NCBI GenBank assembly: GCA_947497175.1
Contig: CANMFM010000003.1
Coordinates: 124,001-188,000, forward strand
Origin: an uncultured Aquimarina sp.
GTDB lineage: Bacteria > Bacteroidota > Bacteroidia > Flavobacteriales > Flavobacteriaceae
Length of the DNA: 64,000 nt
Direction of reading: 5' to 3'
In this document: positions 1 to 64,000 of the stretch, piece after piece
Layout: every line of letters starts with the position of its first letter
Numbering within the stretch: the stretch's first letter is position 1
Translations under genes and position numbers: made by a program
The notes under the pieces: generated by a model
Seen by the model: the letters and a program-made list of their open reading frames with translations, nothing else
The model's database searches: none
What the model was told of the DNA's origin: nothing

Positions 1-345
1 TCTGTCTTCGGGCTTTTTGCAAGTACCGTAGCAACTTGCCTCGCTTTAAACGTTACGGCTTCAGATCAATATCTTGCTATTGTGGTACCGGGTAGAATGT
101 ATGCCAAGGCATTTAAAGATAAAGGTCTGGCACCAGAAAACTTGAGCCGAACTCTAGAAGATTCTGGAACGGTAACTTCTGTTCTAATCCCGTGGAACAC
201 CTGTGGTGCTTATCAGAGTGGTGTGCTGGGAGTTCCGGTAGCAGATTATTTCTTTTTTGCGATATTTAATTGGCTTAGCCCATTTATGACGTTACTTTTT
301 GCAGCTTTTCGAATTAAAATTAAACAGTTAGCGCAACGTTCATAA
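1..345 (+). CDS. NhaC-type Na+/H+ antiporter, C-terminal part (5' end outside window)
   Basis: The reading frame is open from base 1 and ends with TAA at 343-345. The visible 114 residues are hydrophobic and include VTASDQYLAIVVPGRMY, the pair EDSGTVTSVLIPWNTCGAY and a last membrane segment near FNWLSPFMTLLFAAF. The D-Q-Y and PWNTCG blocks are typical of the last third of NhaC/YqkI-type sodium/proton antiporters of the inner membrane, which exchange internal Na+ for external H+. The start and about three quarters of the protein lie upstream of the window. The first in-frame ATG seen (82) is an internal methionine, not a start. The substrate cannot be settled from this part. Confidence 0.8.
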   Translation, partial: SVFGLFASTVATCLALNVTASDQYLAIVVPGRMYAKAFKDKGLAPENLSRTLEDSGTVTSVLIPWNTCGAYQSGVLGVPVADYFFFAIFNWLSPFMTLLFAAFRIKIKQLAQRS

Positions 346-510
346 TAGATCATAAAATTATAAAAGAGGTTATCTAAAATAAGCAAAAAAGGGCATTACC
401 TAATATTCCAATTTTGAAACAATCTGCTTATCAATGACTTTAATTTGTCAGATTTCTTCACTACTCTAGGGGTAATTCCTTTTAGAATGTTTATTAGTAT
501 ACAATTTTGT

Positions 511-897
511 TTACACAATTGGGATTGGTTTTTTGTCATTGCCAATAGCGACAAATTTAAATGATCCTTTCACTGCCAGTTCGCGATCATAACTGTACAT
601 ATCTTCTTTATATATTTCTACATCAACCACACAGCTGGTTCTGCCAACCTTCGAAACTTTAGCAACCAACTCAATGATAGTACCTTCTGGGATAGGTTTT
701 TCAAAATCAACTTTATCAGAAGATATAGTTACAACTTTTTTTCTGCTAAAACGAGTCGCACATATAAATGAAACTTCATCCATGAGTTGCAGCGCTGTGC
801 CTCCGAAAAGAGTTTCATAATGATTTGTGGTGTTTGGAAAAACGGCTTTAAAAATTCTGGTTTCGGACCTATTGATTAACTCGTCTATAGTGTTCAT
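511..897 (-). CDS. hotdog-fold acyl-CoA thioesterase
   Basis: A 128-residue single hotdog domain. The block HYETLFGGTALQLMDE is the N/H-x-x-x-x-G-G-x-L-x-x-x-D/E pattern of the YciA/ACOT thioesterase group, which hydrolyses acyl-CoA to free acid and CoA in the cytosol. It is followed by SSDKVDFEKPIPEGTIIELVAKVSKVGRTS, the usual central strand region. The length fits a one-domain enzyme that works as a multimer. It starts at ATG 895-897 and converges on the antiporter gene, with 165 bp between them in which no clear terminator was seen. The acyl chain specificity is unknown. Confidence 0.82.
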   Translation of the reverse strand: MNTIDELINRSETRIFKAVFPNTTNHYETLFGGTALQLMDEVSFICATRFSRKKVVTISSDKVDFEKPIPEGTIIELVAKVSKVGRTSCVVDVEIYKEDMYSYDRELAVKGSFKFVAIGNDKKPIPIV

Positions 898-955
898 ATA
901 ATCGTTGTATAATTTTTTCTTATTATTGTGAGGCTAAAGATAAATCTTATCACAG

Positions 956-963
956 TATCTTTG
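956..963 (+). promoter_or_regulatory. -7 box (TATCTTTG) of the nitroreductase gene
   Basis: Exact match to the Bacteroidota -7 consensus TANNTTTG, 22 bases upstream of the ATG at 986. No convincing TTTG -33 element lies 19-21 nt upstream. Confidence 0.5.
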
Positions 964-985
964 CTATACATTAAAAAAAAATCGA

Positions 986-1615
986 ATGAACATCATAGAA
1001 AGTTTGCAATGGCGTTATGCAACTAAAAAATTTGACAACACTAAAATACTTCCGCAAGAAAAAATAAACACACTCATCGAAGCATTTAATCTTACAGCTA
1101 CCTCATATGGGCTACAACCACTAAAACTTGTAGTAATTAAAAATAAAGAGCTTCAAAAACAGCTTACAGAACATTCATGGAATCAGCAGCAAGTTGCCGA
1201 TGCCTCTCATGTATTAGTTTTATGCATAGAAAACGCTGTAGGCGAAGACTATATCTCCAAATACTTTGATAATGTCAAAGCTACAAGAAATACTCCTGAC
1301 GAAATATTAAAGCCATTTAAAGATCATTTAGTAGATTCTTTCAAAAAGAAACCTGAAGCAGAAATACATAACTGGGCTTCCAAACAAGCGTATTTAGCTA
1401 TGGGGAATTTACTTACTGTATGTGCTGTAGAAGAGATAGACGCATGCCCAATGGAAGGCTTTATTGCTGAAAAATATGACGAAATCCTTACTCTAAACGA
1501 CCGGGGACTTACCTCTGTGCTTGTACTACCGGTAGGATATAGAGCGCACGATGATATGTTTTCAGAATTTAAAAAAGTAAGAAGATCTCTCAAGGATACT
1601 ATAATAACAATGTAA
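986..1615 (+). CDS. NAD(P)H-dependent nitroreductase family oxidoreductase (NfsB-like)
   Basis: 209 residues, the usual length for a one-domain FMN nitroreductase. The N-terminal block RYATKKFD contacts the FMN phosphate in this family. ASKQAYLAMGNLLTVCAVEEIDACPMEGF is the family's helix and loop before the P-M-E-G-F turn, and VLPVGYRAHDD near the C-terminus is the second FMN-binding block. Enzymes of this group reduce quinones, nitroaromatics or enones with NAD(P)H, as cytosolic homodimers. The gene stands alone, divergent from the thioesterase, with its own -7 box 22 bp upstream. The physiological substrate is not evident. Confidence 0.88.
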   Translation: MNIIESLQWRYATKKFDNTKILPQEKINTLIEAFNLTATSYGLQPLKLVVIKNKELQKQLTEHSWNQQQVADASHVLVLCIENAVGEDYISKYFDNVKATRNTPDEILKPFKDHLVDSFKKKPEAEIHNWASKQAYLAMGNLLTVCAVEEIDACPMEGFIAEKYDEILTLNDRGLTSVLVLPVGYRAHDDMFSEFKKVRRSLKDTIITM

Positions 1616-1714
1616 TACTTAGTTTTTGTTTATGCGAGTAGTAATTCTTTTAATTTGAAAAGCGATACTCAAAAAAATATAAAACAGCAACAGGAAAATC
1701 AAAACTCTTTTCGG

Positions 1715-1722
1715 TACTTTTG
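1715..1722 (+). promoter_or_regulatory. -7 box (TACTTTTG) of the DegT-family gene
   Basis: Matches TANNTTTG. The last three bases of the box are TTG, an in-frame alternative start codon (1720) that would lie inside the promoter. This argues for the ATG at 1756 as the real start. Confidence 0.6.
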
Positions 1723-1755
1723 CCGAAAGGAGTTTTTAAATTTAATACTATAGTT

Positions 1756-2946
1756 ATGCCAGGATTTGAATTATTTGGTGCCGAAGAAAAAAAAGAGGTT
1801 CAGGATGTATTAGATAATGGAGTTTTAATGCGATATGGATTTGACCCTATGAGAAATGGTCATCATAAAGCATTAGAGTTAGAAAAGGACCTGGCCAGCA
1901 AAATGCAAACTAAGTATGCCCAGGTAGTATCTAGCGGAACCGCAGCATTAACTGTAGCTTTGGCATGTGCTGGTATTGGCTCTGGTGATGAGGTTATTAT
2001 GCCTACGTTCACATTTGTGGCAAGCTTTGAAGCGATATTATCAGTTGGAGCTACTCCTATCTTATGCGATATTGATGATACGTTAACTTTGGACCCCAAG
2101 GCGGTTGAAGCTGCTATTACGTCAAAAACAAAAGCCATAATGCCAGTACATATGTGTGGATCAATGGCTGATCTAAAGGCTCTTAAGGCTATTTGCGAAA
2201 AACACGATCTTATTTTATTAGAAGATGCATGCCAGGCTATCGGAGGTACATATGATGGCAAGCCTCTTGGAAGCTATGGTGATCTCGGCTGCTTCTCTTT
2301 TGATTATGTAAAAACGATAACTTGCGGAGAAGGCGGAGGAATTATTACGAATTCTAAAACATACGCAGACAGAGCACATAAGTATCAAGATCATGGACAT
2401 GATCATATTGGTACTGACCGTGGAGCCGAAACACATCCGTTTTTGGGATATAATTACAGGCTATCAGAGCTTAATGCTGCCGTAGGTATAGCCCAATTAC
2501 GAAAATTAGACCATACTATCGCTGTTCAAGAAAAGAATTATACAATTTTACGTAATGCTCTAACATCAATCCCTGAGGTAACTTTTAGAAGAGTCCCCGA
2601 GACCGGAGTTGAAAGCTATGCATTTTTAAATATATTTTTACCTTCTGAGGACATTGCCAGAAAAGCTCATAAATCCCTTGGAGCACATGGTGTAGATGCT
2701 TGTTTTTATTGGTATGACAACAACTGGCATTATTATAAAAAGTGGGAACACTTATTAGAACCAAAATCTTTGAATCCATTATCTAAAGAAATACAAACAG
2801 GTTTGCAAAAGAACCATAAACCTTTTGATTCGAGTGATGCCTGGATGGGACGCACAATCTCTTGTCTAATAAAGGTAAGTTGGACTGAAACTGAAATTAA
2901 AGACAGAGCCTCAAAAATGATCACGGCGATACAAGATGTACTGTAG
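1756..2946 (+). CDS. DegT/DnrJ/EryC1/StrS-family PLP-dependent aminotransferase
   Basis: About 396 residues from the ATG at 1756. It has the fold-type I layout of sugar and amino-sugar aminotransferases: the SSGTAALTVAL phosphate-binding loop, EDACQAIGGTY with the ring-stacking/aspartate region, and CFSFDYVKTITCGEGGG with the Schiff-base lysine (about K186) followed by GEGG. GYNYRLSELNAAVGIAQL is the usual substrate-end block. Such enzymes transaminate keto-sugars or related ketones, often for surface polysaccharide or natural-product sugars, but no sugar-biosynthesis genes flank it here, so the substrate is open. An upstream in-frame TTG (1720) is rejected because it sits in the -7 box. Its 3' end faces ribB, 12 bp away. 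Confidence 0.85.
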   Translation: MPGFELFGAEEKKEVQDVLDNGVLMRYGFDPMRNGHHKALELEKDLASKMQTKYAQVVSSGTAALTVALACAGIGSGDEVIMPTFTFVASFEAILSVGATPILCDIDDTLTLDPKAVEAAITSKTKAIMPVHMCGSMADLKALKAICEKHDLILLEDACQAIGGTYDGKPLGSYGDLGCFSFDYVKTITCGEGGGIITNSKTYADRAHKYQDHGHDHIGTDRGAETHPFLGYNYRLSELNAAVGIAQLRKLDHTIAVQEKNYTILRNALTSIPEVTFRRVPETGVESYAFLNIFLPSEDIARKAHKSLGAHGVDACFYWYDNNWHYYKKWEHLLEPKSLNPLSKEIQTGLQKNHKPFDSSDAWMGRTISCLIKVSWTETEIKDRASKMITAIQDVL

Positions 2947-2958
2947 AATGTTAAAAAA

Positions 2959-4110
2959 TTAATATTCTACATACTCTACGATCTCTAACCCATATCCAAT
3001 CATTCCAACACGTTTTTGTTGCACTGTATTAGAGACCAGGCGTAGTTTGTGGATGTTGATATCATGCAAGATCTGCGCGCCTATACCGAAATCTTTTGAA
3101 TCCATAATAATCTTAGGAGCCTTTATTACACTTTCGCCGGTCTGAATTTCTTTTAAAGCACTTAAACGACTTAAAAGATTTAGCGATTGACTTTCTTGAT
3201 TAATAAATAATATAGCACCTTTACCTTCATTATTGATGCGCTGAAACATCGCATCTAATCTCTTATCAGCATTATTAGTTAAAGTACCCAGAATATCATT
3301 ATTATACAATGTAGAGTTAACACGAGTAAGTACCGGCTCATTATCATTCCAGCTACCCAAAGTCAATGCTATATGAATTTGATTATTTGTAGTTTGTTTA
3401 TAGGCTCTAAGTCTATATTTACCGAAACGAGTTACAATATCAAAATCTTCTTTTTTATCAATCAATGAGTCATGTTGCATACGATACGCAACAAGATCTT
3501 CGATGGAAACCAGTTTGAGATCAAATTTTTTTGCAACCTCTAATAATTGTGGTAAACGCGCCATTGTACCATCTTCATTCATTATCTCTACAATAACACC
3601 AGCAGGTTTTAATCCGGCCAATCGTGCAAAATCAATAGCAGCTTCTGTATGTCCTGTTCTTCTTAATACTCCACCTTCTTTAGCTTTTAGTGGAAATATA
3701 TGTCCAGGACGCGCCAACTCATGAGGTTTAGTATCTGGATCTGTTAATGCCAAAATTGTGTTGGCTCTATCACTTGCCGATATACCAGTAGTAACTCCAT
3801 TTCCTTTAAGATCGACAGAAACTGTGAAGGCCGTTTCCATAGGGTCCGTATTATTACCCACCATCATATTCAACTTCAAATCTTCACAACGCTTTTCTGT
3901 TAAAGGAGCACAAATAAGACCTCTACCATGAGTAGCCATAAAGTTGATCATCTCTGGTGTAGCCTTTTCTGCAGCTGCAAGAAAATCTCCTTCATTCTCT
4001 CGATCCTCATCATCTACAACAATAATTACTTTTCCTTGTCTGATATCTTCAATAGCCTCCTGAATGGTATTCAACTTCATCTTTTTTTTGGTCTCAGTAA
4101 TCTGTGACAT
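2959..4110 (-). CDS. ribB: 3,4-dihydroxy-2-butanone 4-phosphate synthase with a degenerate GTP cyclohydrolase II-like domain
   Basis: 383 residues, the length of a bifunctional RibBA. The N-terminal half has the DHBP synthase signatures DDEDRENEGD (acid loop) and RPGHIFPLKAKEGGVLRRTGHTEAAID, so it should convert ribulose 5-phosphate into the four-carbon riboflavin precursor. The C-terminal half aligns with GTP cyclohydrolase II (FGKYRLRAY, QIHIALTLGSW, DFGIGAQILHDINIHKLRLVSN) but the stretch where the three zinc-binding cysteines and catalytic residues should lie (RVNSTLYNNDILGTL) has no cysteine. The second domain is therefore probably not a cyclohydrolase. It is the last gene of the tpx-dgkA-ftsK-lolA-lptF/G run, 50 bp after the permease gene. 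Confidence 0.87.
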   Translation of the reverse strand: MSQITETKKKMKLNTIQEAIEDIRQGKVIIVVDDEDRENEGDFLAAAEKATPEMINFMATHGRGLICAPLTEKRCEDLKLNMMVGNNTDPMETAFTVSVDLKGNGVTTGISASDRANTILALTDPDTKPHELARPGHIFPLKAKEGGVLRRTGHTEAAIDFARLAGLKPAGVIVEIMNEDGTMARLPQLLEVAKKFDLKLVSIEDLVAYRMQHDSLIDKKEDFDIVTRFGKYRLRAYKQTTNNQIHIALTLGSWNDNEPVLTRVNSTLYNNDILGTLTNNADKRLDAMFQRINNEGKGAILFINQESQSLNLLSRLSALKEIQTGESVIKAPKIIMDSKDFGIGAQILHDINIHKLRLVSNTVQQKRVGMIGYGLEIVEYVEY

Positions 4111-4160
4111 AGTGGTTATATTTGCTTAAAAAATTTTCACAAAGATATTTAAAAAGAATA

Positions 4161-5606
4161 CTATTTCTTGGATTTAGAGGATCGTTTTATAAAGAAATCT
4201 CTAACGGGTTGCACAAAGGTGTCAAAATTGAATATTCCTTGATCTGTTGTTGCCCTGTGGGTTAAAAAAATACTGAGCGGAAATATGATAAATGTAGCCA
4301 ACCATGAACCAATAAATGGAGGTATCCCTCCCTCTTCTGCACTATTTTTAGCAAAAATGCCTATAAAGTGATAGGTAAGAAACAATACTACACCAATGAC
4401 TATCGGTAAACCCAAACCACCTTTTCTGATGATAGCCCCTAATGGTGCTCCAACAAAAAACAATAAAATACAAGAAATACCCAGAGCGTACTTATCGTGT
4501 AATGACATTTCATACTTATTTAAAGCTCTTTTCCTAATTATATGATTTTTTTGCGTTGTATTAATATTTCTTATGATTCCATCTGTGTTTGAATATGCGA
4601 GCTTATAAATTTGTAGTTTTTGTCCTGTATCAAAATGATCTTTCAGATCAATTGTATCGGTTAATACAGCATTTTGTTGCGCAGCATATTTTATGTTTTT
4701 ATTAATATCCTTCAACCCATTTCTTCTTTCAATATTATCTACAACCGAGGTAATACTGTTATTAACATATAATGACAAGGTATCAATTTCACTTGCCAAT
4801 TCGTTAACATTGAGCATGTTGTACCCCTTGCTATACTGTTGCGCATCCATATCTACATTATCTAAAGAAGATAAGTCTATGTTAAGAACATATTGCTTAA
4901 AATGAGTTTTGGCAAAAGGAAGTTTTTTTCTTCTTTTCACTGATTTTGGCTGAATTTCGTCATAATAATTACCATCATTAAGCACTAAAGTCACCAAATC
5001 AGAATTTACGTTTCCTTTTAGCTCACCATCGACAGCTTTAATCACAGTAAAATTACCAGGTCTTGCCGCTTTTTTATGTATAATTATGTCTTTAAGATAT
5101 TGATCATTATCCCCATATTTTTCGGCAACTTTAATATTAATATCACCCAAATCATTAAATTGATTGGGAGTAATAACCATAGCAGGTTTTACCTTTACTA
5201 TATTTTTTCTGAGATTAATAAATCGTTTTTCTGAAGCGGGGATAACCGTATTGGAAAAAAGAAATGCACCAATACCTACAAAAAATATAAAAACAGATAA
5301 TGTTCTCATAGCTCTTTGAAGAGAAATACCTGAAGATTTCATTGCTGCAAACTCATAATTTTCGGCAAAATTTCCAAAAATCATGATTGAAGTCAGTAAA
5401 ACTGTTAATGGTAATACCATAGGGATTAACCTTGGCGTAGCAAAGGTTAAAAACTTTAATATGACAGAAAAATCTAAATCTTTACCGGCTAATTCTGAAA
5501 TAAATAACCAGATAGTCTGCAATAAGAGAATAAACATAATGATAATAAAGAGCGGAAAGAATGTCTTTAGAAATGTAGTTAAAATATATCTATCAAGAAT
5601 TTTCAC
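4161..5606 (-). CDS. LptF/LptG (YjgP/YjgQ) family permease
   Basis: 481 residues with the family layout: an N-terminal MKILDRYILTTFLKTFFPLF segment and two more membrane helices (to about residue 125), a large periplasmic beta-jellyroll region, and three C-terminal helices (about 375-455) ending in a basic tail. LptF/G form the inner-membrane part of the LptB2FG ABC machine that pulls lipopolysaccharide out of the inner membrane. Flavobacteria often carry more than one paralogue, so I do not choose between F and G. The start is GTG (5604-5606); the next residues match the family start exactly. The charged, Asn-rich insertion in the periplasmic domain is longer than in enterobacterial proteins. 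Confidence 0.85.
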   Translation of the reverse strand: MKILDRYILTTFLKTFFPLFIIIMFILLLQTIWLFISELAGKDLDFSVILKFLTFATPRLIPMVLPLTVLLTSIMIFGNFAENYEFAAMKSSGISLQRAMRTLSVFIFFVGIGAFLFSNTVIPASEKRFINLRKNIVKVKPAMVITPNQFNDLGDINIKVAEKYGDNDQYLKDIIIHKKAARPGNFTVIKAVDGELKGNVNSDLVTLVLNDGNYYDEIQPKSVKRRKKLPFAKTHFKQYVLNIDLSSLDNVDMDAQQYSKGYNMLNVNELASEIDTLSLYVNNSITSVVDNIERRNGLKDINKNIKYAAQQNAVLTDTIDLKDHFDTGQKLQIYKLAYSNTDGIIRNINTTQKNHIIRKRALNKYEMSLHDKYALGISCILLFFVGAPLGAIIRKGGLGLPIVIGVVLFLTYHFIGIFAKNSAEEGGIPPFIGSWLATFIIFPLSIFLTHRATTDQGIFNFDTFVQPVRDFFIKRSSKSKK

Positions 5607-5744
5607 AAGTTTTGTATTTCCGATTTATCCTATTTTGGATATGTTTATTAAAAATCAAAGAACGCGTATATAATAACACCCGTTCTTAGAAAATATAAAA
5701 AATATATAACTGTCTTTTATTAACTATTTATTTTGAAAAACCTT

Positions 5745-6380
5745 TTAATCCAGACGATTTATATAGTAATTCTCGTATTTAGATTCATCAAATTTAAATA
5801 ATGTCTCAGAAATTGGTTGATTCGTTTTAAAACTATTTACTGTAAAAGTAACATTAGTTCCATTATTAAGTTTCTGAACCATTTTGTAAATATGCTTAGT
5901 TTGCTTATCAATACCAAGTAATATTTCTTTTAAATCACTTTTAGAATCAATAGGAGTTAACTTAATAAATTGAATTTTCCTTCCATTCAAATCCTGAACC
6001 ATATCCATTTTATAAGAATACCCTTCTTCATAAAAGGTCAGCATTTTAGAAGGTGTGATACTATTGTCATCATCTTCGTCCTGAGATGATATATTTATCT
6101 CTTCATCTTCAGGAATGATAACATATATTTTTTTACCATCATACATTCTCTGCGTCCCCATTAAACTAAGAAGATATTTATTTCCTTGCAATGTAACATC
6201 TCCTCTGGTTTCTTGAGATACATTTTCTGCCGGGTTGTTAAGGGCATACTTAAAGCTTATTACAATGTTAGTGTATCCTTTAACCTTTTTAGAAACTTCG
6301 TCTAAAAGACTTTTTGCACTTTGTGCCTGTACCGTAGTAATCCCTATTAAAAACAGTAAAAGTATCGCCTTTTTTATCAT
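5745..6380 (-). CDS. lolA: LolA-like outer-membrane lipoprotein carrier protein
   Basis: 211 residues beginning with a clear Sec signal peptide (MIKKAILLLFLIGITTVQAQ, cleavage after the AQ). The mature part is the half-barrel LolA fold: LLDEVSKKVKGYTNIVISFKY, then TRGDVTLQGNKYLLSLMGTQRMYDGKKIYVIIP, a typical exposed arginine/hydrophobic cup, and a C-terminal strand set. LolA ferries lipoproteins through the periplasm from LolCDE to the outer membrane. It lies directly downstream of ftsK (42 bp) and upstream of the LptF/G-type gene, so envelope biogenesis genes cluster here. Bacteroidota LolA proteins are diverged, which is why the name is given with some reserve. Confidence 0.8.
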   Translation of the reverse strand: MIKKAILLLFLIGITTVQAQSAKSLLDEVSKKVKGYTNIVISFKYALNNPAENVSQETRGDVTLQGNKYLLSLMGTQRMYDGKKIYVIIPEDEEINISSQDEDDDNSITPSKMLTFYEEGYSYKMDMVQDLNGRKIQFIKLTPIDSKSDLKEILLGIDKQTKHIYKMVQKLNNGTNVTFTVNSFKTNQPISETLFKFDESKYENYYINRLD

Positions 6381-6422
6381 TATTTTTTCTTTAATTGCTA
6401 TTATCTTTAAACTTAATTATTG

Positions 6423-8924
6423 CTATTCTTGCTCCAGTAATTGTTGTAGTGAGACTAAGTCAGGAACCAAAACCTGTCTGGCCTTACTACCCTCAAACGG
6501 TCCAACAACACCTGCAGCTTCTAACTGATCAATTAATCGACCTGCACGATTGTATCCAAGTTTTAATTTTCTTTGTAATAGAGATGCTGATCCCTGCTGA
6601 GCCGTAACGATTACTTCTGCAGCTTCATTAAAGAGTTTATCTCTATCGCTCTTATCTATATCAAGACTTGTGCCACTTTCTTCGCCTACATATTCTGGTA
6701 ACAAGTGTGCGTCAGGGTATGCTTTTTGACTTCCAATATACTCGGTGATTTTTTCTACCTCCGGGGTATCTACAAATGCACATTGAATCCTTATAACATC
6801 ATTCCCTTGTGTATATAGCATATCACCACGACCTATCAGCTGGTCTGCTCCTCCGGTGTCAAGAATAGTACGCGAATCTATTTTAGATGTTACTCTAAAC
6901 GCAATTCGTGCGGGGAAATTAGCTTTAATCATACCTGTAATCACATTTACTGATGGTCTTTGTGTCGCTATAATTAAATGTATCCCAATTGCTCTAGCTA
7001 ACTGAGCCAGTCTTGCTATAGGGGTTTCTACCTCTTTACCAGCTGTCATAATAAGATCTGCAAACTCATCTACAACTAATACAATGTAAGGCAAAAATCT
7101 ATGTCCGTTTTCCGGATTAAGTTTTCTGGCTTTAAACTTTGTATTATACTCTTTGATATTACGAACCATTGCATTTTTTAGGAGATCGTAGCGAGCATCC
7201 ATTTCTATACAAAGAGAATTAAGCGTATTGATTACCTTAGTATTATCTGTAATTATAGCTTCTTCTGTATCTGGCAACTTAGCAAGATAATGTCGCTCTA
7301 TCTTGTTAAAGAGAGTAAGTTCGACCTTTTTAGGATCAACAAGTACAAATTTTACTTCTGCAGGATGTTTTTTATATAGTAATGAAGTTAATATAGCATT
7401 AAGTCCTACCGATTTACCCTGACCGGTTGCACCTGCCATAAGAAGGTGAGGCATTTTGGCTAAATCAACTACAAATGTTTCGTTAGAAATCGTTTTACCC
7501 AAAGACAACGGCAATTCCATCTCGGCATTTTGAAACTTAGGCGATGCAATAGCCGATCTCATTGATACAATGGTAGCATTTTTATTAGGAACCTCTATAC
7601 CGATAGTTCCTTTTCCTGGTATTGGAGCAATAATACGAATACCAAGCGCTGCCAAAGATAATGCAATATCATCTTCTAAGTTTTTAATTTTAGAAATACG
7701 TATCCCTGCCTCGGGCACAATCTCATACAATGTAACTGTAGGACCTACTGTAGCTTTAATCTGAGCAATCTCTATCTTATAATTTTTGAGCGTCTCGACA
7801 ATTCTGTTTTTATTTTCTTCTAATTCTCCCTGATCGATGGTAATTCCTCCTGCATTAGCCGTATAATCCTTTAATAAGTCAATAGTCGGGAACCTAAAAT
7901 TACCAAGTTCTAATTTGGGATCAAACTCTCCAAAATCTTTCATCAACTTATTACTTAAATCTTTAACAACTTCTTCTTCAACAGTTGTTTCAACTTCCAT
8001 TGCTATGTCCTCTGGATTATCCTCAGATTTTATAATTAGTTTTTCAGGGACTTCAGAATCACGGTTTTTTGGATTACCATAGAAATCATTAATGGTGGTG
8101 TTTAGTGTGATCTCGTTAGCAGTATCATCCTGTTTACTGCTATCGTCAGTAACATTTGCATTTTTTTCTTCGTTCTTTTTACCGATATCTTTAGACCTGG
8201 CTATAATAGCGTCAATTTTTTCTTTAAGACCGGAGCTTGTTGATTCATCTGTATTTGTAACAGCGGTTGGTACTGCATGACCATTATTTGTTGTCTGGGG
8301 TTCATCAAAATCTTTTGCGATAGCTTTTTGTGTATTTTTTATAGACGCAGTAAGTTTTTCTGGAGTATATCGCAAACGCACTACTATATAAACTATAGCA
8401 AAAAATGCAAGCACAAGTACAGTACCTATAAACCCAATATAGTCTTGCAAAAAATCGTTGGTTTCATATCCTATTATGCCTGCCATTAAGCCATTTTCGC
8501 TTTTAGCAAATCCAAGAACAACTGAGATCCATATCATAACTAATGATCCCCAAAACCAAAACCCTGCTAATTTTCTTTTATTTAAATCAAAGAAAAGATA
8601 CACGCCCGTCAATGAGGTTAAGAATGGGATAATTAATGCAGAGATACCAAAACCTTTAAAAATAAAAAAATGACTTACAACTGCTCCAAATTTACTTAGC
8701 CAGTTTTTGGGCGATGATGTTCTGTTATAGAATTGTGATATTTCGCTTTGATCAATTTTCCAATTAAAGAAGAATGAAATAAAAGCGAAAAATAAACCTA
8801 TCCCTAAAAAGAATAAAAAACTACCCAATACAACTTTTTGCTGTCTTGACAATGTAAATTTTTCTCTTAATGAAGTTTTATTTTTAGTTGTTTTCTTTTT
8901 TGTACTTACCTTTCTTTTAGCCAT
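6423..8924 (-). CDS. ftsK: DNA translocase FtsK
   Basis: About 833 residues. Four membrane helices occupy roughly residues 30-190, followed by an acidic, low-complexity linker, then the motor: alpha domain, Walker A GATGQGKSVGLNAILTS, Walker B YIVLVVDEFADLIM, the ATQRPSVNVITGMIKANFPARIAF motif, and the C-terminal gamma winged helix (LLQRKLKLGYNRAGRLIDQLEAAGVVGP) that reads KOPS-like sites. FtsK anchors at the septum and pumps chromosome ends toward dif. The chosen start is the ATG at 8922-8924. A longer reading from TTG 8943-8945 would put the start inside a -7 box, so I reject it. It lies between dgkA and the lolA-like gene. Confidence 0.95.
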   Translation of the reverse strand: MAKRKVSTKKKTTKNKTSLREKFTLSRQQKVVLGSFLFFLGIGLFFAFISFFFNWKIDQSEISQFYNRTSSPKNWLSKFGAVVSHFFIFKGFGISALIIPFLTSLTGVYLFFDLNKRKLAGFWFWGSLVMIWISVVLGFAKSENGLMAGIIGYETNDFLQDYIGFIGTVLVLAFFAIVYIVVRLRYTPEKLTASIKNTQKAIAKDFDEPQTTNNGHAVPTAVTNTDESTSSGLKEKIDAIIARSKDIGKKNEEKNANVTDDSSKQDDTANEITLNTTINDFYGNPKNRDSEVPEKLIIKSEDNPEDIAMEVETTVEEEVVKDLSNKLMKDFGEFDPKLELGNFRFPTIDLLKDYTANAGGITIDQGELEENKNRIVETLKNYKIEIAQIKATVGPTVTLYEIVPEAGIRISKIKNLEDDIALSLAALGIRIIAPIPGKGTIGIEVPNKNATIVSMRSAIASPKFQNAEMELPLSLGKTISNETFVVDLAKMPHLLMAGATGQGKSVGLNAILTSLLYKKHPAEVKFVLVDPKKVELTLFNKIERHYLAKLPDTEEAIITDNTKVINTLNSLCIEMDARYDLLKNAMVRNIKEYNTKFKARKLNPENGHRFLPYIVLVVDEFADLIMTAGKEVETPIARLAQLARAIGIHLIIATQRPSVNVITGMIKANFPARIAFRVTSKIDSRTILDTGGADQLIGRGDMLYTQGNDVIRIQCAFVDTPEVEKITEYIGSQKAYPDAHLLPEYVGEESGTSLDIDKSDRDKLFNEAAEVIVTAQQGSASLLQRKLKLGYNRAGRLIDQLEAAGVVGPFEGSKARQVLVPDLVSLQQLLEQE

Positions 8925-8942
8925 TTTTTGAATGTCTTGTCG

Positions 8943-8950
8943 CAAAAATA
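8943..8950 (-). promoter_or_regulatory. -7 box (TATTTTTG) upstream of ftsK
   Basis: On the minus strand the bases read TATTTTTG, an exact TANNTTTG match, 18 bases upstream of the ftsK ATG. The final TTG is the false in-frame start codon. Confidence 0.55.
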
Positions 8951-8991
8951 CGAATATCTATATTGGAACGTAAAAATGCCTGAAAAATTTT

Positions 8992-9360
8992 CTAAACAAA
9001 GTAAGGTATATAAATAATCAATCCGATAATAATGGCAGTAATTGCAGCAATAAAAACTGCTCCGGCAGCCACATCCTTTATGAAACCGATTTTATCATGA
9101 AAGTCAGGATGTATGAAATCTGCAACTGCCTCTACAGTGGTATTAACCCCCTCAACACTCATCACCAAACCAATCGCAAAAATTTGCAACATCCATTCTG
9201 TTGTAGTTATTCGAAAATAGAAACCAAGTATTGTCATTATTACTGCAATTCCAGCCTGAACCTGTATACTAGGTTCAGTTTTTAACAGCAACAATGCTCC
9301 TTTTAAGGCATAACCGCAACCACGTAGTCTACCTACTATAAAATCAGAAATTTTACTCAT
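8992..9360 (-). CDS. dgkA: diacylglycerol kinase family protein (DgkA/UndK type)
   Basis: 122 residues, an integral membrane kinase of the small trimeric type. Visible are the amphipathic start FIVGRLRGCGYALKGALLLLKTEPSIQVQ, three membrane helices, and the catalytic block VMSVEGVNTTVEAVADFIHPDFHDKIGFIKDVAAGAVFIAA with the E-x-x-N-T-x-x-E and D-x-K/G-A-x-D/A-x-V-A-A-V elements. In Gram-positive relatives of this subfamily the substrate is undecaprenol rather than diacylglycerol; which one applies here is not decided by the sequence. It starts 6 bp after tpx and is probably cotranscribed with it. Confidence 0.88.
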   Translation of the reverse strand: MSKISDFIVGRLRGCGYALKGALLLLKTEPSIQVQAGIAVIMTILGFYFRITTTEWMLQIFAIGLVMSVEGVNTTVEAVADFIHPDFHDKIGFIKDVAAGAVFIAAITAIIIGLIIYIPYFV

Positions 9361-9366
9361 TATATC

Positions 9367-9867
9367 CTAAGACAGCATTTTTAAGGCGGCAGCATAATCT
9401 GGCTCCTGAACAATTTCGGGCACCTGCTCTGTGTAGGTTACAACTCCTTCTTCATCAAGTACCACAACTGCTCTGGCATGTAATCCTTTCATGGAACCAT
9501 CTATAATTTCTACTCCATAATCTTTACCGAATTTACCATCTCTAAAATCTGAGCTATTGATAACATCATCTAAGCCTTCTGCTCCACAAAATCGAGCTTG
9601 CGCAAAGGGTAAATCTCTCGAGATGCACACTACTTTAGTGTTTGATAAATTACTAGCTTCTTTATTAAAAGCTCTAACCGAAGCCGCACATATACCCGTA
9701 TCTACTGAAGGAAAAATATTCAAAATCACTTTTGAACCTTTATAATCAGACAGCTGAGACACTGATAAGTCTGTATTTACTAATTCAAAATTTGGAGCTT
9801 TTTGACCCACTACAGGCAAATTACCATTGGTATGTATTTCGTTTCCTTTTAACGTTATTGTAGCCAT
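9367..9867 (-). CDS. tpx: thiol peroxidase (Tpx, atypical 2-Cys peroxiredoxin)
   Basis: 166 residues, the standard Tpx length. The peroxidatic cysteine lies in SVDTGICAASVRAFN (family pattern P-S-x-D-T-x-x-C) and the resolving cysteine in DLPFAQARFCGAEG, the arrangement special to Tpx. It reduces hydroperoxides in the periplasm or cytosol with thioredoxin as donor. There is no signal peptide here. It is the first gene of the minus-strand run leading to dgkA and ftsK. A thioredoxin-like gene and a second peroxiredoxin lie just upstream, so this is a small redox neighbourhood. Confidence 0.93.
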   Translation of the reverse strand: MATITLKGNEIHTNGNLPVVGQKAPNFELVNTDLSVSQLSDYKGSKVILNIFPSVDTGICAASVRAFNKEASNLSNTKVVCISRDLPFAQARFCGAEGLDDVINSSDFRDGKFGKDYGVEIIDGSMKGLHARAVVVLDEEGVVTYTEQVPEIVQEPDYAAALKMLS

Positions 9868-9943
9868 AATAAATGAATGTTGTTTTGAGCCTTAAAATTA
9901 GTAAGATTAAATGGTAATTTTAAGAAAGTTTGTAGAAAATAAA

Positions 9944-9968
9944 AAAACCTTCCAGATTGGAAGGTTTT
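9944..9968 (-). terminator. intrinsic terminator after the DUF6952 gene
   Basis: Perfect 10-bp stem AAAACCTTCC / GGAAGGTTTT with a 5-nt loop. On the minus strand it is followed by a run of T. It lies 14 bp after the DUF6952 stop. Confidence 0.85.
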
Positions 9969-9981
9969 CAATTTTTCTTTT

Positions 9982-10239
9982 TCAAGTATCAATAGATCCT
10001 AAGACCCGTTGCATAAAATTATTTAATGCTTCTTTTTTTGGAGTTCCTTGTTTGATCATTTTGTCAACCTCGAGGGCTCCATACATGTTAGAAATCAATT
10101 CTCCGATAACATCCAGTTCTTCATCTTTGAGAGACGGAACCTCTGTTAATGCTTCTAAAGTTTCTATAGTTTCTACCAAAAAATCTTCATCATTTTCTTC
10201 GATAAAATTGGTAAGATGTTTAATTACTGGTAACTTCAT
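9982..10239 (-). CDS. DUF6952-type small protein
   Basis: 85 residues, acidic and predicted all-helical, with no signal or membrane segment. Short proteins beginning MKLPVIKHL are commonly found next to thioredoxin-like genes in flavobacteria, and I place it in DUF6952 from memory of that pattern. Its start overlaps the end of the thioredoxin-like gene by about 20 bp, so the two are translationally linked and likely serve one process. Nothing in the sequence (no Cys, no catalytic motif) tells what it does; an adaptor or partner of the thioredoxin is a guess. Confidence 0.75.
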   Translation of the reverse strand: MKLPVIKHLTNFIEENDEDFLVETIETLEALTEVPSLKDEELDVIGELISNMYGALEVDKMIKQGTPKKEALNNFMQRVLGSIDT

Positions 10240-10534
10240 CGACTAACTCTTTAAGAACATCAAATTTGTTGGTTTGCACCTGATTTACGAAAGCCCCGTC
10301 TTTAAACACGGCAAAAGTTGGAAGATTATCTACTGTTGCCATTTTTCTGGATTCCGGATATTTTTCGGCATCTACTATAATAAAAGCAGCGGCATCGTTT
10401 TCTGTAGCTAATTTTTTAAACTTTGGTTTCATAATTCTACAATTACCACACCATGAAGCCGAATATTGAACCACAACAGTACTATTATCTGTAACAAATT
10501 GTGAAAGATTATCTTCTGTTAATTCTTGAACCAT
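10220..10534 (-). CDS. thioredoxin family protein (CGNC active site)
   Basis: 104 residues from ATG 10532-10534. The active site SASWCGNCRIMKPKFKKLA carries CGNC instead of the usual CGPC, followed at the right distance by the cis-proline region VDNLPTFAVFKDG. It should be a cytosolic thiol-disulfide oxidoreductase; the altered dipeptide would change its redox potential. A nine-residue extension from TTG (10559-10561) is possible but would run into the terminator hairpin of the preceding gene, so I prefer the ATG. The downstream DUF6952 gene overlaps its 3' end. With tpx and a 2-Cys peroxiredoxin on either side it may be a peroxidase reductant. Confidence 0.9.
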   Translation of the reverse strand: MVQELTEDNLSQFVTDNSTVVVQYSASWCGNCRIMKPKFKKLATENDAAAFIIVDAEKYPESRKMATVDNLPTFAVFKDGAFVNQVQTNKFDVLKELVDEVTSN

Positions 10535-10560
10535 TTGAACTGATTTAAAGGTGAGAAGCA

Positions 10561-10593
10561 AAATTTCTTCAGAAGACTTTTCTGAAGAAATTT
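10561..10593 (-). terminator. hairpin terminator after the peroxiredoxin gene
   Basis: A perfect 14-bp inverted repeat (arms 10561-10574 and 10580-10593, core CTTCAGAA/TTCTGAAG) with loop GACTT, rich in A/T at both feet. It sits 13 bp after the peroxiredoxin stop and directly before the thioredoxin gene, so it separates the two units. Confidence 0.8.
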
Positions 10594-10606
10594 TACAATT
10601 AATATT

Positions 10607-11245
10607 TTAGTTAGATGCCAAGTAAGAAGCTACACCGTCTCTATTAGCATTCATTGCTTCTTTACCTTCTTCCCAATTCGCCGGGCATACTTCACCGTTC
10701 TTTTGAACATGAGTATAGGCATCAATTAATCTTAAAAATTCTGCAACATTTCTTCCCACTGGCATATGATTTACACCTTCATGAAAAACTGTGCCTTCTT
10801 CGTCGATTAAATACGTTGCTCTATAGGTTACGTTATCACCTTCTACAGTTACAACACCTGTTTCTTCATTGTATTTTTCATTGGTAATATCAAGAATTCC
10901 TAATGTACTTGCCAAATTACGATTAGAATCCGCTAAAATCGGATATGTAACCCCTTCGATTCCACCGTTATCTTTTGCAGTATTAAGCCATGCAAAATGT
11001 ACTTCAGGAGTATCACAAGATGCTCCTATAACAACAGTATTTCTGTCTTCAAACTCTTTCAATGCTTCCTGAAAAGCATGTAATTCTGTAGGACACACAA
11101 AAGTGAAATCTTTTGGGTACCAAAAAAGCAATATTTTTTTATTATTCTTTTGAGCCTCTTCTAAAACATTAAGTTTAAAAGTATCTCCCATATCATTCAT
11201 TGCATCAACGTTTAGATTTGGGAATTTTTTGCCTACAAATGTCAT
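10607..11245 (-). CDS. typical 2-Cys peroxiredoxin (AhpC/Prx1 type)
   Basis: 212 residues. The peroxidatic cysteine is in PKDFTFVCPTELHAFQ and the resolving cysteine in HVQKNGEVCPANWEEGKEAM, the F-V-C-P-T-E / E-V-C-P-A-x-W pair of the AhpC-Prx1 subfamily. It detoxifies hydrogen peroxide and organic hydroperoxides in the cytosol, forming inter-subunit disulfides in a decamer. No ahpF gene is near; the CGNC thioredoxin immediately downstream is a plausible reductant. A -7 box lies about 47 bp upstream of the start, and a strong hairpin follows the stop, so it is a single-gene unit. Confidence 0.93.
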   Translation of the reverse strand: MTFVGKKFPNLNVDAMNDMGDTFKLNVLEEAQKNNKKILLFWYPKDFTFVCPTELHAFQEALKEFEDRNTVVIGASCDTPEVHFAWLNTAKDNGGIEGVTYPILADSNRNLASTLGILDITNEKYNEETGVVTVEGDNVTYRATYLIDEEGTVFHEGVNHMPVGRNVAEFLRLIDAYTHVQKNGEVCPANWEEGKEAMNANRDGVASYLASN

Positions 11246-11291
11246 ATTAATTTCTTTTTAAAATTTAATTATTGATTAATTTTTTACGACA

Positions 11292-11299
11292 CAAATATA
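11292..11299 (-). promoter_or_regulatory. -7 box (TATATTTG) of the peroxiredoxin gene
   Basis: Exact TANNTTTG on the minus strand, 46 bases upstream of the ATG. No TTTG at the standard -33 spacing was found. Confidence 0.5.
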
Positions 11300-11479
11300 C
11301 ACCTCATTAAATTAAAAAAATGAGTGCTCAATTTTTATTATTTATATTGAAATAGTTTTTACTAATCATGAAGCTGTTTTCTAAATCAAAAACATTTTTT
11401 CTTACAAAAAACTGTATTCACCTACATGAAATACGGATAAATTACACTTTTATTACGGTGAATTGCACAATGTTAAATC

Positions 11480-11487
11480 TATTTTTG
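11480..11487 (+). promoter_or_regulatory. -7 box (TATTTTTG) of the hybrid histidine kinase
   Basis: Exact TANNTTTG match 24 bases upstream of the ATG at 11512. No TTTG 19-21 nt upstream. Confidence 0.5.
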
Positions 11488-11511
11488 TATTTTCGTCAAC
11501 TGACTTAAATC

Positions 11512-13761
11512 ATGAATTACAGAGAGTTGAAAAACTTTATTCAATATATAATCCTTTCAATCCTAATAGGTTTTACTCATACGGTACAATCTCAACCTTC
11601 GCTTATTTCTGATAGCATACAAAGTTATATTGAAAAAGCAGAAAAGCTCCAGGAGGCATATCAATATGAAAAATCTCTTGAAATCGCCAAAGCTGCTTTA
11701 CAAAATGCTCAATACAACAATGATGACAAAAGCCTTGGGTACATCTATAATATTATCGCCAAAAATTACGAAATCAACGAAGAAGATAACAAAGCAAGAA
11801 GCAATTACAGGCGAGCTCTTGTTTATGCACAAAGTTCGAACAGTAAAGTACTGGAAACTGATCTCTACAATAATTTGGCGCGCGTATACACTAAGCGTAA
11901 TCTGACCAGAGTAAAGGGAGTCACCTATTATAAAAAATCATACGAGTTTGCAACTAAATTAAGTGATACCGCCAGGATGATAAGACCCTTATTAAACCTT
12001 GGTGAATATTATATATCCAGAAATGACTATGATAGTGCCTATGAAAACCTTGCACCTGCCATAGAGTTAATTCATGAAAACTCTTCAAATCTGGTAAAGA
12101 CAAAACTGAATGGTCTGTTGGGTAAATATTTTTTAAACACAAAAGAATATATAAAATCTGAAGAATATATTGATTTGGCAATAGCTTATGCTTTAGGCGA
12201 AACAAAAAATAAAAATAATAATGATGAATTAATTTCGACATATTTTGAAGAATTAGCCTCTGCATATGAAACCAAATCTCAGCTTTACCACAAACAGGAA
12301 GATTTTCAAAAAGCGTATGATTATCAAAAAAAACAATTTCAAAATATATTAAAAGCCAAAGAATTCAAAAAATTAATAGATCTTCAAAGGGTTAATATTA
12401 AATATGAAGTCGACCAATATGAAGAAAAAATTAAAAAAGCGGAAACTGAAAAGAAAGAAAGTGAAAGTGAAGTACTAAAATGGAGAATCAGTATTATTCT
12501 TGGTATAATTGTAATTTTAATCTCCTTAGCCTTTTTGATTAGCTCCTACAGAAATAACATTCACAAAAAAAGGCTAAACAATGTGCTCATCGAGAAAAAC
12601 AAAGAGTTAGTAGGCGCAAAAGAAACAGCAGAACAAGTATCTACCCTAAAATCTCAATTTATATCGACTGTTAGTCATGAGCTTAGAACCCCTCTTTATG
12701 GAGTTATAGGACTTACCTCGTTATTGATGGAAAACCCTGACAAAAGGAAGAAAGAAGAATACCTGGAATCATTAAAATTTTCTGGCGATTACCTTTTGGC
12801 TCTGATCAATGATGTATTACAGCTTAGTAAGATAGAAACCAATGAAGTGAAATTGGAAAAAGTATCTTTTGACATAAGATCACTAATAGAAGGTATTGTA
12901 AACTCATTACACACAAAGCAAAAAAGCAATAATAATACGGTACACATAGATATTGACAAAAAAATAAACACGACATTACTGGGCGACTCGGTAAGATTAT
13001 CGCAAATATTAATTAATCTGATCGGTAATGCTCTCAAATTCACAAAAGATGGTAACATCTGGATTACCGTAAAGTGTATGGATAGTAAATCCGGCAGCTA
13101 CTTATTACGCTTTATCGTTAGAGATGATGGTATTGGGATTCCTAAAAATAAACAGCAAACTATTTTTGACAATTTTGCCCAGGTAAAAAATGAAAATCAA
13201 GAATATGAAGGAACCGGACTAGGCCTAGCCATTGTAAAAAAATTGATTCAACTGCATAATAGTGAAATTAACATCACTAGTAAAGAAGGTGAAGGATCCG
13301 AATTTTATTTCGATCTATTCTACGAAAAAGCCGTAAAAGAAGAAGAAATTTCACTAAAAACAGGTGAGAACTTGAGTATTGGTACGAGCAATTTTAATGT
13401 ACTTATTGTTGATGACAATAAAATAAACCAAATCGTTACCCAGAATATCTTAAAAAAGAATGGATATACCTGCAACATTGCAAGTAATGGTATGAAAGCT
13501 ATTGATATGTTAAAAGAGGAGAAATTTGATCTTGTATTAATGGATATTAATATGCCAGAAATGAATGGTCTTGAAGCCACTAAGGTTATCCGTACATTTA
13601 ACACACATACTCCAATTATTGCATTAACAGCTGTCGAAGAAGGAGAGATTAGAAATCAAGCTATCTCTGTGGGTATGAATGATGTAATCATTAAACCCTA
13701 TGACACACAACAATTCTTTCAGACCATTATGAGAAATATCTCTAAAATGAAAATGGTATAA
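11512..13761 (+). CDS. TPR-containing hybrid sensor histidine kinase/response regulator
   Basis: 749 residues. A signal peptide/anchor (to about residue 28) is followed by tetratricopeptide repeats (about 30-290) in the periplasm, a coiled coil, one membrane helix (about 323-345, WRISIILGIIVILISLAFLI), a HisKA domain with FISTVSHELRTPLYG (phospho-acceptor about H389), a HATPase_c domain with N box LINLIGNALKF and G boxes DDGIGIP and GTGLGLAI, and a C-terminal receiver with DDNKIN and LVLMDINMPEMNG (about D678). No DNA-binding output domain is attached, so the signal must pass to another protein. Its promoter region has a TANNTTTG box. The ligand of the TPR sensor is unknown. Confidence 0.92.
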   Translation: MNYRELKNFIQYIILSILIGFTHTVQSQPSLISDSIQSYIEKAEKLQEAYQYEKSLEIAKAALQNAQYNNDDKSLGYIYNIIAKNYEINEEDNKARSNYRRALVYAQSSNSKVLETDLYNNLARVYTKRNLTRVKGVTYYKKSYEFATKLSDTARMIRPLLNLGEYYISRNDYDSAYENLAPAIELIHENSSNLVKTKLNGLLGKYFLNTKEYIKSEEYIDLAIAYALGETKNKNNNDELISTYFEELASAYETKSQLYHKQEDFQKAYDYQKKQFQNILKAKEFKKLIDLQRVNIKYEVDQYEEKIKKAETEKKESESEVLKWRISIILGIIVILISLAFLISSYRNNIHKKRLNNVLIEKNKELVGAKETAEQVSTLKSQFISTVSHELRTPLYGVIGLTSLLMENPDKRKKEEYLESLKFSGDYLLALINDVLQLSKIETNEVKLEKVSFDIRSLIEGIVNSLHTKQKSNNNTVHIDIDKKINTTLLGDSVRLSQILINLIGNALKFTKDGNIWITVKCMDSKSGSYLLRFIVRDDGIGIPKNKQQTIFDNFAQVKNENQEYEGTGLGLAIVKKLIQLHNSEINITSKEGEGSEFYFDLFYEKAVKEEEISLKTGENLSIGTSNFNVLIVDDNKINQIVTQNILKKNGYTCNIASNGMKAIDMLKEEKFDLVLMDINMPEMNGLEATKVIRTFNTHTPIIALTAVEEGEIRNQAISVGMNDVIIKPYDTQQFFQTIMRNISKMKMV

Positions 13762-13882
13762 TTTTTTGAGAAAATTTCGTAGAATTTAATCGTAGTTAAC
13801 ATTTTTATCTGTTAATTCTTATATCATTTCTTTTGAATACCTTAATTTAGAGGTTTAAATCTTCAGATTATCATTTTAAATT

Positions 13883-15052
13883 ATGGAATCAAAAAAAATG
13901 GGTTTTAATACCGTCTGCACTCACTTTGGCGAAATCATGGACAAACAATTTCAAGGTGCTGTTTCACCAATATACCTCTCAACTTCTTATGCATTTGAAG
14001 ATGTTGATGTAAAAAGATATCCTAGATATTTTAACACTCCAAATCAAGAAGCCTTATCCAAGAAAATTGCAAAGCTAGAAAAAGGAGAGTCTTCTTTAAT
14101 ATTCGGTAGCGGAATGGCGGCAATAAGCACTACGCTATTCGCTTTTTTACAAAAAGGTGATCACATTGTCTTACAAAGAACATTATACGGTGGCACAGCC
14201 AATTTAGTTAATGAAGAATTCTCAAAACATGGTATCGAATTTTCTTACGTGGATACACAGGGCATCGATGGTTTTGAAGAAAAAATACAACCCAACACAA
14301 AAGTTATTTACATTGAGACTCCATCCAATCCCTTGTTAACTATAACAGATATAGAAGCAATAGGAAAATTAGGCAAGAAAAAAGACATCCTTACAATGAT
14401 AGATAATACTTTTGCCTCTCCAGTAAACCAAAACCCGATACCATTGGGCATCGATATAGTGTTACACTCTGCAACGAAGTATCTCGGAGGACATAGTGAT
14501 ATCTTGGCCGGAGCAGTAGTTTCTTCTGAAAAAAATATAGAGCGTATTTTTCAGGTAGCCAAAAATTTTGGAGGTAGCTTAAGCGACTTTACCGTATGGA
14601 TGTTAGAAAGAAGCATTAAAACCTTGGGGATTCGAGTTAAACAGCAAAATAAGAACGCATTTAAACTAGCTAAATGGCTTGCAAAAAACGATGACATTTC
14701 TGCTGTGTACTATCCTGGGCTAACATCTCATCCAGACCACGAAATTGCAAAAAAACAAATGAAAGGATTTGGCGGAATGTTATCTTTCGAATTAAAAGAA
14801 GGGTTAAGTTCAAGTTCTTTTCAAAAAGAATTAAAACTCATCAAGAGTTCGATGAGTTTGGCAGGAGTTGAAAGTACGATTCTCTCCCCCACTTTAACTT
14901 CACATGCGTTATTAACCGATGAAGAAAGACATGCACAGGGCATCAAAAATGGTTTATTGCGATTTAGTGTTGGTATCGAAGAAAAAGAAGATTTAATAGA
15001 AGATATCCAACAAGCCCTTATTAAAATAAAAGTCCCAGAATTAGAACACTAA
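13883..15052 (+). CDS. trans-sulfuration (Cys/Met metabolism) PLP-dependent enzyme
   Basis: 389 residues of the cystathionine gamma-synthase/gamma-lyase/methionine gamma-lyase family. Signs are the start GFNTVCTHFGE, the cofactor tyrosine/arginine region RYPRYFNTPNQEALSKKIAKLE, SGMAAISTTLFAFL, ETPSNPLLTITDIEAI, and the Schiff-base block HSATKYLGGHSDILAGAVV (about K199). The C-terminal SMSLAGVESTILSPTLTSHALL contains the substrate-carboxylate serine/threonine set. Whether it makes or breaks cystathionine, or releases methanethiol from methionine, cannot be settled by eye. It is followed after 3 bp by bshB1, so the two are translationally coupled; a cysteine-supply role feeding bacillithiol synthesis is an attractive inference. 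Confidence 0.85.
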   Translation: MESKKMGFNTVCTHFGEIMDKQFQGAVSPIYLSTSYAFEDVDVKRYPRYFNTPNQEALSKKIAKLEKGESSLIFGSGMAAISTTLFAFLQKGDHIVLQRTLYGGTANLVNEEFSKHGIEFSYVDTQGIDGFEEKIQPNTKVIYIETPSNPLLTITDIEAIGKLGKKKDILTMIDNTFASPVNQNPIPLGIDIVLHSATKYLGGHSDILAGAVVSSEKNIERIFQVAKNFGGSLSDFTVWMLERSIKTLGIRVKQQNKNAFKLAKWLAKNDDISAVYYPGLTSHPDHEIAKKQMKGFGGMLSFELKEGLSSSSFQKELKLIKSSMSLAGVESTILSPTLTSHALLTDEERHAQGIKNGLLRFSVGIEEKEDLIEDIQQALIKIKVPELEH

Positions 15053-15055
15053 ACT

Positions 15056-15772
15056 ATGAAGTTAGACATCCTTGCCATAGGAGCGCATCCTGATGATGTA
15101 GAATTAAGTTGCTCAGGTACTATTGCAAAAGAAATTGATCAAGGAAAAAAGGTTGGAATACTAGATCTTACTCGAGGCGAATTAGGGACCAGAGGCACCC
15201 CAGAAATTAGAGACCAGGAAGCGAAAAGAGCTGCACAAATTTTAGGTGTATCTACAAGAGAAAATCTTGAATTTAGAGATGGTTTTTTTATAAATGATGA
15301 AAATCATCAACTAAAAATAATTACAATACTACGAAAATACCAACCTGAAGTAGTATTATGCAATGCAATAGATGACCGACACATTGACCATGGTAAAGGA
15401 AGCAAACTGGTGAGTGATTCATGTTTTTTATCGGGATTGAGAAAAATTGAAACTACCTTTAATGGAGTATTACAAGAAGCATGGAGACCAAAACATGTAT
15501 ATCATTACATCCAATGGAAAAATATTGAACCAGATTTTGTAGTAGATATCAGCAATTACATTGATAAAAAAATCGAAAGCGTTGAAGCATACGAATCACA
15601 ATTCTATGACGCCAATAGTAAAGAGCCTTCTACTCCCATCTCTAGCAAGAACTTTTTGGACAGCATTAAATACCGCGCTGCAGATTTGGGTAGAATTGTC
15701 AATGTAAAATATGCAGAAGGTTTCACTGTAGAGCGCTATGTAGCAGTCGATTCCATTTTTGATTTAATTTAA
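15056..15772 (+). CDS. bshB1: bacillithiol biosynthesis deacetylase BshB1
   Basis: 238 residues of the LmbE/PIG-L zinc deacetylase family. The metal site is visible as AIGAHPDDVELSCSGT (H-P-D-D) with the third ligand in DDRHIDHGKGSKLV, and LTRGELGTRGTPEIRDQEA is the BshB1-type substrate loop. BshB1 removes the acetyl group from GlcNAc-malate before cysteine is added to make bacillithiol, the main low-molecular-weight thiol of many Bacteroidota and Firmicutes. It directly follows the trans-sulfuration gene (3 bp). bshA and bshC are not in the window. Confidence 0.9.
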   Translation: MKLDILAIGAHPDDVELSCSGTIAKEIDQGKKVGILDLTRGELGTRGTPEIRDQEAKRAAQILGVSTRENLEFRDGFFINDENHQLKIITILRKYQPEVVLCNAIDDRHIDHGKGSKLVSDSCFLSGLRKIETTFNGVLQEAWRPKHVYHYIQWKNIEPDFVVDISNYIDKKIESVEAYESQFYDANSKEPSTPISSKNFLDSIKYRAADLGRIVNVKYAEGFTVERYVAVDSIFDLI

Positions 15773-15784
15773 TGTAAAAAAATG

Positions 15785-15815
15785 TTTGTAGAAATGAAGA
15801 AATACTTTATTTTTG
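15785..15815 (+). promoter_or_regulatory. full Bacteroidota promoter of tRNA-His (TTTG-N19-TATTTTTG)
   Basis: A TTTG at 15785-15788, exactly 19 nt, then TATTTTTG at 15808-15815. Both elements match consensus. It is the best complete promoter in the window and a reference for judging the others. Confidence 0.8.
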
Positions 15816-15832
15816 CAGCCTAAATTTAAATG

Positions 15833-15906
15833 GTGGTTGTAGCTCAGTTGGTTAGAGCGCCTGATTGTGGTTCAGGAGGTCGTCGGTTCGAGACCGATCT
15901 TCCACC
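15833..15906 (+). tRNA. tRNA-His (anticodon GTG)
   Basis: Cloverleaf read by eye: D-arm AGCTCAGTTGGTTAGAGC, anticodon stem CCTGA/TCAGG with loop TTGTGGT (anticodon GTG at 15867-15869), T-loop TTCGAGA. The acceptor pairs GTGG with CCAC and has two T-T mismatches near its base. A G at 15832 precedes position 1 and can pair with C73, the extra G(-1) that marks tRNA-His. CCA is not encoded. Confidence 0.93.
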
Positions 15907-15914
15907 CAAAAGAC

Positions 15915-15945
15915 AAAGCTTCTCAGAAATGAGGAGCTTTTTTTG
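15915..15945 (+). terminator. intrinsic terminator after tRNA-His
   Basis: An 11-bp stem AAAGCTTCTCA / TGAGGAGCTTT (one G-T pair) with a GAAA tetraloop, followed by a run of T. Confidence 0.85.
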
Positions 15946-16010
15946 TTTATATCGCTGACAATACGTGATATGTATATCTTCAACTCTACACTTTTACAGC
16001 TTACAACCAA

Positions 16011-16035
16011 AAAAGCTCCATACTCTGGAGCTTTT
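16011..16035 (-). terminator. terminator of the M28 peptidase gene
   Basis: Perfect 10-bp stem AAAAGCTCCA / TGGAGCTTTT, loop TACTC, 30 bp beyond the peptidase stop on the minus strand. The A/T foot gives a short U run in the transcript. Confidence 0.65.
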
Positions 16036-16064
16036 GATATTCTAAAAGAATTTAATTTTAGAGA

Positions 16065-17126
16065 TTATTCGCCTTCTTTGTCTATTTTATCTACAATCAC
16101 CTTCTTATCTCTATTAGCCACTTCCCAGGCCGTGTAAAACACTAATTGAGCCCGTTTAGCCATTAAATCGTATTCGATCTTATCTGGTGTGTCAGTGGTT
16201 TTGTGATAATCCATATGTACCCCATTAAAATAGAAGATAATCGGTATATTATGCTTAGCAAAATTATAATGATCGCTTCTAAAATAAAATCGGTTAGGAT
16301 CATTCTTTGCATTATAGGTGTAATCAAGGTCTAATTTGGTATACTTCGCATTAACTTCTTCGCTTATATTGTGCAGTTCAGTACTTAACCGATCACTTCC
16401 TATCAAATACACATAATTATTTTTATCTTCACTTTCATGTGCTTGGTCAATTCTTCCGATCATATCAATATTTAGATCTGTTACAGTATTTTCTAATGGG
16501 AAAATTGGATTTTCTGTATAATATCGAGAACCATACAGTCCTTTTTCTTCGCCGGTAACATGTAAAAAAAGAATAGATCTTTTTGGCCCCATACCCTCAT
16601 TTTTAGCTTTTTTAAAAGCTTCGGCTATTTCGAGTAAACTAACGGTTCCAGACCCATCATCATCTGCACCATTATACACATTACCATTTGCATCTACACC
16701 TACGTGATCATAATGCGCAGAAAGCACTACAATTTCATCAGGTTTTTCGGTTCCTTTTATATATGCCAAAACATTTTCAGAAGCATTAATCCCACCTCTG
16801 AAATAACTTTTAGGTATTTCCTGATAATAATCATCTCCTCCCATAGGTGAAGGTATTTTCATTTTTTTATACTGTTCTTTCAGGTATTCTGCCGCCTTTT
16901 TTTGTCCAGGCTCTCCAGTATCCCGCCCCTCAAATTCATCACTTGCAAAAATATAAAGATGCTCCTTTAGCTCATTAGCAGTGATGCTTTGGGCATATGA
17001 GACAATAGGTGTTTTATCACTTTTTTCTGTCTTTGGATCTAACTTAGGATTATTTTCAGAAGAGTTTTGAGAAGTTCCACAACAACTTACGATAAAAGCT
17101 CCAATGATTATTAATGTACTTTTCAT
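16065..17126 (-). CDS. M28-family metallopeptidase, lipoprotein
   Basis: 353 residues. The start MKSTLIIIGAFIVSCCGTSQ is a lipoprotein signal with the lipobox cysteine near residue 15-16, so the enzyme is anchored to a membrane on the periplasmic or outer face. The di-zinc ligands of clan MH are all there: SAHYDHVG (His), YNGADDDGSGTVSLLE (bridging Asp), HVTGEEKGLYGS (catalytic and ligand Glu), DLNIDMIGR (Asp) and HMDYHKTTD (His). Such enzymes are aminopeptidases or carboxypeptidases that trim peptides for uptake. It is a single-gene unit, converging on tRNA-His, with a terminator between. Confidence 0.9.
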   Translation of the reverse strand: MKSTLIIIGAFIVSCCGTSQNSSENNPKLDPKTEKSDKTPIVSYAQSITANELKEHLYIFASDEFEGRDTGEPGQKKAAEYLKEQYKKMKIPSPMGGDDYYQEIPKSYFRGGINASENVLAYIKGTEKPDEIVVLSAHYDHVGVDANGNVYNGADDDGSGTVSLLEIAEAFKKAKNEGMGPKRSILFLHVTGEEKGLYGSRYYTENPIFPLENTVTDLNIDMIGRIDQAHESEDKNNYVYLIGSDRLSTELHNISEEVNAKYTKLDLDYTYNAKNDPNRFYFRSDHYNFAKHNIPIIFYFNGVHMDYHKTTDTPDKIEYDLMAKRAQLVFYTAWEVANRDKKVIVDKIDKEGE

Positions 17127-17252
17127 TTAATTATTTAATTAAGAGCACACAAGATACTCATTTCATCCAATATTTTTTAAAGAATATTTCAACCCACATA
17201 AATTACCTTAAAATTATTTTAAAAATATTCTTTTTAGAATTAAAAAAGGTTT

Positions 17253-17260
17253 TATATTTG
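17253..17260 (+). promoter_or_regulatory. -7 box (TATATTTG) of tRNA-Ser
   Basis: Exact TANNTTTG match 40 bases upstream of the tRNA. The -33 region has a T run (17231-17235) but no TTTG. Confidence 0.6.
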
Positions 17261-17300
17261 CACCCGCATTCAGGGAATAAACCTGATTCGACATAACACT

Positions 17301-17385
17301 GGAGAAATGGCAGAGTGGTCGAATGCGGCAGTCTTGAAAACTGTTGAGGGTCACACCTCCGGGGGTTCGAATCCCTCTTTCTCCG
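17301..17385 (+). tRNA. tRNA-Ser (anticodon TGA)
   Basis: An 85-nt class II tRNA: acceptor GGAGAAA/TTTCTCC, D-arm GGCAGAGTGGTCGAATGC, anticodon stem GCAGT/ACTGT with loop CTTGAAA (anticodon TGA), a long variable arm, and T-loop TTCGAAT. CCA is not encoded. An integrase remnant begins about 240 bp downstream, so this tRNA may have been the attachment site of a past element. Confidence 0.95.
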
Positions 17386-17623
17386 CAGATAATCAATTAG
17401 ATTCGCCTAAAATCCCGTAAACATGGTGTTTACGGGATTTTTAAATTTTCCTTATTATTATTTAATATCATATAAAATCAAATAAAAAGTACGGGATTCG
17501 GTGCGTATTTTTTTCATTATAAAACCGCACCGAATTAACTATAAAACATTGATATTGTTGGTTTTATAAAAAATTATATTACTGAAATTTTATATCTTTA
17601 GATCGCAAAATAAATACACACCG

Positions 17624-17990
17624 ATGCAAAATACATTTTCAGTATTATTTTATCCCAGAGGTTATGATGAGGACAAAATGGATTTGTCCCAATTTATTCA
17701 CGTATTACAGTAATATGGAAAACGTAGCGAATTTAGTATAAAACGCAAGGTGCTTTTATCAAAATGGAATTCTAAAGCAGGAAAAGTAAAAGGTACTGCA
17801 AATGATATTAAAGAATTGAATAAATATATGAATTCTATTAGATATAAGATTCAAAAAATTTATGAGAAACTTTCTAACGATGAAATACTGATTACTGCAG
17901 AGGGTCTCAAAAACACATATTTAGGAAAAAATGTTAAACAGAAAATGCTACTGGATATTTTTCAAAATCACAATATGAAAGTTGAAAAAA
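17624..17990 (+). pseudogene. remnant of a tyrosine-type site-specific integrase (N-terminal arm-binding and part of SAM-like domain)
   Basis: From ATG 17624 the frame reads MQNTFSVLFYPRGYDED, the standard start of Bacteroidota phage-type integrases. The next segment is readable only in another frame (GFVPIYSRITV), and the original frame resumes after a TAA with YGKRSEFSIKRKV and LSKWNSKAGKVKGT, then a helical stretch to about 17985 (LGKNVKQKMLLDIFQNHN). Two compensating frameshifts and a stop show decay. The catalytic domain (R-H-R-Y) is absent; instead the frame runs into an unrelated phosphodiesterase fragment. Its place just after tRNA-Ser fits an old tRNA-targeting element. Confidence 0.75.
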
Positions 17991-18418
17991 CAAATGAAAA
18001 AATTTTCCCTATTGTATTGACTGCAAAAGAAATGAAAGATTTGAAAATTGATCATCCAACCAGAACTGGAGATATATTTATTTGTGCCAAACCAGGTTGG
18101 TCTTTGTCCTCTAAAATGAATTTCGAAATACCTATGATAATTTCAAATTCATTTAATAGTGATGCTTACGCTCATTTAGACAAAAAGGTTCAGAGGTTTT
18201 TGTCAAGCGGCTTCATGAATGAAACGGGCTTAGGTGTTCATGGAAATCCCGGTAATAATAGAATGATAAATGCAATTTTTTTATGCAACTGGTCCCAATA
18301 TACTAAGAGGTAAAAAAAGCACTATAAGTGCATTAGATATTACTCCAACTATTTGCAAAATACTTGGGATTCTTCCTCCTAAAAAAATGAAGGTAAATCT
18401 TTTTATTAATTTAAATTA
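17991..18418 (+). pseudogene. C-terminal remnant of an alkaline phosphatase/phosphodiesterase-family protein, frameshifted
   Basis: In frame with the integrase remnant the sequence reads HPTRTGDIFICAKPGWSLSS, then ETGLGVHGNPGNNRMINAIF. This is the G-D-I-x-x-x-A-x-P-G-W and G-x-H-G-x-x-x-x-x-x-M-x-x-I-F pattern of the type I phosphodiesterase/nucleotide pyrophosphatase group. At a run of seven T (about 18278-18284) the frame breaks; the rest continues in another frame as ATGPNILRGKKSTISALDIT and TPTICKILGILPPKK to a stop near 18418. The N-terminal catalytic part is missing. The nominal ORF 17750-18313 is thus a chance fusion of two gene fragments, not a working gene. Confidence 0.7.
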
Positions 18419-18556
18419 AAAATACCTATTAAAATTTATATCGAATTACTAATCATTATTTATTTTTAGATCAGATCTGAATGTCGAAATAAACTTATCA
18501 GAAATTTAAATTCATCCATTTAATTTCAGGAATCAAGCTATAATTAGAACATTTTT

Positions 18557-19132
18557 ATGCCAAGAAAACCCTTTATTAATCATCTTAAATCATTTAAGAT
18601 ATTGAAAGACAATGATATTAATCAACTCATTAAGATTTCAAAAGAAAAGAGAATTAAAAAAGGAGATTTTTTGATTCAAGAAGGTAAGTTTTGTAAAGAA
18701 ATTTCTTTTGTTAACTCAGGTTTTTTCCATTCATTTTACTTGTCAAGATCACAGGAACAAATAACTTACTGCCTAACTTTTCCAAGTAATTTCATTACCG
18801 CTTTTTCATCTTATTTATCCGATCAAAAAACACAAATTTGTATTCAGGCCCTTACCGATGCAAATTTAACAACTATTCTGAAAAAGGATTTGAAAGACTT
18901 AATCAAATCTAATCCTAGAGTACAACGTTTTTTTAACCTAATCACCGAAGAATATCTTATAAAACTTGAGAATCGTTTTTTTCAATTGCAAAAGGATGAT
19001 GCAAAAAATCGTTACGAGACACTTGTTAAAAGACATCCTGAACTAATTAAAACTATGCCTCTCAAATTATTAGCATCTTACCTGGGGATAACTCCTCGAC
19101 ATCTAAGTAGAATAAGAGCTAATAACCTGTAA
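18557..19132 (+). CDS. Crp/Fnr-family transcriptional regulator
   Basis: 191 residues. A cyclic-nucleotide-binding-like beta roll occupies about 20-120 (KKGDFLIQEGKFCKEISFVNSGF) and a C-terminal helix-turn-helix follows (LKLLASYLGITPRHLSRIRA). The glycine and arginine that bind cAMP in true CRP are not clearly present, as usual in the Bacteroidota members of this type. It stands in the accessory region between the integrase scar and an SRPBCC gene, with no obvious target. It resembles the regulator at 55274-55855 in length and layout. Confidence 0.85.
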   Translation: MPRKPFINHLKSFKILKDNDINQLIKISKEKRIKKGDFLIQEGKFCKEISFVNSGFFHSFYLSRSQEQITYCLTFPSNFITAFSSYLSDQKTQICIQALTDANLTTILKKDLKDLIKSNPRVQRFFNLITEEYLIKLENRFFQLQKDDAKNRYETLVKRHPELIKTMPLKLLASYLGITPRHLSRIRANNL

Positions 19133-19200
19133 TTTATAGACAAATGTCTGCATAATTATAACCTATATTTAGGTAAAATTGCCTCAAAATATTAATAATT

Positions 19201-19656
19201 ATGATAACATTACTTACAACGCAAGAAATTCGTATCAAGACCCCCATTGAAGTGGTTTTTGATTTCATATCGAATATGGAGAACTTTAAATATTGGTTCC
19301 CGGAAGTTTCGGACATCATTTCGGAAAATGACTTAGAGCATGGCGCAGTTGGTAAAACATATTTGGAACTTGTCAACCTACCTCCAAATGGAGAGCAGAA
19401 GCTAAAAATTGAGGTAAAACAAGTCAAAACCCCTATTTTCTTTATAACCGAAAGCGAGTATGTACCTCTACTTCCCAGAATGACTATCAGATTAAACCAA
19501 ATTAACGATCATGAAACTGACACAAGTTGGAGTATGCATAGCAGAAACGACGATACTAAATTTGTTACTGAGACATTACCGAATTTTAAATCATTGATCA
19601 GTGATCGTGCAGAAATTGGGTTGAAAAAATTAAAAAAACTACTAGAAAACAAATAA
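19201..19656 (+). CDS. SRPBCC-family (polyketide cyclase/START-like) protein
   Basis: 151 residues. The start EIRIKTPIEVVFDFISNMENFKYWFPEVSDI is the helix-grip opening of the SRPBCC superfamily (PF10604-like), which forms a deep hydrophobic ligand cavity. No catalytic residues can be assigned. It is cytosolic, lies 68 bp after the Crp/Fnr gene on the same strand, and may be controlled with it. The ligand is unknown. Confidence 0.8.
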   Translation: MITLLTTQEIRIKTPIEVVFDFISNMENFKYWFPEVSDIISENDLEHGAVGKTYLELVNLPPNGEQKLKIEVKQVKTPIFFITESEYVPLLPRMTIRLNQINDHETDTSWSMHSRNDDTKFVTETLPNFKSLISDRAEIGLKKLKKLLENK

Positions 19657-19860
19657 TATTGTAAGGTATCAATCGGTATCTACATGAGATTCTTTTTTCG
19701 ATTGCTAATAGATTTTTAAACAAATAGAGATATCCTTTCTTTAGAGAAGGATACCTCTTTTTGTTAGCAAAACACCCTAAACTTTGTAGATCAAACACAA
19801 CTTAAATCTAAAAAAACAGCTATAGATTTGAATGGGATACCAGTTGATAGTTTTAATCCA

Positions 19861-20280
19861 TTAATCCCATATTTTTGGGATTTCAATTCCCGCCGTTCTT
19901 AAATAATCCAACATTTGTCCTGTGTGCACAGATTCATGATAAGCAATACGATTCAAAATAATTCCCAAATGTTCTACTCTGCCCTACTTCATTTCTTTCA
20001 ATTCTGATATCTTTCAAATCTACTTCATTGAATTCCTGGATCATTTTCAAAAAGTTTTTCGATATTTCTGGGCGAATTGTAACTCACCTTTAACATCATA
20101 GTACTGTAAATCTTTCCATGGTGATTGATAACTCCCCAAATTACCTCTATTTTATATTATTCTATGAAAAAGATGTTCTCCTTCCAAAACATGTCTTATC
20201 ATTTCAATAATTGTAAATGCTTCATTATCATATCGCCAATTAAAAAGTATTAGTTTTTCAACCAATCACTGGTTTATTCT
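19861..20280 (-). pseudogene. DinB/YfiT-family protein, broken by several frameshifts
   Basis: No long ORF exists, but reading the minus strand across frames gives NWRYDNEAFTIIEMIRHVLEG, EHLFHRII, then GNLGSYQSPWKDLQYYDVKG, ELQFAQKYRKTF, MIQEFNEVDLKDIRIERNEV, and the end ILNRIAYHESVHTGQMLDYL with RTAGIEIPKIWD before a stop at 19861-19863. HESVHTGQ is the metal-binding histidine helix typical of DinB four-helix-bundle proteins. At least three frame changes and in-frame stops separate the pieces, so the gene is dead. Confidence 0.75.
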
Positions 20281-20286
20281 TTACCG

Positions 20287-20510
20287 TTATGTACAAGATT
20301 CGTCAATATACCCATTCTTATTTTTTTCATCAACAATATATGCAAGCCTATTACAAAATGGTAAAGCAGTTTCATAATTTTCTGATATCATTACTTGCCC
20401 TTCAGTATTAATAAATCCGAACAATTCACTTTTTGTTCTTTTTACAGCCGCCGAGCCTTCCATAAATCTTAGAGTCTCTTTAAATTTTGGGGATTTGCCA
20501 TTTTCCTTTC
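20287..20510 (-). pseudogene. WG-repeat protein fragment
   Basis: One open minus-strand stretch reads FMEGSAAVKRTKSELFGFIN, TEGQVMISENYETALPFCNR, LAYIVDEKNKNGYID, the F-x-E-G-x-A-x-V ... G-F-I-N-x-x-G pattern of WG beta-rich repeats, about two units, then a stop. There is no start or upstream part, so it is the tail of a lost gene. It lies directly upstream of the DinB remnant on the same strand. Confidence 0.6.
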
Positions 20511-20781
20511 TTATTTATGTATCCAATCTTATTTGTTTTAATATCTTACATATAAGCGAACCCATCCGAGAAGGAAGTTGCTAACAATGATGTTTGTTCA
20601 AACGGAATCTCTATAAATTAATAAAAATAATATTCAAACCGATCTTTCACTATGGTAAACTCTTAAAAAAATAACTAAACATTTGGTTGCTTTACGCTTC
20701 GTTAATCATGAGTAATATCTGCTAGATTGGACCATCAATGGCAATACTTTCAAAGTCTTTTTTCCTGCCCACAACCTCAGA
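20511..20781. other. intergenic stretch without recognisable gene
   Basis: About 270 bp of A/T-rich sequence between the WG-repeat remnant and the DUF1330 gene. I saw no ORF, RNA or repeat that I can support; given its surroundings it is probably further gene decay. Confidence 0.3.
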
Positions 20782-21081
20782 CTATTTTCCCACAAAAACC
20801 TCTAGTTTAAAAAATGCTTTATTTCGTAGAGGTAAAGTAGCTAAATATTCTTTGCTTTTAAAGACCTCTTCCAAAATCTCCTGACTTGGAAACTCCATAA
20901 TAGATACCAAACTCATAGCCTGGTCTCCTACAATTTGACTTTCTATTTTATACTTTACTACTGCGGCCCCTCCGGCTTTCTCAAAAATAGGACCAGAGGC
21001 TTGCAGATAAGATTTCAGTGCTTCCTGCCCATTTGGATTTACCTGAGCAGTTACGATCATAAAAACTTTTTCAGTATTCAT
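20782..21081 (-). CDS. DUF1330-like (dimeric alpha-beta barrel) protein
   Basis: 99 residues, one ferredoxin-like alpha+beta domain. The start EKVFMIVTAQVNPNGQEALKSYLQASGPIFEKAGG, the strand VSIMEFPSQEILEEVFKSKEY and the end follow the DUF1330/dimeric-barrel monooxygenase pattern. No cofactor site can be seen. It is preceded by the SMP-30-like gene on the same strand (84 bp gap) and may share its transcript. The function is unknown. Confidence 0.75.
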   Translation of the reverse strand: MNTEKVFMIVTAQVNPNGQEALKSYLQASGPIFEKAGGAAVVKYKIESQIVGDQAMSLVSIMEFPSQEILEEVFKSKEYLATLPLRNKAFFKLEVFVGK

Positions 21082-21164
21082 AAATAAATTGATTTTTGTT
21101 AAAAAGGCAAAGAACTTAAAATGAATAGTTTTATGATTTTGCCTTATTCATTTAAAACTTACAT

Positions 21165-22157
21165 CTAGAAATTTACTTTTACAATTGGAAAATCACTTGC
21201 CTCAGGATTATTACCAGCAACTAAAGCCTGTAATCTAGCATATTGAATATACACATCTTCTCCTACTTTTGTAAAGGTTGTAGGAAAAGAAGAGTCACCA
21301 GTCTCCAATGAGTTTTCAATAGATGCACTCTCCCAATTATCCAAAGATCTAAGTTTAAATAATGTATTTTTATGTAGTGCTCCTCCAAGATTATTACTAG
21401 CCACAATCAATGTATTGTTGCTGGTTAATAGCATACCATCTATAGCAGGAATAGTCCCTCTATTAATTGTAATTTCATTAAAAGCTGCAGGGTTTGAAAG
21501 GGGTATTTTAAATAGTTTTCCTTCATCATATTTGGATACAATTAAATAACCATCTGAGTGATAAGTTAAGCCGTTTAGACCAAAGTTTCCCTGTTGAGGT
21601 AAAAACACATCATTAGAGATTAATGTAGATACATTACCCTCTGTATCTATTCGATAAATTGAAGGTGCAAAACTATCGCTTACATAAACATTACCCTCAT
21701 CATCCATGATCAAATCATTAGCAAGGTGAGGAGCTCCTGAGGTTAGCTGAATAAAATCAACTCTGTTACCTGTTTCCAAATCATAAACCGCAACAACAGC
21801 TAACTGACCTACAGTATTATTGGTGCTTCTAGATTGATTAAAACCAGGATCGGTAACACAAACCAGTAAGCGATTATTAACTTTATCAATCTCCATACCG
21901 AGTGTAGAAACCAGGTCAGGACTATCAGCAAACGTCTCGATATTTCCGTCGAGGGTTACTTTACTAATTTTTCCTTTTGCAACCGAACTAACATAGAAAA
22001 CGTTCTCCTTCGGATCAAAAGCAATTCCCTCGGGGTATAAACCGCTTTCGGCAATAACTATTTGTTCAGGAATAACAACTTTAGACTTATCATCATCATC
22101 TTTGCAACTTATAAATAAAACCACAAAACATAGAGAAAGAAATTTTACAACATTCAT
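21165..22157 (-). CDS. SMP-30/gluconolactonase-like beta-propeller lipoprotein
   Basis: 330 residues. The start MNVVKFLSLCFVVLFISCKDD is a lipoprotein signal with the +2 Lys-Asp-Asp tail common in flavobacterial surface lipoproteins. The rest is a six-blade propeller with blade starts such as YPEGIAFDPKENVFYVSSVA, ANDLIMDDEGNVYVSDSFAP and LNGLTYHSDGYLIVSKY, of the SMP-30/strictosidine-synthase kind. Acidic metal ligands (E in PEGI, N/D in NDL and SD) are present, so a lactonase-type activity is possible but not shown. The downstream DUF1330 gene and upstream AraC regulator lie on the same strand. Confidence 0.82.
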   Translation of the reverse strand: MNVVKFLSLCFVVLFISCKDDDDKSKVVIPEQIVIAESGLYPEGIAFDPKENVFYVSSVAKGKISKVTLDGNIETFADSPDLVSTLGMEIDKVNNRLLVCVTDPGFNQSRSTNNTVGQLAVVAVYDLETGNRVDFIQLTSGAPHLANDLIMDDEGNVYVSDSFAPSIYRIDTEGNVSTLISNDVFLPQQGNFGLNGLTYHSDGYLIVSKYDEGKLFKIPLSNPAAFNEITINRGTIPAIDGMLLTSNNTLIVASNNLGGALHKNTLFKLRSLDNWESASIENSLETGDSSFPTTFTKVGEDVYIQYARLQALVAGNNPEASDFPIVKVNF

Positions 22158-22240
22158 AATTTAATTTTTAAATATTTGATGTTGCAAATATGAGATGCAT
22201 ATAACTTGTATTAATATCGAGATTGGTTCAATTAATATCT

Positions 22241-23104
22241 TTATTGGTTATTCAATTGTTTAGGAGTTACTCCATACTGTTTCTTAAATAAATTAATAAA
22301 ATGTGAAACGCTCTCGAATCCCACTTCAAAGGCAACCTCTGAAATAGTCTTGTCTGTAGATTTAATTAAAAGATTTGCTCTTTTCAATCGTTGATCTCTC
22401 AACCAATTGGCAGGTGAATCTTGGAAAACCTCTTTGAACTTTCTTTTAAAACTAGAAACGCTCATGTTTGACAGAAATGCTCTTTCTTCAATAGTCAGGT
22501 TTTTAAAAATACTTTTTTCTGTTTTCTCCTTAAAGGACACGTTACTAGACTCTCCCAAAGCCAATAAATAATTATTGAATTGTTTTTTATGATCAAAAAA
22601 CAAAAGGCTAAGTAACAATTCTTCTATTTTCAAACGTAATAGAGGATGTGCAATTTTTTGTTCTTTATCAAAATAAGGGATAAGAGATTGAACATACATT
22701 TCTATATTTAATGAACTTGTTCCTTTAAACATTTTTGGAACTACTATATCATTGTTAACTATTGTTAAATACCGATGATACTTTGTTTTAAATTGATCTA
22801 AAAAGTCATCTTTCAGAAAAAACAAAAGCGATGAGAACTCTCCTTCTTCCAAAATCTTTTCTGATGTAAGATAAGCACCCTTTTCTAGAAATAATAATTC
22901 ATTTTTTTTGACGGTAATTTCTTCTTCGGTAGAAATCATAACTTTTGCACCCTTCAGAATTACCATTATTAAATGCTGTTCTAATTCGACTGGGCGTTTA
23001 TTACATCCTTTCTTTCGATGATATTCAATAAAAGTATGATCATCAAAATTGAGAATTACATCTTTTTGTCCTGTTGGAAACTGTTTAGGTATTCTAAAGC
23101 TCAT
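22241..23104 (-). CDS. AraC-family transcriptional regulator
   Basis: 287 residues. The N-terminal part (about 1-170) is a cupin-like sensor (EYHRKKGCNKRPVELEQHLIMVILKG). The C-terminal 100 residues hold the two helix-turn-helix units of AraC/XylS: LTIEERAFLSNMSVSSFKRKFK and KTISEVAFEVGFESVSHFINLFKKQYGVTPKQ. It is the first of three minus-strand genes (AraC, SMP-30-like, DUF1330), with 83 bp before the next gene, so it may control them. The inducer is unknown. Confidence 0.9.
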   Translation of the reverse strand: MSFRIPKQFPTGQKDVILNFDDHTFIEYHRKKGCNKRPVELEQHLIMVILKGAKVMISTEEEITVKKNELLFLEKGAYLTSEKILEEGEFSSLLFFLKDDFLDQFKTKYHRYLTIVNNDIVVPKMFKGTSSLNIEMYVQSLIPYFDKEQKIAHPLLRLKIEELLLSLLFFDHKKQFNNYLLALGESSNVSFKEKTEKSIFKNLTIEERAFLSNMSVSSFKRKFKEVFQDSPANWLRDQRLKRANLLIKSTDKTISEVAFEVGFESVSHFINLFKKQYGVTPKQLNNQ

Positions 23105-23681
23105 AGAACAAATATAAATTAAAGGGAATAAGAAAAATGTCTCATTTAGACCAAATTAAAAAAATATACTAACTCAGACTTCATATAGTTATTATACAAA
23201 CAATTTGGAGCGCATAATAGTAAAACAAAGCACCTTTTAGGGTTAGAGTTTGGGTAAATAGTGAATACTATATTTTTCATTACCAGTCTTTCTCCACTAA
23301 AAGAAAAATTTTTTACTACTCTAACCATTCAAAGATCAGAGAACTGTAATACTAGCTTAGGGCAAAATGATTCATTCACTTTTTAACCTTGAGACAACCA
23401 AATACATTCTTTTAAGCTCTTCATTTAGAAAGTAATCAACCTACCTACTCACCCAAATCTGCAACAAACACCATGCACATTCCTAAATATATTATAACGA
23501 TAAGTAATTAGGAATTATGATAACTAATTACCCATTCTCATTGCAATAAAGTTAGTAAGGATAATCTTCATTTCAATCCAATACAACAACTTCTAATCTT
23601 TTGTTTCGGTAATTCCAGAGAGATTATTTATCAATATTAATTCCTTTTGTAAACAAAACTTGCTATGCTATCTAAGAATAT
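23105..23681. other. 577-bp gene-free stretch
   Basis: A/T-rich sequence between the AraC gene and the 297-residue membrane protein gene. A 60-codon minus-strand frame at 23146-23328 has no family likeness and poor start context, so I leave it out. I see no RNA, repeat or hairpin worth naming. Decayed coding sequence is likely in this eroded region but cannot be shown. Confidence 0.3.
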
Positions 23682-24575
23682 TTATTTAGCCTCTAGTAAA
23701 TCTATCATCGTCCTTGAAATTGCAATATACTCCAAAACATTATTGCTTTCGAATCTAATTTCTCCTTTTTTATTTTCTTTTGCTATTTTATTTTGAACAG
23801 ACAAATAATTTTGCCCTTGGTCTGAGGTGTGCACTGTAAAAATACTATGATCTTGTGTTTCGGGATCTTCAATTCTACCCAAAGTTGACAATGCCTCCTC
23901 TAAATCAGAAGTCGTCGTTACTGTCAAACTAGTAATTAATTGTCCTTTATCTTTTATTCTATTAAATGCCGACAACTCTTTTTCGCCAGACCAAGTGTTA
24001 CTTATCTCACAGAAAGGAGTTCTTGCTTTTTGCCATGTCAAAGCTGCCGACACCCCTATAACAATCAAAGCCTCTATAAACCAAATAATATATAAAAAAG
24101 TACCTCTAATGGTTGTCCCCCTTATACCCCAGGTACCATATTCACCAATTTCTTTAATGAATTCTAGAAGTGCAGCTGGTTGTGTTATCAAAGAAAATAC
24201 TTGCAAAAATTTTACATTGCTAACTGTTATACCTATTCTTGAACTCCCATAAGTTTCGCCTGAGTTAATTACCAAATTAGCCCAAATTGCCCAATTAAAA
24301 TATAAAGCAACAAGTCCACCTGTCACCCCTAATAAAAGAGCCAAAGTAGGGTTTCGTACTTTTCCTTTTTTGATTGTCAAACTGGCTATTATAAGTCCTA
24401 TACCCATACCAAAACCAATTGTAATAAAGAGGTTGATATAAACAAAAGGAATATACCAAATACAATATGAATATAACAATGCCAGCAAAGGTAACAGTGT
24501 AGCCGATAAAATGATAAAATACACTAATGACAATGGAGAGAATTTTCCTGATGGTTTGTAATAAATAGCTTTCAT
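23682..24575 (-). CDS. hypothetical inner-membrane protein, member of the dyad-promoter group
   Basis: 297 residues, not recognised. Four hydrophobic helices are visible (about 15-40, 43-70, 80-105 and 165-190), the last ending at SAALTWQKARTPFCEI; the remaining 100 residues are soluble and face the cytosol by the positive-inside rule. There are no catalytic motifs. Its promoter carries the 14-bp dyad CCCTGAAAACAGTG exactly 23 nt from a -7-like box, as the giant surface-protein operons do, which ties it to them despite lying 5 kb away in an eroded region. The function is unknown. Confidence 0.6.
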   Translation of the reverse strand: MKAIYYKPSGKFSPLSLVYFIILSATLLPLLALLYSYCIWYIPFVYINLFITIGFGMGIGLIIASLTIKKGKVRNPTLALLLGVTGGLVALYFNWAIWANLVINSGETYGSSRIGITVSNVKFLQVFSLITQPAALLEFIKEIGEYGTWGIRGTTIRGTFLYIIWFIEALIVIGVSAALTWQKARTPFCEISNTWSGEKELSAFNRIKDKGQLITSLTVTTTSDLEEALSTLGRIEDPETQDHSIFTVHTSDQGQNYLSVQNKIAKENKKGEIRFESNNVLEYIAISRTMIDLLEAK

Positions 24576-24629
24576 CTTTCTTTTTAATTAATTTTATTAT
24601 AATCTGTCTTGTGTAAACAAGACTGTGGG

Positions 24630-24674
24630 CAAATATTACAACTTAATTTTCTACACGCTACCCTGAAAACAGTG
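24630..24674 (-). promoter_or_regulatory. dyad promoter d: CACTG-TTTT-CAGGG, 23 nt, AATATTTG
   Basis: Dyad at 24661-24674 (given as on the minus strand), spacer 24638-24660 of exactly 23 nt, -7-like box AATATTTG at 24630-24637 (one base off TANNTTTG), then about 55 nt to the ATG of the 297-residue membrane protein. Same arrangement as at 42111, 50042, 53002 and 63934. Confidence 0.7.
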
Positions 24675-24906
24675 AATATTATTAAACAATAATTAAGATT
24701 TATACCTCAATTAATGCAGCATACGATTTAATAGTTTTGAGATTAATTATTATTGACTCAACACTTACACTTTACGATTATTCTTCAGCTTACCAAAGCA
24801 TAAATTTTTTGGTAACCATTAATATCGAAAAATATAGTTTCAAATTTTATATGAAGTGCTCGAAAGGTTTTTGTTTTAGTTTATACAAATACAAAAGAAA
24901 GCCACT

Positions 24907-25448
24907 TCACAAGCTTTTATTAAGTGCTATTTCAATAATCTCTTCGGCCGATAACTCATTTTCATATCCTATTTCTAAGGGCCAAAAATCAAATCCCTAA
25001 TTATTTGTAAATTAAGTACATTTCTTTTTAAAAGCTTCATATAATAAACTTCACAGGGGTCTCCTGTGATAATCTTTTCTACAATCCAAACTAATTCTTC
25101 TCTAGGTAATACCTTCAGTTTTATAAGGTTCTGGTAAATAGACCTTCAACGCAAACTCGTCAATACTCTCAAAAGAATTGTAATCTCTGAAATAGGTTTT
25201 TAAAAAATCCCCGTTTCTTTGGCAAAATTTACTATCAACAAATCGATATCTTATTCATTAAGATTTCCTTCTATATATCTAATCCTTTTTTTACTTAAAA
25301 CCTTTTCTGAGTCAATTTCAGGAATCAAGGACTTTCGAAGACTCATCTCTTTATATCTCTTTTTTGTTAAACATTCCTCTGAGAATAATAACATTTCTGA
25401 TCTTTGTGCCTTATTTTTCTCAATCAAAATCAAAAGTTTTTTGTACAA
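24907..25448 (-). pseudogene. decayed gene of unknown family
   Basis: Minus-strand fragments in shifting frames read like one protein: an open 65-codon piece (25251-25448, ending KKRIRYIEGNLNE), DIDLLIVNFAKETGIF, YFRDYNSFESIDEFALKVYL, LPREELVWIVEKIITGDPCE, VYYMKLLKRNVLNLQ and FDFWPLEIGYENELSAEEII to a stop at 24907. Each piece has normal protein composition but is separated from the next by a stop or frame change. I do not recognise the family. The opposite-strand ORF at 24737-25000 overlaps part of it and looks spurious. Confidence 0.55.
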
Positions 25449-26322
25449 CTTCTGAAGAAAGCAAATTTCTTATTACATCCAACTTGTCAGGGCCTTCTAA
25501 GAATGGATGCCCTTGAAAAAGCTTTTGATATTCAGATACCACTTCTTTCTGGTAAGCTTCTATTCTTTTATCAATTACACCATCAATACTAGAAATATAT
25601 TTTTTTTGAAAATGCAAATTTACTGGATCGACAAAACCCTTTTCTATAAATCCTGCTGTTTTTCTGGCGCAACGGCAAGGATTACTTTTGTTCACAAGAC
25701 CGCACTTGTTATCCATAAAATTGTATAACTGTTTCCTTACCCTATGTAATTTAATTCTAAAATTTTCTTTTGAAATTTCCATTATCTCACTTCCGACGGT
25801 ATCAGTAAATTCAAACAACTCTCCAATTATATAAATCATTCGTTGCTCTCTATCCAGGCATAATAACATCCCTTTCATACAGCTAATTTTTGCCTCCCTA
25901 ACAAGGAATTTATTCTCCACTTCATAAGAATAATTGGAAAGAGATTGATCAGGTAAATTATCAAGACCTTGTCCAAATTCATCAAAAGTTGTTACACTGG
26001 TCTCATGTTTCCCTCTTTTCATATTCAAAAAATGATTTTTTAGAATACGATACACCCACGTCTTAAAACTACTCTTTTGCTTAAACGTATCTAATTTTGT
26101 GGCGATTTTTATTAATACCTCTTGTGTTAAATCCTTTGCTTCTTCTTTATCTCCAACAAATGTTAGTGCAATATTATAGATCCAATCATGATGTTTTTTG
26201 ATAAGGCATTCTAATGCTCTCTTACTTCCTTTCAAGGATTGTTGAATTAAGTTATAATCCTCAGTTGTTTTATTTCCTGTGTTTTGATTCTGCTCCATAT
26301 TATTGTTGGTTATAAATAACAT
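25420..26322 (-). CDS. ECF-type RNA polymerase sigma-70 factor with Cys-rich C-terminal extension
   Basis: 300 residues, longer than a normal ECF factor. Region 2 is ALECLIKKHHDWIYNIALTFVGDKEEAKDLTQEVLIKIAT ... FKTWVYRILKNHFLNMKRGK, and region 4 is around LCLDREQRMIYIIGELFEFTDTVGSEIMEISKENFRIKLHRVRKQLYNF. After it come the cysteines of CGLVNKSNPCRCARK, a C-x8-C-x-C set that could bind a metal, and 85 further residues. The same extension occurs in other flavobacterial sigma factors. The start may also be the ATG at 26296-26298. No anti-sigma gene is adjacent; the SnoaL-like gene upstream (43 bp) is on the same strand. Confidence 0.88.
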   Translation of the reverse strand: MLFITNNNMEQNQNTGNKTTEDYNLIQQSLKGSKRALECLIKKHHDWIYNIALTFVGDKEEAKDLTQEVLIKIATKLDTFKQKSSFKTWVYRILKNHFLNMKRGKHETSVTTFDEFGQGLDNLPDQSLSNYSYEVENKFLVREAKISCMKGMLLCLDREQRMIYIIGELFEFTDTVGSEIMEISKENFRIKLHRVRKQLYNFMDNKCGLVNKSNPCRCARKTAGFIEKGFVDPVNLHFQKKYISSIDGVIDKRIEAYQKEVVSEYQKLFQGHPFLEGPDKLDVIRNLLSSEVVQKTFDFD

Positions 26323-26365
26323 TTCGCCTCATGTCGAAAAAGGTAAAATGTTATTGAAATTTAGA

Positions 26366-26851
26366 CTATTTGTTCATTAAGAACTGACCGTGGGGATTAT
26401 CAAATATCATTAACCAATTCCCATCTTTCTGTTTTCTTAAAACTGCTACTGATAAGCCGCTTTGATTTATTTCAGTTCCATCAGGCGATTTTGCCTTCAT
26501 TTTCCAGGGTGCAATATGAGTTGCAATGTTCCCGTTAATAAATACTTCATGACCTTTATACGTGAATACAGGATTTGCCATAGACATTCCTGTAAACATT
26601 TCTCTTAAGACCGTTGCATCCGATACTGGTGATTCGGGTTCAAAAACAACAACGGCATTTGGCTCATAACAGGACATTACTTTGTCAATGTTTTTGTTTT
26701 GAAAAGCTGTCGTCATTCTTTTAATTGTGTTCAATACATTTTGTTGTTCTACTTTCATCTTTTTTGTTTTATCTGTTTGTGCATTAATAATAATTGAGGT
26801 CATACAAAAAAACATAACCGCAAATAATTTTAATTGCGTTTTAAAAATCAT
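26366..26851 (-). CDS. SnoaL/DUF4440-like exported protein (NTF2 fold)
   Basis: 161 residues: a signal peptide (MIFKTQLKLFAVMFFCMTSIIINAQ, cleaved after the AQ) and one NTF2-like cone domain (VLNTIKRMTTAFQNKNIDKVMSCYEPNAVVVFEP ... LRKQKDGNWLMIFDNPH). Similar proteins are annotated as ketosteroid-isomerase-like; here no catalytic Asp pair can be assigned with confidence. It should act in the periplasm. The sigma factor gene starts 43 bp downstream, so the two may be expressed together. Confidence 0.8.
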   Translation of the reverse strand: MIFKTQLKLFAVMFFCMTSIIINAQTDKTKKMKVEQQNVLNTIKRMTTAFQNKNIDKVMSCYEPNAVVVFEPESPVSDATVLREMFTGMSMANPVFTYKGHEVFINGNIATHIAPWKMKAKSPDGTEINQSGLSVAVLRKQKDGNWLMIFDNPHGQFLMNK

Positions 26852-26971
26852 GAAATTTTCTTTTATTATTAATTATTCCGTCTTTATGATTTAGACACAT
26901 GCAAAAAAAGACTGTTACAGTAAGTATGTTTTTATTTTTGTAAATATCTTTTGACCTTAAAATCGAAGCCC

Positions 26972-27140
26972 TTACAGTATGCAGTTAGATGCGTTTTTCT
27001 TCTCTAAAAAAACTATATTATATACATTAGCATAATCTTCTACTAATGGAATAAAAGTATTTATTGCTTCAGTCATTTCTTCACTGGTTTCACATATATC
27101 AGTATAAGTTATATTACCATCTACTGCAATAGCTTCAATC
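26972..27140 (-). pseudogene. C-terminal remnant of an unknown gene
   Basis: An open minus-strand stretch reads IEAIAVDGNITYTDICETSE, EMTEAINTFIPLVEDYANVY and NIVFLEKKNASNCIL to a stop at 26972, but it begins right after a stop codon and has no start. It looks like the tail of a lost small protein. It occupies most of the 308-bp gap between the SnoaL-like and RidA-like genes. Confidence 0.45.
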
Positions 27141-27159
27141 TAATTAATATTACTTTACA

Positions 27160-27618
27160 TTATTTCTTGACCGTGAATGATGCAGTCAATCCAACACAAA
27201 AATCTCTTGGAAGTCTATGTACCCCAAATATTGCTCGAGAATGCTTTCCTTTATCTCCTAAAACCTTCATAAACAAATTGGAAGCCCCATTTACCACTTC
27301 AGGTGAATCATCCCAATTTTGCCCAGACCGAAAATACGCATCAATGTGGTTTAAGCCAATAACATTATCAAAACCTATATTTTTATTTACTTGCGCCAAA
27401 ACATTCAAAGCACATAACTCCATAGCTTTATATCCTTTTTCTGTAGAAATCTCTTCCCCTAATTGTCCTTGATACAGATATAACTCATTCAAAACAGGAA
27501 ATTGAATGGCAATATATGCTATATTCTCTCGAACATTTACTGAAACGTAATTTCCTCCAGGTGTTGTGGCTTCAGGTAATTCCAGATTTAACGCACTTAG
27601 TTTCTCTTTTATATTCAT
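27160..27618 (-). CDS. RidA/YjgF-YER057c-UK114-like protein
   Basis: 152 residues from ATG 27616-27618; a longer reading starts at GTG 27637-27639. The start IKEKLSALNLELPEATTPGGNYVSVNVRENIAYIAIQFPV and the middle GYKAMELCALNVLAQVNKNIGFDNVIGLNHIDAYF fit the longer, YjgH-like branch of the Rid family. The arginine that contacts the imine carboxylate in true RidA is not evident, so enamine/imine deaminase activity is uncertain. It forms trimers in the family. It is the last gene before the palindromes and the peptide gene on the other strand. Confidence 0.78.
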   Translation of the reverse strand: MNIKEKLSALNLELPEATTPGGNYVSVNVRENIAYIAIQFPVLNELYLYQGQLGEEISTEKGYKAMELCALNVLAQVNKNIGFDNVIGLNHIDAYFRSGQNWDDSPEVVNGASNLFMKVLGDKGKHSRAIFGVHRLPRDFCVGLTASFTVKK

Positions 27619-27873
27619 ATTTCTTTGTTTTTTCAGCACTTGATTATTCGATTAGTTTGTTAATAATATTTTTACAACTAAATCACAAGTTTAATTATCT
27701 AATAGTGATACGCTCATACTCTTCAATTATAATTTAAGTAAAATTAATGCATTGGCTTGATCTTTTTTTAAGACTTATTGAACAATGCTATTATTTTTAA
27801 TCTATCATAAAGCGAAGTAAAAATACGAAGAGCACGATTTCTATTTATCTAATCTTATTTTTTAAAATACTTG

Positions 27874-27899
27874 TTCTTGAAATTGATCAATTTCAAGAA
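27874..27899. promoter_or_regulatory. 26-bp perfect palindrome upstream of the small peptide gene
   Basis: Arms TTCTTGAAATT and AATTTCAAGAA around a central GATC. It ends 23 nt before a -7-like box TATACTTG (27923-27930). A dimeric regulator site is the simplest reading. Confidence 0.6.
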
Positions 27900-27922
27900 A
27901 CACTTCTTGTATACTTATAAAA

Positions 27923-27930
27923 TATACTTG
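27923..27930 (+). promoter_or_regulatory. possible -7 box (TATACTTG) for the small peptide gene
   Basis: One base off TANNTTTG, about 88 nt upstream of the ATG at 28019. The predicted leader would then include the second palindrome. Confidence 0.35.
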
Positions 27931-27944
27931 TAATTTACACTACA

Positions 27945-27960
27945 CTGTTTGATCAAACAG
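27945..27960. promoter_or_regulatory. 16-bp perfect palindrome CTGTTTGATCAAACAG
   Basis: Shares the TTGATCAA core with the 26-bp palindrome 66 bp upstream (centre to centre). If transcription starts after 27930 it lies in the 5' leader and could form a hairpin; otherwise it is a second operator. Confidence 0.55.
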
Positions 27961-28018
27961 GTGGGAGTATACCGAAAATCCCCTGATAGAGTAGGTGAAT
28001 TAATTTAAATTCTAAACA

Positions 28019-28162
28019 ATGAAAAAAATAAAGCTTAACAAATTAGAATTAAAAAAAATCAGTATTAGTTCTTTAGATCGTAAAAACCTAACCTCCATCA
28101 AAGGAGGAGATGGTGACCCTCATCCTACATCAGCTAATGAAATGAGTTGCCGAAAGCAATAA
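28019..28162 (+). CDS. GG-leader peptide, putative RiPP (class I lanthipeptide-like) precursor
   Basis: A 47-codon gene. The leader MKKIKLNKLELKKISISSL followed by DRKNLTSIKGG has the L-x-L-x-K-K-x-x-I-x-x-L and I-K-G-G pattern of Bacteroidota peptide precursors whose leader is cut after GG by a C39 peptidase-transporter. The 17-residue remainder is DGDPHPTSANEMSCRKQ: two Ser, one Thr and one Cys, so at most one thioether ring could form. No modification enzyme, cyclase, protease or exporter is nearby, so the peptide is an orphan here. Two palindromes lie upstream, and a strong hairpin lies 100 bp downstream. The class assignment rests on the leader only. Confidence 0.65.
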   Translation: MKKIKLNKLELKKISISSLDRKNLTSIKGGDGDPHPTSANEMSCRKQ

Positions 28163-28261
28163 TTTCCCCCTATTGATTAGTTAATATGTATATTTTATAA
28201 AAGTTCAGCCCCCTTGAATTATTTGAAATATGTCATATTGTGGCAACTCATTTTTGCAGAT

Positions 28262-28299
28262 AATCCCTACAGCACATATTACATTATGCTGTGGGGATT
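28262..28299 (+). terminator. hairpin terminator of the peptide gene
   Basis: 13-bp stem (arms 28262-28274 and 28287-28299, one G-T pair) with a 12-nt loop, followed by a short T-rich stretch. 100 bp after the peptide stop. Confidence 0.6.
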
Positions 28300-28457
28300 G
28301 TTATATAGTATTATAAACTAGAATTAAATTTTATTTGTAATCTATTGTATACAAGACTTTTTGTAAACCACGATAGCTTTACCTCGTATTCTTTGGTACT
28401 CGTACCTAACTTAAGTTAACTCATGGTATCATCTCATTTGTTCACTTAAAATTATTC

Positions 28458-28979
28458 TCACATGTCATTCAATTTTTTAATATAATAAGAAGGGTACATA
28501 CCGGTCCTTTTGCGAAATGAAGTTGAAAAGGATTGTGCTCTATTAAACCCCATTTCTTCTGCTATAGCTTCTATTGTATACGACCTAAGACTCTTATCGC
28601 TGGTTAATCTTTCTATTGCAAAATCTATTTTTAGATTATTCATATAACTTGTAAAACTCGAACCTTTATAGATATTAACAATCCTTGAAAGATAATTACG
28701 GTTCGTTTTCAGTTCTTTTGCTAACATACTTAAAGTATAAGGTCGCTCAGAAAATTTATAAGAACGCTCAAAAAGGCTAAGTTTGTGTAGTATACCCATA
28801 ACAACATCCTCTGCCATTTTAATTTCATTTTTATTACCACGTAAAACTACTTCTTCCATAGCATTTTGTCCAGTATCCTCAATACCGCTTTGTTTTTCAA
28901 GATTGTCTTCTTTAAGACTTCTATTTCTCATATATTCAAATTGTACAAGATTATATTGGAATATTAATGCTATACACAT
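28458..28979 (-). CDS. AraC-type helix-turn-helix protein, probably the C-terminal part of a TPR-HTH regulator
   Basis: 173 residues. The last 110 are a clear AraC-type HTH (YTLSMLAKELKTNRNYLSRIVN and YTIEAIAEEMGFNRAQSFSTSFRKRTGMYPSYYIKKL). The same C-terminal domain in flavobacteria is normally attached to tetratricopeptide repeats and one membrane helix in a protein of over 500 residues; neither is present, and an in-frame stop lies directly before the ATG. The 70 N-terminal residues are helical and charged. It is either a truncated gene or a free-standing regulator. It lies 83 bp after the SprB-repeat gene and could read its cluster, but this is speculation. Confidence 0.65.
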   Translation of the reverse strand: MCIALIFQYNLVQFEYMRNRSLKEDNLEKQSGIEDTGQNAMEEVVLRGNKNEIKMAEDVVMGILHKLSLFERSYKFSERPYTLSMLAKELKTNRNYLSRIVNIYKGSSFTSYMNNLKIDFAIERLTSDKSLRSYTIEAIAEEMGFNRAQSFSTSFRKRTGMYPSYYIKKLNDM

Positions 28980-29061
28980 TTAATAAATATTGTATATGCA
29001 ACATTAATATTCTAAAAACTTCAAATACTCCGTTTGTTTGTTAAGAGCTGGAACCTATAAC

Positions 29062-32000
29062 CTACTCTATTACTAATTTTCTTACCTGATTTCCCTTTTC
29101 GGTCTCCAAAAGAACAAAATAAACGCCAGAGGTCACCCCTGAAAGATCGTAATCAAGAACATAAGTATCTCTTCCTTCCTCTTTGTGCGTTCTTATTAGC
29201 TGATTATTAGCCATGCTAAAAATCTTAATGCTAACGGACATTACATCTGGAAGCGTAATATTTACACTAAACCTACCGTTAGACACAGGATTTGGATAGA
29301 TTTTATAGTCAAATTTGGCAGAATCGTCCAATCCTTGAGTACTGTCATCAGGATCATCTTCATCAAACTCCTTCTCAACGACTACTATTTGTTTAGTCAT
29401 AAAATCAGTACAGAGCCCCTTATCTATAATCATAGAAATTTCATACTCCCCAGGATCTGCAATAGAAATTTCAGCATAATTATTATCTTCATAACCTATT
29501 TGCGCCTCTTGTGGGAAAGACCAAGTTACATCGTCTGGTATAGGATCACTAACATTCACTACAACAAATTCTTCTCCTACAAATACCTGTGTTGAAATAA
29601 TAAAATCAGCAGAAATAACCTCATTGGTTGTATCAATAAAAACATTTCCTAAAGCTTTACATCCAACTGAATTTATAACCTCAACCTCATAGATTCCTTG
29701 TTCAGAAACTTCAATAATCGGGTCAACACTGGTGAATCCATTAGTCGAATTCCATTGATATGAAGCATTTGGATCAGAAATAGAAGCATCTAAAAGTACA
29801 CTTTGATCCTTACACAACGTGATATCCTCCCCTAGTTCCACAATCAATTGTTCGGGATTTTCAATGGTTATTGACTCAATGATCAGACAACCTTTGGCGT
29901 CAGTTATGGTAACCCGATATTCTCCTGCACAGATCTTTGATAAATCCTTATCAGTGCTACCTGTACTCCACTGATATGTATAGGGTGCAAGTCCTCCAGC
30001 TATATCGAGGGCTATGTTACCATCGCAACCTTCATAACAGGTTGGGATAGTAATATTATAATCAAGTTTTAAACTTTCGGGAGCATCTACAGTAACAAGA
30101 TTTTCTATGGTACAGCCACGAGCATCAGTTATAAAAACACCATATGTCCCTGGTAGAAGGTTTTCTATTTGATTGGCCCTATCACCATTGCTCCATCTAT
30201 AGCTGTATGGTGCCGTTCCTCCGATAACTGCGGCTTCTATTGTCCAATCATTCTCGTTACCACAATTTATATAATCTGTGTTAAAGGTAAGTTGTAATAT
30301 TTCTGGTTCCTGTAAAATGAAAACACTACTCGTAATAGTAGTTCCTGCCGAGTCGGTAATCGTTGCATAATATTCTCCTTCCCCAATACCAGACAAAATC
30401 CTATTATTAGATCCAATTTCTTCATTATTCATAGCATTATACCATTGGAACACATATTGCAAATCGGAATCAAAAGGAATCCCACCATTTACAATCGCGA
30501 TGATACTACCCGAAGAAGTATTTCCATTACAAGAAACAACATTTTGTTCTTCTAAAATAACTTCCAATACAGGTGGGGTATACAAATCAATATCATTAAC
30601 CACTAATTCACAATTATTAGCATCCTTAACTCTAAGACCATATTTCTCTGATCCAATATTTTCTAATCTATCGGTATTCACTGGTAGTATATTACCTATT
30701 TCATCTAACCATTCGTATTGATATGGCTCGATACCACCATTAACATCTGCAATTATCATTCCGTCTCTTGCCACATCTGAAGATGGAAAAGATCTATAAA
30801 ATGATACAAATAAGGCATTGGGTTGATCTATAACGATCTCTTTTGAGATTGTACAAAAATTATCATCTGTTACTTCGACTGAATAGGTTCCTGCTCTTAC
30901 ATTATTGATATCTTCTATTATTTCGCCATTGCTCCATCTAAATAGGTATGGAGGCACTCCACCCGATACTGTTATATCAATAGATCCATTAGTGTCGTTA
31001 TTACAAGATAGATTAATAATGCTCTCGGATATTAACAATTCATCAGGCTCTTCTACCGTATACGTATCTGAAGTGGTATTCCCATTCTCATCGGTTACGA
31101 CTACTACATAAGTTCCCGCCAGGAGCGTTTCGGTTTGACTTTCTGTAAATAAAACATCGCTTAGATTTCCCTGTTCAAACCACTCATAAGTGTAGCTTCC
31201 TATACCTCCAAAGGTAGAGGACGTTAATGGAACCAAAGTTTTTCCCCCATTACATTGAATTTCTTCATTTTCAGATAATGGTAAAATTTCAATAATTAAT
31301 TGATTCGGTTCCGTAATTTCCTGCTCTAACGTCACCTTACAATCATTAGCATCGGTAATCATCAACTCATAATTACCAATACTAAGATCAGTGATGTTTT
31401 GACTAGATGAAGCGTAAGAACTATCATCATTATTGATCCACTCAAAAGTATAGGGTTTTGTCCCCCCATTAATCTCAATAATTATGCTACCATCGCCTGT
31501 TTGAAATCCAGTCAGATTGTTTGCATCGACATTAACAATTTCTAAGGGAGCATTTGGTTCTGTAATAGTTATCGGCTCTGATAATGATGTAGTACATAAA
31601 TTCCCATCAATAACTACCAATTCATAGGTTCCAGCAGAAAGACTACCTAAATCCTCTGATGAAGCTACAAAACCGGGGTCCTCTATTTTTGTCCAACTAA
31701 ACCTATATGGTAAGTAATCGCCTGTATCTGGATCAATGGGTCCTCCAGAAACGGTAACATTGATCGATCCTGTTGATTCTCCAAAACAATTCACATGAAC
31801 GGGATCACCATCTAATTCTACTACCAAATCTTCAGGTTGTGTAAGGTTAAAAGTGGTTTCTGCTTCAGTACCTTCGCTATCCCTAGCTACCATCCTATAC
31901 GTTCCGGCACTAATATCCCGAAGTCTATCGATCGTAAGATCTGTATTTAACTGTGTAACTGTTGAACCATCAATCTTGTACCATCTATATTCGAAATCTG

Positions 32001-35000
32001 AAGGATCAGACTGAATGGGAAATCCACCACTTACCGTAGCTAAAAGCTCTCCCAATTCATCCCCATGACAAAATATAGGGATAGTTATTTCTATTTCTAC
32101 CTCCATCGGAAGTGGTTCCATCACTTCAAAATTAGCAGTAGACGTACAGTCATTTTCATCGGTTACCACAACTGTATACACACCTGCAGGAATATTTTGA
32201 AGATCTTGGTCAGTATTTAAAAATGAAGAATCAGAAGAACTTGTCCAAGTATAAGACAATGCCCCTACTCCATTTAAAACTTCTATATCCACACTACCGT
32301 TGGTACCTCCCACCGTAGTGGCTGGTTCTATCAATATTTCTGAAATTTCAATTTCTAAAGGCTGTTCGATTTCAATAATCTCTGGATCATTAATTTCACA
32401 ACCGTTGGCATCCTTCAACCAAACATTGTAAGTTCCGGAAGATAAATTTTTGAAAGTAAGACTATTAACCAAATCATCTTCAAGAATATAAGTGGCTCTA
32501 TCATCAATTGAAAAAGAGTACGGTCTAGTTCCTCCTTGAGGAGTTAATGTAATTTCTGCATCACTACCACCAAAACAAGACACGTCCTTTTTACCCAATG
32601 ACAAGGATAATGGATCTGGTTGATCAAGTACAAAAGAATCCTCGATCCTTATAAACCCATCATTAACAATCACTTTATAGGTTCCAAAAGTCACATCAGA
32701 AAGTGTGCTTGAATTTTCACCCGAAAGTTCTACATCATCCTTGAACCAGGTATACGAATAACTCAAAGATCCACCGGCTACCGTAGTATTTAAATCCCCT
32801 GAATCTCCATTACATAGAATTGGAGATGATTCCATAATTGTTACCTCAAGTTTATCTGGTTCATTTACCGTTAAAACATCTGAACTTATAGAGCAAGATT
32901 CATCATCGGTAATGGTCGCAACATATTCTCCAGCTTGTAGACCACTTATGCTATTACCAGTTTGAGGAATTGACGATCCATCGCGAGTCCAACTTATAAG
33001 ATAACCAGGAGAACCACTAGCTGGTGTTCCTCCTGATATTTCAAGATCGATAGCTCCCATTGACCCGCCAAAAATAGTATTATGAGTAATATCATCAGAA
33101 GTTATTTGAATTTCACTTGGTTGACTAATAGTAATTGTTGAAGAAATTGGTGAAACACAATTTATATTATTTCTATCTCGGATAACAAAGCGATACGGAG
33201 CTATACGGGCTGATAAAGAAAAGACATTATCGTCCTGCCATACCGTTCTGGCACCATTTGAAATAGCATATTGATAATTCCTCGAGTCTCCTCCTCGTCC
33301 TGCAGCTATAATTGTAACTGTTGACCTTTCGCCGTAACAGGTAATAGGTTTTATGTCTATACTTGAAATTTCTATAGGTGCAGGTACATTATCAAATGTA
33401 ATATCATTTATTTCTACCCTTCCCGATCTGCTATCGGAGACCACTACAGTATACGTTTCATCAGCACCGGTAATCGATAAGCCTGTGTCATAAGGTCTGC
33501 CATCTTGGGTCCACGAAATAGTATATGGAGAATATCCTCCTCTTAGATTTTCGATGGTTAAAGTTCCATCATCAGCATCACTACAACTAGGGTCTTCTTT
33601 TTCGATATCGAATGTAATTGGTACCGGATCGCTAATCTCTGACAGAGTTATTTCTACTGTACAACTATTAGCATCAGTATATTCAATTCGATGGGTACCA
33701 GCTGGTAGGCCTATAATATCAAAACCATTCACGTCTGCCCGACCGCTAATTCTTGGAGTGGTGGTTAATATTGTATAATCAAAATAGCGCCTTGCACCAG
33801 CCACAATGGGAGTCCCTCCATTAACGTTATCGATACGTACACTGGCATTTTTTTCTCCTGGTGCACTCGGTGGTACAATTGTACCTTCGCCATGTGTTAT
33901 AGGCTCTTTACTACCAATTACCACGTCTTGACTGTCAGACGCCTGGCAAAGATTGCTACTCAAAAGCTTTCCTACCCTAACGGTATAGGTATCTGGTCTC
34001 AACCCGCTAATAGTATTATCGGCAGGTATATTCTGCCAAGGACCTCCATCAAGCGAATATTGGTAGATTCCTCCAGAAGGTCCTCCTTCAAGATGTGTAA
34101 TCTCAAAACTCCCATTATCACTTCCACTACACGATTCGGGATTTATTCTATTTGTAGGAATTGAATAACTTACCTCTGCAGGCTCTATTATAACGATCTC
34201 TTCAGATCGTTGTATACCACAGGTAGGATCTACGCTTCCTGATCCAATCAGAACGGTAGACACATCTACGACATAGCGTCCCTGATCTATATCATTAAAA
34301 TCAAACACTGAAAAACCACGATCAGATCTCGGAAAACTACTTAGATTATCCGCAGATTGTACGGGAGTATAATCCCTACCATCCCAACGCAACAAATTGA
34401 GATTTACACGCTCACCTGATCGTATTTGCCTATCAAAAAATAATCGTATATCACCATCCCCCCCATTACACGCAGGTGGTGTTACCTCAGACTTAGGACC
34501 CGCTAAAAAAGGCGGTTCTGGAAGATAATTAATTGTTAACACGTTAGATACCAAATAGTACGGGTCATTTGGATCATTTTGATCACCAGGAATATTACAA
34601 TTCGGATTGATTCTTATAAGAATATTTCTACCTATCGCCCTGGATCGGTCTGCAGCAACTGGAAATAACTCTGAAAGTGCAAGGTTAATGGTTTTGTTAC
34701 CAGTTTGGCTATTGATATTTTTCCAAACAGGTGTACTGCTGGTTACTTCGTCTAAAAACTGCCAGGTATAAACTATGTTGGGATCAGGGAAATCTTCTTT
34801 TGCCCGCATTTGTATGGTCTCAGATTCACAACCAATCTTAACATCGGTTGCTCCTGTACCGTCTGTAAATTCAAGATTTACTATGGGGGTAACATCAATA
34901 GTTGCAAGTCCTCCTAACATTGCCGCATTTGATAGTATAATACTTTCATTATGACAAGGAAAGTTTAAATTTTGGGTCATAAATCTTGGTCCGCTACATA

Positions 35001-35325
35001 GGCCACTTGTATTATTGCCTCCATAAGAAGTTTCTCTCCGAACTCGAATGATTGGATTAGAAGCTGAAAAAATTAGTTCGATGTCAAACGGAATCCCAGT
35101 TGCGCCTATATTCTCCTGATCGTATACCTGTTGCTCAGTACCATCCTGAAAATAAACTACAAATTGAAGCCTTCCCGTATCAGCTGAAACATTACATCGA
35201 GTTCCCCAAAAATCTGCCGTTTCTAAACCTGGCGTCCTACCTCTTATTTTTAATCTATACTCTTGAGCCATACTCGATAAGGCAACCATCAATAGTAATA
35301 TTGAAACAAAATATTTTTTTTTCAT
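29062..35325 (-). CDS. giant SprB-repeat cell-surface adhesin with T9SS type A sorting domain
   Basis: 2087 residues: signal peptide (cleaved after SSMAQ), a non-repeat head to about residue 280, roughly eighteen SprB-type repeats of 80-95 residues, an Ig/PKD-like part, and a type A sorting domain (YPNPVSNGRFSVNITLPDVM ... GVYFVLLETEKGNQVRKLVI). Repeats share the form C-x-G-x-x-x-G-x-I-x-x-x-x-x-G-G-x-x-P-Y-x-x-x-W and end G-x-Y-x-V-x-V-x-D-x-x-x-C. Such proteins are exported by the T9SS and, like SprB, may serve adhesion or gliding. Cysteines follow a period-three pattern across the repeats. It is the last gene of the 1532/697/2087 operon (8 bp gap). Confidence 0.9.
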   Translation of the reverse strand: MKKKYFVSILLLMVALSSMAQEYRLKIRGRTPGLETADFWGTRCNVSADTGRLQFVVYFQDGTEQQVYDQENIGATGIPFDIELIFSASNPIIRVRRETSYGGNNTSGLCSGPRFMTQNLNFPCHNESIILSNAAMLGGLATIDVTPIVNLEFTDGTGATDVKIGCESETIQMRAKEDFPDPNIVYTWQFLDEVTSSTPVWKNINSQTGNKTINLALSELFPVAADRSRAIGRNILIRINPNCNIPGDQNDPNDPYYLVSNVLTINYLPEPPFLAGPKSEVTPPACNGGDGDIRLFFDRQIRSGERVNLNLLRWDGRDYTPVQSADNLSSFPRSDRGFSVFDFNDIDQGRYVVDVSTVLIGSGSVDPTCGIQRSEEIVIIEPAEVSYSIPTNRINPESCSGSDNGSFEITHLEGGPSGGIYQYSLDGGPWQNIPADNTISGLRPDTYTVRVGKLLSSNLCQASDSQDVVIGSKEPITHGEGTIVPPSAPGEKNASVRIDNVNGGTPIVAGARRYFDYTILTTTPRISGRADVNGFDIIGLPAGTHRIEYTDANSCTVEITLSEISDPVPITFDIEKEDPSCSDADDGTLTIENLRGGYSPYTISWTQDGRPYDTGLSITGADETYTVVVSDSRSGRVEINDITFDNVPAPIEISSIDIKPITCYGERSTVTIIAAGRGGDSRNYQYAISNGARTVWQDDNVFSLSARIAPYRFVIRDRNNINCVSPISSTITISQPSEIQITSDDITHNTIFGGSMGAIDLEISGGTPASGSPGYLISWTRDGSSIPQTGNSISGLQAGEYVATITDDESCSISSDVLTVNEPDKLEVTIMESSPILCNGDSGDLNTTVAGGSLSYSYTWFKDDVELSGENSSTLSDVTFGTYKVIVNDGFIRIEDSFVLDQPDPLSLSLGKKDVSCFGGSDAEITLTPQGGTRPYSFSIDDRATYILEDDLVNSLTFKNLSSGTYNVWLKDANGCEINDPEIIEIEQPLEIEISEILIEPATTVGGTNGSVDIEVLNGVGALSYTWTSSSDSSFLNTDQDLQNIPAGVYTVVVTDENDCTSTANFEVMEPLPMEVEIEITIPIFCHGDELGELLATVSGGFPIQSDPSDFEYRWYKIDGSTVTQLNTDLTIDRLRDISAGTYRMVARDSEGTEAETTFNLTQPEDLVVELDGDPVHVNCFGESTGSINVTVSGGPIDPDTGDYLPYRFSWTKIEDPGFVASSEDLGSLSAGTYELVVIDGNLCTTSLSEPITITEPNAPLEIVNVDANNLTGFQTGDGSIIIEINGGTKPYTFEWINNDDSSYASSSQNITDLSIGNYELMITDANDCKVTLEQEITEPNQLIIEILPLSENEEIQCNGGKTLVPLTSSTFGGIGSYTYEWFEQGNLSDVLFTESQTETLLAGTYVVVVTDENGNTTSDTYTVEEPDELLISESIINLSCNNDTNGSIDITVSGGVPPYLFRWSNGEIIEDINNVRAGTYSVEVTDDNFCTISKEIVIDQPNALFVSFYRSFPSSDVARDGMIIADVNGGIEPYQYEWLDEIGNILPVNTDRLENIGSEKYGLRVKDANNCELVVNDIDLYTPPVLEVILEEQNVVSCNGNTSSGSIIAIVNGGIPFDSDLQYVFQWYNAMNNEEIGSNNRILSGIGEGEYYATITDSAGTTITSSVFILQEPEILQLTFNTDYINCGNENDWTIEAAVIGGTAPYSYRWSNGDRANQIENLLPGTYGVFITDARGCTIENLVTVDAPESLKLDYNITIPTCYEGCDGNIALDIAGGLAPYTYQWSTGSTDKDLSKICAGEYRVTITDAKGCLIIESITIENPEQLIVELGEDITLCKDQSVLLDASISDPNASYQWNSTNGFTSVDPIIEVSEQGIYEVEVINSVGCKALGNVFIDTTNEVISADFIISTQVFVGEEFVVVNVSDPIPDDVTWSFPQEAQIGYEDNNYAEISIADPGEYEISMIIDKGLCTDFMTKQIVVVEKEFDEDDPDDSTQGLDDSAKFDYKIYPNPVSNGRFSVNITLPDVMSVSIKIFSMANNQLIRTHKEEGRDTYVLDYDLSGVTSGVYFVLLETEKGNQVRKLVIE

Positions 35326-35333
35326 TCTTTTCT

Positions 35334-37427
35334 CTAATAAGTTATCTCTACTTTTTTTAATGGGGACTTTGAACCTGAACTAAAAACTGCTTGTAACAAA
35401 TACGTGTAATCGGTATTAATAACCAGTTTATTATCGACAAAGCTGTTTTGCCCGTCCTTAAAAACCTTATATAATGTTGGTTTTCGTTCGTCTTTCCCTC
35501 TAAACAATAGTAATTCTGTCACTCCTTTTTCTTTATAATTCCAGTTTAACAGAATATGTTTCTCCTCTCTATTTGCGGTAACATTGAACCGATCAATACT
35601 GGGTTTTACTTTATTACCACTTATAAAAATTGTAAGAGGAGCAATAGGATCTGATTCGAGCCCAGATTCATCTATAGTTAACAGCGTATACAGGTACTCT
35701 CCTTTTTCCTTATAACCTTTATCTTTATAGCCGGATTCAGCAATATCAAGATCGGCGACCAACTCCCAATTTAGGCCGGTACCTTTCTTCTTTTTATAGA
35801 TAAGCGTTTTTATAGCATCTTCACTATTACTGGATACCCATTGTAACTCTACTTCCTGATCTGTTACCTTAAATTTTGTGATCACAGGAGGAGTAGGTGG
35901 TATAATATCTGGTCGGTTTAGTTTCAATACTTCCGAAAACCCAGAAGGATTATATCGTTTATCAAAAGCCTGTACTTTGTAATAAATTTTCTTGACCAAT
36001 GTTTTTAAGGGTATTGTATCTATTATAGTATTTTCTACTATCGGTCGAAAGGTTATTTGCGTAAATTCTTCATCTTCTAAATTTGCTCTGAACACACGAT
36101 ACCCCAGAAAATCTTTTTCGGTATTTTGTTGCCATTGCAATGTTACGATACCAGTAGAATCAATTGCACCCATTAAACCTCTTGGATCTGCCGGCGGTAT
36201 TGCATCATCGGGTTGCACCATTCTTGGAAAAGAAACTCGTTTTGTGCCATCTAATCCCAAGGCCGTAACGCTGTAATAATTAATTGATTGCACGTCGTTT
36301 ACAGTAATCATTCGCTGGCTTCTATCTACCCCACTTATTACGGGAACAAAATCTCCTTGAACCTGATCAGCCCGTACTATTTCAAAATGAGATAATCCTT
36401 CTATTCCCTCTTGCGGAAAATCCCAGGTGATTACCACACTTAGTTGATCTTTTGACAATACAGCATCCAAGATTGCGGGATTGTAATAATGGCCTTTAAC
36501 TCCTTTTCCTTTTATAATATCAGAATAAGGGCCTGTTTCTCCAAAGGGAGAAATGCCTTTAATACGGTACTGATATTCTTTACCGTTTTGTGGCAAACTA
36601 TCTATATATACAATTCTTGATGTGTTTTGCTCGTCTGTATTGTTTAAAGAAGTTACAGGATCTTCAGAAATACGCTGAAAACTACGTCCGGCATCAGAAG
36701 ATCGTTCTATAAAGTAACTACTGTAATCTCGTTCCAAAAGTTTGTAATTCCAAGAAAGCATGACCTGGCTATCTTTGAAAATCCCTGCAAGTTCTAGGGG
36801 TTTTGGTAAAGGTCTGTAATCTTTTCGACTCAAAAAAACAGCCCCAAATTTAACATTAAGCTTATCCTCTGGAATTTCTGAAATTATTTTATATAAGTAC
36901 GTTTCACTTGCTTTTGTATCATTATCAACAAAAGCAAGTCCTGAAAACAAGGCTACCTCAAAATCTAAATCGGCCGAAAAAAGAGCAAAAGTAAAACGTT
37001 GTTCGAGGATTTGGGCCTGATTAATGATAGCCATCATACCATTACCTCCTTCTTCCATTTCTACCTCAAAATCATCACCGTATAATGCCTGGGCAGCAAC
37101 ACCCGCTAAATCATTTCTGTCTGCAAAACCTTCCCATTGTTCTAGTGGTTTTGGTTTTATGGGCTGATTGTTTAGTTGTTTTATTTCTCTAGGGTTCAAA
37201 ATTTGATCTCCACGACTAACTGTGTGTCGCTCAATCCTGTACCCATATTGATTACTATATTTCCAGGTTGTAGGGGTATTAGGTGCCCATCTTAACTTTA
37301 TAGCACCATTACTACTTACCGAACCTATTACCTGAATAGACGGAGGTAAATCACCCATAGGTTCTTGACCATTGATCATACCTATAATAAATAAACAACA
37401 ACCTAACACTAATAAATATGCTCTCAT
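35334..37427 (-). CDS. fibronectin type III-rich exported protein
   Basis: 697 residues with a Sec signal peptide (MRAYLLVLGCCLFIIGMINGQ). Several FN3-like beta-sandwich units follow, e.g. SIQVIGSVSSNGAIKLRWAP, RGLMGAIDSTGIVTLQWQQN and ITKFKVTDQEVELQWVSSNS, each with the W and later Y-x-Y/Y-x-V of the fold. There is no T9SS sorting domain, so it may stay in the periplasm or be assembled with the other cluster proteins. It lies between the 1532-aa gene (2 bp gap) and the SprB gene (8 bp gap), so all three are surely one operon. A scaffold or partner role is inferred from the context. Confidence 0.82.
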   Translation of the reverse strand: MRAYLLVLGCCLFIIGMINGQEPMGDLPPSIQVIGSVSSNGAIKLRWAPNTPTTWKYSNQYGYRIERHTVSRGDQILNPREIKQLNNQPIKPKPLEQWEGFADRNDLAGVAAQALYGDDFEVEMEEGGNGMMAIINQAQILEQRFTFALFSADLDFEVALFSGLAFVDNDTKASETYLYKIISEIPEDKLNVKFGAVFLSRKDYRPLPKPLELAGIFKDSQVMLSWNYKLLERDYSSYFIERSSDAGRSFQRISEDPVTSLNNTDEQNTSRIVYIDSLPQNGKEYQYRIKGISPFGETGPYSDIIKGKGVKGHYYNPAILDAVLSKDQLSVVITWDFPQEGIEGLSHFEIVRADQVQGDFVPVISGVDRSQRMITVNDVQSINYYSVTALGLDGTKRVSFPRMVQPDDAIPPADPRGLMGAIDSTGIVTLQWQQNTEKDFLGYRVFRANLEDEEFTQITFRPIVENTIIDTIPLKTLVKKIYYKVQAFDKRYNPSGFSEVLKLNRPDIIPPTPPVITKFKVTDQEVELQWVSSNSEDAIKTLIYKKKKGTGLNWELVADLDIAESGYKDKGYKEKGEYLYTLLTIDESGLESDPIAPLTIFISGNKVKPSIDRFNVTANREEKHILLNWNYKEKGVTELLLFRGKDERKPTLYKVFKDGQNSFVDNKLVINTDYTYLLQAVFSSGSKSPLKKVEITY

Positions 37428-37429
37428 TT

Positions 37430-40400
37430 TCAGTCTATTTTGTGTTTAGGATTAAAAAACTTAATCGTTTGTGCTTTGGATTTCTGAACCTGTCCAGGTA
37501 ATACATATTGCAAACTAGTTTTGTAATCACCATACCTCATCAAAGGGAAAGTTTCAAAAACCAAATTTTCATGTCTCCTTAGCAATACTGGATCATCCAT
37601 CAATATAAGTCCGGTTCGCAGGTCTAGATAATCCTGATAATAATAATGTGTAAGATTATAGCTATAAGGATTATAATTGCTTATAAAAGAATCAGCTTCG
37701 TTCTCTAGATAGGAAACATAAGAGGTCATTGGTTCTACCCCTCTTATTGGTGGGACACCCAAATTGTTCACTTCTCTGTTCACTACAATAGTTCCTAAAA
37801 GCGGATAAGACTCATACAATAATGGATAAATATCTTTTTTAAAATAGTCTTCATCAATAAGGGCCTTAGGGCTTATCAAAGGTAAATTTCCACTATATCT
37901 GGTTCCTACTAACTCAACTATATCAAAAGGTTCCTGTATTTCGACATCATGAATCAGGATTAATTCAAATACAGAGAGATCCTTATATAAATCCTGGAGT
38001 TTTTTCATGTCCTTTATTTTATCTTTAAAGGTCTTGTATACACTTGTCGAAAAATTATAAGTAAGTAGTTCTCTTTCTTCTTCTTTTACAGACAGTTTAT
38101 CAATACTTTTGGATCGTATTTCTACATCATTTCCTTGTTCAGAATCATCACCCAAACTCTTTTTCACATAGGACTCTGTCAAAGAACTTTGACCATTGTT
38201 TCCTGGAGGCAAAAGCATTATTCCCAGTTCATACTCCTGATCAAATTCTGTTTGTTTTGGCATTTCAAAAACTAACTGTTTTTTAGCTTGACTGTAAGTA
38301 AACGTTTTAACAATTTGAGTTCCTGTACTTGATTTTAAAATCATTGATTTACTCCATCCATCTAATCCTTCGAATAGATAAGGTTGGCCTCTGTTTAACT
38401 GAACATATCCATATTTATATTCTTTAGGATAGAAATTCTTCTGCCCTAATACTGGGTACATATAAGTCACATTGGATAAAGGAATATCTTTAGGAGCTTC
38501 ACCTGTGGTAAATGTTACTTCCTTAAGTTCAACGGCTGTCTGCCCATTATCTTTAATGACTTCCCATTTCCCTTTGACATATTCTTCAAAATGAATTTGT
38601 ACTGTTACTTTTAATTCACTATTCGCCGGAAGCAAGTCATGAGAATAAAACAAGACAGATTCATTTCCTTCTACCCATTCTAATTCTCCATCCAACACTT
38701 TGCCATCCTTACTTAGCTCAAACTTATCAAACATGATTTTATACTTGTGATCACCTTTATCATCTGGCAATTCAAAAGCTTTATTTATAGGTAAGTTGAA
38801 TACTACCTGCGGTGCTGCAAATACATCTATTTCGGATTCTCCTTCTTTGGGCACAATATCACCTATAACTACGATACCTTCTAAAACACTTTCTCCAACC
38901 ACTTCACATTTTTTACCCACGGTGACTTTAAAGCGGAAACTTCCTTTTATAGCACCTCCAAGGATTTTATAACGTCCTCTAAAATATCCTTTTACCCACG
39001 TAGGGTTAGGTAGCCTGGCTTGCATCAAAATCGCACCACTACCAGAAAAAATAGTGAACTTTTTTCGCTTTCCGAATATTTTCACTTTAATTCCTACCTT
39101 CCCTTGTAAATAAGCATATGCTTGTCCATTGGCATACCAGCCATCCATTCCAATAGATTTTGAAGAGCCTTTACAATGCGCATCGCCATAATCTTTAAGC
39201 ATAATATCAAACCCAAATCCTGCATCAAATCGTGCATAAAAAATGAGAAATTTAAGATCCCCTGTTGTCATTGCCCAGTGCATACCAAGGGCCATACCTC
39301 TACCAGAATCCAATTTGTTTAAATCTCTCATGTAGTCCAGTTTAGCAGCATCTACTCCCAACAATTTTGCTACCATAGGTGGTGGTGGTGGACTACCGGG
39401 TAAATCTGTTCCCGTCATGAAATAGGCTCGAGTTTCTTCTTTAAGAATTCCAATATCAAGTTTAGTTCCAATAGGATCATCGGGGGTTCCGATAAGCATA
39501 TGCCAATCATCAGGCCCTGAATAAAAGTCGAGCCATCCTGCTCTACCATTAGGTCCAACCCCTTTTAAAAAACCTAAATTTATATACAGTTCGGAGGTTG
39601 CATGAAAAATTCCGTTTTCAAAATCATGTTTAATGAATACATTTGCGGCGATCCTCCCTTCGGGTTTATAAGAAGCCAGCATTGTTTCATACCCCTCGGA
39701 TAACTTCCCCAATTTTTCCGTAAGCCTTTCATAGTAATCACTCGGAATACTGGACAAGATATTTCCTTCTCCTTTAAAATAAATCTCTTGTATTCCTCCT
39801 GATCGCCTGAATGCTATTCCAAATTCTACTGTTGCATTAAACAGGGATTCTCCACTTATTAAAATAAGTCCTAAAGATGCTTTCATACCAAACCCATTCG
39901 TTTCACTGGGTTCGTAAATGACTCCCGAAATAGAAGTACCAATATTTTCGTATGCTCCATTAGCACTACGATCAATCCCGGCCATTTTCATGCGATTATA
40001 AAAACCTCCTCCAAAAGAATTAATACCAAACACTGAAAATATGGGAATCGGTGTTGGGAGTGTTACCTGCGCATCTGTATACCAGTATCGAAATGTATCT
40101 GTTCGCCCAAATAACACCTTGGCCTCTACTTCAAATCCATTACCAACAGGATATTTTGCACCTACTGCTCCCGCAAATCCTTTTTCATACTTAGGATCAT
40201 CTTCAAAAATAAAAATAGCGCCTTTAAGCTCCAGGCCAGCTACTTCCATCTTTATAAAAAGGCGCTCTAAGTCAATTCCATCATACTTCCATCGTTCACG
40301 ACCATTATCTTCTTCTAACTTTGCCTTGATTGAAAGCTTAGATCCTCCCCCATTACCCCCATCTCCTTCCGAAGTAAGATTAATACTAATATCAAACACC

Positions 40401-42028
40401 AGTTCTGCAACATTTCCTCCCTTTAACCTAAGTCCAACTTCATTTAAACTCACCGGGAAATTAGCTAGTTTCTGTTTTCCTTGATATCCAAAATACTCTA
40501 CAGAGAACTTGGGAGCTTCTGTTTGGATGACCATTTTCTCAAAAACAATCCCTTTAAAATTCACTGTTTTATCTTTATCCGCAACAGAATCGTCATTATT
40601 TTCTTTTAAACCAGAGGCAATAGAAACAGCACCATGTAGCGTTGCCTTAGGGCGAAACTCATCATCCCTTATCGTCATTTCTATAAAGGAATCAGGAGTC
40701 AAATATACATTAGCATTCCAAACATCAAAATCGAGGCCTTCAGTTTTTGAAACCTGAAATGTGTATTCGTCTGGGCGAATAAATGCATTATATTTTAAAC
40801 GTCCCACTTTAGACACAGGAAGTATCATTTCGCCATTAAACTCTCCTTCAATAATAGCGTTGCGTTGCAAACCGACTTTAAAATAATCCAAAGAAAACTG
40901 CCATTTAGAAGCAGAACCTTCATCAATTGACAAAATATTATTTGCCTCAAACGTACCCGTAACCCCAGCATCATCAATGATCATTTTGGTACCTGAAAAA
41001 GATACACGTTTATCATTATTTCTTTTCTTAAAAGCTTTAGGCAAAATAACTTCAAGGCTTTCTACGTACACCCCTCTCCAAAGGTCTGGGGCATTAGCAT
41101 AATACGTGTTTATGTATTCTTGTGGTACTGCTTCATCATTCCTAAGGTCACTAAAGTCGAGTACTGCTGTATTTAACTTAAATGTTGTTCCTTCTAAACC
41201 TTTGACTCCAAATTCGGGTAAAGAAACATTAACTATAATATCATTCCAATCACTTGCCACAGTTTTAAAACTCCCCTCTACATATCCCAATTTTTTCTTT
41301 CCGGCTTTATTCACCGGAAACAAAAGTTCGTCTGAGAACTTAACATCTGCATCGATTGTCAATTCTTTAAAACCAGAACAATCAATGGTAGCATAAGTAG
41401 CTGGTGTTTCAAAACTACCTTTTAGGGTTACAATTAATTTACCATCATTTATATTCATTCTGAACTGCGAAATCAAATTCAATTTTGCGTCTCCGATTAT
41501 CCCACCCTCATGTGATAATTTAATATTATCAGCTCCCAAAATCAATGTTCCTCTAGGGGTGTCCACTTTAAGAAACACAATAAGCTCCGTGTATGCCGGT
41601 TTAAAAACTGCTTTTGCAATACCCATTGTATATTTAACATTACTAACCTCTATTGGGCGTATAGCTACAGGGAGAACCCCAAGGCCATCCTTGGTCAATA
41701 CATCTATATAATTATTAGCTTGTTCTATAGCATTAAATGTATTGGTAGCCATATCCAACCATTTCTTATTTAGCAATGAGTCTACTGAATTAAACTGAAA
41801 CCCTTCTTCTTTTAACTTTGGTTTCTGTTTTTTGTTTTTAATTACCGGAGTATCGTATTTTTCAAGAGACTTAAAGTTTCTAAATACTTTAATTGGTTCA
41901 GAATTCTTGGGACTTATACCATCCTTTGCTAAATTATCAGTATTTACAGAATGAGAAGATGCCAAAGACAGGTTTGTACATAGACAAAAAAGTAAAAATA
42001 TTGTTACAACAGGTATTAGTCTATTCAT
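37430..42028 (-). CDS. giant exported beta-rich protein of unknown function (1532 aa)
   Basis: Not recognised. A signal peptide (ends about residue 23, after SLA) is followed by about 1,400 residues of long amphipathic beta strands, with recurring forms such as LTIDADVKFSDELLFPVNKAGKKKLGYVEG and MILPVSKVGRLKYNAFIRPD, a glycine-rich stretch near DGGNGGGS and a barrel-like segment GNGFEVEAKVLFGRTDTFRYWYTDAQVTLPTPIPIF. The last 350 residues change to mixed soluble sequence. There is no sorting domain, lipobox or catalytic motif. It is the first gene of the operon with the FN3 and SprB genes, under a dyad promoter. Its strand pattern suggests an outer-membrane or beta-helical/bridge-like structure. 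Confidence 0.7.
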   Translation of the reverse strand: MNRLIPVVTIFLLFCLCTNLSLASSHSVNTDNLAKDGISPKNSEPIKVFRNFKSLEKYDTPVIKNKKQKPKLKEEGFQFNSVDSLLNKKWLDMATNTFNAIEQANNYIDVLTKDGLGVLPVAIRPIEVSNVKYTMGIAKAVFKPAYTELIVFLKVDTPRGTLILGADNIKLSHEGGIIGDAKLNLISQFRMNINDGKLIVTLKGSFETPATYATIDCSGFKELTIDADVKFSDELLFPVNKAGKKKLGYVEGSFKTVASDWNDIIVNVSLPEFGVKGLEGTTFKLNTAVLDFSDLRNDEAVPQEYINTYYANAPDLWRGVYVESLEVILPKAFKKRNNDKRVSFSGTKMIIDDAGVTGTFEANNILSIDEGSASKWQFSLDYFKVGLQRNAIIEGEFNGEMILPVSKVGRLKYNAFIRPDEYTFQVSKTEGLDFDVWNANVYLTPDSFIEMTIRDDEFRPKATLHGAVSIASGLKENNDDSVADKDKTVNFKGIVFEKMVIQTEAPKFSVEYFGYQGKQKLANFPVSLNEVGLRLKGGNVAELVFDISINLTSEGDGGNGGGSKLSIKAKLEEDNGRERWKYDGIDLERLFIKMEVAGLELKGAIFIFEDDPKYEKGFAGAVGAKYPVGNGFEVEAKVLFGRTDTFRYWYTDAQVTLPTPIPIFSVFGINSFGGGFYNRMKMAGIDRSANGAYENIGTSISGVIYEPSETNGFGMKASLGLILISGESLFNATVEFGIAFRRSGGIQEIYFKGEGNILSSIPSDYYERLTEKLGKLSEGYETMLASYKPEGRIAANVFIKHDFENGIFHATSELYINLGFLKGVGPNGRAGWLDFYSGPDDWHMLIGTPDDPIGTKLDIGILKEETRAYFMTGTDLPGSPPPPPMVAKLLGVDAAKLDYMRDLNKLDSGRGMALGMHWAMTTGDLKFLIFYARFDAGFGFDIMLKDYGDAHCKGSSKSIGMDGWYANGQAYAYLQGKVGIKVKIFGKRKKFTIFSGSGAILMQARLPNPTWVKGYFRGRYKILGGAIKGSFRFKVTVGKKCEVVGESVLEGIVVIGDIVPKEGESEIDVFAAPQVVFNLPINKAFELPDDKGDHKYKIMFDKFELSKDGKVLDGELEWVEGNESVLFYSHDLLPANSELKVTVQIHFEEYVKGKWEVIKDNGQTAVELKEVTFTTGEAPKDIPLSNVTYMYPVLGQKNFYPKEYKYGYVQLNRGQPYLFEGLDGWSKSMILKSSTGTQIVKTFTYSQAKKQLVFEMPKQTEFDQEYELGIMLLPPGNNGQSSLTESYVKKSLGDDSEQGNDVEIRSKSIDKLSVKEEERELLTYNFSTSVYKTFKDKIKDMKKLQDLYKDLSVFELILIHDVEIQEPFDIVELVGTRYSGNLPLISPKALIDEDYFKKDIYPLLYESYPLLGTIVVNREVNNLGVPPIRGVEPMTSYVSYLENEADSFISNYNPYSYNLTHYYYQDYLDLRTGLILMDDPVLLRRHENLVFETFPLMRYGDYKTSLQYVLPGQVQKSKAQTIKFFNPKHKID

Positions 42029-42110
42029 AGCAATGGGAGCAAAAAATTAGTAACCATCTCATGTCATAAACAAGTTCTAATCGAAATAATCCATGACAAT
42101 TCTAATTGTA

Positions 42111-42155
42111 CAATGTTAGGGGTTTATGTCAAAAAAAAAATCACTGAAAACAGTG
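42111..42155 (-). promoter_or_regulatory. dyad promoter c: CACTG-TTTT-CAGTG, 23 nt, TAACATTG
   Basis: Dyad 42142-42155, spacer 42119-42141 of 23 nt (10 T followed by GACATAAACCCC), -7-like box TAACATTG at 42111-42118, 83 nt before the ATG of the 1532-aa gene. The dyad extends to an 11-bp inverted repeat (42136-42161), so it may also serve as the terminator of the preceding 1727-aa gene. Confidence 0.7.
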
Positions 42156-42245
42156 ATTTTTAATCATATGCATTAGAAGCATTAAGAAACTACTTTAAAT
42201 TACACGTATTTTTCGGATTTAACCTAAATGACCGGAAGATATATA

Positions 42246-45200
42246 CTAGTCGTTTTTTCTAAACCCTACCTCATCTCCTTGTTGTAAAATATCTATACCA
42301 TCATAGTTACCAACAACATTTCCATTTTCCAAAAACTTTTTCTTCAAGAACTCTCCCTGGTTGGTAATTCTTGCTACTTCTTGACTTTTACCGTCTATAG
42401 TGATAATCACCTTAACATCTCCAGCTTTAATCCCACTAAATTTAATAGGTAAATTTGAATCAAAAATTTGGTTCACCTGTTCTAATCCATCTATTAATTT
42501 TTGCTTACTAGCCCTTGAGCCGTCAACTAACAAACTTTTTAGCCCTTCGAATTTAACATTTCCATTATAGGTAAATCGAGATGCTGCATCAGCCAAAATC
42601 GAAAGGTTTTTTCCATTGTTTACGACTCTTATTTGTTCAAAAGACTCTAAAACTCTCCATGCTTCTCTTAGATCGACTCTACGGCTGGGAGAAGCATGAT
42701 CAAACATATTTTTTATTGACACATATCTTGCATCTCTCAATATTTTATCTAATGAAGATGTTCTATTTCCTATCACCACCTCCATCTCACGAACTATTTC
42801 AGCTCTTTTGGTCGGATTATCAAAAGCATCAGGATCCTCTTCAATTTTTTTCAAAAAGTCCTCTGTACCTTTTTTAATCTTTATGCTTAAATCTCCGGCC
42901 TTTATTCCCTTTTGGATCACGTCTAAATAGAATTTTACTGCCTTGCAAGTCTCATCGGCATCACATCCTTCAGAATACTTCAATAAAAACTCAACTGTAG
43001 AAAGTGCCAATTTTGTAGTTTCAAAATCAAGAAGAGTTTGATCACTTACATTATGGACTAGTCTTTTTAGATCTTCCAGATTGATTTCATTTGGATCTAT
43101 GTCTTTGGCTATTTTTTTAAGATAGCCTACAATGTCGTCTCTAGCTGACTCATTAGTAATCAACTGAGGATTATCTTCAATTTCTTGGCGTAAGTCATTT
43201 GCATTTCTTTTTATAGCAGCTCGTTGAGCTAATCCACCGATACCCCCTGCCAATCCTATAGCATCTCCAAAAAATCCAAGCTTATCACAAAAGGTTTTTG
43301 CCACGCTAGCATTTTGCTGTCCTGCTTGATTTCCCTTTGGCACATCACAAACCGTGGAGTATTTCAAAATCAAATTAATACTAGATACTATAGCATCAGC
43401 TCCTTGCAACGTTTGAACCAAATCATCAAGCTTGCCTAATTTTGTGATATGGCGTAGCTTGGTAATATTTCCAACCCCGGAAACAGTGAGCGCAGCTTCG
43501 AAGGCAAAATTAGTTCCCCGATCAGTATTACTAGTACTATAATTTTCAGCAATTGCCTTAAGGATGAACATAGGAATTTCTACTGACTTAATAGAAAAAC
43601 CAGGATCCACGATATTCTCGTACTTCAACAACTTGATAGGATAATAGATATCATAAGTACCAAGATCTACTTTCTCACGAATTACTCTTATTCCAGAATA
43701 TTCATTAGCATCCTGTACAGTTGTTACTACCTCTTCTTCAAGTTTTATAGCGGTATCACCTTCAAAAGTTACATCATAATCACTTACATAAAACCCCAAT
43801 ACTTTATTACTTTCATAGGGTATATCTCTTACTGAATTTGAAGCTAACCCCGATTTTTTCCAAACATCATACAGTATATTAATTGCCTTGGTAAAATTAT
43901 CCTCTCCTCCCCAATTATCTAAACGACTATAGAGTTTTCTAAATGCTATCTGGTTATCAATGGTCTCGGATTTAAGTTTAGAAAGAAAAACATCTGGCGT
44001 TCTCTTACCCAGGGCTTCCATAATTGTAATAACTGCGTCTTCCTCAGACACCCCTTTATCATTAACAGAACAACTAAGGAGCGAACTAAACGCGGACCAT
44101 AACTTTTCATTACTTAAGAAGTCCTGATCGTGAATGTAAGAAAGGTAATCACTAGGTATTTCTGAAAAATAAGTATCGATCTTATCGCAATCTATGCCAA
44201 TGGTAATACCGCCCTCCGGGAAGTATTTCTCATTAAGGTAATCAATAATTTTTATAGAATAATTCGAGGCATAAGGAGCTTCATGTATTTGATCACGGTC
44301 TATTTTAAAATAATTAGAAAATGCTTCGAGATCGTCATGATGATCAAACTTAAAAACAAAATCATCTTTGTCAGTTTTAATAGTGAGTTCGTAATACACC
44401 TCTTTCAAAATACTTCGTTCCTTGATTTCAAAATATTCATCACCCGGGGATACACTTATTTTCTGATCAACAGCAGAAGGTTGATTCTTAAGTTCAAATT
44501 TTAACTTTGTTTCTTCCACGGTAATATTATATTTTCCCACCAAAGAAATAAACTTGTCAACCGCAAATGTTCCCTGACCTGCTTTTTCTGTTAAAAGAGA
44601 TCTCCAAACCAACTCATCTCGTTTACCTTCATATCTTTTTTTTAAATGTTCTAATGCCTTTTTAAGTTTCTCTGTTTTATTTTTTACTATATTATTATTA
44701 GCACCATCTTCATCTCCTTGAAACAAATATAGCTGTAGTCCTGGAGCATGCATTTTTTTCCAATCCAGATGATTGAGATGGGTGCCACCTCCATAATCCA
44801 TCAAAAGATTAGTTGCTCCCTGCGGACTATCATACTTTGCAAACGGGTGTTCTAAGCCAAAAATACCATGACCTAATTCGTGGGCAATTGTTCTGGCTTG
44901 ATTGGTAGTACCAAATACAAATCCATACTGTTTTTTTAATGGCATAAACCCGGATAAAGAGGCCTCGCTCAAAGGAAAATTTATAACAAAAATATAATAA
45001 ACATCACTTTGATAATTAATTTGATTCTTGACATAAGAACTGACAGCGTTTTCTTCATCTGTATAATAGGACAAAATACTGCTATCCCCTACATCTAACA
45101 TACCATTTTCATCAAAATCCCAATCGGCCTGAGGTATTTGCACTGTATTTGCAATTTCAATATCAAAATTGACACCAGCCTTGTTATAGATATCATTGAT

Positions 45201-47429
45201 TTTTTCATCTAACCTAGAAACAATATTAGCTCCATTAATAGGTATTACTACTACTTTTACATCTTCAACTTTATTGGATCCTAAATGTGCTAAATTCAAT
45301 TTTCCAGCTACAGTATATTTACCTGAGTCATTCTTAGGTTTAACAGTCGCGAGAATTTCCTCGATTGCGTAATCAAAACTTTTCTTTAGTGATAAAACTG
45401 CTTCATCTCCATCCCAGTCTACATTAACTTTTTTCCCTTTTTTAGTCTTAAAAACAATATTTTCTGTACTTATTTCTGGATCTGTTATTTTAATTTTAGC
45501 TTTCACAAAATCTTCTCCATTGCTGTTAGAAATAGCCTTATAAGGTACCATATACTCCTCTCCGTTGGAAAATTGTAACTTTTCATATTTTTCTACCAGA
45601 CCAGAAGGATATCCATCTGATACTATATCATAGCTATAAAATCCAGAGGTTTCGAAATCTACTCGTACTCCTTTAGCAGTTAATTCTTCTACATCTCCAT
45701 CTATAATTCCCAAAGTATTTTCTTCATTCGCCGATCCTCCTTCGGCAATTTCTACTTGTTGAATTTCACCGTCCTCTCCTACTGCCCAACCCTGACCACT
45801 ACTATCTCTTATGATCATATCATCGCCAACCGAAACCACTCCTTCTTCTCCATTTGTCCCCGTTACCACAAAAACACTTACCCCATCTCGTTCTTCAATA
45901 CGAATATCTTCGATCTCATAACCTACATCTGCAAAAGTGATCTCTCCCTGATCACCTCTAATAATCTCAATAAAATCTAAATTAATATCCTGCGTCATTT
46001 CTGCACCTTCTCCAAAAGTAGGATCATATAGGGTTATAATTTCTCCTTCAGCCAATTGAAAATCACTATTCACAAAAATCCTATCAAATTTTACAGCAAA
46101 TCTAGCAAACTCCAAATATGGTATACTTACAAATCCGCGACCTGTAACCCATCCTTCGGATTCACTTTCTAGATCTGTAATGGTAACTACAAAATCACCT
46201 GCCGTAATTCTATCTCCGACAAAAATATGGTTATAAGGTTCTCTGTTGGTAATAGAGATTGCATCTGGTACGATTCCGCAATTATAATTAGCCGTCTCAT
46301 CTTCTGCAGAATCGGTAGTAATAAGTTGTACATCGGTATATGGGCTATATTGATATTTACATTTTGCCTTAAGCTTAAACTCATAAGTTGTACTAGGTTT
46401 CAGATCCCAAACTGTCGCCCATGAACTATTGGTTTTCATAGTAAACCATTGCGCACCGGGTTTGTCAGTTTCACGATATGCTATGGTATACTCAGTATAT
46501 ACAGCAGGATTCTCATCCCAAAAAACATTAATCTTTGAAATACCTTTGGTCTCGGCATAAACATTTTGTGGTGGATCACAAGGTTCTGTTCTTGAAAACC
46601 AAAAAATTTCACTTTTTCCTTCATTTCTAAACATCCCTACCTCTTCTGCACCCTGCAAAGCTTTTGCTCTTACCTGCCATGCATATCTCTTATCAGGAAG
46701 TAACAATGGGTCACTAGGACCATATACATATGAATTGGCTCTTGTCGTTATTTGGAACACCGGAGGAGAAGACAAAAAAACTGTTTGAGGGTCGACTGTA
46801 TCATCCCATATTTCAACAATACTTAACTCATATTCTACATTACTTACATTGATTTGCCTAGGAGTCCACTGAAACACAATATTATCTACTAGCTGAGGTA
46901 GCAGATTTTCTTTGTTAAGCGGAAGATTTAAGAGAGGTGGTTCATTTCTATAGATATAAGTAGTTGCGCAACTTCTCTCGGATAATCTATTCCCGGTCAC
47001 AAAATCAAAAATTTCGAAACAAAACTGGTAACTTCCCTCTGGTATTACTTTCCCATATGTATTTGGGTTAATTCCTCTTAGGTTCTGCAACTCGAAGTAT
47101 GGTGCTAATTCGGCATTGGTTAACTCCAAAAGTGTTCCTCCACTAATAAATAAAGTAGGAGCTCCTGAAACAAATTGTGTACTTTGAAAGTTAATCCCGT
47201 TACCCTGAAAAGAAACCCTTAAGCTGATTTGCCGGTCATTCACAGTGATATCATTAAGTAATAATTGAACTCTTAATGGGCTATTTATTGTGCCAGCATC
47301 TGCATAACTATAAAAATTAACCGGTGCCGGTGGATTTACTCGTGGTATAACGTTTATGGGAAAACGTTGTGCGTTTATTTTAAAGATTACAAAAAGTAAT
47401 AAACAAATAACAGATAATAGTCTTTTCAT
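42246..47429 (-). CDS. giant TANFOR/FN3 protein with a metzincin-like zinc peptidase domain
   Basis: 1727 residues. Signal peptide to about residue 20, a TANFOR-like domain (about 25-175, with LRVQLLLNDITVNDRQISLRVSFQG and IPEGSYQFCFEIFDFVTGN), two FN3-like domains (about 190-385), beta-rich middle, then a peptidase-like part: HELGHGIFGLEH at 850-861 is the H-E-x-x-H-x-x-x-x-x-x-H zinc site and NLLMDYGGG (M877) a Met-turn. The last 500 residues are mostly helical and end in IDILQQGDEVGFRKND. There is no sorting domain. The beta-barrel gene upstream is 3 bp away. The tail looks like a delivered or variable domain, but toxicity is not shown. Confidence 0.8.
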   Translation of the reverse strand: MKRLLSVICLLLFVIFKINAQRFPINVIPRVNPPAPVNFYSYADAGTINSPLRVQLLLNDITVNDRQISLRVSFQGNGINFQSTQFVSGAPTLFISGGTLLELTNAELAPYFELQNLRGINPNTYGKVIPEGSYQFCFEIFDFVTGNRLSERSCATTYIYRNEPPLLNLPLNKENLLPQLVDNIVFQWTPRQINVSNVEYELSIVEIWDDTVDPQTVFLSSPPVFQITTRANSYVYGPSDPLLLPDKRYAWQVRAKALQGAEEVGMFRNEGKSEIFWFSRTEPCDPPQNVYAETKGISKINVFWDENPAVYTEYTIAYRETDKPGAQWFTMKTNSSWATVWDLKPSTTYEFKLKAKCKYQYSPYTDVQLITTDSAEDETANYNCGIVPDAISITNREPYNHIFVGDRITAGDFVVTITDLESESEGWVTGRGFVSIPYLEFARFAVKFDRIFVNSDFQLAEGEIITLYDPTFGEGAEMTQDINLDFIEIIRGDQGEITFADVGYEIEDIRIEERDGVSVFVVTGTNGEEGVVSVGDDMIIRDSSGQGWAVGEDGEIQQVEIAEGGSANEENTLGIIDGDVEELTAKGVRVDFETSGFYSYDIVSDGYPSGLVEKYEKLQFSNGEEYMVPYKAISNSNGEDFVKAKIKITDPEISTENIVFKTKKGKKVNVDWDGDEAVLSLKKSFDYAIEEILATVKPKNDSGKYTVAGKLNLAHLGSNKVEDVKVVVIPINGANIVSRLDEKINDIYNKAGVNFDIEIANTVQIPQADWDFDENGMLDVGDSSILSYYTDEENAVSSYVKNQINYQSDVYYIFVINFPLSEASLSGFMPLKKQYGFVFGTTNQARTIAHELGHGIFGLEHPFAKYDSPQGATNLLMDYGGGTHLNHLDWKKMHAPGLQLYLFQGDEDGANNNIVKNKTEKLKKALEHLKKRYEGKRDELVWRSLLTEKAGQGTFAVDKFISLVGKYNITVEETKLKFELKNQPSAVDQKISVSPGDEYFEIKERSILKEVYYELTIKTDKDDFVFKFDHHDDLEAFSNYFKIDRDQIHEAPYASNYSIKIIDYLNEKYFPEGGITIGIDCDKIDTYFSEIPSDYLSYIHDQDFLSNEKLWSAFSSLLSCSVNDKGVSEEDAVITIMEALGKRTPDVFLSKLKSETIDNQIAFRKLYSRLDNWGGEDNFTKAINILYDVWKKSGLASNSVRDIPYESNKVLGFYVSDYDVTFEGDTAIKLEEEVVTTVQDANEYSGIRVIREKVDLGTYDIYYPIKLLKYENIVDPGFSIKSVEIPMFILKAIAENYSTSNTDRGTNFAFEAALTVSGVGNITKLRHITKLGKLDDLVQTLQGADAIVSSINLILKYSTVCDVPKGNQAGQQNASVAKTFCDKLGFFGDAIGLAGGIGGLAQRAAIKRNANDLRQEIEDNPQLITNESARDDIVGYLKKIAKDIDPNEINLEDLKRLVHNVSDQTLLDFETTKLALSTVEFLLKYSEGCDADETCKAVKFYLDVIQKGIKAGDLSIKIKKGTEDFLKKIEEDPDAFDNPTKRAEIVREMEVVIGNRTSSLDKILRDARYVSIKNMFDHASPSRRVDLREAWRVLESFEQIRVVNNGKNLSILADAASRFTYNGNVKFEGLKSLLVDGSRASKQKLIDGLEQVNQIFDSNLPIKFSGIKAGDVKVIITIDGKSQEVARITNQGEFLKKKFLENGNVVGNYDGIDILQQGDEVGFRKND

Positions 47430-47432
47430 AGG

Positions 47433-49955
47433 CTATAGTTTATTGACGTATTTCAGTTCAAATTTATCCGGGTCAGTATATTTAATAGACTCCTTTAAAT
47501 AAAATTCAATTATTCGAGTTATCATGTATAGTCTAATCTTTAGATCAGATACATCTCGGTCTTTCATTTTAAATATATTATCTTTTTCAAGCTCCATAAT
47601 CACTGATAAAAGCTTATCTGGGTTTTCTACAGATTTTATGGTCCTATAACTACTTATAATAGGCAACATCCATCGATGTCCAATCAACCTGGCTAATGCT
47701 TTATCACGTTTATCCAGCTGGTTTGTATACTCATCTTGTAAGCTCTTACCTCTTTTGTCCCTTTCTTCTTCGCTCAATTCGTATAACTCATTATTATCTG
47801 CCGCTACCTTGGCCTTTACAAATTCAGATTCGAATGCATAATCTAAACGATACATATCCTTTCTAAGCTCGGTAAGTACACTAAATATCAACTGGTTGTA
47901 CCCTTTTAGAAAATCTTCATAGCTATAAAGTTCCCGCAAAAACTCTATTGCTTTTTCTTTATACAGTTTAGTGTCTTTTTGATCAGAAACAATACCCCTT
48001 AGCATAGTAAGCTCACCCTTCTTATAACCCGGTATAAAATCAAAATGAGGATGACCTTGTAAGGCTTCCAATTGGATATCAATTTGAGACATAGTACCAG
48101 AATACAAGGAGTCTCTATATCTGAAATCAAGTAATACCTCCCGTTGCTTTTTGCTCCTATCTTTTTTGGTATTGGATTTCTTTTTACTTTCTTTATCCCG
48201 TTCATGTCGTTTGGGAAACCTAATATCAGGCTTGAACTTATCAAAAATATACTTGTAGCCAAAAGTAACCGTGAAATCTTGATTGGAAGTAGTTGTAGAA
48301 TTTCTAAACTGTGATAAAATATTAAGGCTAAAATTGTGTCTTTTCTGGTACGTATAATTTCCTCCTAACCTTATATTTGTAACATCTCCTTGTTTTTCTC
48401 CTTCAACATTTGTTTGATTATAGCTTATTGACCCAGTTGTTCGAAATTTCTTATCAAAAAAGTGTTTGTTTGCAGATATTACAGGCCCATAAGTCAAACT
48501 GTTTTCTGATCCAATAGTACTATAACTAACGTTAAGTGAACCTGAAATATTAAGATTCATTGATGGATACCCAATGGTATATGAAGAATTGGCATTGTAA
48601 AAATTAGAATCTCCGTTTTCGGTAATTTTACCGTTTTGTTTATTGATTGCACCCTGGTATGAAAAAGCCAAATTCAAATTTTCCTTTTTTGATTTTTTAT
48701 CTTGTATGATAAAATTGGCGTTTAAATTGGCATTTTGAGTAATTTGTTGAAAGTTTAATGTATCTAAATTATCCGGTTGTGAAACCTCGTTAATAAGATC
48801 AAATTGATTTTTGATATTAGTAAACGATTGAAAGTTTGAATATCCCCCTGAAAATATAACCTTATCTGATGCATTATAATTTACTGTAAATGCACTCACA
48901 ACTCTTTGTAGTTGTGAACTTTTGGTGTTATCGAGATCGTCTTTTTGAAGCCCTCCGTTTATCGCAATACTAACTTTATTATTAAACAAATTCTGTGTCG
49001 CATTTAACGTGATATTCTCTAGATCGTTATTAAAAAAATAAGCCCCAAGTGTTCTATAATCGGGATCAATACGTTCATACGCCACCCCAACGTTTCCCTG
49101 CCCCACCTGATAACTAAAATTTGCGTTGTAAGCTTTAAATTTTTGAGTAGTTTCATTAGTTGTTATAAACCCTGACAACAATGAAGTTGTTGCTTGTGCT
49201 CCATCAGCATTTATGTTATCTGTAATTAACGAAGAGGCATACTCTACTTTTACATCACCTTTATTAAATACTTTAATACTTCCCTCTACACTAGCGACAA
49301 TATTTTCCTTAGGAAACAACTCTGCTTCCAAGGGTACAGGGTTTTTAATAGAATTTTTAACATCATTTGCCCTAAACACTATTCCTCCTAAAGAAAATTT
49401 ATCATTTCCGTAACTTGCTTTAATCCCAAATCCAATTCTTTTATGCGCGGGTTGAGATTGAGGATCTTCCTCATTATATTCAGACTCCTTTAATAGTCTT
49501 CCATACATTGCGCTAATTTTAAATCCAGTTTTTTGGGGGGTTAGGTCAAAACCAAAGCCTGTAAATTGATGGCCACTTAAAGTGTAAGGAGAAAATGTCA
49601 TACTAACATCACCTATATGAGTAGTAACCCATTTATAAGAAGGATGAATACTCAACCTATTAAATGAAAAAGGATTATTACCCTTAAACTTTTGATTAGA
49701 ATAGGAAAAAGAAAAAGGAATATTGTAGATACCGCTTATGTTCACATTAATATTTCCATTAACAAAATAAGTAAAAGGTTCACGATTCGAGCTTCCATCA
49801 TAAAAAATTGAATTAGCAGAAATCCCCCCTGTAAGCTTGAAAAGCTTAGCTTTTCCAATTTGGCTTAAATCCTGGCCAAAGCTTACAGTAAAACACCACA
49901 TGAAGAAAACAATGGCTAATCTTTGCAGATTATTTTTTTTTTTCAAGGTGTTCAT
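47433..49955 (-). CDS. large outer-membrane beta-barrel protein with helical C-terminal domain
   Basis: About 840 residues from ATG 49953-49955 (GTG 49965-49967 is an alternative). Signal peptide to about residue 28 (ends SFGQ). Residues 40-590 are alternating amphipathic strands typical of a big barrel (FTYFVNGNINVNISGIYNIP, KRIGFGIKASYGNDKFSLGG, MNLNISGSLNVSYSTIG). A very basic linker (KESKKKSNTKKDRSKKQ) then leads to about 220 helical, soluble residues, an unusual addition to a porin. With a GTG/ATG start after a dyad promoter and the 1727-aa gene following at 3 bp, it is probably the export or anchor partner of that protein. The family is not recognised. Confidence 0.72.
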   Translation of the reverse strand: MNTLKKKNNLQRLAIVFFMWCFTVSFGQDLSQIGKAKLFKLTGGISANSIFYDGSSNREPFTYFVNGNINVNISGIYNIPFSFSYSNQKFKGNNPFSFNRLSIHPSYKWVTTHIGDVSMTFSPYTLSGHQFTGFGFDLTPQKTGFKISAMYGRLLKESEYNEEDPQSQPAHKRIGFGIKASYGNDKFSLGGIVFRANDVKNSIKNPVPLEAELFPKENIVASVEGSIKVFNKGDVKVEYASSLITDNINADGAQATTSLLSGFITTNETTQKFKAYNANFSYQVGQGNVGVAYERIDPDYRTLGAYFFNNDLENITLNATQNLFNNKVSIAINGGLQKDDLDNTKSSQLQRVVSAFTVNYNASDKVIFSGGYSNFQSFTNIKNQFDLINEVSQPDNLDTLNFQQITQNANLNANFIIQDKKSKKENLNLAFSYQGAINKQNGKITENGDSNFYNANSSYTIGYPSMNLNISGSLNVSYSTIGSENSLTYGPVISANKHFFDKKFRTTGSISYNQTNVEGEKQGDVTNIRLGGNYTYQKRHNFSLNILSQFRNSTTTSNQDFTVTFGYKYIFDKFKPDIRFPKRHERDKESKKKSNTKKDRSKKQREVLLDFRYRDSLYSGTMSQIDIQLEALQGHPHFDFIPGYKKGELTMLRGIVSDQKDTKLYKEKAIEFLRELYSYEDFLKGYNQLIFSVLTELRKDMYRLDYAFESEFVKAKVAADNNELYELSEEERDKRGKSLQDEYTNQLDKRDKALARLIGHRWMLPIISSYRTIKSVENPDKLLSVIMELEKDNIFKMKDRDVSDLKIRLYMITRIIEFYLKESIKYTDPDKFELKYVNKL

Positions 49956-50041
49956 AAAACCTTCCACGCTTAAAATATATTTTCAATTTCATCCAGTAAT
50001 AAAAACAACATTAGCCACTTTATAAACTGGATTTTGCTAAG

Positions 50042-50086
50042 CGAAATTAACTTTAACTATAAAGATATAAATCACGGTTTTCAGGG
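50042..50086 (-). promoter_or_regulatory. dyad promoter e: CCCTG-AAAA-CCGTG, 23 nt, TAATTTCG
   Basis: Dyad 50073-50086 (one base off the other four), spacer 50050-50072 of 23 nt, -7-like box TAATTTCG at 50042-50049 (one base off TANNTTTG), 87 nt before the ATG of the beta-barrel gene. It is the weakest of the five by sequence but has the identical geometry. Confidence 0.6.
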
Positions 50087-50336
50087 TTTTTTGAGTTAGT
50101 GTTTACTAAAAATCGCACACCTGCTAAATATTGGTTGTAGAAATGGTAATTGCAACCAAAACTTTCATATACACATCTTTAAATCTCCTAAGATTATAAT
50201 TTACGCTTAGACCGATTTGTAATAGTCTTCTAATTATGATGATTTACTAACAAGAGTATTTGGATTAGGTTCAGTGCTTGATGAGTTTTTTTAAAGAAAA
50301 CAACAGACGACATCATAATCTTTCTAGTTTTAAGTT

Positions 50337-50831
50337 TTATCTAATCATTACTCTATCTCCTCTCTTAGCCTTCCTAACTCGTTCTGAATACCCCCTAAAG
50401 AAAAATGGGATATTATTTTCTCTCCCGTAAAGTAACCGACCTTTTACTTTATTATGGACATCTATAGAAACTTCAAATCTTGGCAACCCTGTCACGAGCA
50501 ACACCCTATTTTCTTCTGTGATAAAGTATTTACCGCCATAATTTCGCCTGGCCACTTCAAAAATATAAGATGCCGTGTGATTTACGACTAATTCCTTTTC
50601 ATGATTTTCCATATCAGGATAAGATTCAGAGAGTATTTCCAATATGCCTTCTAGAAACTTTAAACTGCTTTCAGAAAAATCAAGCCCTTCTCCGAACGCT
50701 TCTTTAAATCGATCTACGCAACCCTCTGCTTCATTTGAAGTTTTTTGTGTAAGCTCATCTAGGACCGGTTCTTTTTCTATTTCCTTGTTCCTATTAAATA
50801 ATTTCATTTTTTTCCAATTAAACAATCCCAT
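50337..50831 (-). CDS. small cytosolic protein, DUF3806-like
   Basis: 164 residues with no signal or membrane segment. The pattern GEGLDFSESSLKFLEGILEIL ... LVVNHTASYIFEVARRNYGGKYF resembles DUF3806-type proteins (L-D-x-S-x-x-S-L ... Y-x-x-E-V-x-R-R-x-x-G-G), from memory. It sits alone between the giant-protein operon and the 676-aa T9SS gene, on the same strand. A role as an immunity or chaperone-like partner of a neighbouring exported protein is possible but unproven; an inverted repeat TCACAC-TC-GTGTGA (50878-50891) lies upstream. Confidence 0.5.
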   Translation of the reverse strand: MGLFNWKKMKLFNRNKEIEKEPVLDELTQKTSNEAEGCVDRFKEAFGEGLDFSESSLKFLEGILEILSESYPDMENHEKELVVNHTASYIFEVARRNYGGKYFITEENRVLLVTGLPRFEVSIDVHNKVKGRLLYGRENNIPFFFRGYSERVRKAKRGDRVMIR

Positions 50832-50944
50832 ATTTTTCTATTTCCCTATTTTTTTTATCAGAAAAACTTATAACGATTCACACTCGTGTGATCCATTTTC
50901 ATTTTTCCACGAATCCAATAATTAAATTAGTGTCAGATTTTTTT

Positions 50945-52975
50945 TTAATTGTTAGTAATTCCAAATTTTCCGTAATACACATCTTTATCCATGTTTACTT
51001 TGTATATAAAAATACCCGAACTTATTATTCCTTTTTCAACCCATTGCACTTCGAGGTTATTTCCAGATGATATTTTTTCCAATATCAAGGCTCCAGTCAA
51101 CGAATATACCCTAACAGATAAATTGGCATAATTAGTGACCGTAGAAATAGAAAGTCCACCATTTGTCACCACTATTCTAGTTTCTGGTCCTTCACTTATT
51201 GGTGGTGGTAAATCATCACCATCATCACCATCATCTCCATCATCTCCAGGCACTTCGGAAGAATTAGAGTCATCAGGAAGTTTGCCTAAGCCCTCACACG
51301 GATAACTTGCATTATTCGGGTCGGCACAAGGTCTCAGTTCATCCCAATATTTAACTACCAAAGAAGGAATCCTATTAAAGTTTATTTTTCTACCGTGAAG
51401 CTCTGGCATTCTTCCATCGGTATTAGGATCTCCATTATGGGCAATAAAAGTGGTAAGGTCGTCCGGATTTGGGCCCCAAGTACTCATGTAAGAATTACAA
51501 TTTGTAATTCCAGTAGAGTATAGCCTAAAGGGAGCACAATTTTCGTTTTCCTGATTATCGTAGGGAGCACATGGGTCTGGCTTGGTCCATAGTCCTCCAT
51601 CAAAATTATCTATTCCGTAGCCCGTATAGATTCTATCTGCAAATTGTAGCATTTCAAAATCATTCGATGCATATTTGTACCAAGGCATTAATTGCTGCAT
51701 AAATGCGTACCCTACATACAAACCTCCAACGACTGTTAAGTAATTTCGATCCCTTGTCTGCGAAGGATCAGGATGAATACCACCAGCAGGACCATCTATA
51801 TACTCGTAAGGATCTCCCAATGTACCATTACCATCAACCCGCGGATACAACCTAGAAAAGTACCAGTGAACATTGTTAAAACCTTTAAAATCTCCCCAAA
51901 TAGCCATACCCGTTTTGCCCATACGTATTTGGGAATCCTCCTGAAAAAACCTCTTATTCAATAAATTTTCATCTTGAGACATCCCTCTAACATCTTCCAA
52001 AATTTCAACATCATTATATATAGCCGCAAAAAAAACAATCAATGGTTTTTTGCCTAAATGCTGTCCTGCACCAGAACTAAAGGGAACTCCCATTTTATAA
52101 ACAGCATAATTATCAATCCCTTTTTGAATTAAAGAATATACTGCAGGTTTTTTTTCTTCGTTAGTTTCTAATCCAAAAACCTTTGTAATATCTTCAAGAA
52201 AGCGCAACATTTGATCTGAAGCATACGGAGGTTGTGCTTCATGAGGAATCATAGCTCGATGAAACTCTCCTAAACCTTGATGATATAGCTCAACCTCTGG
52301 AGCTAGCCATCGTTCAAAACCTAATGTACCACCAATCAAGCCATTATTTCCATCTGATACCTGAGATAACCTGGGTAGCCTATCCATCATTACCTTATCC
52401 GTCGTAAATAAAGGTTTCCAATCCCCATGAAAAGGCGGACGAAACGTATTGCTGCCGTGATTGGGAGGTGCTTCAGCAAGAATTGTTAAAACGGTTGAAG
52501 TTTTGACGCATCCGCGTTCTATAGCAGCAGTTCCACAACCCTGATTCATAGCCGCTATTTTTAGTATCGACTCATTTGGACTTGCTTCATAGGGTAACTG
52601 ATTCATGATGTTAAGTGAAGCATTATAATGGTTATATGTATTAAGAAAACCTTGTTGTTGATCTTCAAAAGGAAGTAATTCATTGAATTGGTCTCTTAGT
52701 AAGTCTGGATTCACCATAGCACCATTAAACTCTCCTTCTGGGCTAATATTTGTTATTCGAACATTTCCACCCACGGTGTTGGGTATAACCCAATAGTCCC
52801 CATTAACAAACTGCCCATATTGACAAGGTCCACCATTACATGACACAGCGAAAGAAAAAGTTACATTATCCCTAACAATTGTGATCACATTAGTTCTCTG
52901 CGCTTGCCCTAATAAGATAAAACTATTGATGAATGCTATTAATAAAATGGAAACATTGATAATTTTTCTAAACAT
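50945..52975 (-). CDS. T9SS cargo protein of unknown activity (676 aa)
   Basis: Signal peptide (cleaved near LLGQAQ), a large body of about 540 residues rich in aromatic residues, Pro, Gly and Asn (e.g. WKYASNDFEMLQFADRIY-like helical parts, PPFHGDWKPLF, HWYFSRLYPRVDGNGTLGDP), an Asp-Gly-rich linker DDGDDGDDGDDLPPP, and a type A sorting domain (NLSVRVYSLTGALILEKISS ... GIFIYKVNMDKDVYYGKFGI). It is therefore exported to the surface or medium. The body has several Cys (CNGGPC, CAPYD, CAPF) and could be an enzyme, but I recognise no family. Its promoter is a member of the dyad group. Confidence 0.75.
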   Translation of the reverse strand: MFRKIINVSILLIAFINSFILLGQAQRTNVITIVRDNVTFSFAVSCNGGPCQYGQFVNGDYWVIPNTVGGNVRITNISPEGEFNGAMVNPDLLRDQFNELLPFEDQQQGFLNTYNHYNASLNIMNQLPYEASPNESILKIAAMNQGCGTAAIERGCVKTSTVLTILAEAPPNHGSNTFRPPFHGDWKPLFTTDKVMMDRLPRLSQVSDGNNGLIGGTLGFERWLAPEVELYHQGLGEFHRAMIPHEAQPPYASDQMLRFLEDITKVFGLETNEEKKPAVYSLIQKGIDNYAVYKMGVPFSSGAGQHLGKKPLIVFFAAIYNDVEILEDVRGMSQDENLLNKRFFQEDSQIRMGKTGMAIWGDFKGFNNVHWYFSRLYPRVDGNGTLGDPYEYIDGPAGGIHPDPSQTRDRNYLTVVGGLYVGYAFMQQLMPWYKYASNDFEMLQFADRIYTGYGIDNFDGGLWTKPDPCAPYDNQENENCAPFRLYSTGITNCNSYMSTWGPNPDDLTTFIAHNGDPNTDGRMPELHGRKINFNRIPSLVVKYWDELRPCADPNNASYPCEGLGKLPDDSNSSEVPGDDGDDGDDGDDLPPPISEGPETRIVVTNGGLSISTVTNYANLSVRVYSLTGALILEKISSGNNLEVQWVEKGIISSGIFIYKVNMDKDVYYGKFGITNN
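51212..51247 (-). repeat. four tandem 9-bp units coding the Asp-Gly-Asp linker
   Basis: On the + strand ATCATCACC twice and ATCATCTCC twice. Slippage by one unit keeps the frame, changing only linker length between the body and the sorting domain. Confidence 0.8.
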
Positions 52976-53001
52976 GATGATGGGATATTAAAATTAAAAA
53001 A

Positions 53002-53046
53002 CAAACTTATTAATCACTTGCTTATGATAGTACACTGTTTTCAGTG
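53002..53046 (-). promoter_or_regulatory. dyad promoter b: CACTG-AAAA-CAGTG, 23 nt, TAAGTTTG
   Basis: Perfect dyad 53033-53046, spacer 53010-53032 of 23 nt, exact TANNTTTG box at 53002-53009, 27 nt before the ATG of the 676-aa T9SS gene. No TTTG -33 box; the dyad takes that place. Confidence 0.75.
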
Positions 53047-53335
53047 AAATAGACATACAGGAGTATACACTACATACCTTACAAAAATCTTAATTATAAC
53101 GATATTCTAGTTTTCTATGTAAAACTCAGTTTATTTAAATTCAAGACCACACTCTAAGGAAAAACAGCACGTATTTTCATTCCTTTTATTATTTAACCGT
53201 TGAAATTGTATAATTAGTTATGATACCTTTTGCATCATGATTTATATCTTTTTCATGATACCTAACTTAAAGCTTCTATTTTTTAAGTTACAATATATAA
53301 TACGACGCATGTAATATAATTTTGGTGTAAAAAAA
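53047..53335. other. gene-free stretch upstream of dyad promoter b
   Basis: A/T-rich. The only structure seen is an 8-bp direct repeat ATGATACC (53221-53228 and 53257-53264). No gene or RNA can be supported. Confidence 0.3.
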
Positions 53336-53367
53336 ACTTGGAGACAACATCACAATTATCCCCAAGT
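53336..53367 (-). terminator. terminator of the AhpD-like gene
   Basis: Arms ACTTGG / CCAAGT (extended by one more pair after a mismatch) enclosing about 20 nt, followed on the minus strand by a run of eight T; 25 bp after the stop. Confidence 0.5.
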
Positions 53368-53392
53368 CTTGGATGAAAGTCTTTTGTTATTT

Positions 53393-53851
53393 TTATGATG
53401 TAACCTGTACTTTGAATTTGCCAGGTTCAAATTTAAAAACTTTCATTAGACGTGTCCAAGTACCAATTTGAGAGATTGCCAAAGTCAATATGCTAATTTC
53501 TTCTTTTGAAAAATGCTCTAACAAAGGATCGTATACCTTTGAAGGGAAAACATTAGAAGGCATTTGTGTAAGGCAATCAGTAAATTTTAAGACTGCCTTC
53601 TCTTTGTTAGTAAAATACGGAGTATTCTCCCAAACCACTAAAGAAGACGCTCGTAACTCGGTTTCTCCTGAATGCATTAATAATTTGTGATGCATATCTA
53701 CACAATAAGCACAGCCATTTAATTGAGAAACCCGAACCCGAACCAGTTCAAGTAAGTTCATATCAAGTGAAGAGTCATTGATAAAATTTTCCAGATCCAT
53801 TAACTTATCAAACATCCCATTAGGAATGTCCTGGTACGATATTCGTTCCAT
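53393..53851 (-). CDS. carboxymuconolactone decarboxylase/AhpD-family protein
   Basis: 152 residues. The core VRVRVSQLNGCAYCVDMHHKLLMHSGE carries the C-x-x-C-x-x-x-H motif of AhpD-type peroxidase-linked proteins, in an all-helical domain. With both cysteines and the histidine present it could act as a disulfide reductase/peroxidase; many homologues are annotated only by fold. It is monocistronic with a terminator behind it, unrelated to the flanking giant proteins as far as can be seen. Confidence 0.85.
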   Translation of the reverse strand: MERISYQDIPNGMFDKLMDLENFINDSSLDMNLLELVRVRVSQLNGCAYCVDMHHKLLMHSGETELRASSLVVWENTPYFTNKEKAVLKFTDCLTQMPSNVFPSKVYDPLLEHFSKEEISILTLAISQIGTWTRLMKVFKFEPGKFKVQVTS

Positions 53852-54010
53852 AATATATTCATTTTTTAAATTATAAAAACAAAAATATCATCACCATGTA
53901 GTTTTATTGATTAAGATATCTTAAGAAAGTAGTTTTTTAGTATAAAATAGTATGTTTTCTAGGATAGTAAATCTTTCGCATACCAAAAGTGAGAATCCAT
54001 TCACACCTTA

Positions 54011-55201
54011 CTACTTATTATTCCATCTGGTCGTAAACTCATTTAACACAGATTTTAAAAATTCATTATTTACCTGCTTTGAATCCAAAAAATAGTAAAA
54101 ATAATGTTTCCAAATTCCTATTATAAGATCTTCATTTCCTTTTGCAGGAAATTTTGGCATATTAATATTTTCCTTTGTCCAATTTCTTGGATGATCTACA
54201 GCCATATGTTTAATGAACTGGCCTATGGAATAAGTATTCCAAAAATCGTCAGATCCATTTAAGAAACTTAACATATTGGCAGCATGCTTATATCCAATAT
54301 TAATCCTAAAGGTCATAAAACAATCAACCAAACAAGATATATACTCATTTTTCCAGGCTATGGTTTGCTGAGGAGAAATCCAGTTATTAATCAAACTGTT
54401 AGTGCCAATTTCAAATTCTATTTCTTTTTCAAATTCTTTTCGAAATTCACTCAAGATATTTGTAAGTTCATTATTAGTATAATCGGTCTCGCTTAACAGA
54501 CTAACTTTTTGAATGTATGGACCTAAAGAATTTCTTACATACCTGAAATTAAATTCATTGCAAATATTATCTAAACGTTTGAAAAAATAAATCAAATCAT
54601 TACGCTCAAAGAAAGTATTAAGAGCGCTTAATAATATTGCACCTGCATCCGTAGAGCCCCATACAAGAGAACTCTTTAATGTTTCAAGAACAGTTTGAGA
54701 ATTGGTATTTCTAATTAAAACATCTCCTTCTTTACTGTGTAAAGGATTGCTTTGATTGTAAAAACTAAATGCCAGGCAAAAAATTTCAATAGAAACCAGT
54801 TTACCTTGTGCAATAAATTTGTTTATAGTACTCTTTGCCAAATCTCTATCAAATAAATATAGTAACCTAATTACCTCCTGATCAACTAAAGAAATTCGTT
54901 CTTCAAAGCTCTTCTCCAAAGTAATCTTTTCTTCTGGTATTGCCAGTATATAATCCATCATTAATCGAGGATTATGCTTGGAGAACCTTCCTACCTGATA
55001 ATCTTCCTCTATTCGTAGTACTGTTCGATAAAAATCTTCTGAACCTTTGTTTACAAATTCTGAAAACATATAATACGGTAATCGCACACAAACACTCTCT
55101 TTTCTTTCTTTATAAATAGTATAAAATAACATAAAAAACTGATTTTCATACTCTTCAAGTCCTAGATAATATTTACCTTTTACACTGAAAACAGGTATCA
55201 T
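54011..55201 (-). CDS. hypothetical cytosolic helical protein (396 aa)
   Basis: Not recognised. There is no signal peptide and no clear membrane segment; the first 60 residues are a beta-rich start (IPVFSVKGKYYLGLEEYENQFFMLFYTIYK) and the rest is predicted mostly helical, with acidic and aromatic residues spread evenly. No catalytic motif is visible. It starts 72 bp after the Crp/Fnr gene on the same strand, so it may be that regulator's target or partner. Confidence 0.55.
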   Translation of the reverse strand: MIPVFSVKGKYYLGLEEYENQFFMLFYTIYKERKESVCVRLPYYMFSEFVNKGSEDFYRTVLRIEEDYQVGRFSKHNPRLMMDYILAIPEEKITLEKSFEERISLVDQEVIRLLYLFDRDLAKSTINKFIAQGKLVSIEIFCLAFSFYNQSNPLHSKEGDVLIRNTNSQTVLETLKSSLVWGSTDAGAILLSALNTFFERNDLIYFFKRLDNICNEFNFRYVRNSLGPYIQKVSLLSETDYTNNELTNILSEFRKEFEKEIEFEIGTNSLINNWISPQQTIAWKNEYISCLVDCFMTFRINIGYKHAANMLSFLNGSDDFWNTYSIGQFIKHMAVDHPRNWTKENINMPKFPAKGNEDLIIGIWKHYFYYFLDSKQVNNEFLKSVLNEFTTRWNNK

Positions 55202-55273
55202 TTTATCAAATTTTTTCGTTTATTCATTTCCCAGACATCATTAATAATACGTTGTGACATTTTCTAAGATTTC

Positions 55274-55855
55274 CTAATTTTTATTCTTTCTAATTTCGCT
55301 TAAGTATTCGGGCGTAATATCTAAATAAGATGCAATCATATATTGCGGTACTCTTTGTGCAAAAGCAGGTATACCTTTTATAAGACCATAATATCTTTCT
55401 TTACTATTTTTTTTCATATATATCTGATCTTTTCTTAAAAAGGCCACCAAAGTATGTTCTGTTATAATTCTGAAAAAACGCTCGAGTTTGGGAATTTTAG
55501 TAAAAAGGATTTCTAGATCTGCTTTGGAAAGGCTTAATACAGTAGTTTCTTCAATGGCCTGAATTGAATTATTTGATGGTATTTGATAAACAAAACTTTC
55601 TATATCTGTTATCCACCAATTATCAATTGCGAACAGATTTATATTCTCAGTAGCGTTTTCGTCAGTAGTAAAAGAACGCACTAAACCTTCTATTATAAAA
55701 AAGCGTTCTTCGCAGACATCGTCTTGTTTTAGTAGGAATTCTTTTCTTTTATATCTTTTAAATGACATGGATGAAAAAATCAAGTCAATTTCGTACGGTT
55801 CCATTTTAACATACCTGTTGATATAAGATTTAAGTTTCTCTCTCATATAGTTCAA
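55274..55855 (-). CDS. Crp/Fnr-family transcriptional regulator
   Basis: 193 residues: cyclic-nucleotide-binding-like beta roll (FKRYKRKEFLLKQDDVCEERFFIIEGLVRSF), a long dimer helix, and an HTH at the C-terminus (QYMIASYLDITPEYLSEIRK). As in the copy at 18557 the HTH ends the protein and the cAMP-contact residues are not evident. It precedes the 396-aa hypothetical gene on the same strand. Binding site and signal are unknown; whether it recognises the 14-bp dyads described here cannot be told from sequence. Confidence 0.85.
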   Translation of the reverse strand: MNYMREKLKSYINRYVKMEPYEIDLIFSSMSFKRYKRKEFLLKQDDVCEERFFIIEGLVRSFTTDENATENINLFAIDNWWITDIESFVYQIPSNNSIQAIEETTVLSLSKADLEILFTKIPKLERFFRIITEHTLVAFLRKDQIYMKKNSKERYYGLIKGIPAFAQRVPQYMIASYLDITPEYLSEIRKNKN

Positions 55856-56089
55856 TTTTTTCTTTTTCCATTTTTTGACTTCTATACGGAAAAGTTAATT
55901 TAAAAAAAGTGTTTTGGGAAACAAAATAAATTGACTTTTATAGTTAACATTTTTAGATCGATAACGAGAAAAAGGACCATTGGAGGTAATAATTACACCC
56001 ATTTGCCTACATTTAAGTATTCAAACAGCGTCTTTTAAGGACGACCTTTATTTTTTATCTATAGATTAGGTTATTCCTTGGCATAAAAA

Positions 56090-56115
56090 AAGTTGGCGAA
56101 TTACATCGCCAACTT
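56090..56115 (-). terminator. intrinsic terminator of the SDR gene
   Basis: Perfect 10-bp stem AAGTTGGCGA / TCGCCAACTT with a 6-nt loop, followed on the minus strand by T6. The rest of the 317-bp gap 55856-56172 holds nothing I can name. Confidence 0.85.
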
Positions 56116-56172
56116 ATTAAAAATAACATAATGAAGATTTTTATTATAAATTCATTATCAGAAATCCGTCTT

Positions 56173-57054
56173 TTAATTTGGGACCTGCAGTAAATGACTC
56201 ATTTGCAAACTTTCCCTCATTAAAGACTCTTGAATAGGTGCAACTTTAGCATTTAATTCTCTAACTCCATAATCTACTCCAGATACAACTCGTTCAATTC
56301 TTTCCCCTTTATTAGACTCTATTAATTCTAAAATAGCATCAGGCACTAATTGAGGACTCGGAGCTTCGTCTGTTTCAAAAAAACCTTCAAAGTTTTTCAA
56401 CATTGTATGAGGGATATCTCTAAATTCTCCATAATTTTCAACAACATCTTGGTCAGCTTCTTTTGGACCAGTGAATAATAAATTAGTACTAAAAGGTCCA
56501 GGTTCAACAACACATACTTCAACTCCAAAAGGAGCCAACTCATAACGTAGAGACTGTGAATACGCTTCAACAGCGTACTTACTAGCACAGTATATTCCGA
56601 AATAAGGAAAAGACAAACGACCTGCCAATGAAGTAACATTAATGATTAGTCCTTCTCCTTGTTTACGCATATGTGGAGCAACGGCTTTTGTTGTCCTAAG
56701 AATCCCAAAAAAATTAGTTTCAAACTGTGCTTTTGCCTGTTCAACACTATATGCTTCGGTAATACCCACAAACATATAACCCGCATTATTAACCAAATGA
56801 TCTACTTTCCCATCGGTGGCTAATACTTCTTTGATCGCATTGTTTACCGAATCATCTAAGTTTACGTCCATTTCGATAACAGAAATATCCAGATTCTCTT
56901 GTTGCGCTATGTCTAAAAGTTCCGCTTTTTTTGGAGCGTTTTTTCCATAGACATTTCGCATAGTAGCCCATACTTTGTAGCCCTTTCTTGCTAGAGTCAA
57001 TACGGATAAGTATCCAAATCCGCTACTACTACCTGTAATTACAACATTTTTCAT
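56173..57054 (-). CDS. short-chain dehydrogenase/reductase (SDR)
   Basis: 293 residues, classical SDR. NAD(P) is bound by TGSSSGFGYL (T-G-x-x-x-G-x-G); structure motif VNNAG; catalytic set Ser in TSLAGRLSFP, Y-x-x-x-K in IYCASKYAVEAY. The C-terminal extension after residue 250 is typical of the larger members. The substrate is unknown. A TetR-family gene lies upstream on the same strand with matching operators before both genes, so it is almost certainly induced together with the regulator by a TetR ligand. Confidence 0.9.
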   Translation of the reverse strand: MKNVVITGSSSGFGYLSVLTLARKGYKVWATMRNVYGKNAPKKAELLDIAQQENLDISVIEMDVNLDDSVNNAIKEVLATDGKVDHLVNNAGYMFVGITEAYSVEQAKAQFETNFFGILRTTKAVAPHMRKQGEGLIINVTSLAGRLSFPYFGIYCASKYAVEAYSQSLRYELAPFGVEVCVVEPGPFSTNLLFTGPKEADQDVVENYGEFRDIPHTMLKNFEGFFETDEAPSPQLVPDAILELIESNKGERIERVVSGVDYGVRELNAKVAPIQESLMRESLQMSHLLQVPN

Positions 57055-57082
57055 TTTAAAAAATTTAATTATTAATTAATAT

Positions 57083-57094
57083 TAGACCAGTCTA
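57083..57094. promoter_or_regulatory. TetR operator 2 (TAGACCAGTCTA) before the SDR gene
   Basis: TAGAC-CA-GTCTA, perfect 5-bp arms, inside a 25-bp block (57079-57103) repeated with two changes before the tetR-type gene. 29 bp upstream of the SDR ATG. Confidence 0.8.
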
Positions 57095-57115
57095 CTATAA
57101 TATATTTAAAAAAAA

Positions 57116-57691
57116 TTATAGCAAATATTTTTCCAGATACCGTATAAATCTATTTAATGATTCGGCATTTTTTGACGATTTCATTCTAAGTAACGCCCCT
57201 TCCCAATGGGTTAAAATAAATTCACTTAATGATTTTGCTGTTTCGTGTTCTTTTATTTTTCCTTTCAACTGACCAGCCTTTATGCAATTTTCTAACGCTA
57301 CTTGCCATTTATTCAATTCCTCAGAAATCACTCTTTCAAATGACGAAGACCAATCAGAAAGTTCAAGACTACAATTTCCGATTAAACATCCTTCCTTATA
57401 ACCTTTTGACTCGTAAACCTTAGCCATGTCTTTATAAAAGGTTACAATACGTTGTTTATGATCCTTAGTTGTATCCTTTAAATAAGAATTCAATATATTC
57501 AATGAGTTTTCTGAATAATACTTGATGACCTTTACACCAAAATCCTCTTTATTTTTGAAATAGTAATAAAAAGATCCCTTAGGAATATTCGCCGTATCTA
57601 ACACCTCATTAATTCCTACTTTATGATAACCATTTTTAAGAATTAAGTCAGTACCAATTTTTAAAATATTATCTACTGTTTCTTTTTTCAT
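57116..57691 (-). CDS. TetR/AcrR-family repressor
   Basis: 191 residues. The N-terminal HTH is ILKIGTDLILKNGYHKVGIN followed by EVLDTANIPKGSFYYYFKNKEDFG, the textbook TetR DNA-binding domain; the C-terminal helical part (about 60-190) is the ligand/dimer domain. It probably represses its own gene and the downstream SDR through the two near-identical TAGAC-CA-GTC(T/G)A sites, 12 bp before its own start and 29 bp before the SDR start. Confidence 0.92.
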   Translation of the reverse strand: MKKETVDNILKIGTDLILKNGYHKVGINEVLDTANIPKGSFYYYFKNKEDFGVKVIKYYSENSLNILNSYLKDTTKDHKQRIVTFYKDMAKVYESKGYKEGCLIGNCSLELSDWSSSFERVISEELNKWQVALENCIKAGQLKGKIKEHETAKSLSEFILTHWEGALLRMKSSKNAESLNRFIRYLEKYLL

Positions 57692-57702
57692 TTTAATTAT
57701 AT

Positions 57703-57714
57703 TAGACCAGTCGA
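57703..57714. promoter_or_regulatory. TetR operator 1 (TAGACCAGTCGA) before the tetR-type gene
   Basis: One mismatch in the dyad; the surrounding 25 bp (57699-57723) match the copy at 57079-57103 at 23 positions. Confidence 0.8.
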
Positions 57715-57839
57715 CTACAATATTACAATATTTCTCCTTATTACAAAAGAAAAATACATAAACTTAGTAATCTACTATTCAAATTTCTTTAATTCTTTCT
57801 TTATTTTGATTAGTACTGAGACTTTTCAATCACCAATTT

Positions 57840-59294
57840 TTAGTCAAAAATTTCTTCAAAATAAAATATTGGGTTTTGTTGTGAAGGTTTTTCTGTATTG
57901 GGGCTTTTATAATACATTGTCTTTCCTTTTATACCCTTTTCTCCGCACTTAACAATAGTTGTATATAACACACCATGTGGATGTATCAATGCATACACGT
58001 TATCTCTTTGCATATAAATAAGAGAATATATCTTTTTATTTTCGGAATCAGAATCTAATATCAAACGATCATTTTTCCCGTTTAATATTATTCGGCTTTT
58101 CACAGTATCTCGTTTTCCATTATAATTTATAACCAAAGAAACATCAAAACTCCCTCGAGGTTGTTTTTGGGGAGATGGAGAAGTTAAGAAAGGTAAGGCA
58201 AGCATATGAACTGTTTCTTCGATTACCCACAATCTTTGGGCATTACCCATTAGAGCAATTGCCACATCATGATCCGGGAAAATAGAAATCACGCTACGTG
58301 CTCCTTCCATGCCTCCTGCATGTTCTACAACCCTTCGATCACCCATATCCCAGTTATTTCTCCAACCTATACCTACTCCCGTCTTTTTGCCAGAATTTAA
58401 TTTTAGAGAACCAAAAACCCGCTTCACAATTTTAGACTCTATAAAACCATTGAGATAACCATTAGCCATTTTAACTAAGTCTGTTGGCGTAGAGATCATT
58501 CCCCCACCTGCCCATTTGTAGCTTATATCTTCAGGGTTTCCGATTTTAAATGGTAATCCTTTATTATCTCCTTTCCGGTAAAAATCGTATAATCTAGTCA
58601 TGTTCATCTCCGGTTTTTGAATAAGATGTGGACCTGTGGAATTCATAGCTAAAGGCTCTAAAACCTCTTGACCGAGGTAATCCAAAAAATCTTTGTTAGT
58701 GACATTTTCTATTACTCTAGATAATAAAGTATATCCATGGGTGCTATATTCGTACCTGGCACCAGGTTTACTCAATAGTCCTCTATGTTGAAAAACATTT
58801 AAGGCTTCTTGTACCGTATTGTAAAACTTTTTTTCTAGCTTATCTTCCTCAGAGTAATGTGGGATTCCCGATAAGTGCCCAGCGAGTTGCCCTATTGTAA
58901 ATGAGTTTCTATTTTTTGAGGTATATTCGGGAACATAACTACCTACCTTATCATTAAGTTGTACTTTCCCTTTTTGTAGTAGTCTTGACAAGGCCGTGAC
59001 AGTAATTACTTTAGAAACAGACGCGGCTCTAAATTTTGTAAAAGGACTAACTGGTTTTTTGGTTTCTATATCTTGAAAACCGTATCCACTTGCAAATACG
59101 ACTTTATCATTCTTACTTACTGCTAATGACATTCCAGGAGGAGTATTGGGGAGTTTCAAAAGTTCTATAATTATCTTGTTCACCAAAATCTCAGTGGCAT
59201 CTTGAGTATTTTGAGCCACTCCCATAGTAGTCATCAGTAGCAAAAGAGAAAAAAATCTATATTTAGAAAACATAATCTGTAAAAATTGTTTCAT
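57840..59294 (-). CDS. exported serine hydrolase of the beta-lactamase class C/CubicO type
   Basis: 484 residues. A signal peptide/anchor (ends near VAQ, about residue 27) is followed by the penicillin-binding fold: nucleophile S-x-x-K in RAASVSKVITVTALSRLLQ, second motif Y-S-T in ARYEYSTHGYTLLSRVIE, and a final HAGGMEGARSV (H-x-G) motif. A C-terminal beta domain (about 400-484) follows. Such enzymes are esterases or D-amino-acid peptidases more often than true beta-lactamases. It is a single gene on the minus strand. Confidence 0.88.
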   Translation of the reverse strand: MKQFLQIMFSKYRFFSLLLLMTTMGVAQNTQDATEILVNKIIIELLKLPNTPPGMSLAVSKNDKVVFASGYGFQDIETKKPVSPFTKFRAASVSKVITVTALSRLLQKGKVQLNDKVGSYVPEYTSKNRNSFTIGQLAGHLSGIPHYSEEDKLEKKFYNTVQEALNVFQHRGLLSKPGARYEYSTHGYTLLSRVIENVTNKDFLDYLGQEVLEPLAMNSTGPHLIQKPEMNMTRLYDFYRKGDNKGLPFKIGNPEDISYKWAGGGMISTPTDLVKMANGYLNGFIESKIVKRVFGSLKLNSGKKTGVGIGWRNNWDMGDRRVVEHAGGMEGARSVISIFPDHDVAIALMGNAQRLWVIEETVHMLALPFLTSPSPQKQPRGSFDVSLVINYNGKRDTVKSRIILNGKNDRLILDSDSENKKIYSLIYMQRDNVYALIHPHGVLYTTIVKCGEKGIKGKTMYYKSPNTEKPSQQNPIFYFEEIFD

Positions 59295-60064
59295 TATTTA
59301 GTTTATTAAAGTTCCACATTTACTTATAAGTATTTCTTTCTAGACCTTTACTTTTTAAAATTGTTACATGTTATTCAATATTTTAAACAATTTTCTTAAA
59401 GAGTCGCGTTGTAGATTACTCTTGAGATCTTAAACTTTATAATTGTAAATGACCATACAAAACATAGATTCCCTTTTATTTAATTTCTAAATAAACTTTA
59501 AACCATGTTAAAGCCCCAGCAGCAAAGTTACTGGGGCTACTCCAAGAAATCAGCAATCGTATATCACATAATTACAGCATTAACATGAAAGTTTAGATTA
59601 CTTGCTAACACTAATCAAGTTTTTATTAAATTTTTCCATCTTCTCAAGACCGGAAACGTATGATCGAATGCCATATCATTAGTGGATATAACGAAAACTT
59701 GAAGAAATTTAATCATTCAATTCTATTAATTCATAAACTTACTAATACGCACAAATCACCCATACAATTAGTTTAGAATTATATGATAATAGTTTGAATA
59801 GATCGGACAAAATTTGATTCAGTATTATCGGCATTCTTAATTTAACCTAAAGAAGTACGAAATCTTTTAGTATGTGCACAAGTATGACATCATTAACCTA
59901 ACTTATACTCTTAAATAAATTATACTTCACAATTAATATGGACTACCGATTATTCAACAATACAATTTCGTACATTATAAATACCCAATAACACTTCTCA
60001 AATAGGTCAAAATCTTATATTCTAATCCTTTACACATGACATTCACCACACAATAATATAATCT
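59295..60064. other. 770-bp gene-poor stretch with one strong inverted repeat
   Basis: Between the serine hydrolase and the Imm11-like gene. It contains an inverted repeat AGCCCCAG / CTGGGGCT (59512-59519, 59531-59538; 11-nt loop), the G/C-richest spot nearby, and just upstream of it on the minus strand a 13-codon frame (MEKFNKNLISVSK) that may be the tail of a lost gene. A terminator left from a vanished minus-strand gene is the likeliest reading. The remaining sequence shows nothing recognisable. Confidence 0.4.
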
Positions 60065-60730
60065 TTACCCTATCCAATCTTTGGGCTCCACGAAATCTAA
60101 ATCAAAACCTCCTTTCGACTCCAAATACTCCTTTACCGATCGATGTATTACTACCGCATTTACACTTTCTGCTAATCGAAATATCTTTCTTTGGGCAGGT
60201 ATTTTATCCTTATTCAAAACTAAAGCATCAAAATCGGTATCATACAAACCAGTTTCAGAATGCTTTTTTAACTTAGACCTCCCTAGATCTGCCGCCTTTA
60301 CCAAACCTACAAGATTAACAGCCAAATAATCGTTACATATGACCTTTGTCTTTTGATCACTAATTTGAACATCGAATGTCTCCATCTCCATATTGCTTAC
60401 ACCGCACTCAATCAAAGAAGCGACCAATTCTTTATGAAAAAGCGGTGGTTCACAAACATCATACATATATTTTCTTCGAAACCCATTCTCATTTTTGGGA
60501 CCAATCAAACTATTGGGTTTTTCACTTTCTTCCCATTCCAATTCATCCCACTGCATTTGTATAGGATTTGGGATATTAAGCTCTTTCAGTGATCTACCAA
60601 GCCAAAAATCAACATTGTCATCATTGATACCATGTTCTTCTTGCCAATCATCATAATCGATATCAACAGGTTGCTCAATAGGTCCATCTATCTCAAATCC
60701 CCAGCATTCTAGCATATAATATTCACTCAT
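60065..60730 (-). CDS. Imm11/DUF1629-like protein (possible orphan immunity protein)
   Basis: 221 residues, acidic, with no signal or membrane segment. The layout fits the DUF1629/Imm11 group: N-terminal aromatic, acid-rich part (YYMLECWGFEIDGPI), DYLAVNLVGLVKAADL in the middle, and the C-terminal pattern IFRLAESVNAVVIHRSVKEYLESKGGFDLDFVEP. Imm11 proteins neutralise polymorphic-toxin domains in the cytosol. No Rhs, LXG or other toxin gene is beside it, so it would be an orphan. The assignment is from memory of the family pattern. Confidence 0.55.
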   Translation of the reverse strand: MSEYYMLECWGFEIDGPIEQPVDIDYDDWQEEHGINDDNVDFWLGRSLKELNIPNPIQMQWDELEWEESEKPNSLIGPKNENGFRRKYMYDVCEPPLFHKELVASLIECGVSNMEMETFDVQISDQKTKVICNDYLAVNLVGLVKAADLGRSKLKKHSETGLYDTDFDALVLNKDKIPAQRKIFRLAESVNAVVIHRSVKEYLESKGGFDLDFVEPKDWIG

Positions 60731-60864
60731 CGGTAAAACAACTTTTGCATAATTACAAATTTTATACTGTTAATAACTAAAAAAAGAAATATGACAAAAT
60801 TTTTTAATAATCAACATTACCTACCACCACCTAGGGATCCATAATTTGATCCCAAAATTTACAC

Positions 60865-61599
60865 CTATGCATCAAGTCCAAGACCTTTGATCATATTATG
60901 TATATACTCTTCACTTGACAATTCAAACATAATCAATAATCTATCTCCCTTTTCTGCATTTATCCCTAGCTTTTCAAAAAGTCTAAAATCATGTTTTTCA
61001 ATGAGTTTTTTTATCCGTTCTTTTTCTAAATCTGAATAAAAAGTACCAGGAGCTACAGCTTTTAAAACAAAAGGATTATCCTGAATTGTAATTCCATACT
61101 TTATACAGTATTCTCTTGCCAGTTTTTCTTCTAGATCTGTATACCCCCCTGAATGATCCGGAAACACATTATTATATAATTTATTTAAAGAATAGAATAT
61201 GCTGGGCGAAGGCGTGGTAGCATACAAAATATATTTTTCTCCATATTTTTTCTGAAGCTGCAAATGATCGAGTGTCGCTTTCAAATAAATTAATGTAGAA
61301 ATTCCCGAATTCTTAAATTCTTGATCTACTGCACTTAAACCACAATATACAGATGGCCTACCCACTAATTCTTCGTGATTAATCATAAAAAAAGCAATAA
61401 CAGTTCCTTTGTCATTCACAATATAGTAGACAATTCTACAGTGTGAATCTTCCCGCTCCATAATGGCAGTGATATCATCATAACTTGGACTAAGCAAGTT
61501 TTTCATTTCTTCAAACAATTTAGGGTTTTCTACAGAAACTCTACCCTCAAAACGTTTAACCGATTCGAAAGATAATTTTGTTTTCACTAAGTCGTCCAT
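60865..61599 (-). CDS. GNAT-like acetyltransferase-fold protein
   Basis: 244 residues, cytosolic. The stretch RIVYYIVNDKGTVIAFFMINHEELVGRPSVYCGLSAVDQEFKNSGISTLIYLKATLDHLQ has the strand-strand-helix order of a GNAT core, with a poor version of the acetyl-CoA loop (EFKNSGISTLI instead of Q/R-x-x-G-x-G/A). The C-terminal 100 residues are helical and unassigned. The function is unknown; it may be acetyltransferase-like without activity. An AraC gene lies 149 bp upstream on the same strand. Confidence 0.45.
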   Translation of the reverse strand: MDDLVKTKLSFESVKRFEGRVSVENPKLFEEMKNLLSPSYDDITAIMEREDSHCRIVYYIVNDKGTVIAFFMINHEELVGRPSVYCGLSAVDQEFKNSGISTLIYLKATLDHLQLQKKYGEKYILYATTPSPSIFYSLNKLYNNVFPDHSGGYTDLEEKLAREYCIKYGITIQDNPFVLKAVAPGTFYSDLEKERIKKLIEKHDFRLFEKLGINAEKGDRLLIMFELSSEEYIHNMIKGLGLDA

Positions 61600-61748
61600 T
61601 TTGTTTTTGTATTTAAAAGTTAACTTTAGTACATATATTTTTAATTCATCTCTTTATACGCCGAAAAGCTTATGATAAAAAGTTTGCAGATCAAAAAAAA
61701 TCGATGTAATTATTTCGCATTATCAAATAGGTGTTGATCAGGTTATCA

Positions 61749-62630
61749 TTAAGAAGCGTATTTTGCAAGTTCACTGGGTCTAAAACCAAATTTTTTTGTG
61801 AACATATTAGAAAAAGAGCTTACACTCTCATAACCTACTGCCCAAGCAACCTCCTGGATTCGCATATCGGTAGTACGAATTAAACCATAGGCCGTATCCA
61901 AACGCTCTAATTGAAGATATTTAAAAGGAGGAACACCAAATAGCTCTTTAAACCCCTTCTTTAATTTATAATTATTCATTTCTACCTTTTCTGCAAGTTC
62001 GTCTAAAGATGGAGGATCGACCATCTGCTCATAGAGCAGATCTTTTGCTCGATACAACTTTAGTCTATCTGTAGTCTTCACACCAGCACGCTTGACACCC
62101 TCATCTTTATTTAACAATTGAGCAAAAAAATGAGAAACCAATTCGGAAAATTGACTTTTAAGGAACATTTTTTGAGTCTGACCTGTATAATTCGAGTGAG
62201 ATATTTTACGAATAACTGATTGAATTTCAATGTTTAACCCGAAATCCAAACAGTTATTTTTAAAAACAGGACTAATCTTATCCTTATATTCTTGAAAAAA
62301 CGTCCTTAGGGTTTTATCTTTATTTTGAACAGGAATTACAATCAAAATATTTGGACGTATATTATTATTAGACAGGACTTTGAGAAACCTTGGTTTACTT
62401 TCTGCACAAAAAGAAAACATAGATATAAAGGTTCTATTATTATTTCTACGACCTTCCTGAACACCTTGAGTCTTTGTAATGTTTGTTTTTTTTATTGTGC
62501 CAAACATTGCTAAAACAAGACTTTCTCTCTGAAAATCAATGACATCTATTATATTATCATTCTTAATAGAGCTACCCGTACCACTCAACATGACATCAAA
62601 CTCTCTAAATCTTAAAATCTGCAAAGACAT
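61749..62630 (-). CDS. AraC-family transcriptional regulator
   Basis: 293 residues. The C-terminal 100 residues hold the two HTH units (PSLDELAEKVEMNNYKLKKG and MRIQEVAWAVGYESVSSFSNMFTKKFGFRPSE). The N-terminal 180 residues are not a standard cupin and may sense an unknown signal. It lies upstream of the GNAT-like gene on the same strand and may control it. Confidence 0.88.
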   Translation of the reverse strand: MSLQILRFREFDVMLSGTGSSIKNDNIIDVIDFQRESLVLAMFGTIKKTNITKTQGVQEGRRNNNRTFISMFSFCAESKPRFLKVLSNNNIRPNILIVIPVQNKDKTLRTFFQEYKDKISPVFKNNCLDFGLNIEIQSVIRKISHSNYTGQTQKMFLKSQFSELVSHFFAQLLNKDEGVKRAGVKTTDRLKLYRAKDLLYEQMVDPPSLDELAEKVEMNNYKLKKGFKELFGVPPFKYLQLERLDTAYGLIRTTDMRIQEVAWAVGYESVSSFSNMFTKKFGFRPSELAKYAS

Positions 62631-62831
62631 TACTTATACAATATAATTATGATTACACTTCAAATATCCTATACTTTTGACATAATTAATTTCTTAATTA
62701 GTCCAAAAAATCATTTTTTTAGCTCAATTAAACGTTAGTTAGTCCCTTAATAATTTGCTTATTTTACGACTTACTACGATAAATCCTTTTTTATTTAAGG
62801 AAATGCCTTGAATTCATCGTAATCCTTTTTG

Positions 62832-63881
62832 TTATGCACAAGCACTAGAAATGACGCCAATATCATCAATCCTAACATCAACTCCTGCATCTATCAAATT
62901 ACAAATTGTGAAGGGTAATTCTACAATCGGGTTTTGACGTAAATTTAATCGATCTAAACCTATTAGTAACCCTATTTCTGGTGGTACGGTTGTAAGTCGA
63001 TTATCGTCTACTACTAAACTTATTAAATTCTCTAAGTTCCCTATTTCAAAAGGTAGCTCTTGTAAGAGATTTTCTGACAAAATTAAATTTGCTAAATTGT
63101 TTAGGTTACCAATTGTAGTAGGCAATGCCTGTAATTGATTTTCATGCAAATCTAAATCTACCAAATTATTTAGATTCCCTATTTCAACTGGTAAGTCTAC
63201 TAATTCATTATTACCAAGCTCTAAGAACTTTAGATTGACTAATTGTACAATTTTTGGTGGTACTGTTGTAAGTCTATTTGCTATTAAATATAATTCTTCT
63301 AATCGAGTAAGGTTTCCCATTTCTAAAGGAATTGTCGTAAGTGCAGCATTAAAAACACCTAATATAACTACTCTTCCATCTTGCATCGAAACTCCTCCCC
63401 CCCACATTTCAATATCACTATCAGGATTATCTACATCCCAACCCCTATTATCAAGTGGTACTCTTGTGATAGAACCATTGGCATAATAAATTGCTCTTAA
63501 GGCTTCGCGATCTGAGTCAAGATCTACACTGTTTACACTAATTGAAATCTGATATATTGTAGACGATACTCCATCTTGCGCAGTTACGGTATAAGTAACA
63601 GGATTAGTAAAATCTCGTACTGCTCCACCCTCTGGGCTTACTGTTGCATTTTCTGAAATCGCAATACTGGGTGCCAACGCCGTGATATCGGTACCAAAGG
63701 GTACTGTAATAACAATTGTATTTTCCTGCGAATCTATCTCGGAAAACACATTATCGATTAGATCAAATGCTAAGATTTCTTTATCACTACTCAAAACAGT
63801 TTGATCATCGTCACCATTACAAGCATACAATACTATTATGATACCAAACAATACCAATAGTTTATTCGTTACATTTTTCAT
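62832..63881 (-). CDS. leucine-rich-repeat surface lipoprotein
   Basis: 349 residues. Lipoprotein signal (IIIVLYACNGDDD, lipobox cysteine about residue 21, with an acidic +2 region that favours surface export). A DUF5018-like/Ig-like domain follows (about 35-115: VFSEIDSQENTIVITVPFGTDI ... TYTVTAQDGVSS). Then about six 23-residue leucine-rich repeats of the Shoc2-like type (LEELYLIANRLTTVP, LKFLELGNNELVDLP, LVDLDLHENQLQALP, and so on). It likely binds a protein or glycan at the cell surface. Its promoter belongs to the dyad group, so it is co-regulated with the giant-protein operons. Confidence 0.88.
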   Translation of the reverse strand: MKNVTNKLLVLFGIIIVLYACNGDDDQTVLSSDKEILAFDLIDNVFSEIDSQENTIVITVPFGTDITALAPSIAISENATVSPEGGAVRDFTNPVTYTVTAQDGVSSTIYQISISVNSVDLDSDREALRAIYYANGSITRVPLDNRGWDVDNPDSDIEMWGGGVSMQDGRVVILGVFNAALTTIPLEMGNLTRLEELYLIANRLTTVPPKIVQLVNLKFLELGNNELVDLPVEIGNLNNLVDLDLHENQLQALPTTIGNLNNLANLILSENLLQELPFEIGNLENLISLVVDDNRLTTVPPEIGLLIGLDRLNLRQNPIVELPFTICNLIDAGVDVRIDDIGVISSACA

Positions 63882-63933
63882 ACTCTTTTTCCTCTTTTTC
63901 GAATCTTTTAAATCTCTTAGTTTAAGATTTTAA

Positions 63934-63978
63934 CAAAAATAAGATGAATAAATAGCATATAAACCCCTGTTTTCAGTG
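63934..63978 (-). promoter_or_regulatory. dyad promoter a: CACTG-AAAA-CAGGG, 23 nt, TATTTTTG
   Basis: Dyad 63965-63978, spacer 63942-63964 of 23 nt, exact TANNTTTG box at 63934-63941, about 50 nt before the ATG of the LRR lipoprotein. No TTTG -33 box. Confidence 0.75.
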
Positions 63979-64000
63979 AAATCAATTAGAAAAATTAGCA

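What the first reader, a model, noticed from the sequence alone, without database searches (positions are those of the whole stretch)
42111..50086. Five promoters share a 14-bp dyad fixed at exactly 23 nt from the -7 box: an undescribed activator regulon
Seen directly: C(A/C)CTG-(A4 or T4)-CAG(T/G)G, with one base deviation in one copy, at 24661-24674, 42142-42155, 50073-50086, 53033-53046 and 63965-63978. In all five the dyad ends exactly 23 nt before a TANNTTTG-like box (two exact, three one base off), and a minus-strand gene starts 27-87 nt further on. None has TTTG at -33. Known: Bacteroidota promoters use TTTG-N19-21-TANNTTTG, and activators that overlap the upstream element (class II, centre near -41) replace it. 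Inference: one dimeric regulator turns on both giant-protein operons, a T9SS cargo protein, an LRR lipoprotein and a membrane protein. Constant spacing with drifting box sequence is hard to explain otherwise.
Basis: partly seen in the sequence, partly recalled or inferred. Interest (0 to 1): 0.88.

Follow-up and report, generated by a model that had tools for sequence, protein, structure and literature searches.

The report
Genus-wide VraR-like activator regulon
In the marine bacterium Aquimarina, a short repeated DNA switch at an exact distance from the promoter marks a large set of genes that are probably turned on by one two-component sensor system, which also appears to control itself.

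Summary
The five window sites are part of 16 in this genome; all 14 exact CMCTG-W4-CAGKG dyads of the 4.59-Mb genome lie in one 84-kb stretch, and the -7-like box sits 23 nt downstream (13 of 16 at 5 of 6 or better). Over 61 Aquimarina genomes the composite occurs 394 times at spacing 23, against 111, 59 and 40 at 22, 24 and 17. The best candidate regulator is a NarL/LuxR-type response regulator (closest solved relative VraR) with a TPR histidine kinase, encoded in that stretch. Of 44 genus members with the orthologue 44 have sites (41 two or more); of 14 without, 3 have one and none two; losses are scattered over an RpoB tree. The kinase operon carries the site in 14 of 20 close relatives, and a linked membrane-protein gene carries a tandem double operator. 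The geometry (about -49 to -36) fits class II activation. Targets include giant-protein operons, LRR lipoproteins, toxin/immunity-like genes and double-glycine-like peptides. Binding, activation and signal are inferred, not shown.

The parts
24661..24674 (-). dyad (operator) before the 297-aa membrane-protein gene
24630..24637 (-). -7-like box AATATTTG, 23 nt from the dyad
23682..24575 (-). 297-aa predicted membrane protein, no Pfam match
42142..42155 (-). dyad (operator); also a terminator-like hairpin with a T run
42111..42118 (-). -7-like box TAACATTG
29062..42028 (-). giant-protein operon: 1532 aa, 697 aa and 2087 aa (SprB repeats, T9SS sorting domain); homologue of the 1532-aa protein lies behind a site in G004 (L181, by eye)
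50073..50086 (-). dyad (operator), one base off
50042..50049 (-). -7-like box TAATTTCG
42246..49967 (-). second giant-protein operon: 844 aa and 1727 aa (one fn3 domain)
   Evidence: site conserved before orthologues of the 844-aa gene
53033..53046 (-). dyad (operator)
53002..53009 (-). -7-like box TAAGTTTG
50945..52975 (-).
63965..63978 (-). dyad (operator)
63934..63941 (-). -7-like box TATTTTTG
62832..63881 (-). 349-aa LRR lipoprotein-like protein, first of three paralogues each behind a site

Best explanation
The dyad is the operator of a NarL/LuxR-type response regulator (C3:229293-229937) that is phosphorylated by the TPR-HisKA_3 histidine kinase overlapping it upstream (C3:227162-229303). 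A regulator dimer binds C(A/C)CTG-N4-CAG(T/G)G at about -49 to -36 and recruits RNA polymerase with the housekeeping sigma factor to promoters that keep TANNTTTG but lack the -33 TTTG (class II activation). In relatives the kinase-regulator operon and a linked 136-141-aa membrane-protein gene carry the same operator; the latter uses a tandem pair (strong distal dyad, 10 bp, weaker proximal dyad, 23 nt, box), suggesting two cooperating dimers. Shown by sequence: sites, fixed spacing, clustering in this genome, co-occurrence and co-loss with the regulator gene, autoregulatory and tandem sites, conserved sites before orthologous targets. Inferred: binding, phosphorylation dependence, activation rather than repression, and the signal (my guess: an envelope or competitor cue).
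For: Fixed spacing here and over 61 genus members (394 at 23; 111, 59, 40 at 22, 24, 17). Regulator present: 44 of 44 genomes with a site, 41 with two or more; absent: 3 of 14 with one, 0 with two; intermediate: 4 of 5 with a site, 2 of 5 with two or more. Negatives fall in several separate places of an RpoB tree of 30 genomes. Kinase-operon site in 14 of 20 relatives with regulator identity 72% or more, against 23 of 461 other upstream regions. Tandem operator before the linked membrane-protein gene in 26 of 33 non-identical rows. Dyad-N23-box kept before 12 of 27 scored homologues of the 844-aa gene and before none of the three from near-complete negatives G003, G016, G022. Domains: Response_reg + GerE, TPR + HisKA_3 + HATPase_c. 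TANNTTTG mapped at -12 to -5 in F. psychrophilum (PMC9723704, passages).
Against: No binding, expression or TSS data. The kinase gene of this very genome has no recognisable site within 400 nt. Kinase-operon site in only 1 of 15 (regulator identity 62-71%) and 1 of 5 (below 62%). Twelve of 27 scored homologues of the 844-aa gene in regulator-positive genomes (one of them, G042, with a split regulator) lack the simple composite; three of these twelve have a tandem form. Three negatives carry one site. The orthologue cut-offs were set after seeing the E-values. Other co-occurring regulators were not tested. Kinship between genomes is handled only by the tree, without a formal test.
Confidence: 0.8

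Rival explanations
1. Same operator and geometry, but bound by another regulator that co-occurs with this kinase-regulator pair (for example an AraC, Crp/Fnr or TetR protein, or the sigma-like protein encoded in or near the stretch); names by eye.
For: Several other regulator-like genes lie in or near the stretch; co-occurrence is correlation.
Against: The site recurs in front of the kinase-regulator operon (14 of 20) and its linked membrane gene, across genera in the latter case.
Confidence: 0.1
2. The regulator binds there but represses, or works as a switch, rather than activating.
For: Sequence cannot tell the sign; the position just upstream of the box could allow either.
Against: Exact spacing to the box, centre near -42.5 and no -33 TTTG fit class II activation; a repressor would not need one fixed distance.
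Confidence: 0.12
3. The dyads are intrinsic terminator hairpins of upstream genes.
For: The 42142 site folds well (-9.3 kcal/mol) and has a T run; perfect CCCTG-CAGGG palindromes without a box occur in relatives, some just downstream of the regulator gene.
Against: Eleven of 16 own sites have mismatched arms (CACTG-CAGGG); only one of 16 joins a stable hairpin to a T run. Terminators do not explain a box at 23 nt. Several box-less palindromes near the regulator turned out to be distal halves of tandem operators.
Confidence: 0.02
4. The shared elements are copies spread by duplication or recombination (cassette-like island) and have no regulatory meaning.
For: All exact own sites lie in 84 kb; two groups of three share flanking sequence.
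Against: Most sites share little beyond dyad and box; in relatives sites lie on many contigs; intervening sequence has diverged while dyad and box are kept before orthologous genes.
Confidence: 0.03

Closest known systems
VraSR/VraTSR and LiaFSR systems of Bacillota (regulators VraR, LiaR)
   Same: NarL-type regulator, best sequence match among solved structures is VraR; HisKA_3 kinase; small membrane protein linked; strong plus weaker site in one promoter recalls the primary and secondary sites described for LiaR and VraR (PMC7191749, passages); autoregulation (recalled for vraSR; the paper passages show VraR binding the vraSR promoter).
   Different: Kinase has a large TPR region; the membrane protein matches no Pfam or NCBIfam model; operator CMCTG-N4-CAGKG is not the LiaR motif T-N4-C-N4-G-N4-A quoted in PMC7191749; different phylum and targets.
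Bacteroidota sigma-A type promoters (TANNTTTG box)
   Same: Box sequence and, if the start is as in F. psychrophilum, its position -12 to -5 (PMC9723704, passages).
Peptide-regulated bacteriocin loci of Firmicutes (Blp/Com type; recalled)
   Same: A kinase-regulator pair lies next to a small gene with a double-glycine-like leader, itself behind the operator (C3:229957).
   Different: No evidence that the peptide is a signal; no NCBIfam match; sensor of another type.

Membership tests
NarL/FixJ (LuxR-HTH) response regulators | Receiver domain plus GerE/LuxR HTH | tested here: met
   PF00072 81.4 bits, PF00196 59.6 bits, both over cut-off
HisKA_3 histidine kinases | HisKA_3 and HATPase_c domains | tested here: met
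   PF07730 and PF02518 over cut-off, with TPR repeats
LiaFSR / VraTSR three-component systems | Regulator most similar to LiaR/VraR | tested here: inconclusive
   VraR is the best solved match at E 1.2e-24, but only proteins of solved structure were compared
LiaFSR / VraTSR three-component systems | LiaF/VraT-type membrane partner | tested here: not met
   The linked membrane protein matches no Pfam or NCBIfam model
LiaFSR / VraTSR three-component systems | LiaR-type operator T-N4-C-N4-G-N4-A | tested here: not met
   Operator here is CMCTG-N4-CAGKG; motif as quoted in PMC7191749; compared by eye
Class II activator-dependent promoters | Activator site centred near -41.5 at a fixed distance from the core box | tested here: met
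   Fixed 23 nt; centre about -42.5 if the start is placed as in PMC9723704
Class II activator-dependent promoters | Activator-dependent transcription from the predicted start | not testable with these tools
   no TSS or expression data for Aquimarina at hand
Intrinsic terminators | Stable hairpin followed by a T run | tested here: not met
   1 of 16 own sites (42142) has both

The most novel reading that the evidence does not exclude
A competition-sensing system of flavobacteria: a TPR kinase with an exported sensor region, a VraR-like regulator and a small membrane partner read envelope attack or a secreted double-glycine peptide, and switch on a strain-variable arsenal (giant surface proteins, toxin- and immunity-like genes, small peptides, in one species type VI genes) through one fixed-geometry operator, with a tandem operator setting a feedback threshold.
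Probability: 0.3. Interest if true: 0.78.

Novelty: new variant of a known kind. Interest (0 to 1): 0.63.

Why it matters
To my knowledge operators and activator geometry are poorly mapped in Bacteroidota. Here one operator, one candidate regulator and some hundreds of promoters across a genus can be named from sequence, so one deletion or one footprint would test class II activation at promoters without a -33 element. It also gives giant proteins and small secreted peptides of unknown function a common regulator, and so a condition under which to study them.

Tried and rejected
Terminator reading: only 1 of 16 own sites (42142) joins a stable hairpin to a T run; a double role there stays possible. 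Type VI secretion as core function: rejected; a VgrG search matched 4 of 13 genomes, not this one, and 2 of 20 VgrG loci fetched had the composite within 1 mismatch. The ClpV/TssH label for L170 is tentative: the ClpB model scores better than the TssH model, and TssB/TssC-like neighbours are my reading. Double-glycine peptides rest on a pattern of mine: 5 of 92 target proteins against 1 of 710 background ORFs (background ORFs were 100 aa or longer, so not size-matched); 0 of 6 peptides matched NCBIfam. Export-like N-termini by a home-made rule: 58 of 86 targets of 100 aa or more against 299 of 710 background ORFs. Alignment A1 only batched unrelated proteins.

Target sample: 100 regions from nine relatives, chosen from the listing, which was cut short. 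Fetched of found: G040 20 of 25, G004 20 of 24, G050 12 of 13, G037 8 of 12, G044 15 of 16, G051 5 of 5, G029 12 of 15, G032 7 of 7, G019 1 of 4; found counts include dyads hit on both strands. A gene start within 550 nt in 94 of 100, none in 6. Dyad inside an ORF frame: 1 of 60 (L182, its own gene extended upstream) and 0 of 40 by a stricter rule. Some hits (L255, before what looks by eye like aroC) may be chance or terminators. Pfam was run on 20 of the 56 first-set targets one by one; NCBIfam on all 56, of which only the 25 commonest families were shown; the second-set targets were read by eye only. In one search, 3 of 30 loci gave no frame and were not scored. In one search, operons without a whole kinase frame were dropped: 40 of 48 were counted.

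Full report
OBSERVATION. The window is C3:124001-188000 of a 4.59-Mb assembly. The exact pattern CMCTGWWWWCAGKG occurs 14 times in the genome, each time within C3:148661-232410. The one-mismatch site 174073 and the site 209746 (core GAAA with a G) make 16. Scored for TANNTTTG at offsets 0 to 79, offset 23 stands alone: 79 of 96 positions, 13 of 16 sites at 5 of 6 or better, against a mean of 30.5 (sd 7.9) and at best 46 elsewhere. The composite with up to 1 mismatch occurs 12 times in the genome, all in that stretch. T is enriched in the three bases before the dyad (11, 13 and 15 of 16). Eleven of 16 sites have the asymmetric form CACTG-CAGGG.

NOT ONLY THIS GENOME. The closest named relatives of the regulator are Aquimarina, and the genus label rests on that. 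The composite (T instead of TA in the box, up to 1 mismatch) hits 57 of 110 related genomes: 51 of 63 in the genus, with up to 32 hits in one, and 6 of 47 elsewhere in the order, with 1 to 4; backward controls give 0 or 1 per strand. Over 61 genus members (G000-G060) the totals are 394 at spacing 23, 111 at 22, 59 at 24 and 40 at 17; part of the 22-nt set are 23-nt sites read one base off.

THE REGULATOR. Inside the stretch, 19 nt before site 229957, ends a response regulator (Response_reg + GerE) overlapping an upstream TPR-HisKA_3 kinase. Among 63 genus members: orthologue present (E of 1e-80 or better) in 44, all with a site and 41 with two or more; absent (E worse than 1e-40) in 14, three with one site (G030, G046, G052), none with two; intermediate in 5, four with a site. 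In genomes of 3.5 Mb or more: 43 with the orthologue, 40 of them with two or more; 6 without, none with a site. Mann-Whitney p is 1.6e-8 and 4e-5, ignoring kinship. In an RpoB tree of 30 chosen genomes the negatives fall in several separate places, and neighbours differ as expected: G015 8 / G036 0, G000 12 / G017 1 (G017 has only a 58% relative), G056 1 / G016 0, G051 5 / G046 1 (G046 is 55% complete).

AUTOREGULATION AND TANDEM OPERATOR. A dyad-N23-box lies within 400 nt upstream of the kinase in 14 of 20 operons with regulator identity of 72% or more, 1 of 15 at 62-71% and 1 of 5 below; 23 of 461 other upstream regions of the same loci have one, some with exact dyads that may be true members. 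The kinase gene of the window's own genome has none. The gene of a 136-141-aa membrane protein lies near the kinase and regulator in Aquimarina and just upstream of the kinase in two Tenacibaculum loci. It has a tandem arrangement: strong distal dyad, 10 bp, degenerate proximal dyad, 23 nt, box most often CATCTTTG (26 of 33 non-identical rows with the distal dyad within 2 mismatches and the box at 5 of 6). In this genome the gene is C3:230486-230896 with site 230333: proximal dyad exact, distal one 3 mismatches. The rows come from two overlapping collections, so 33 is no count of species.

FOOTPRINTING. Of 27 scored homologues of the window's 844-aa gene, 12 keep dyad (at most 1 mismatch) plus box: G000, G001, G002, G004, G023, G044, G051, G054, G062, G112, and also G017 and the 55%-complete G046, which lack a close orthologue of the regulator (the regulator of G112 was not searched). 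The three from near-complete negatives (G003, G016, G022) lack it. The other 12, from regulator-positive genomes (G042 with a split regulator), also lack the simple form; G005, G041 and G053 have a tandem form instead. Three paralogues of the gene on C7, C11 and C12 of this genome have no exact dyad, since all exact W4 dyads lie on C3.

TARGETS. Here: both giant-protein operons, a 676-aa secreted-looking protein, three LRR proteins, a GNAT enzyme, a SUKH-like protein, a DJ-1/PfpI protein, a DUF7660 protein, a pyridoxamine-oxidase-like protein, membrane proteins and a small peptide with a double-glycine-like leader. In relatives: kinase operons, homologues of the 844-aa and (by eye) 1532-aa proteins, LRR proteins, DKNYY and DUF1963 proteins recurring across genomes, NADase-translocation proteins (one with Hint), an Imm11 protein, an NlpC/P60 protein, small double-glycine-like peptides, and in G040 two VgrG genes and a ClpV- or ClpB-like ATPase. 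The conflict flavour is my inference; many targets have no known domain.

MECHANISM. With TANNTTTG at -12 to -5 as mapped in F. psychrophilum (PMC9723704, passages), the dyad spans about -49 to -36, centre -42.5, a class II position (class II recalled). The best solved relative of the regulator is VraR; the strong-plus-weak tandem recalls the primary and secondary sites described for LiaR and VraR (PMC7191749, passages). A different operator and an unmatched membrane protein keep me from filing the system as LiaFSR or VraTSR; it may work like them.

NOVELTY. Searches of the held library for four motif words and for several combinations of these proteins returned nothing that I could see from the listings to describe this operator or regulon; subscription papers are not held, so this is no proof of absence. 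I rate it a new variant of a known kind.

Noticed in passing
C3:148661-232410 (window 24661 to beyond its end): All exact dyads of this genome lie in 84 kb, whereas in relatives with long site lists they are spread over many contigs. Why this genome has gathered its regulon is unexplained.
   Followed up: partly
L018, C3:229957 onwards: Right after the regulator and behind its own dyad lies a 55-aa peptide frame with a double-glycine-like leader; its box is only 4 of 6. A possible secreted peptide or signal.
   Followed up: partly
window 42129-42155: The 42142 dyad is the core of a 9-bp hairpin followed by a T run on the minus strand and may also end the upstream operon.
   Followed up: partly
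window 62832-63881 and C3:188108-191545: Three tandem LRR lipoprotein-like paralogues, each with its own dyad and near-identical promoter.
   Followed up: no
G085 (another family of the order): Four composite hits outside the genus, three with the core AATT (CACTGAATTCAGKG); its best regulator match is only E 3.7e-32. Possibly a related operator with another regulator.
   Followed up: no
C3:235956-236279: A 107-aa ORF just beyond the last site looks by eye like the end of a tyrosine recombinase; not tested.
   Followed up: no
C3:206549-206562: A further degenerate dyad (TACTCAAAACAGGG) with N23 and TTCTTTTG lies about 100 nt upstream of site 206447, perhaps a second operator of that gene.
   Followed up: no
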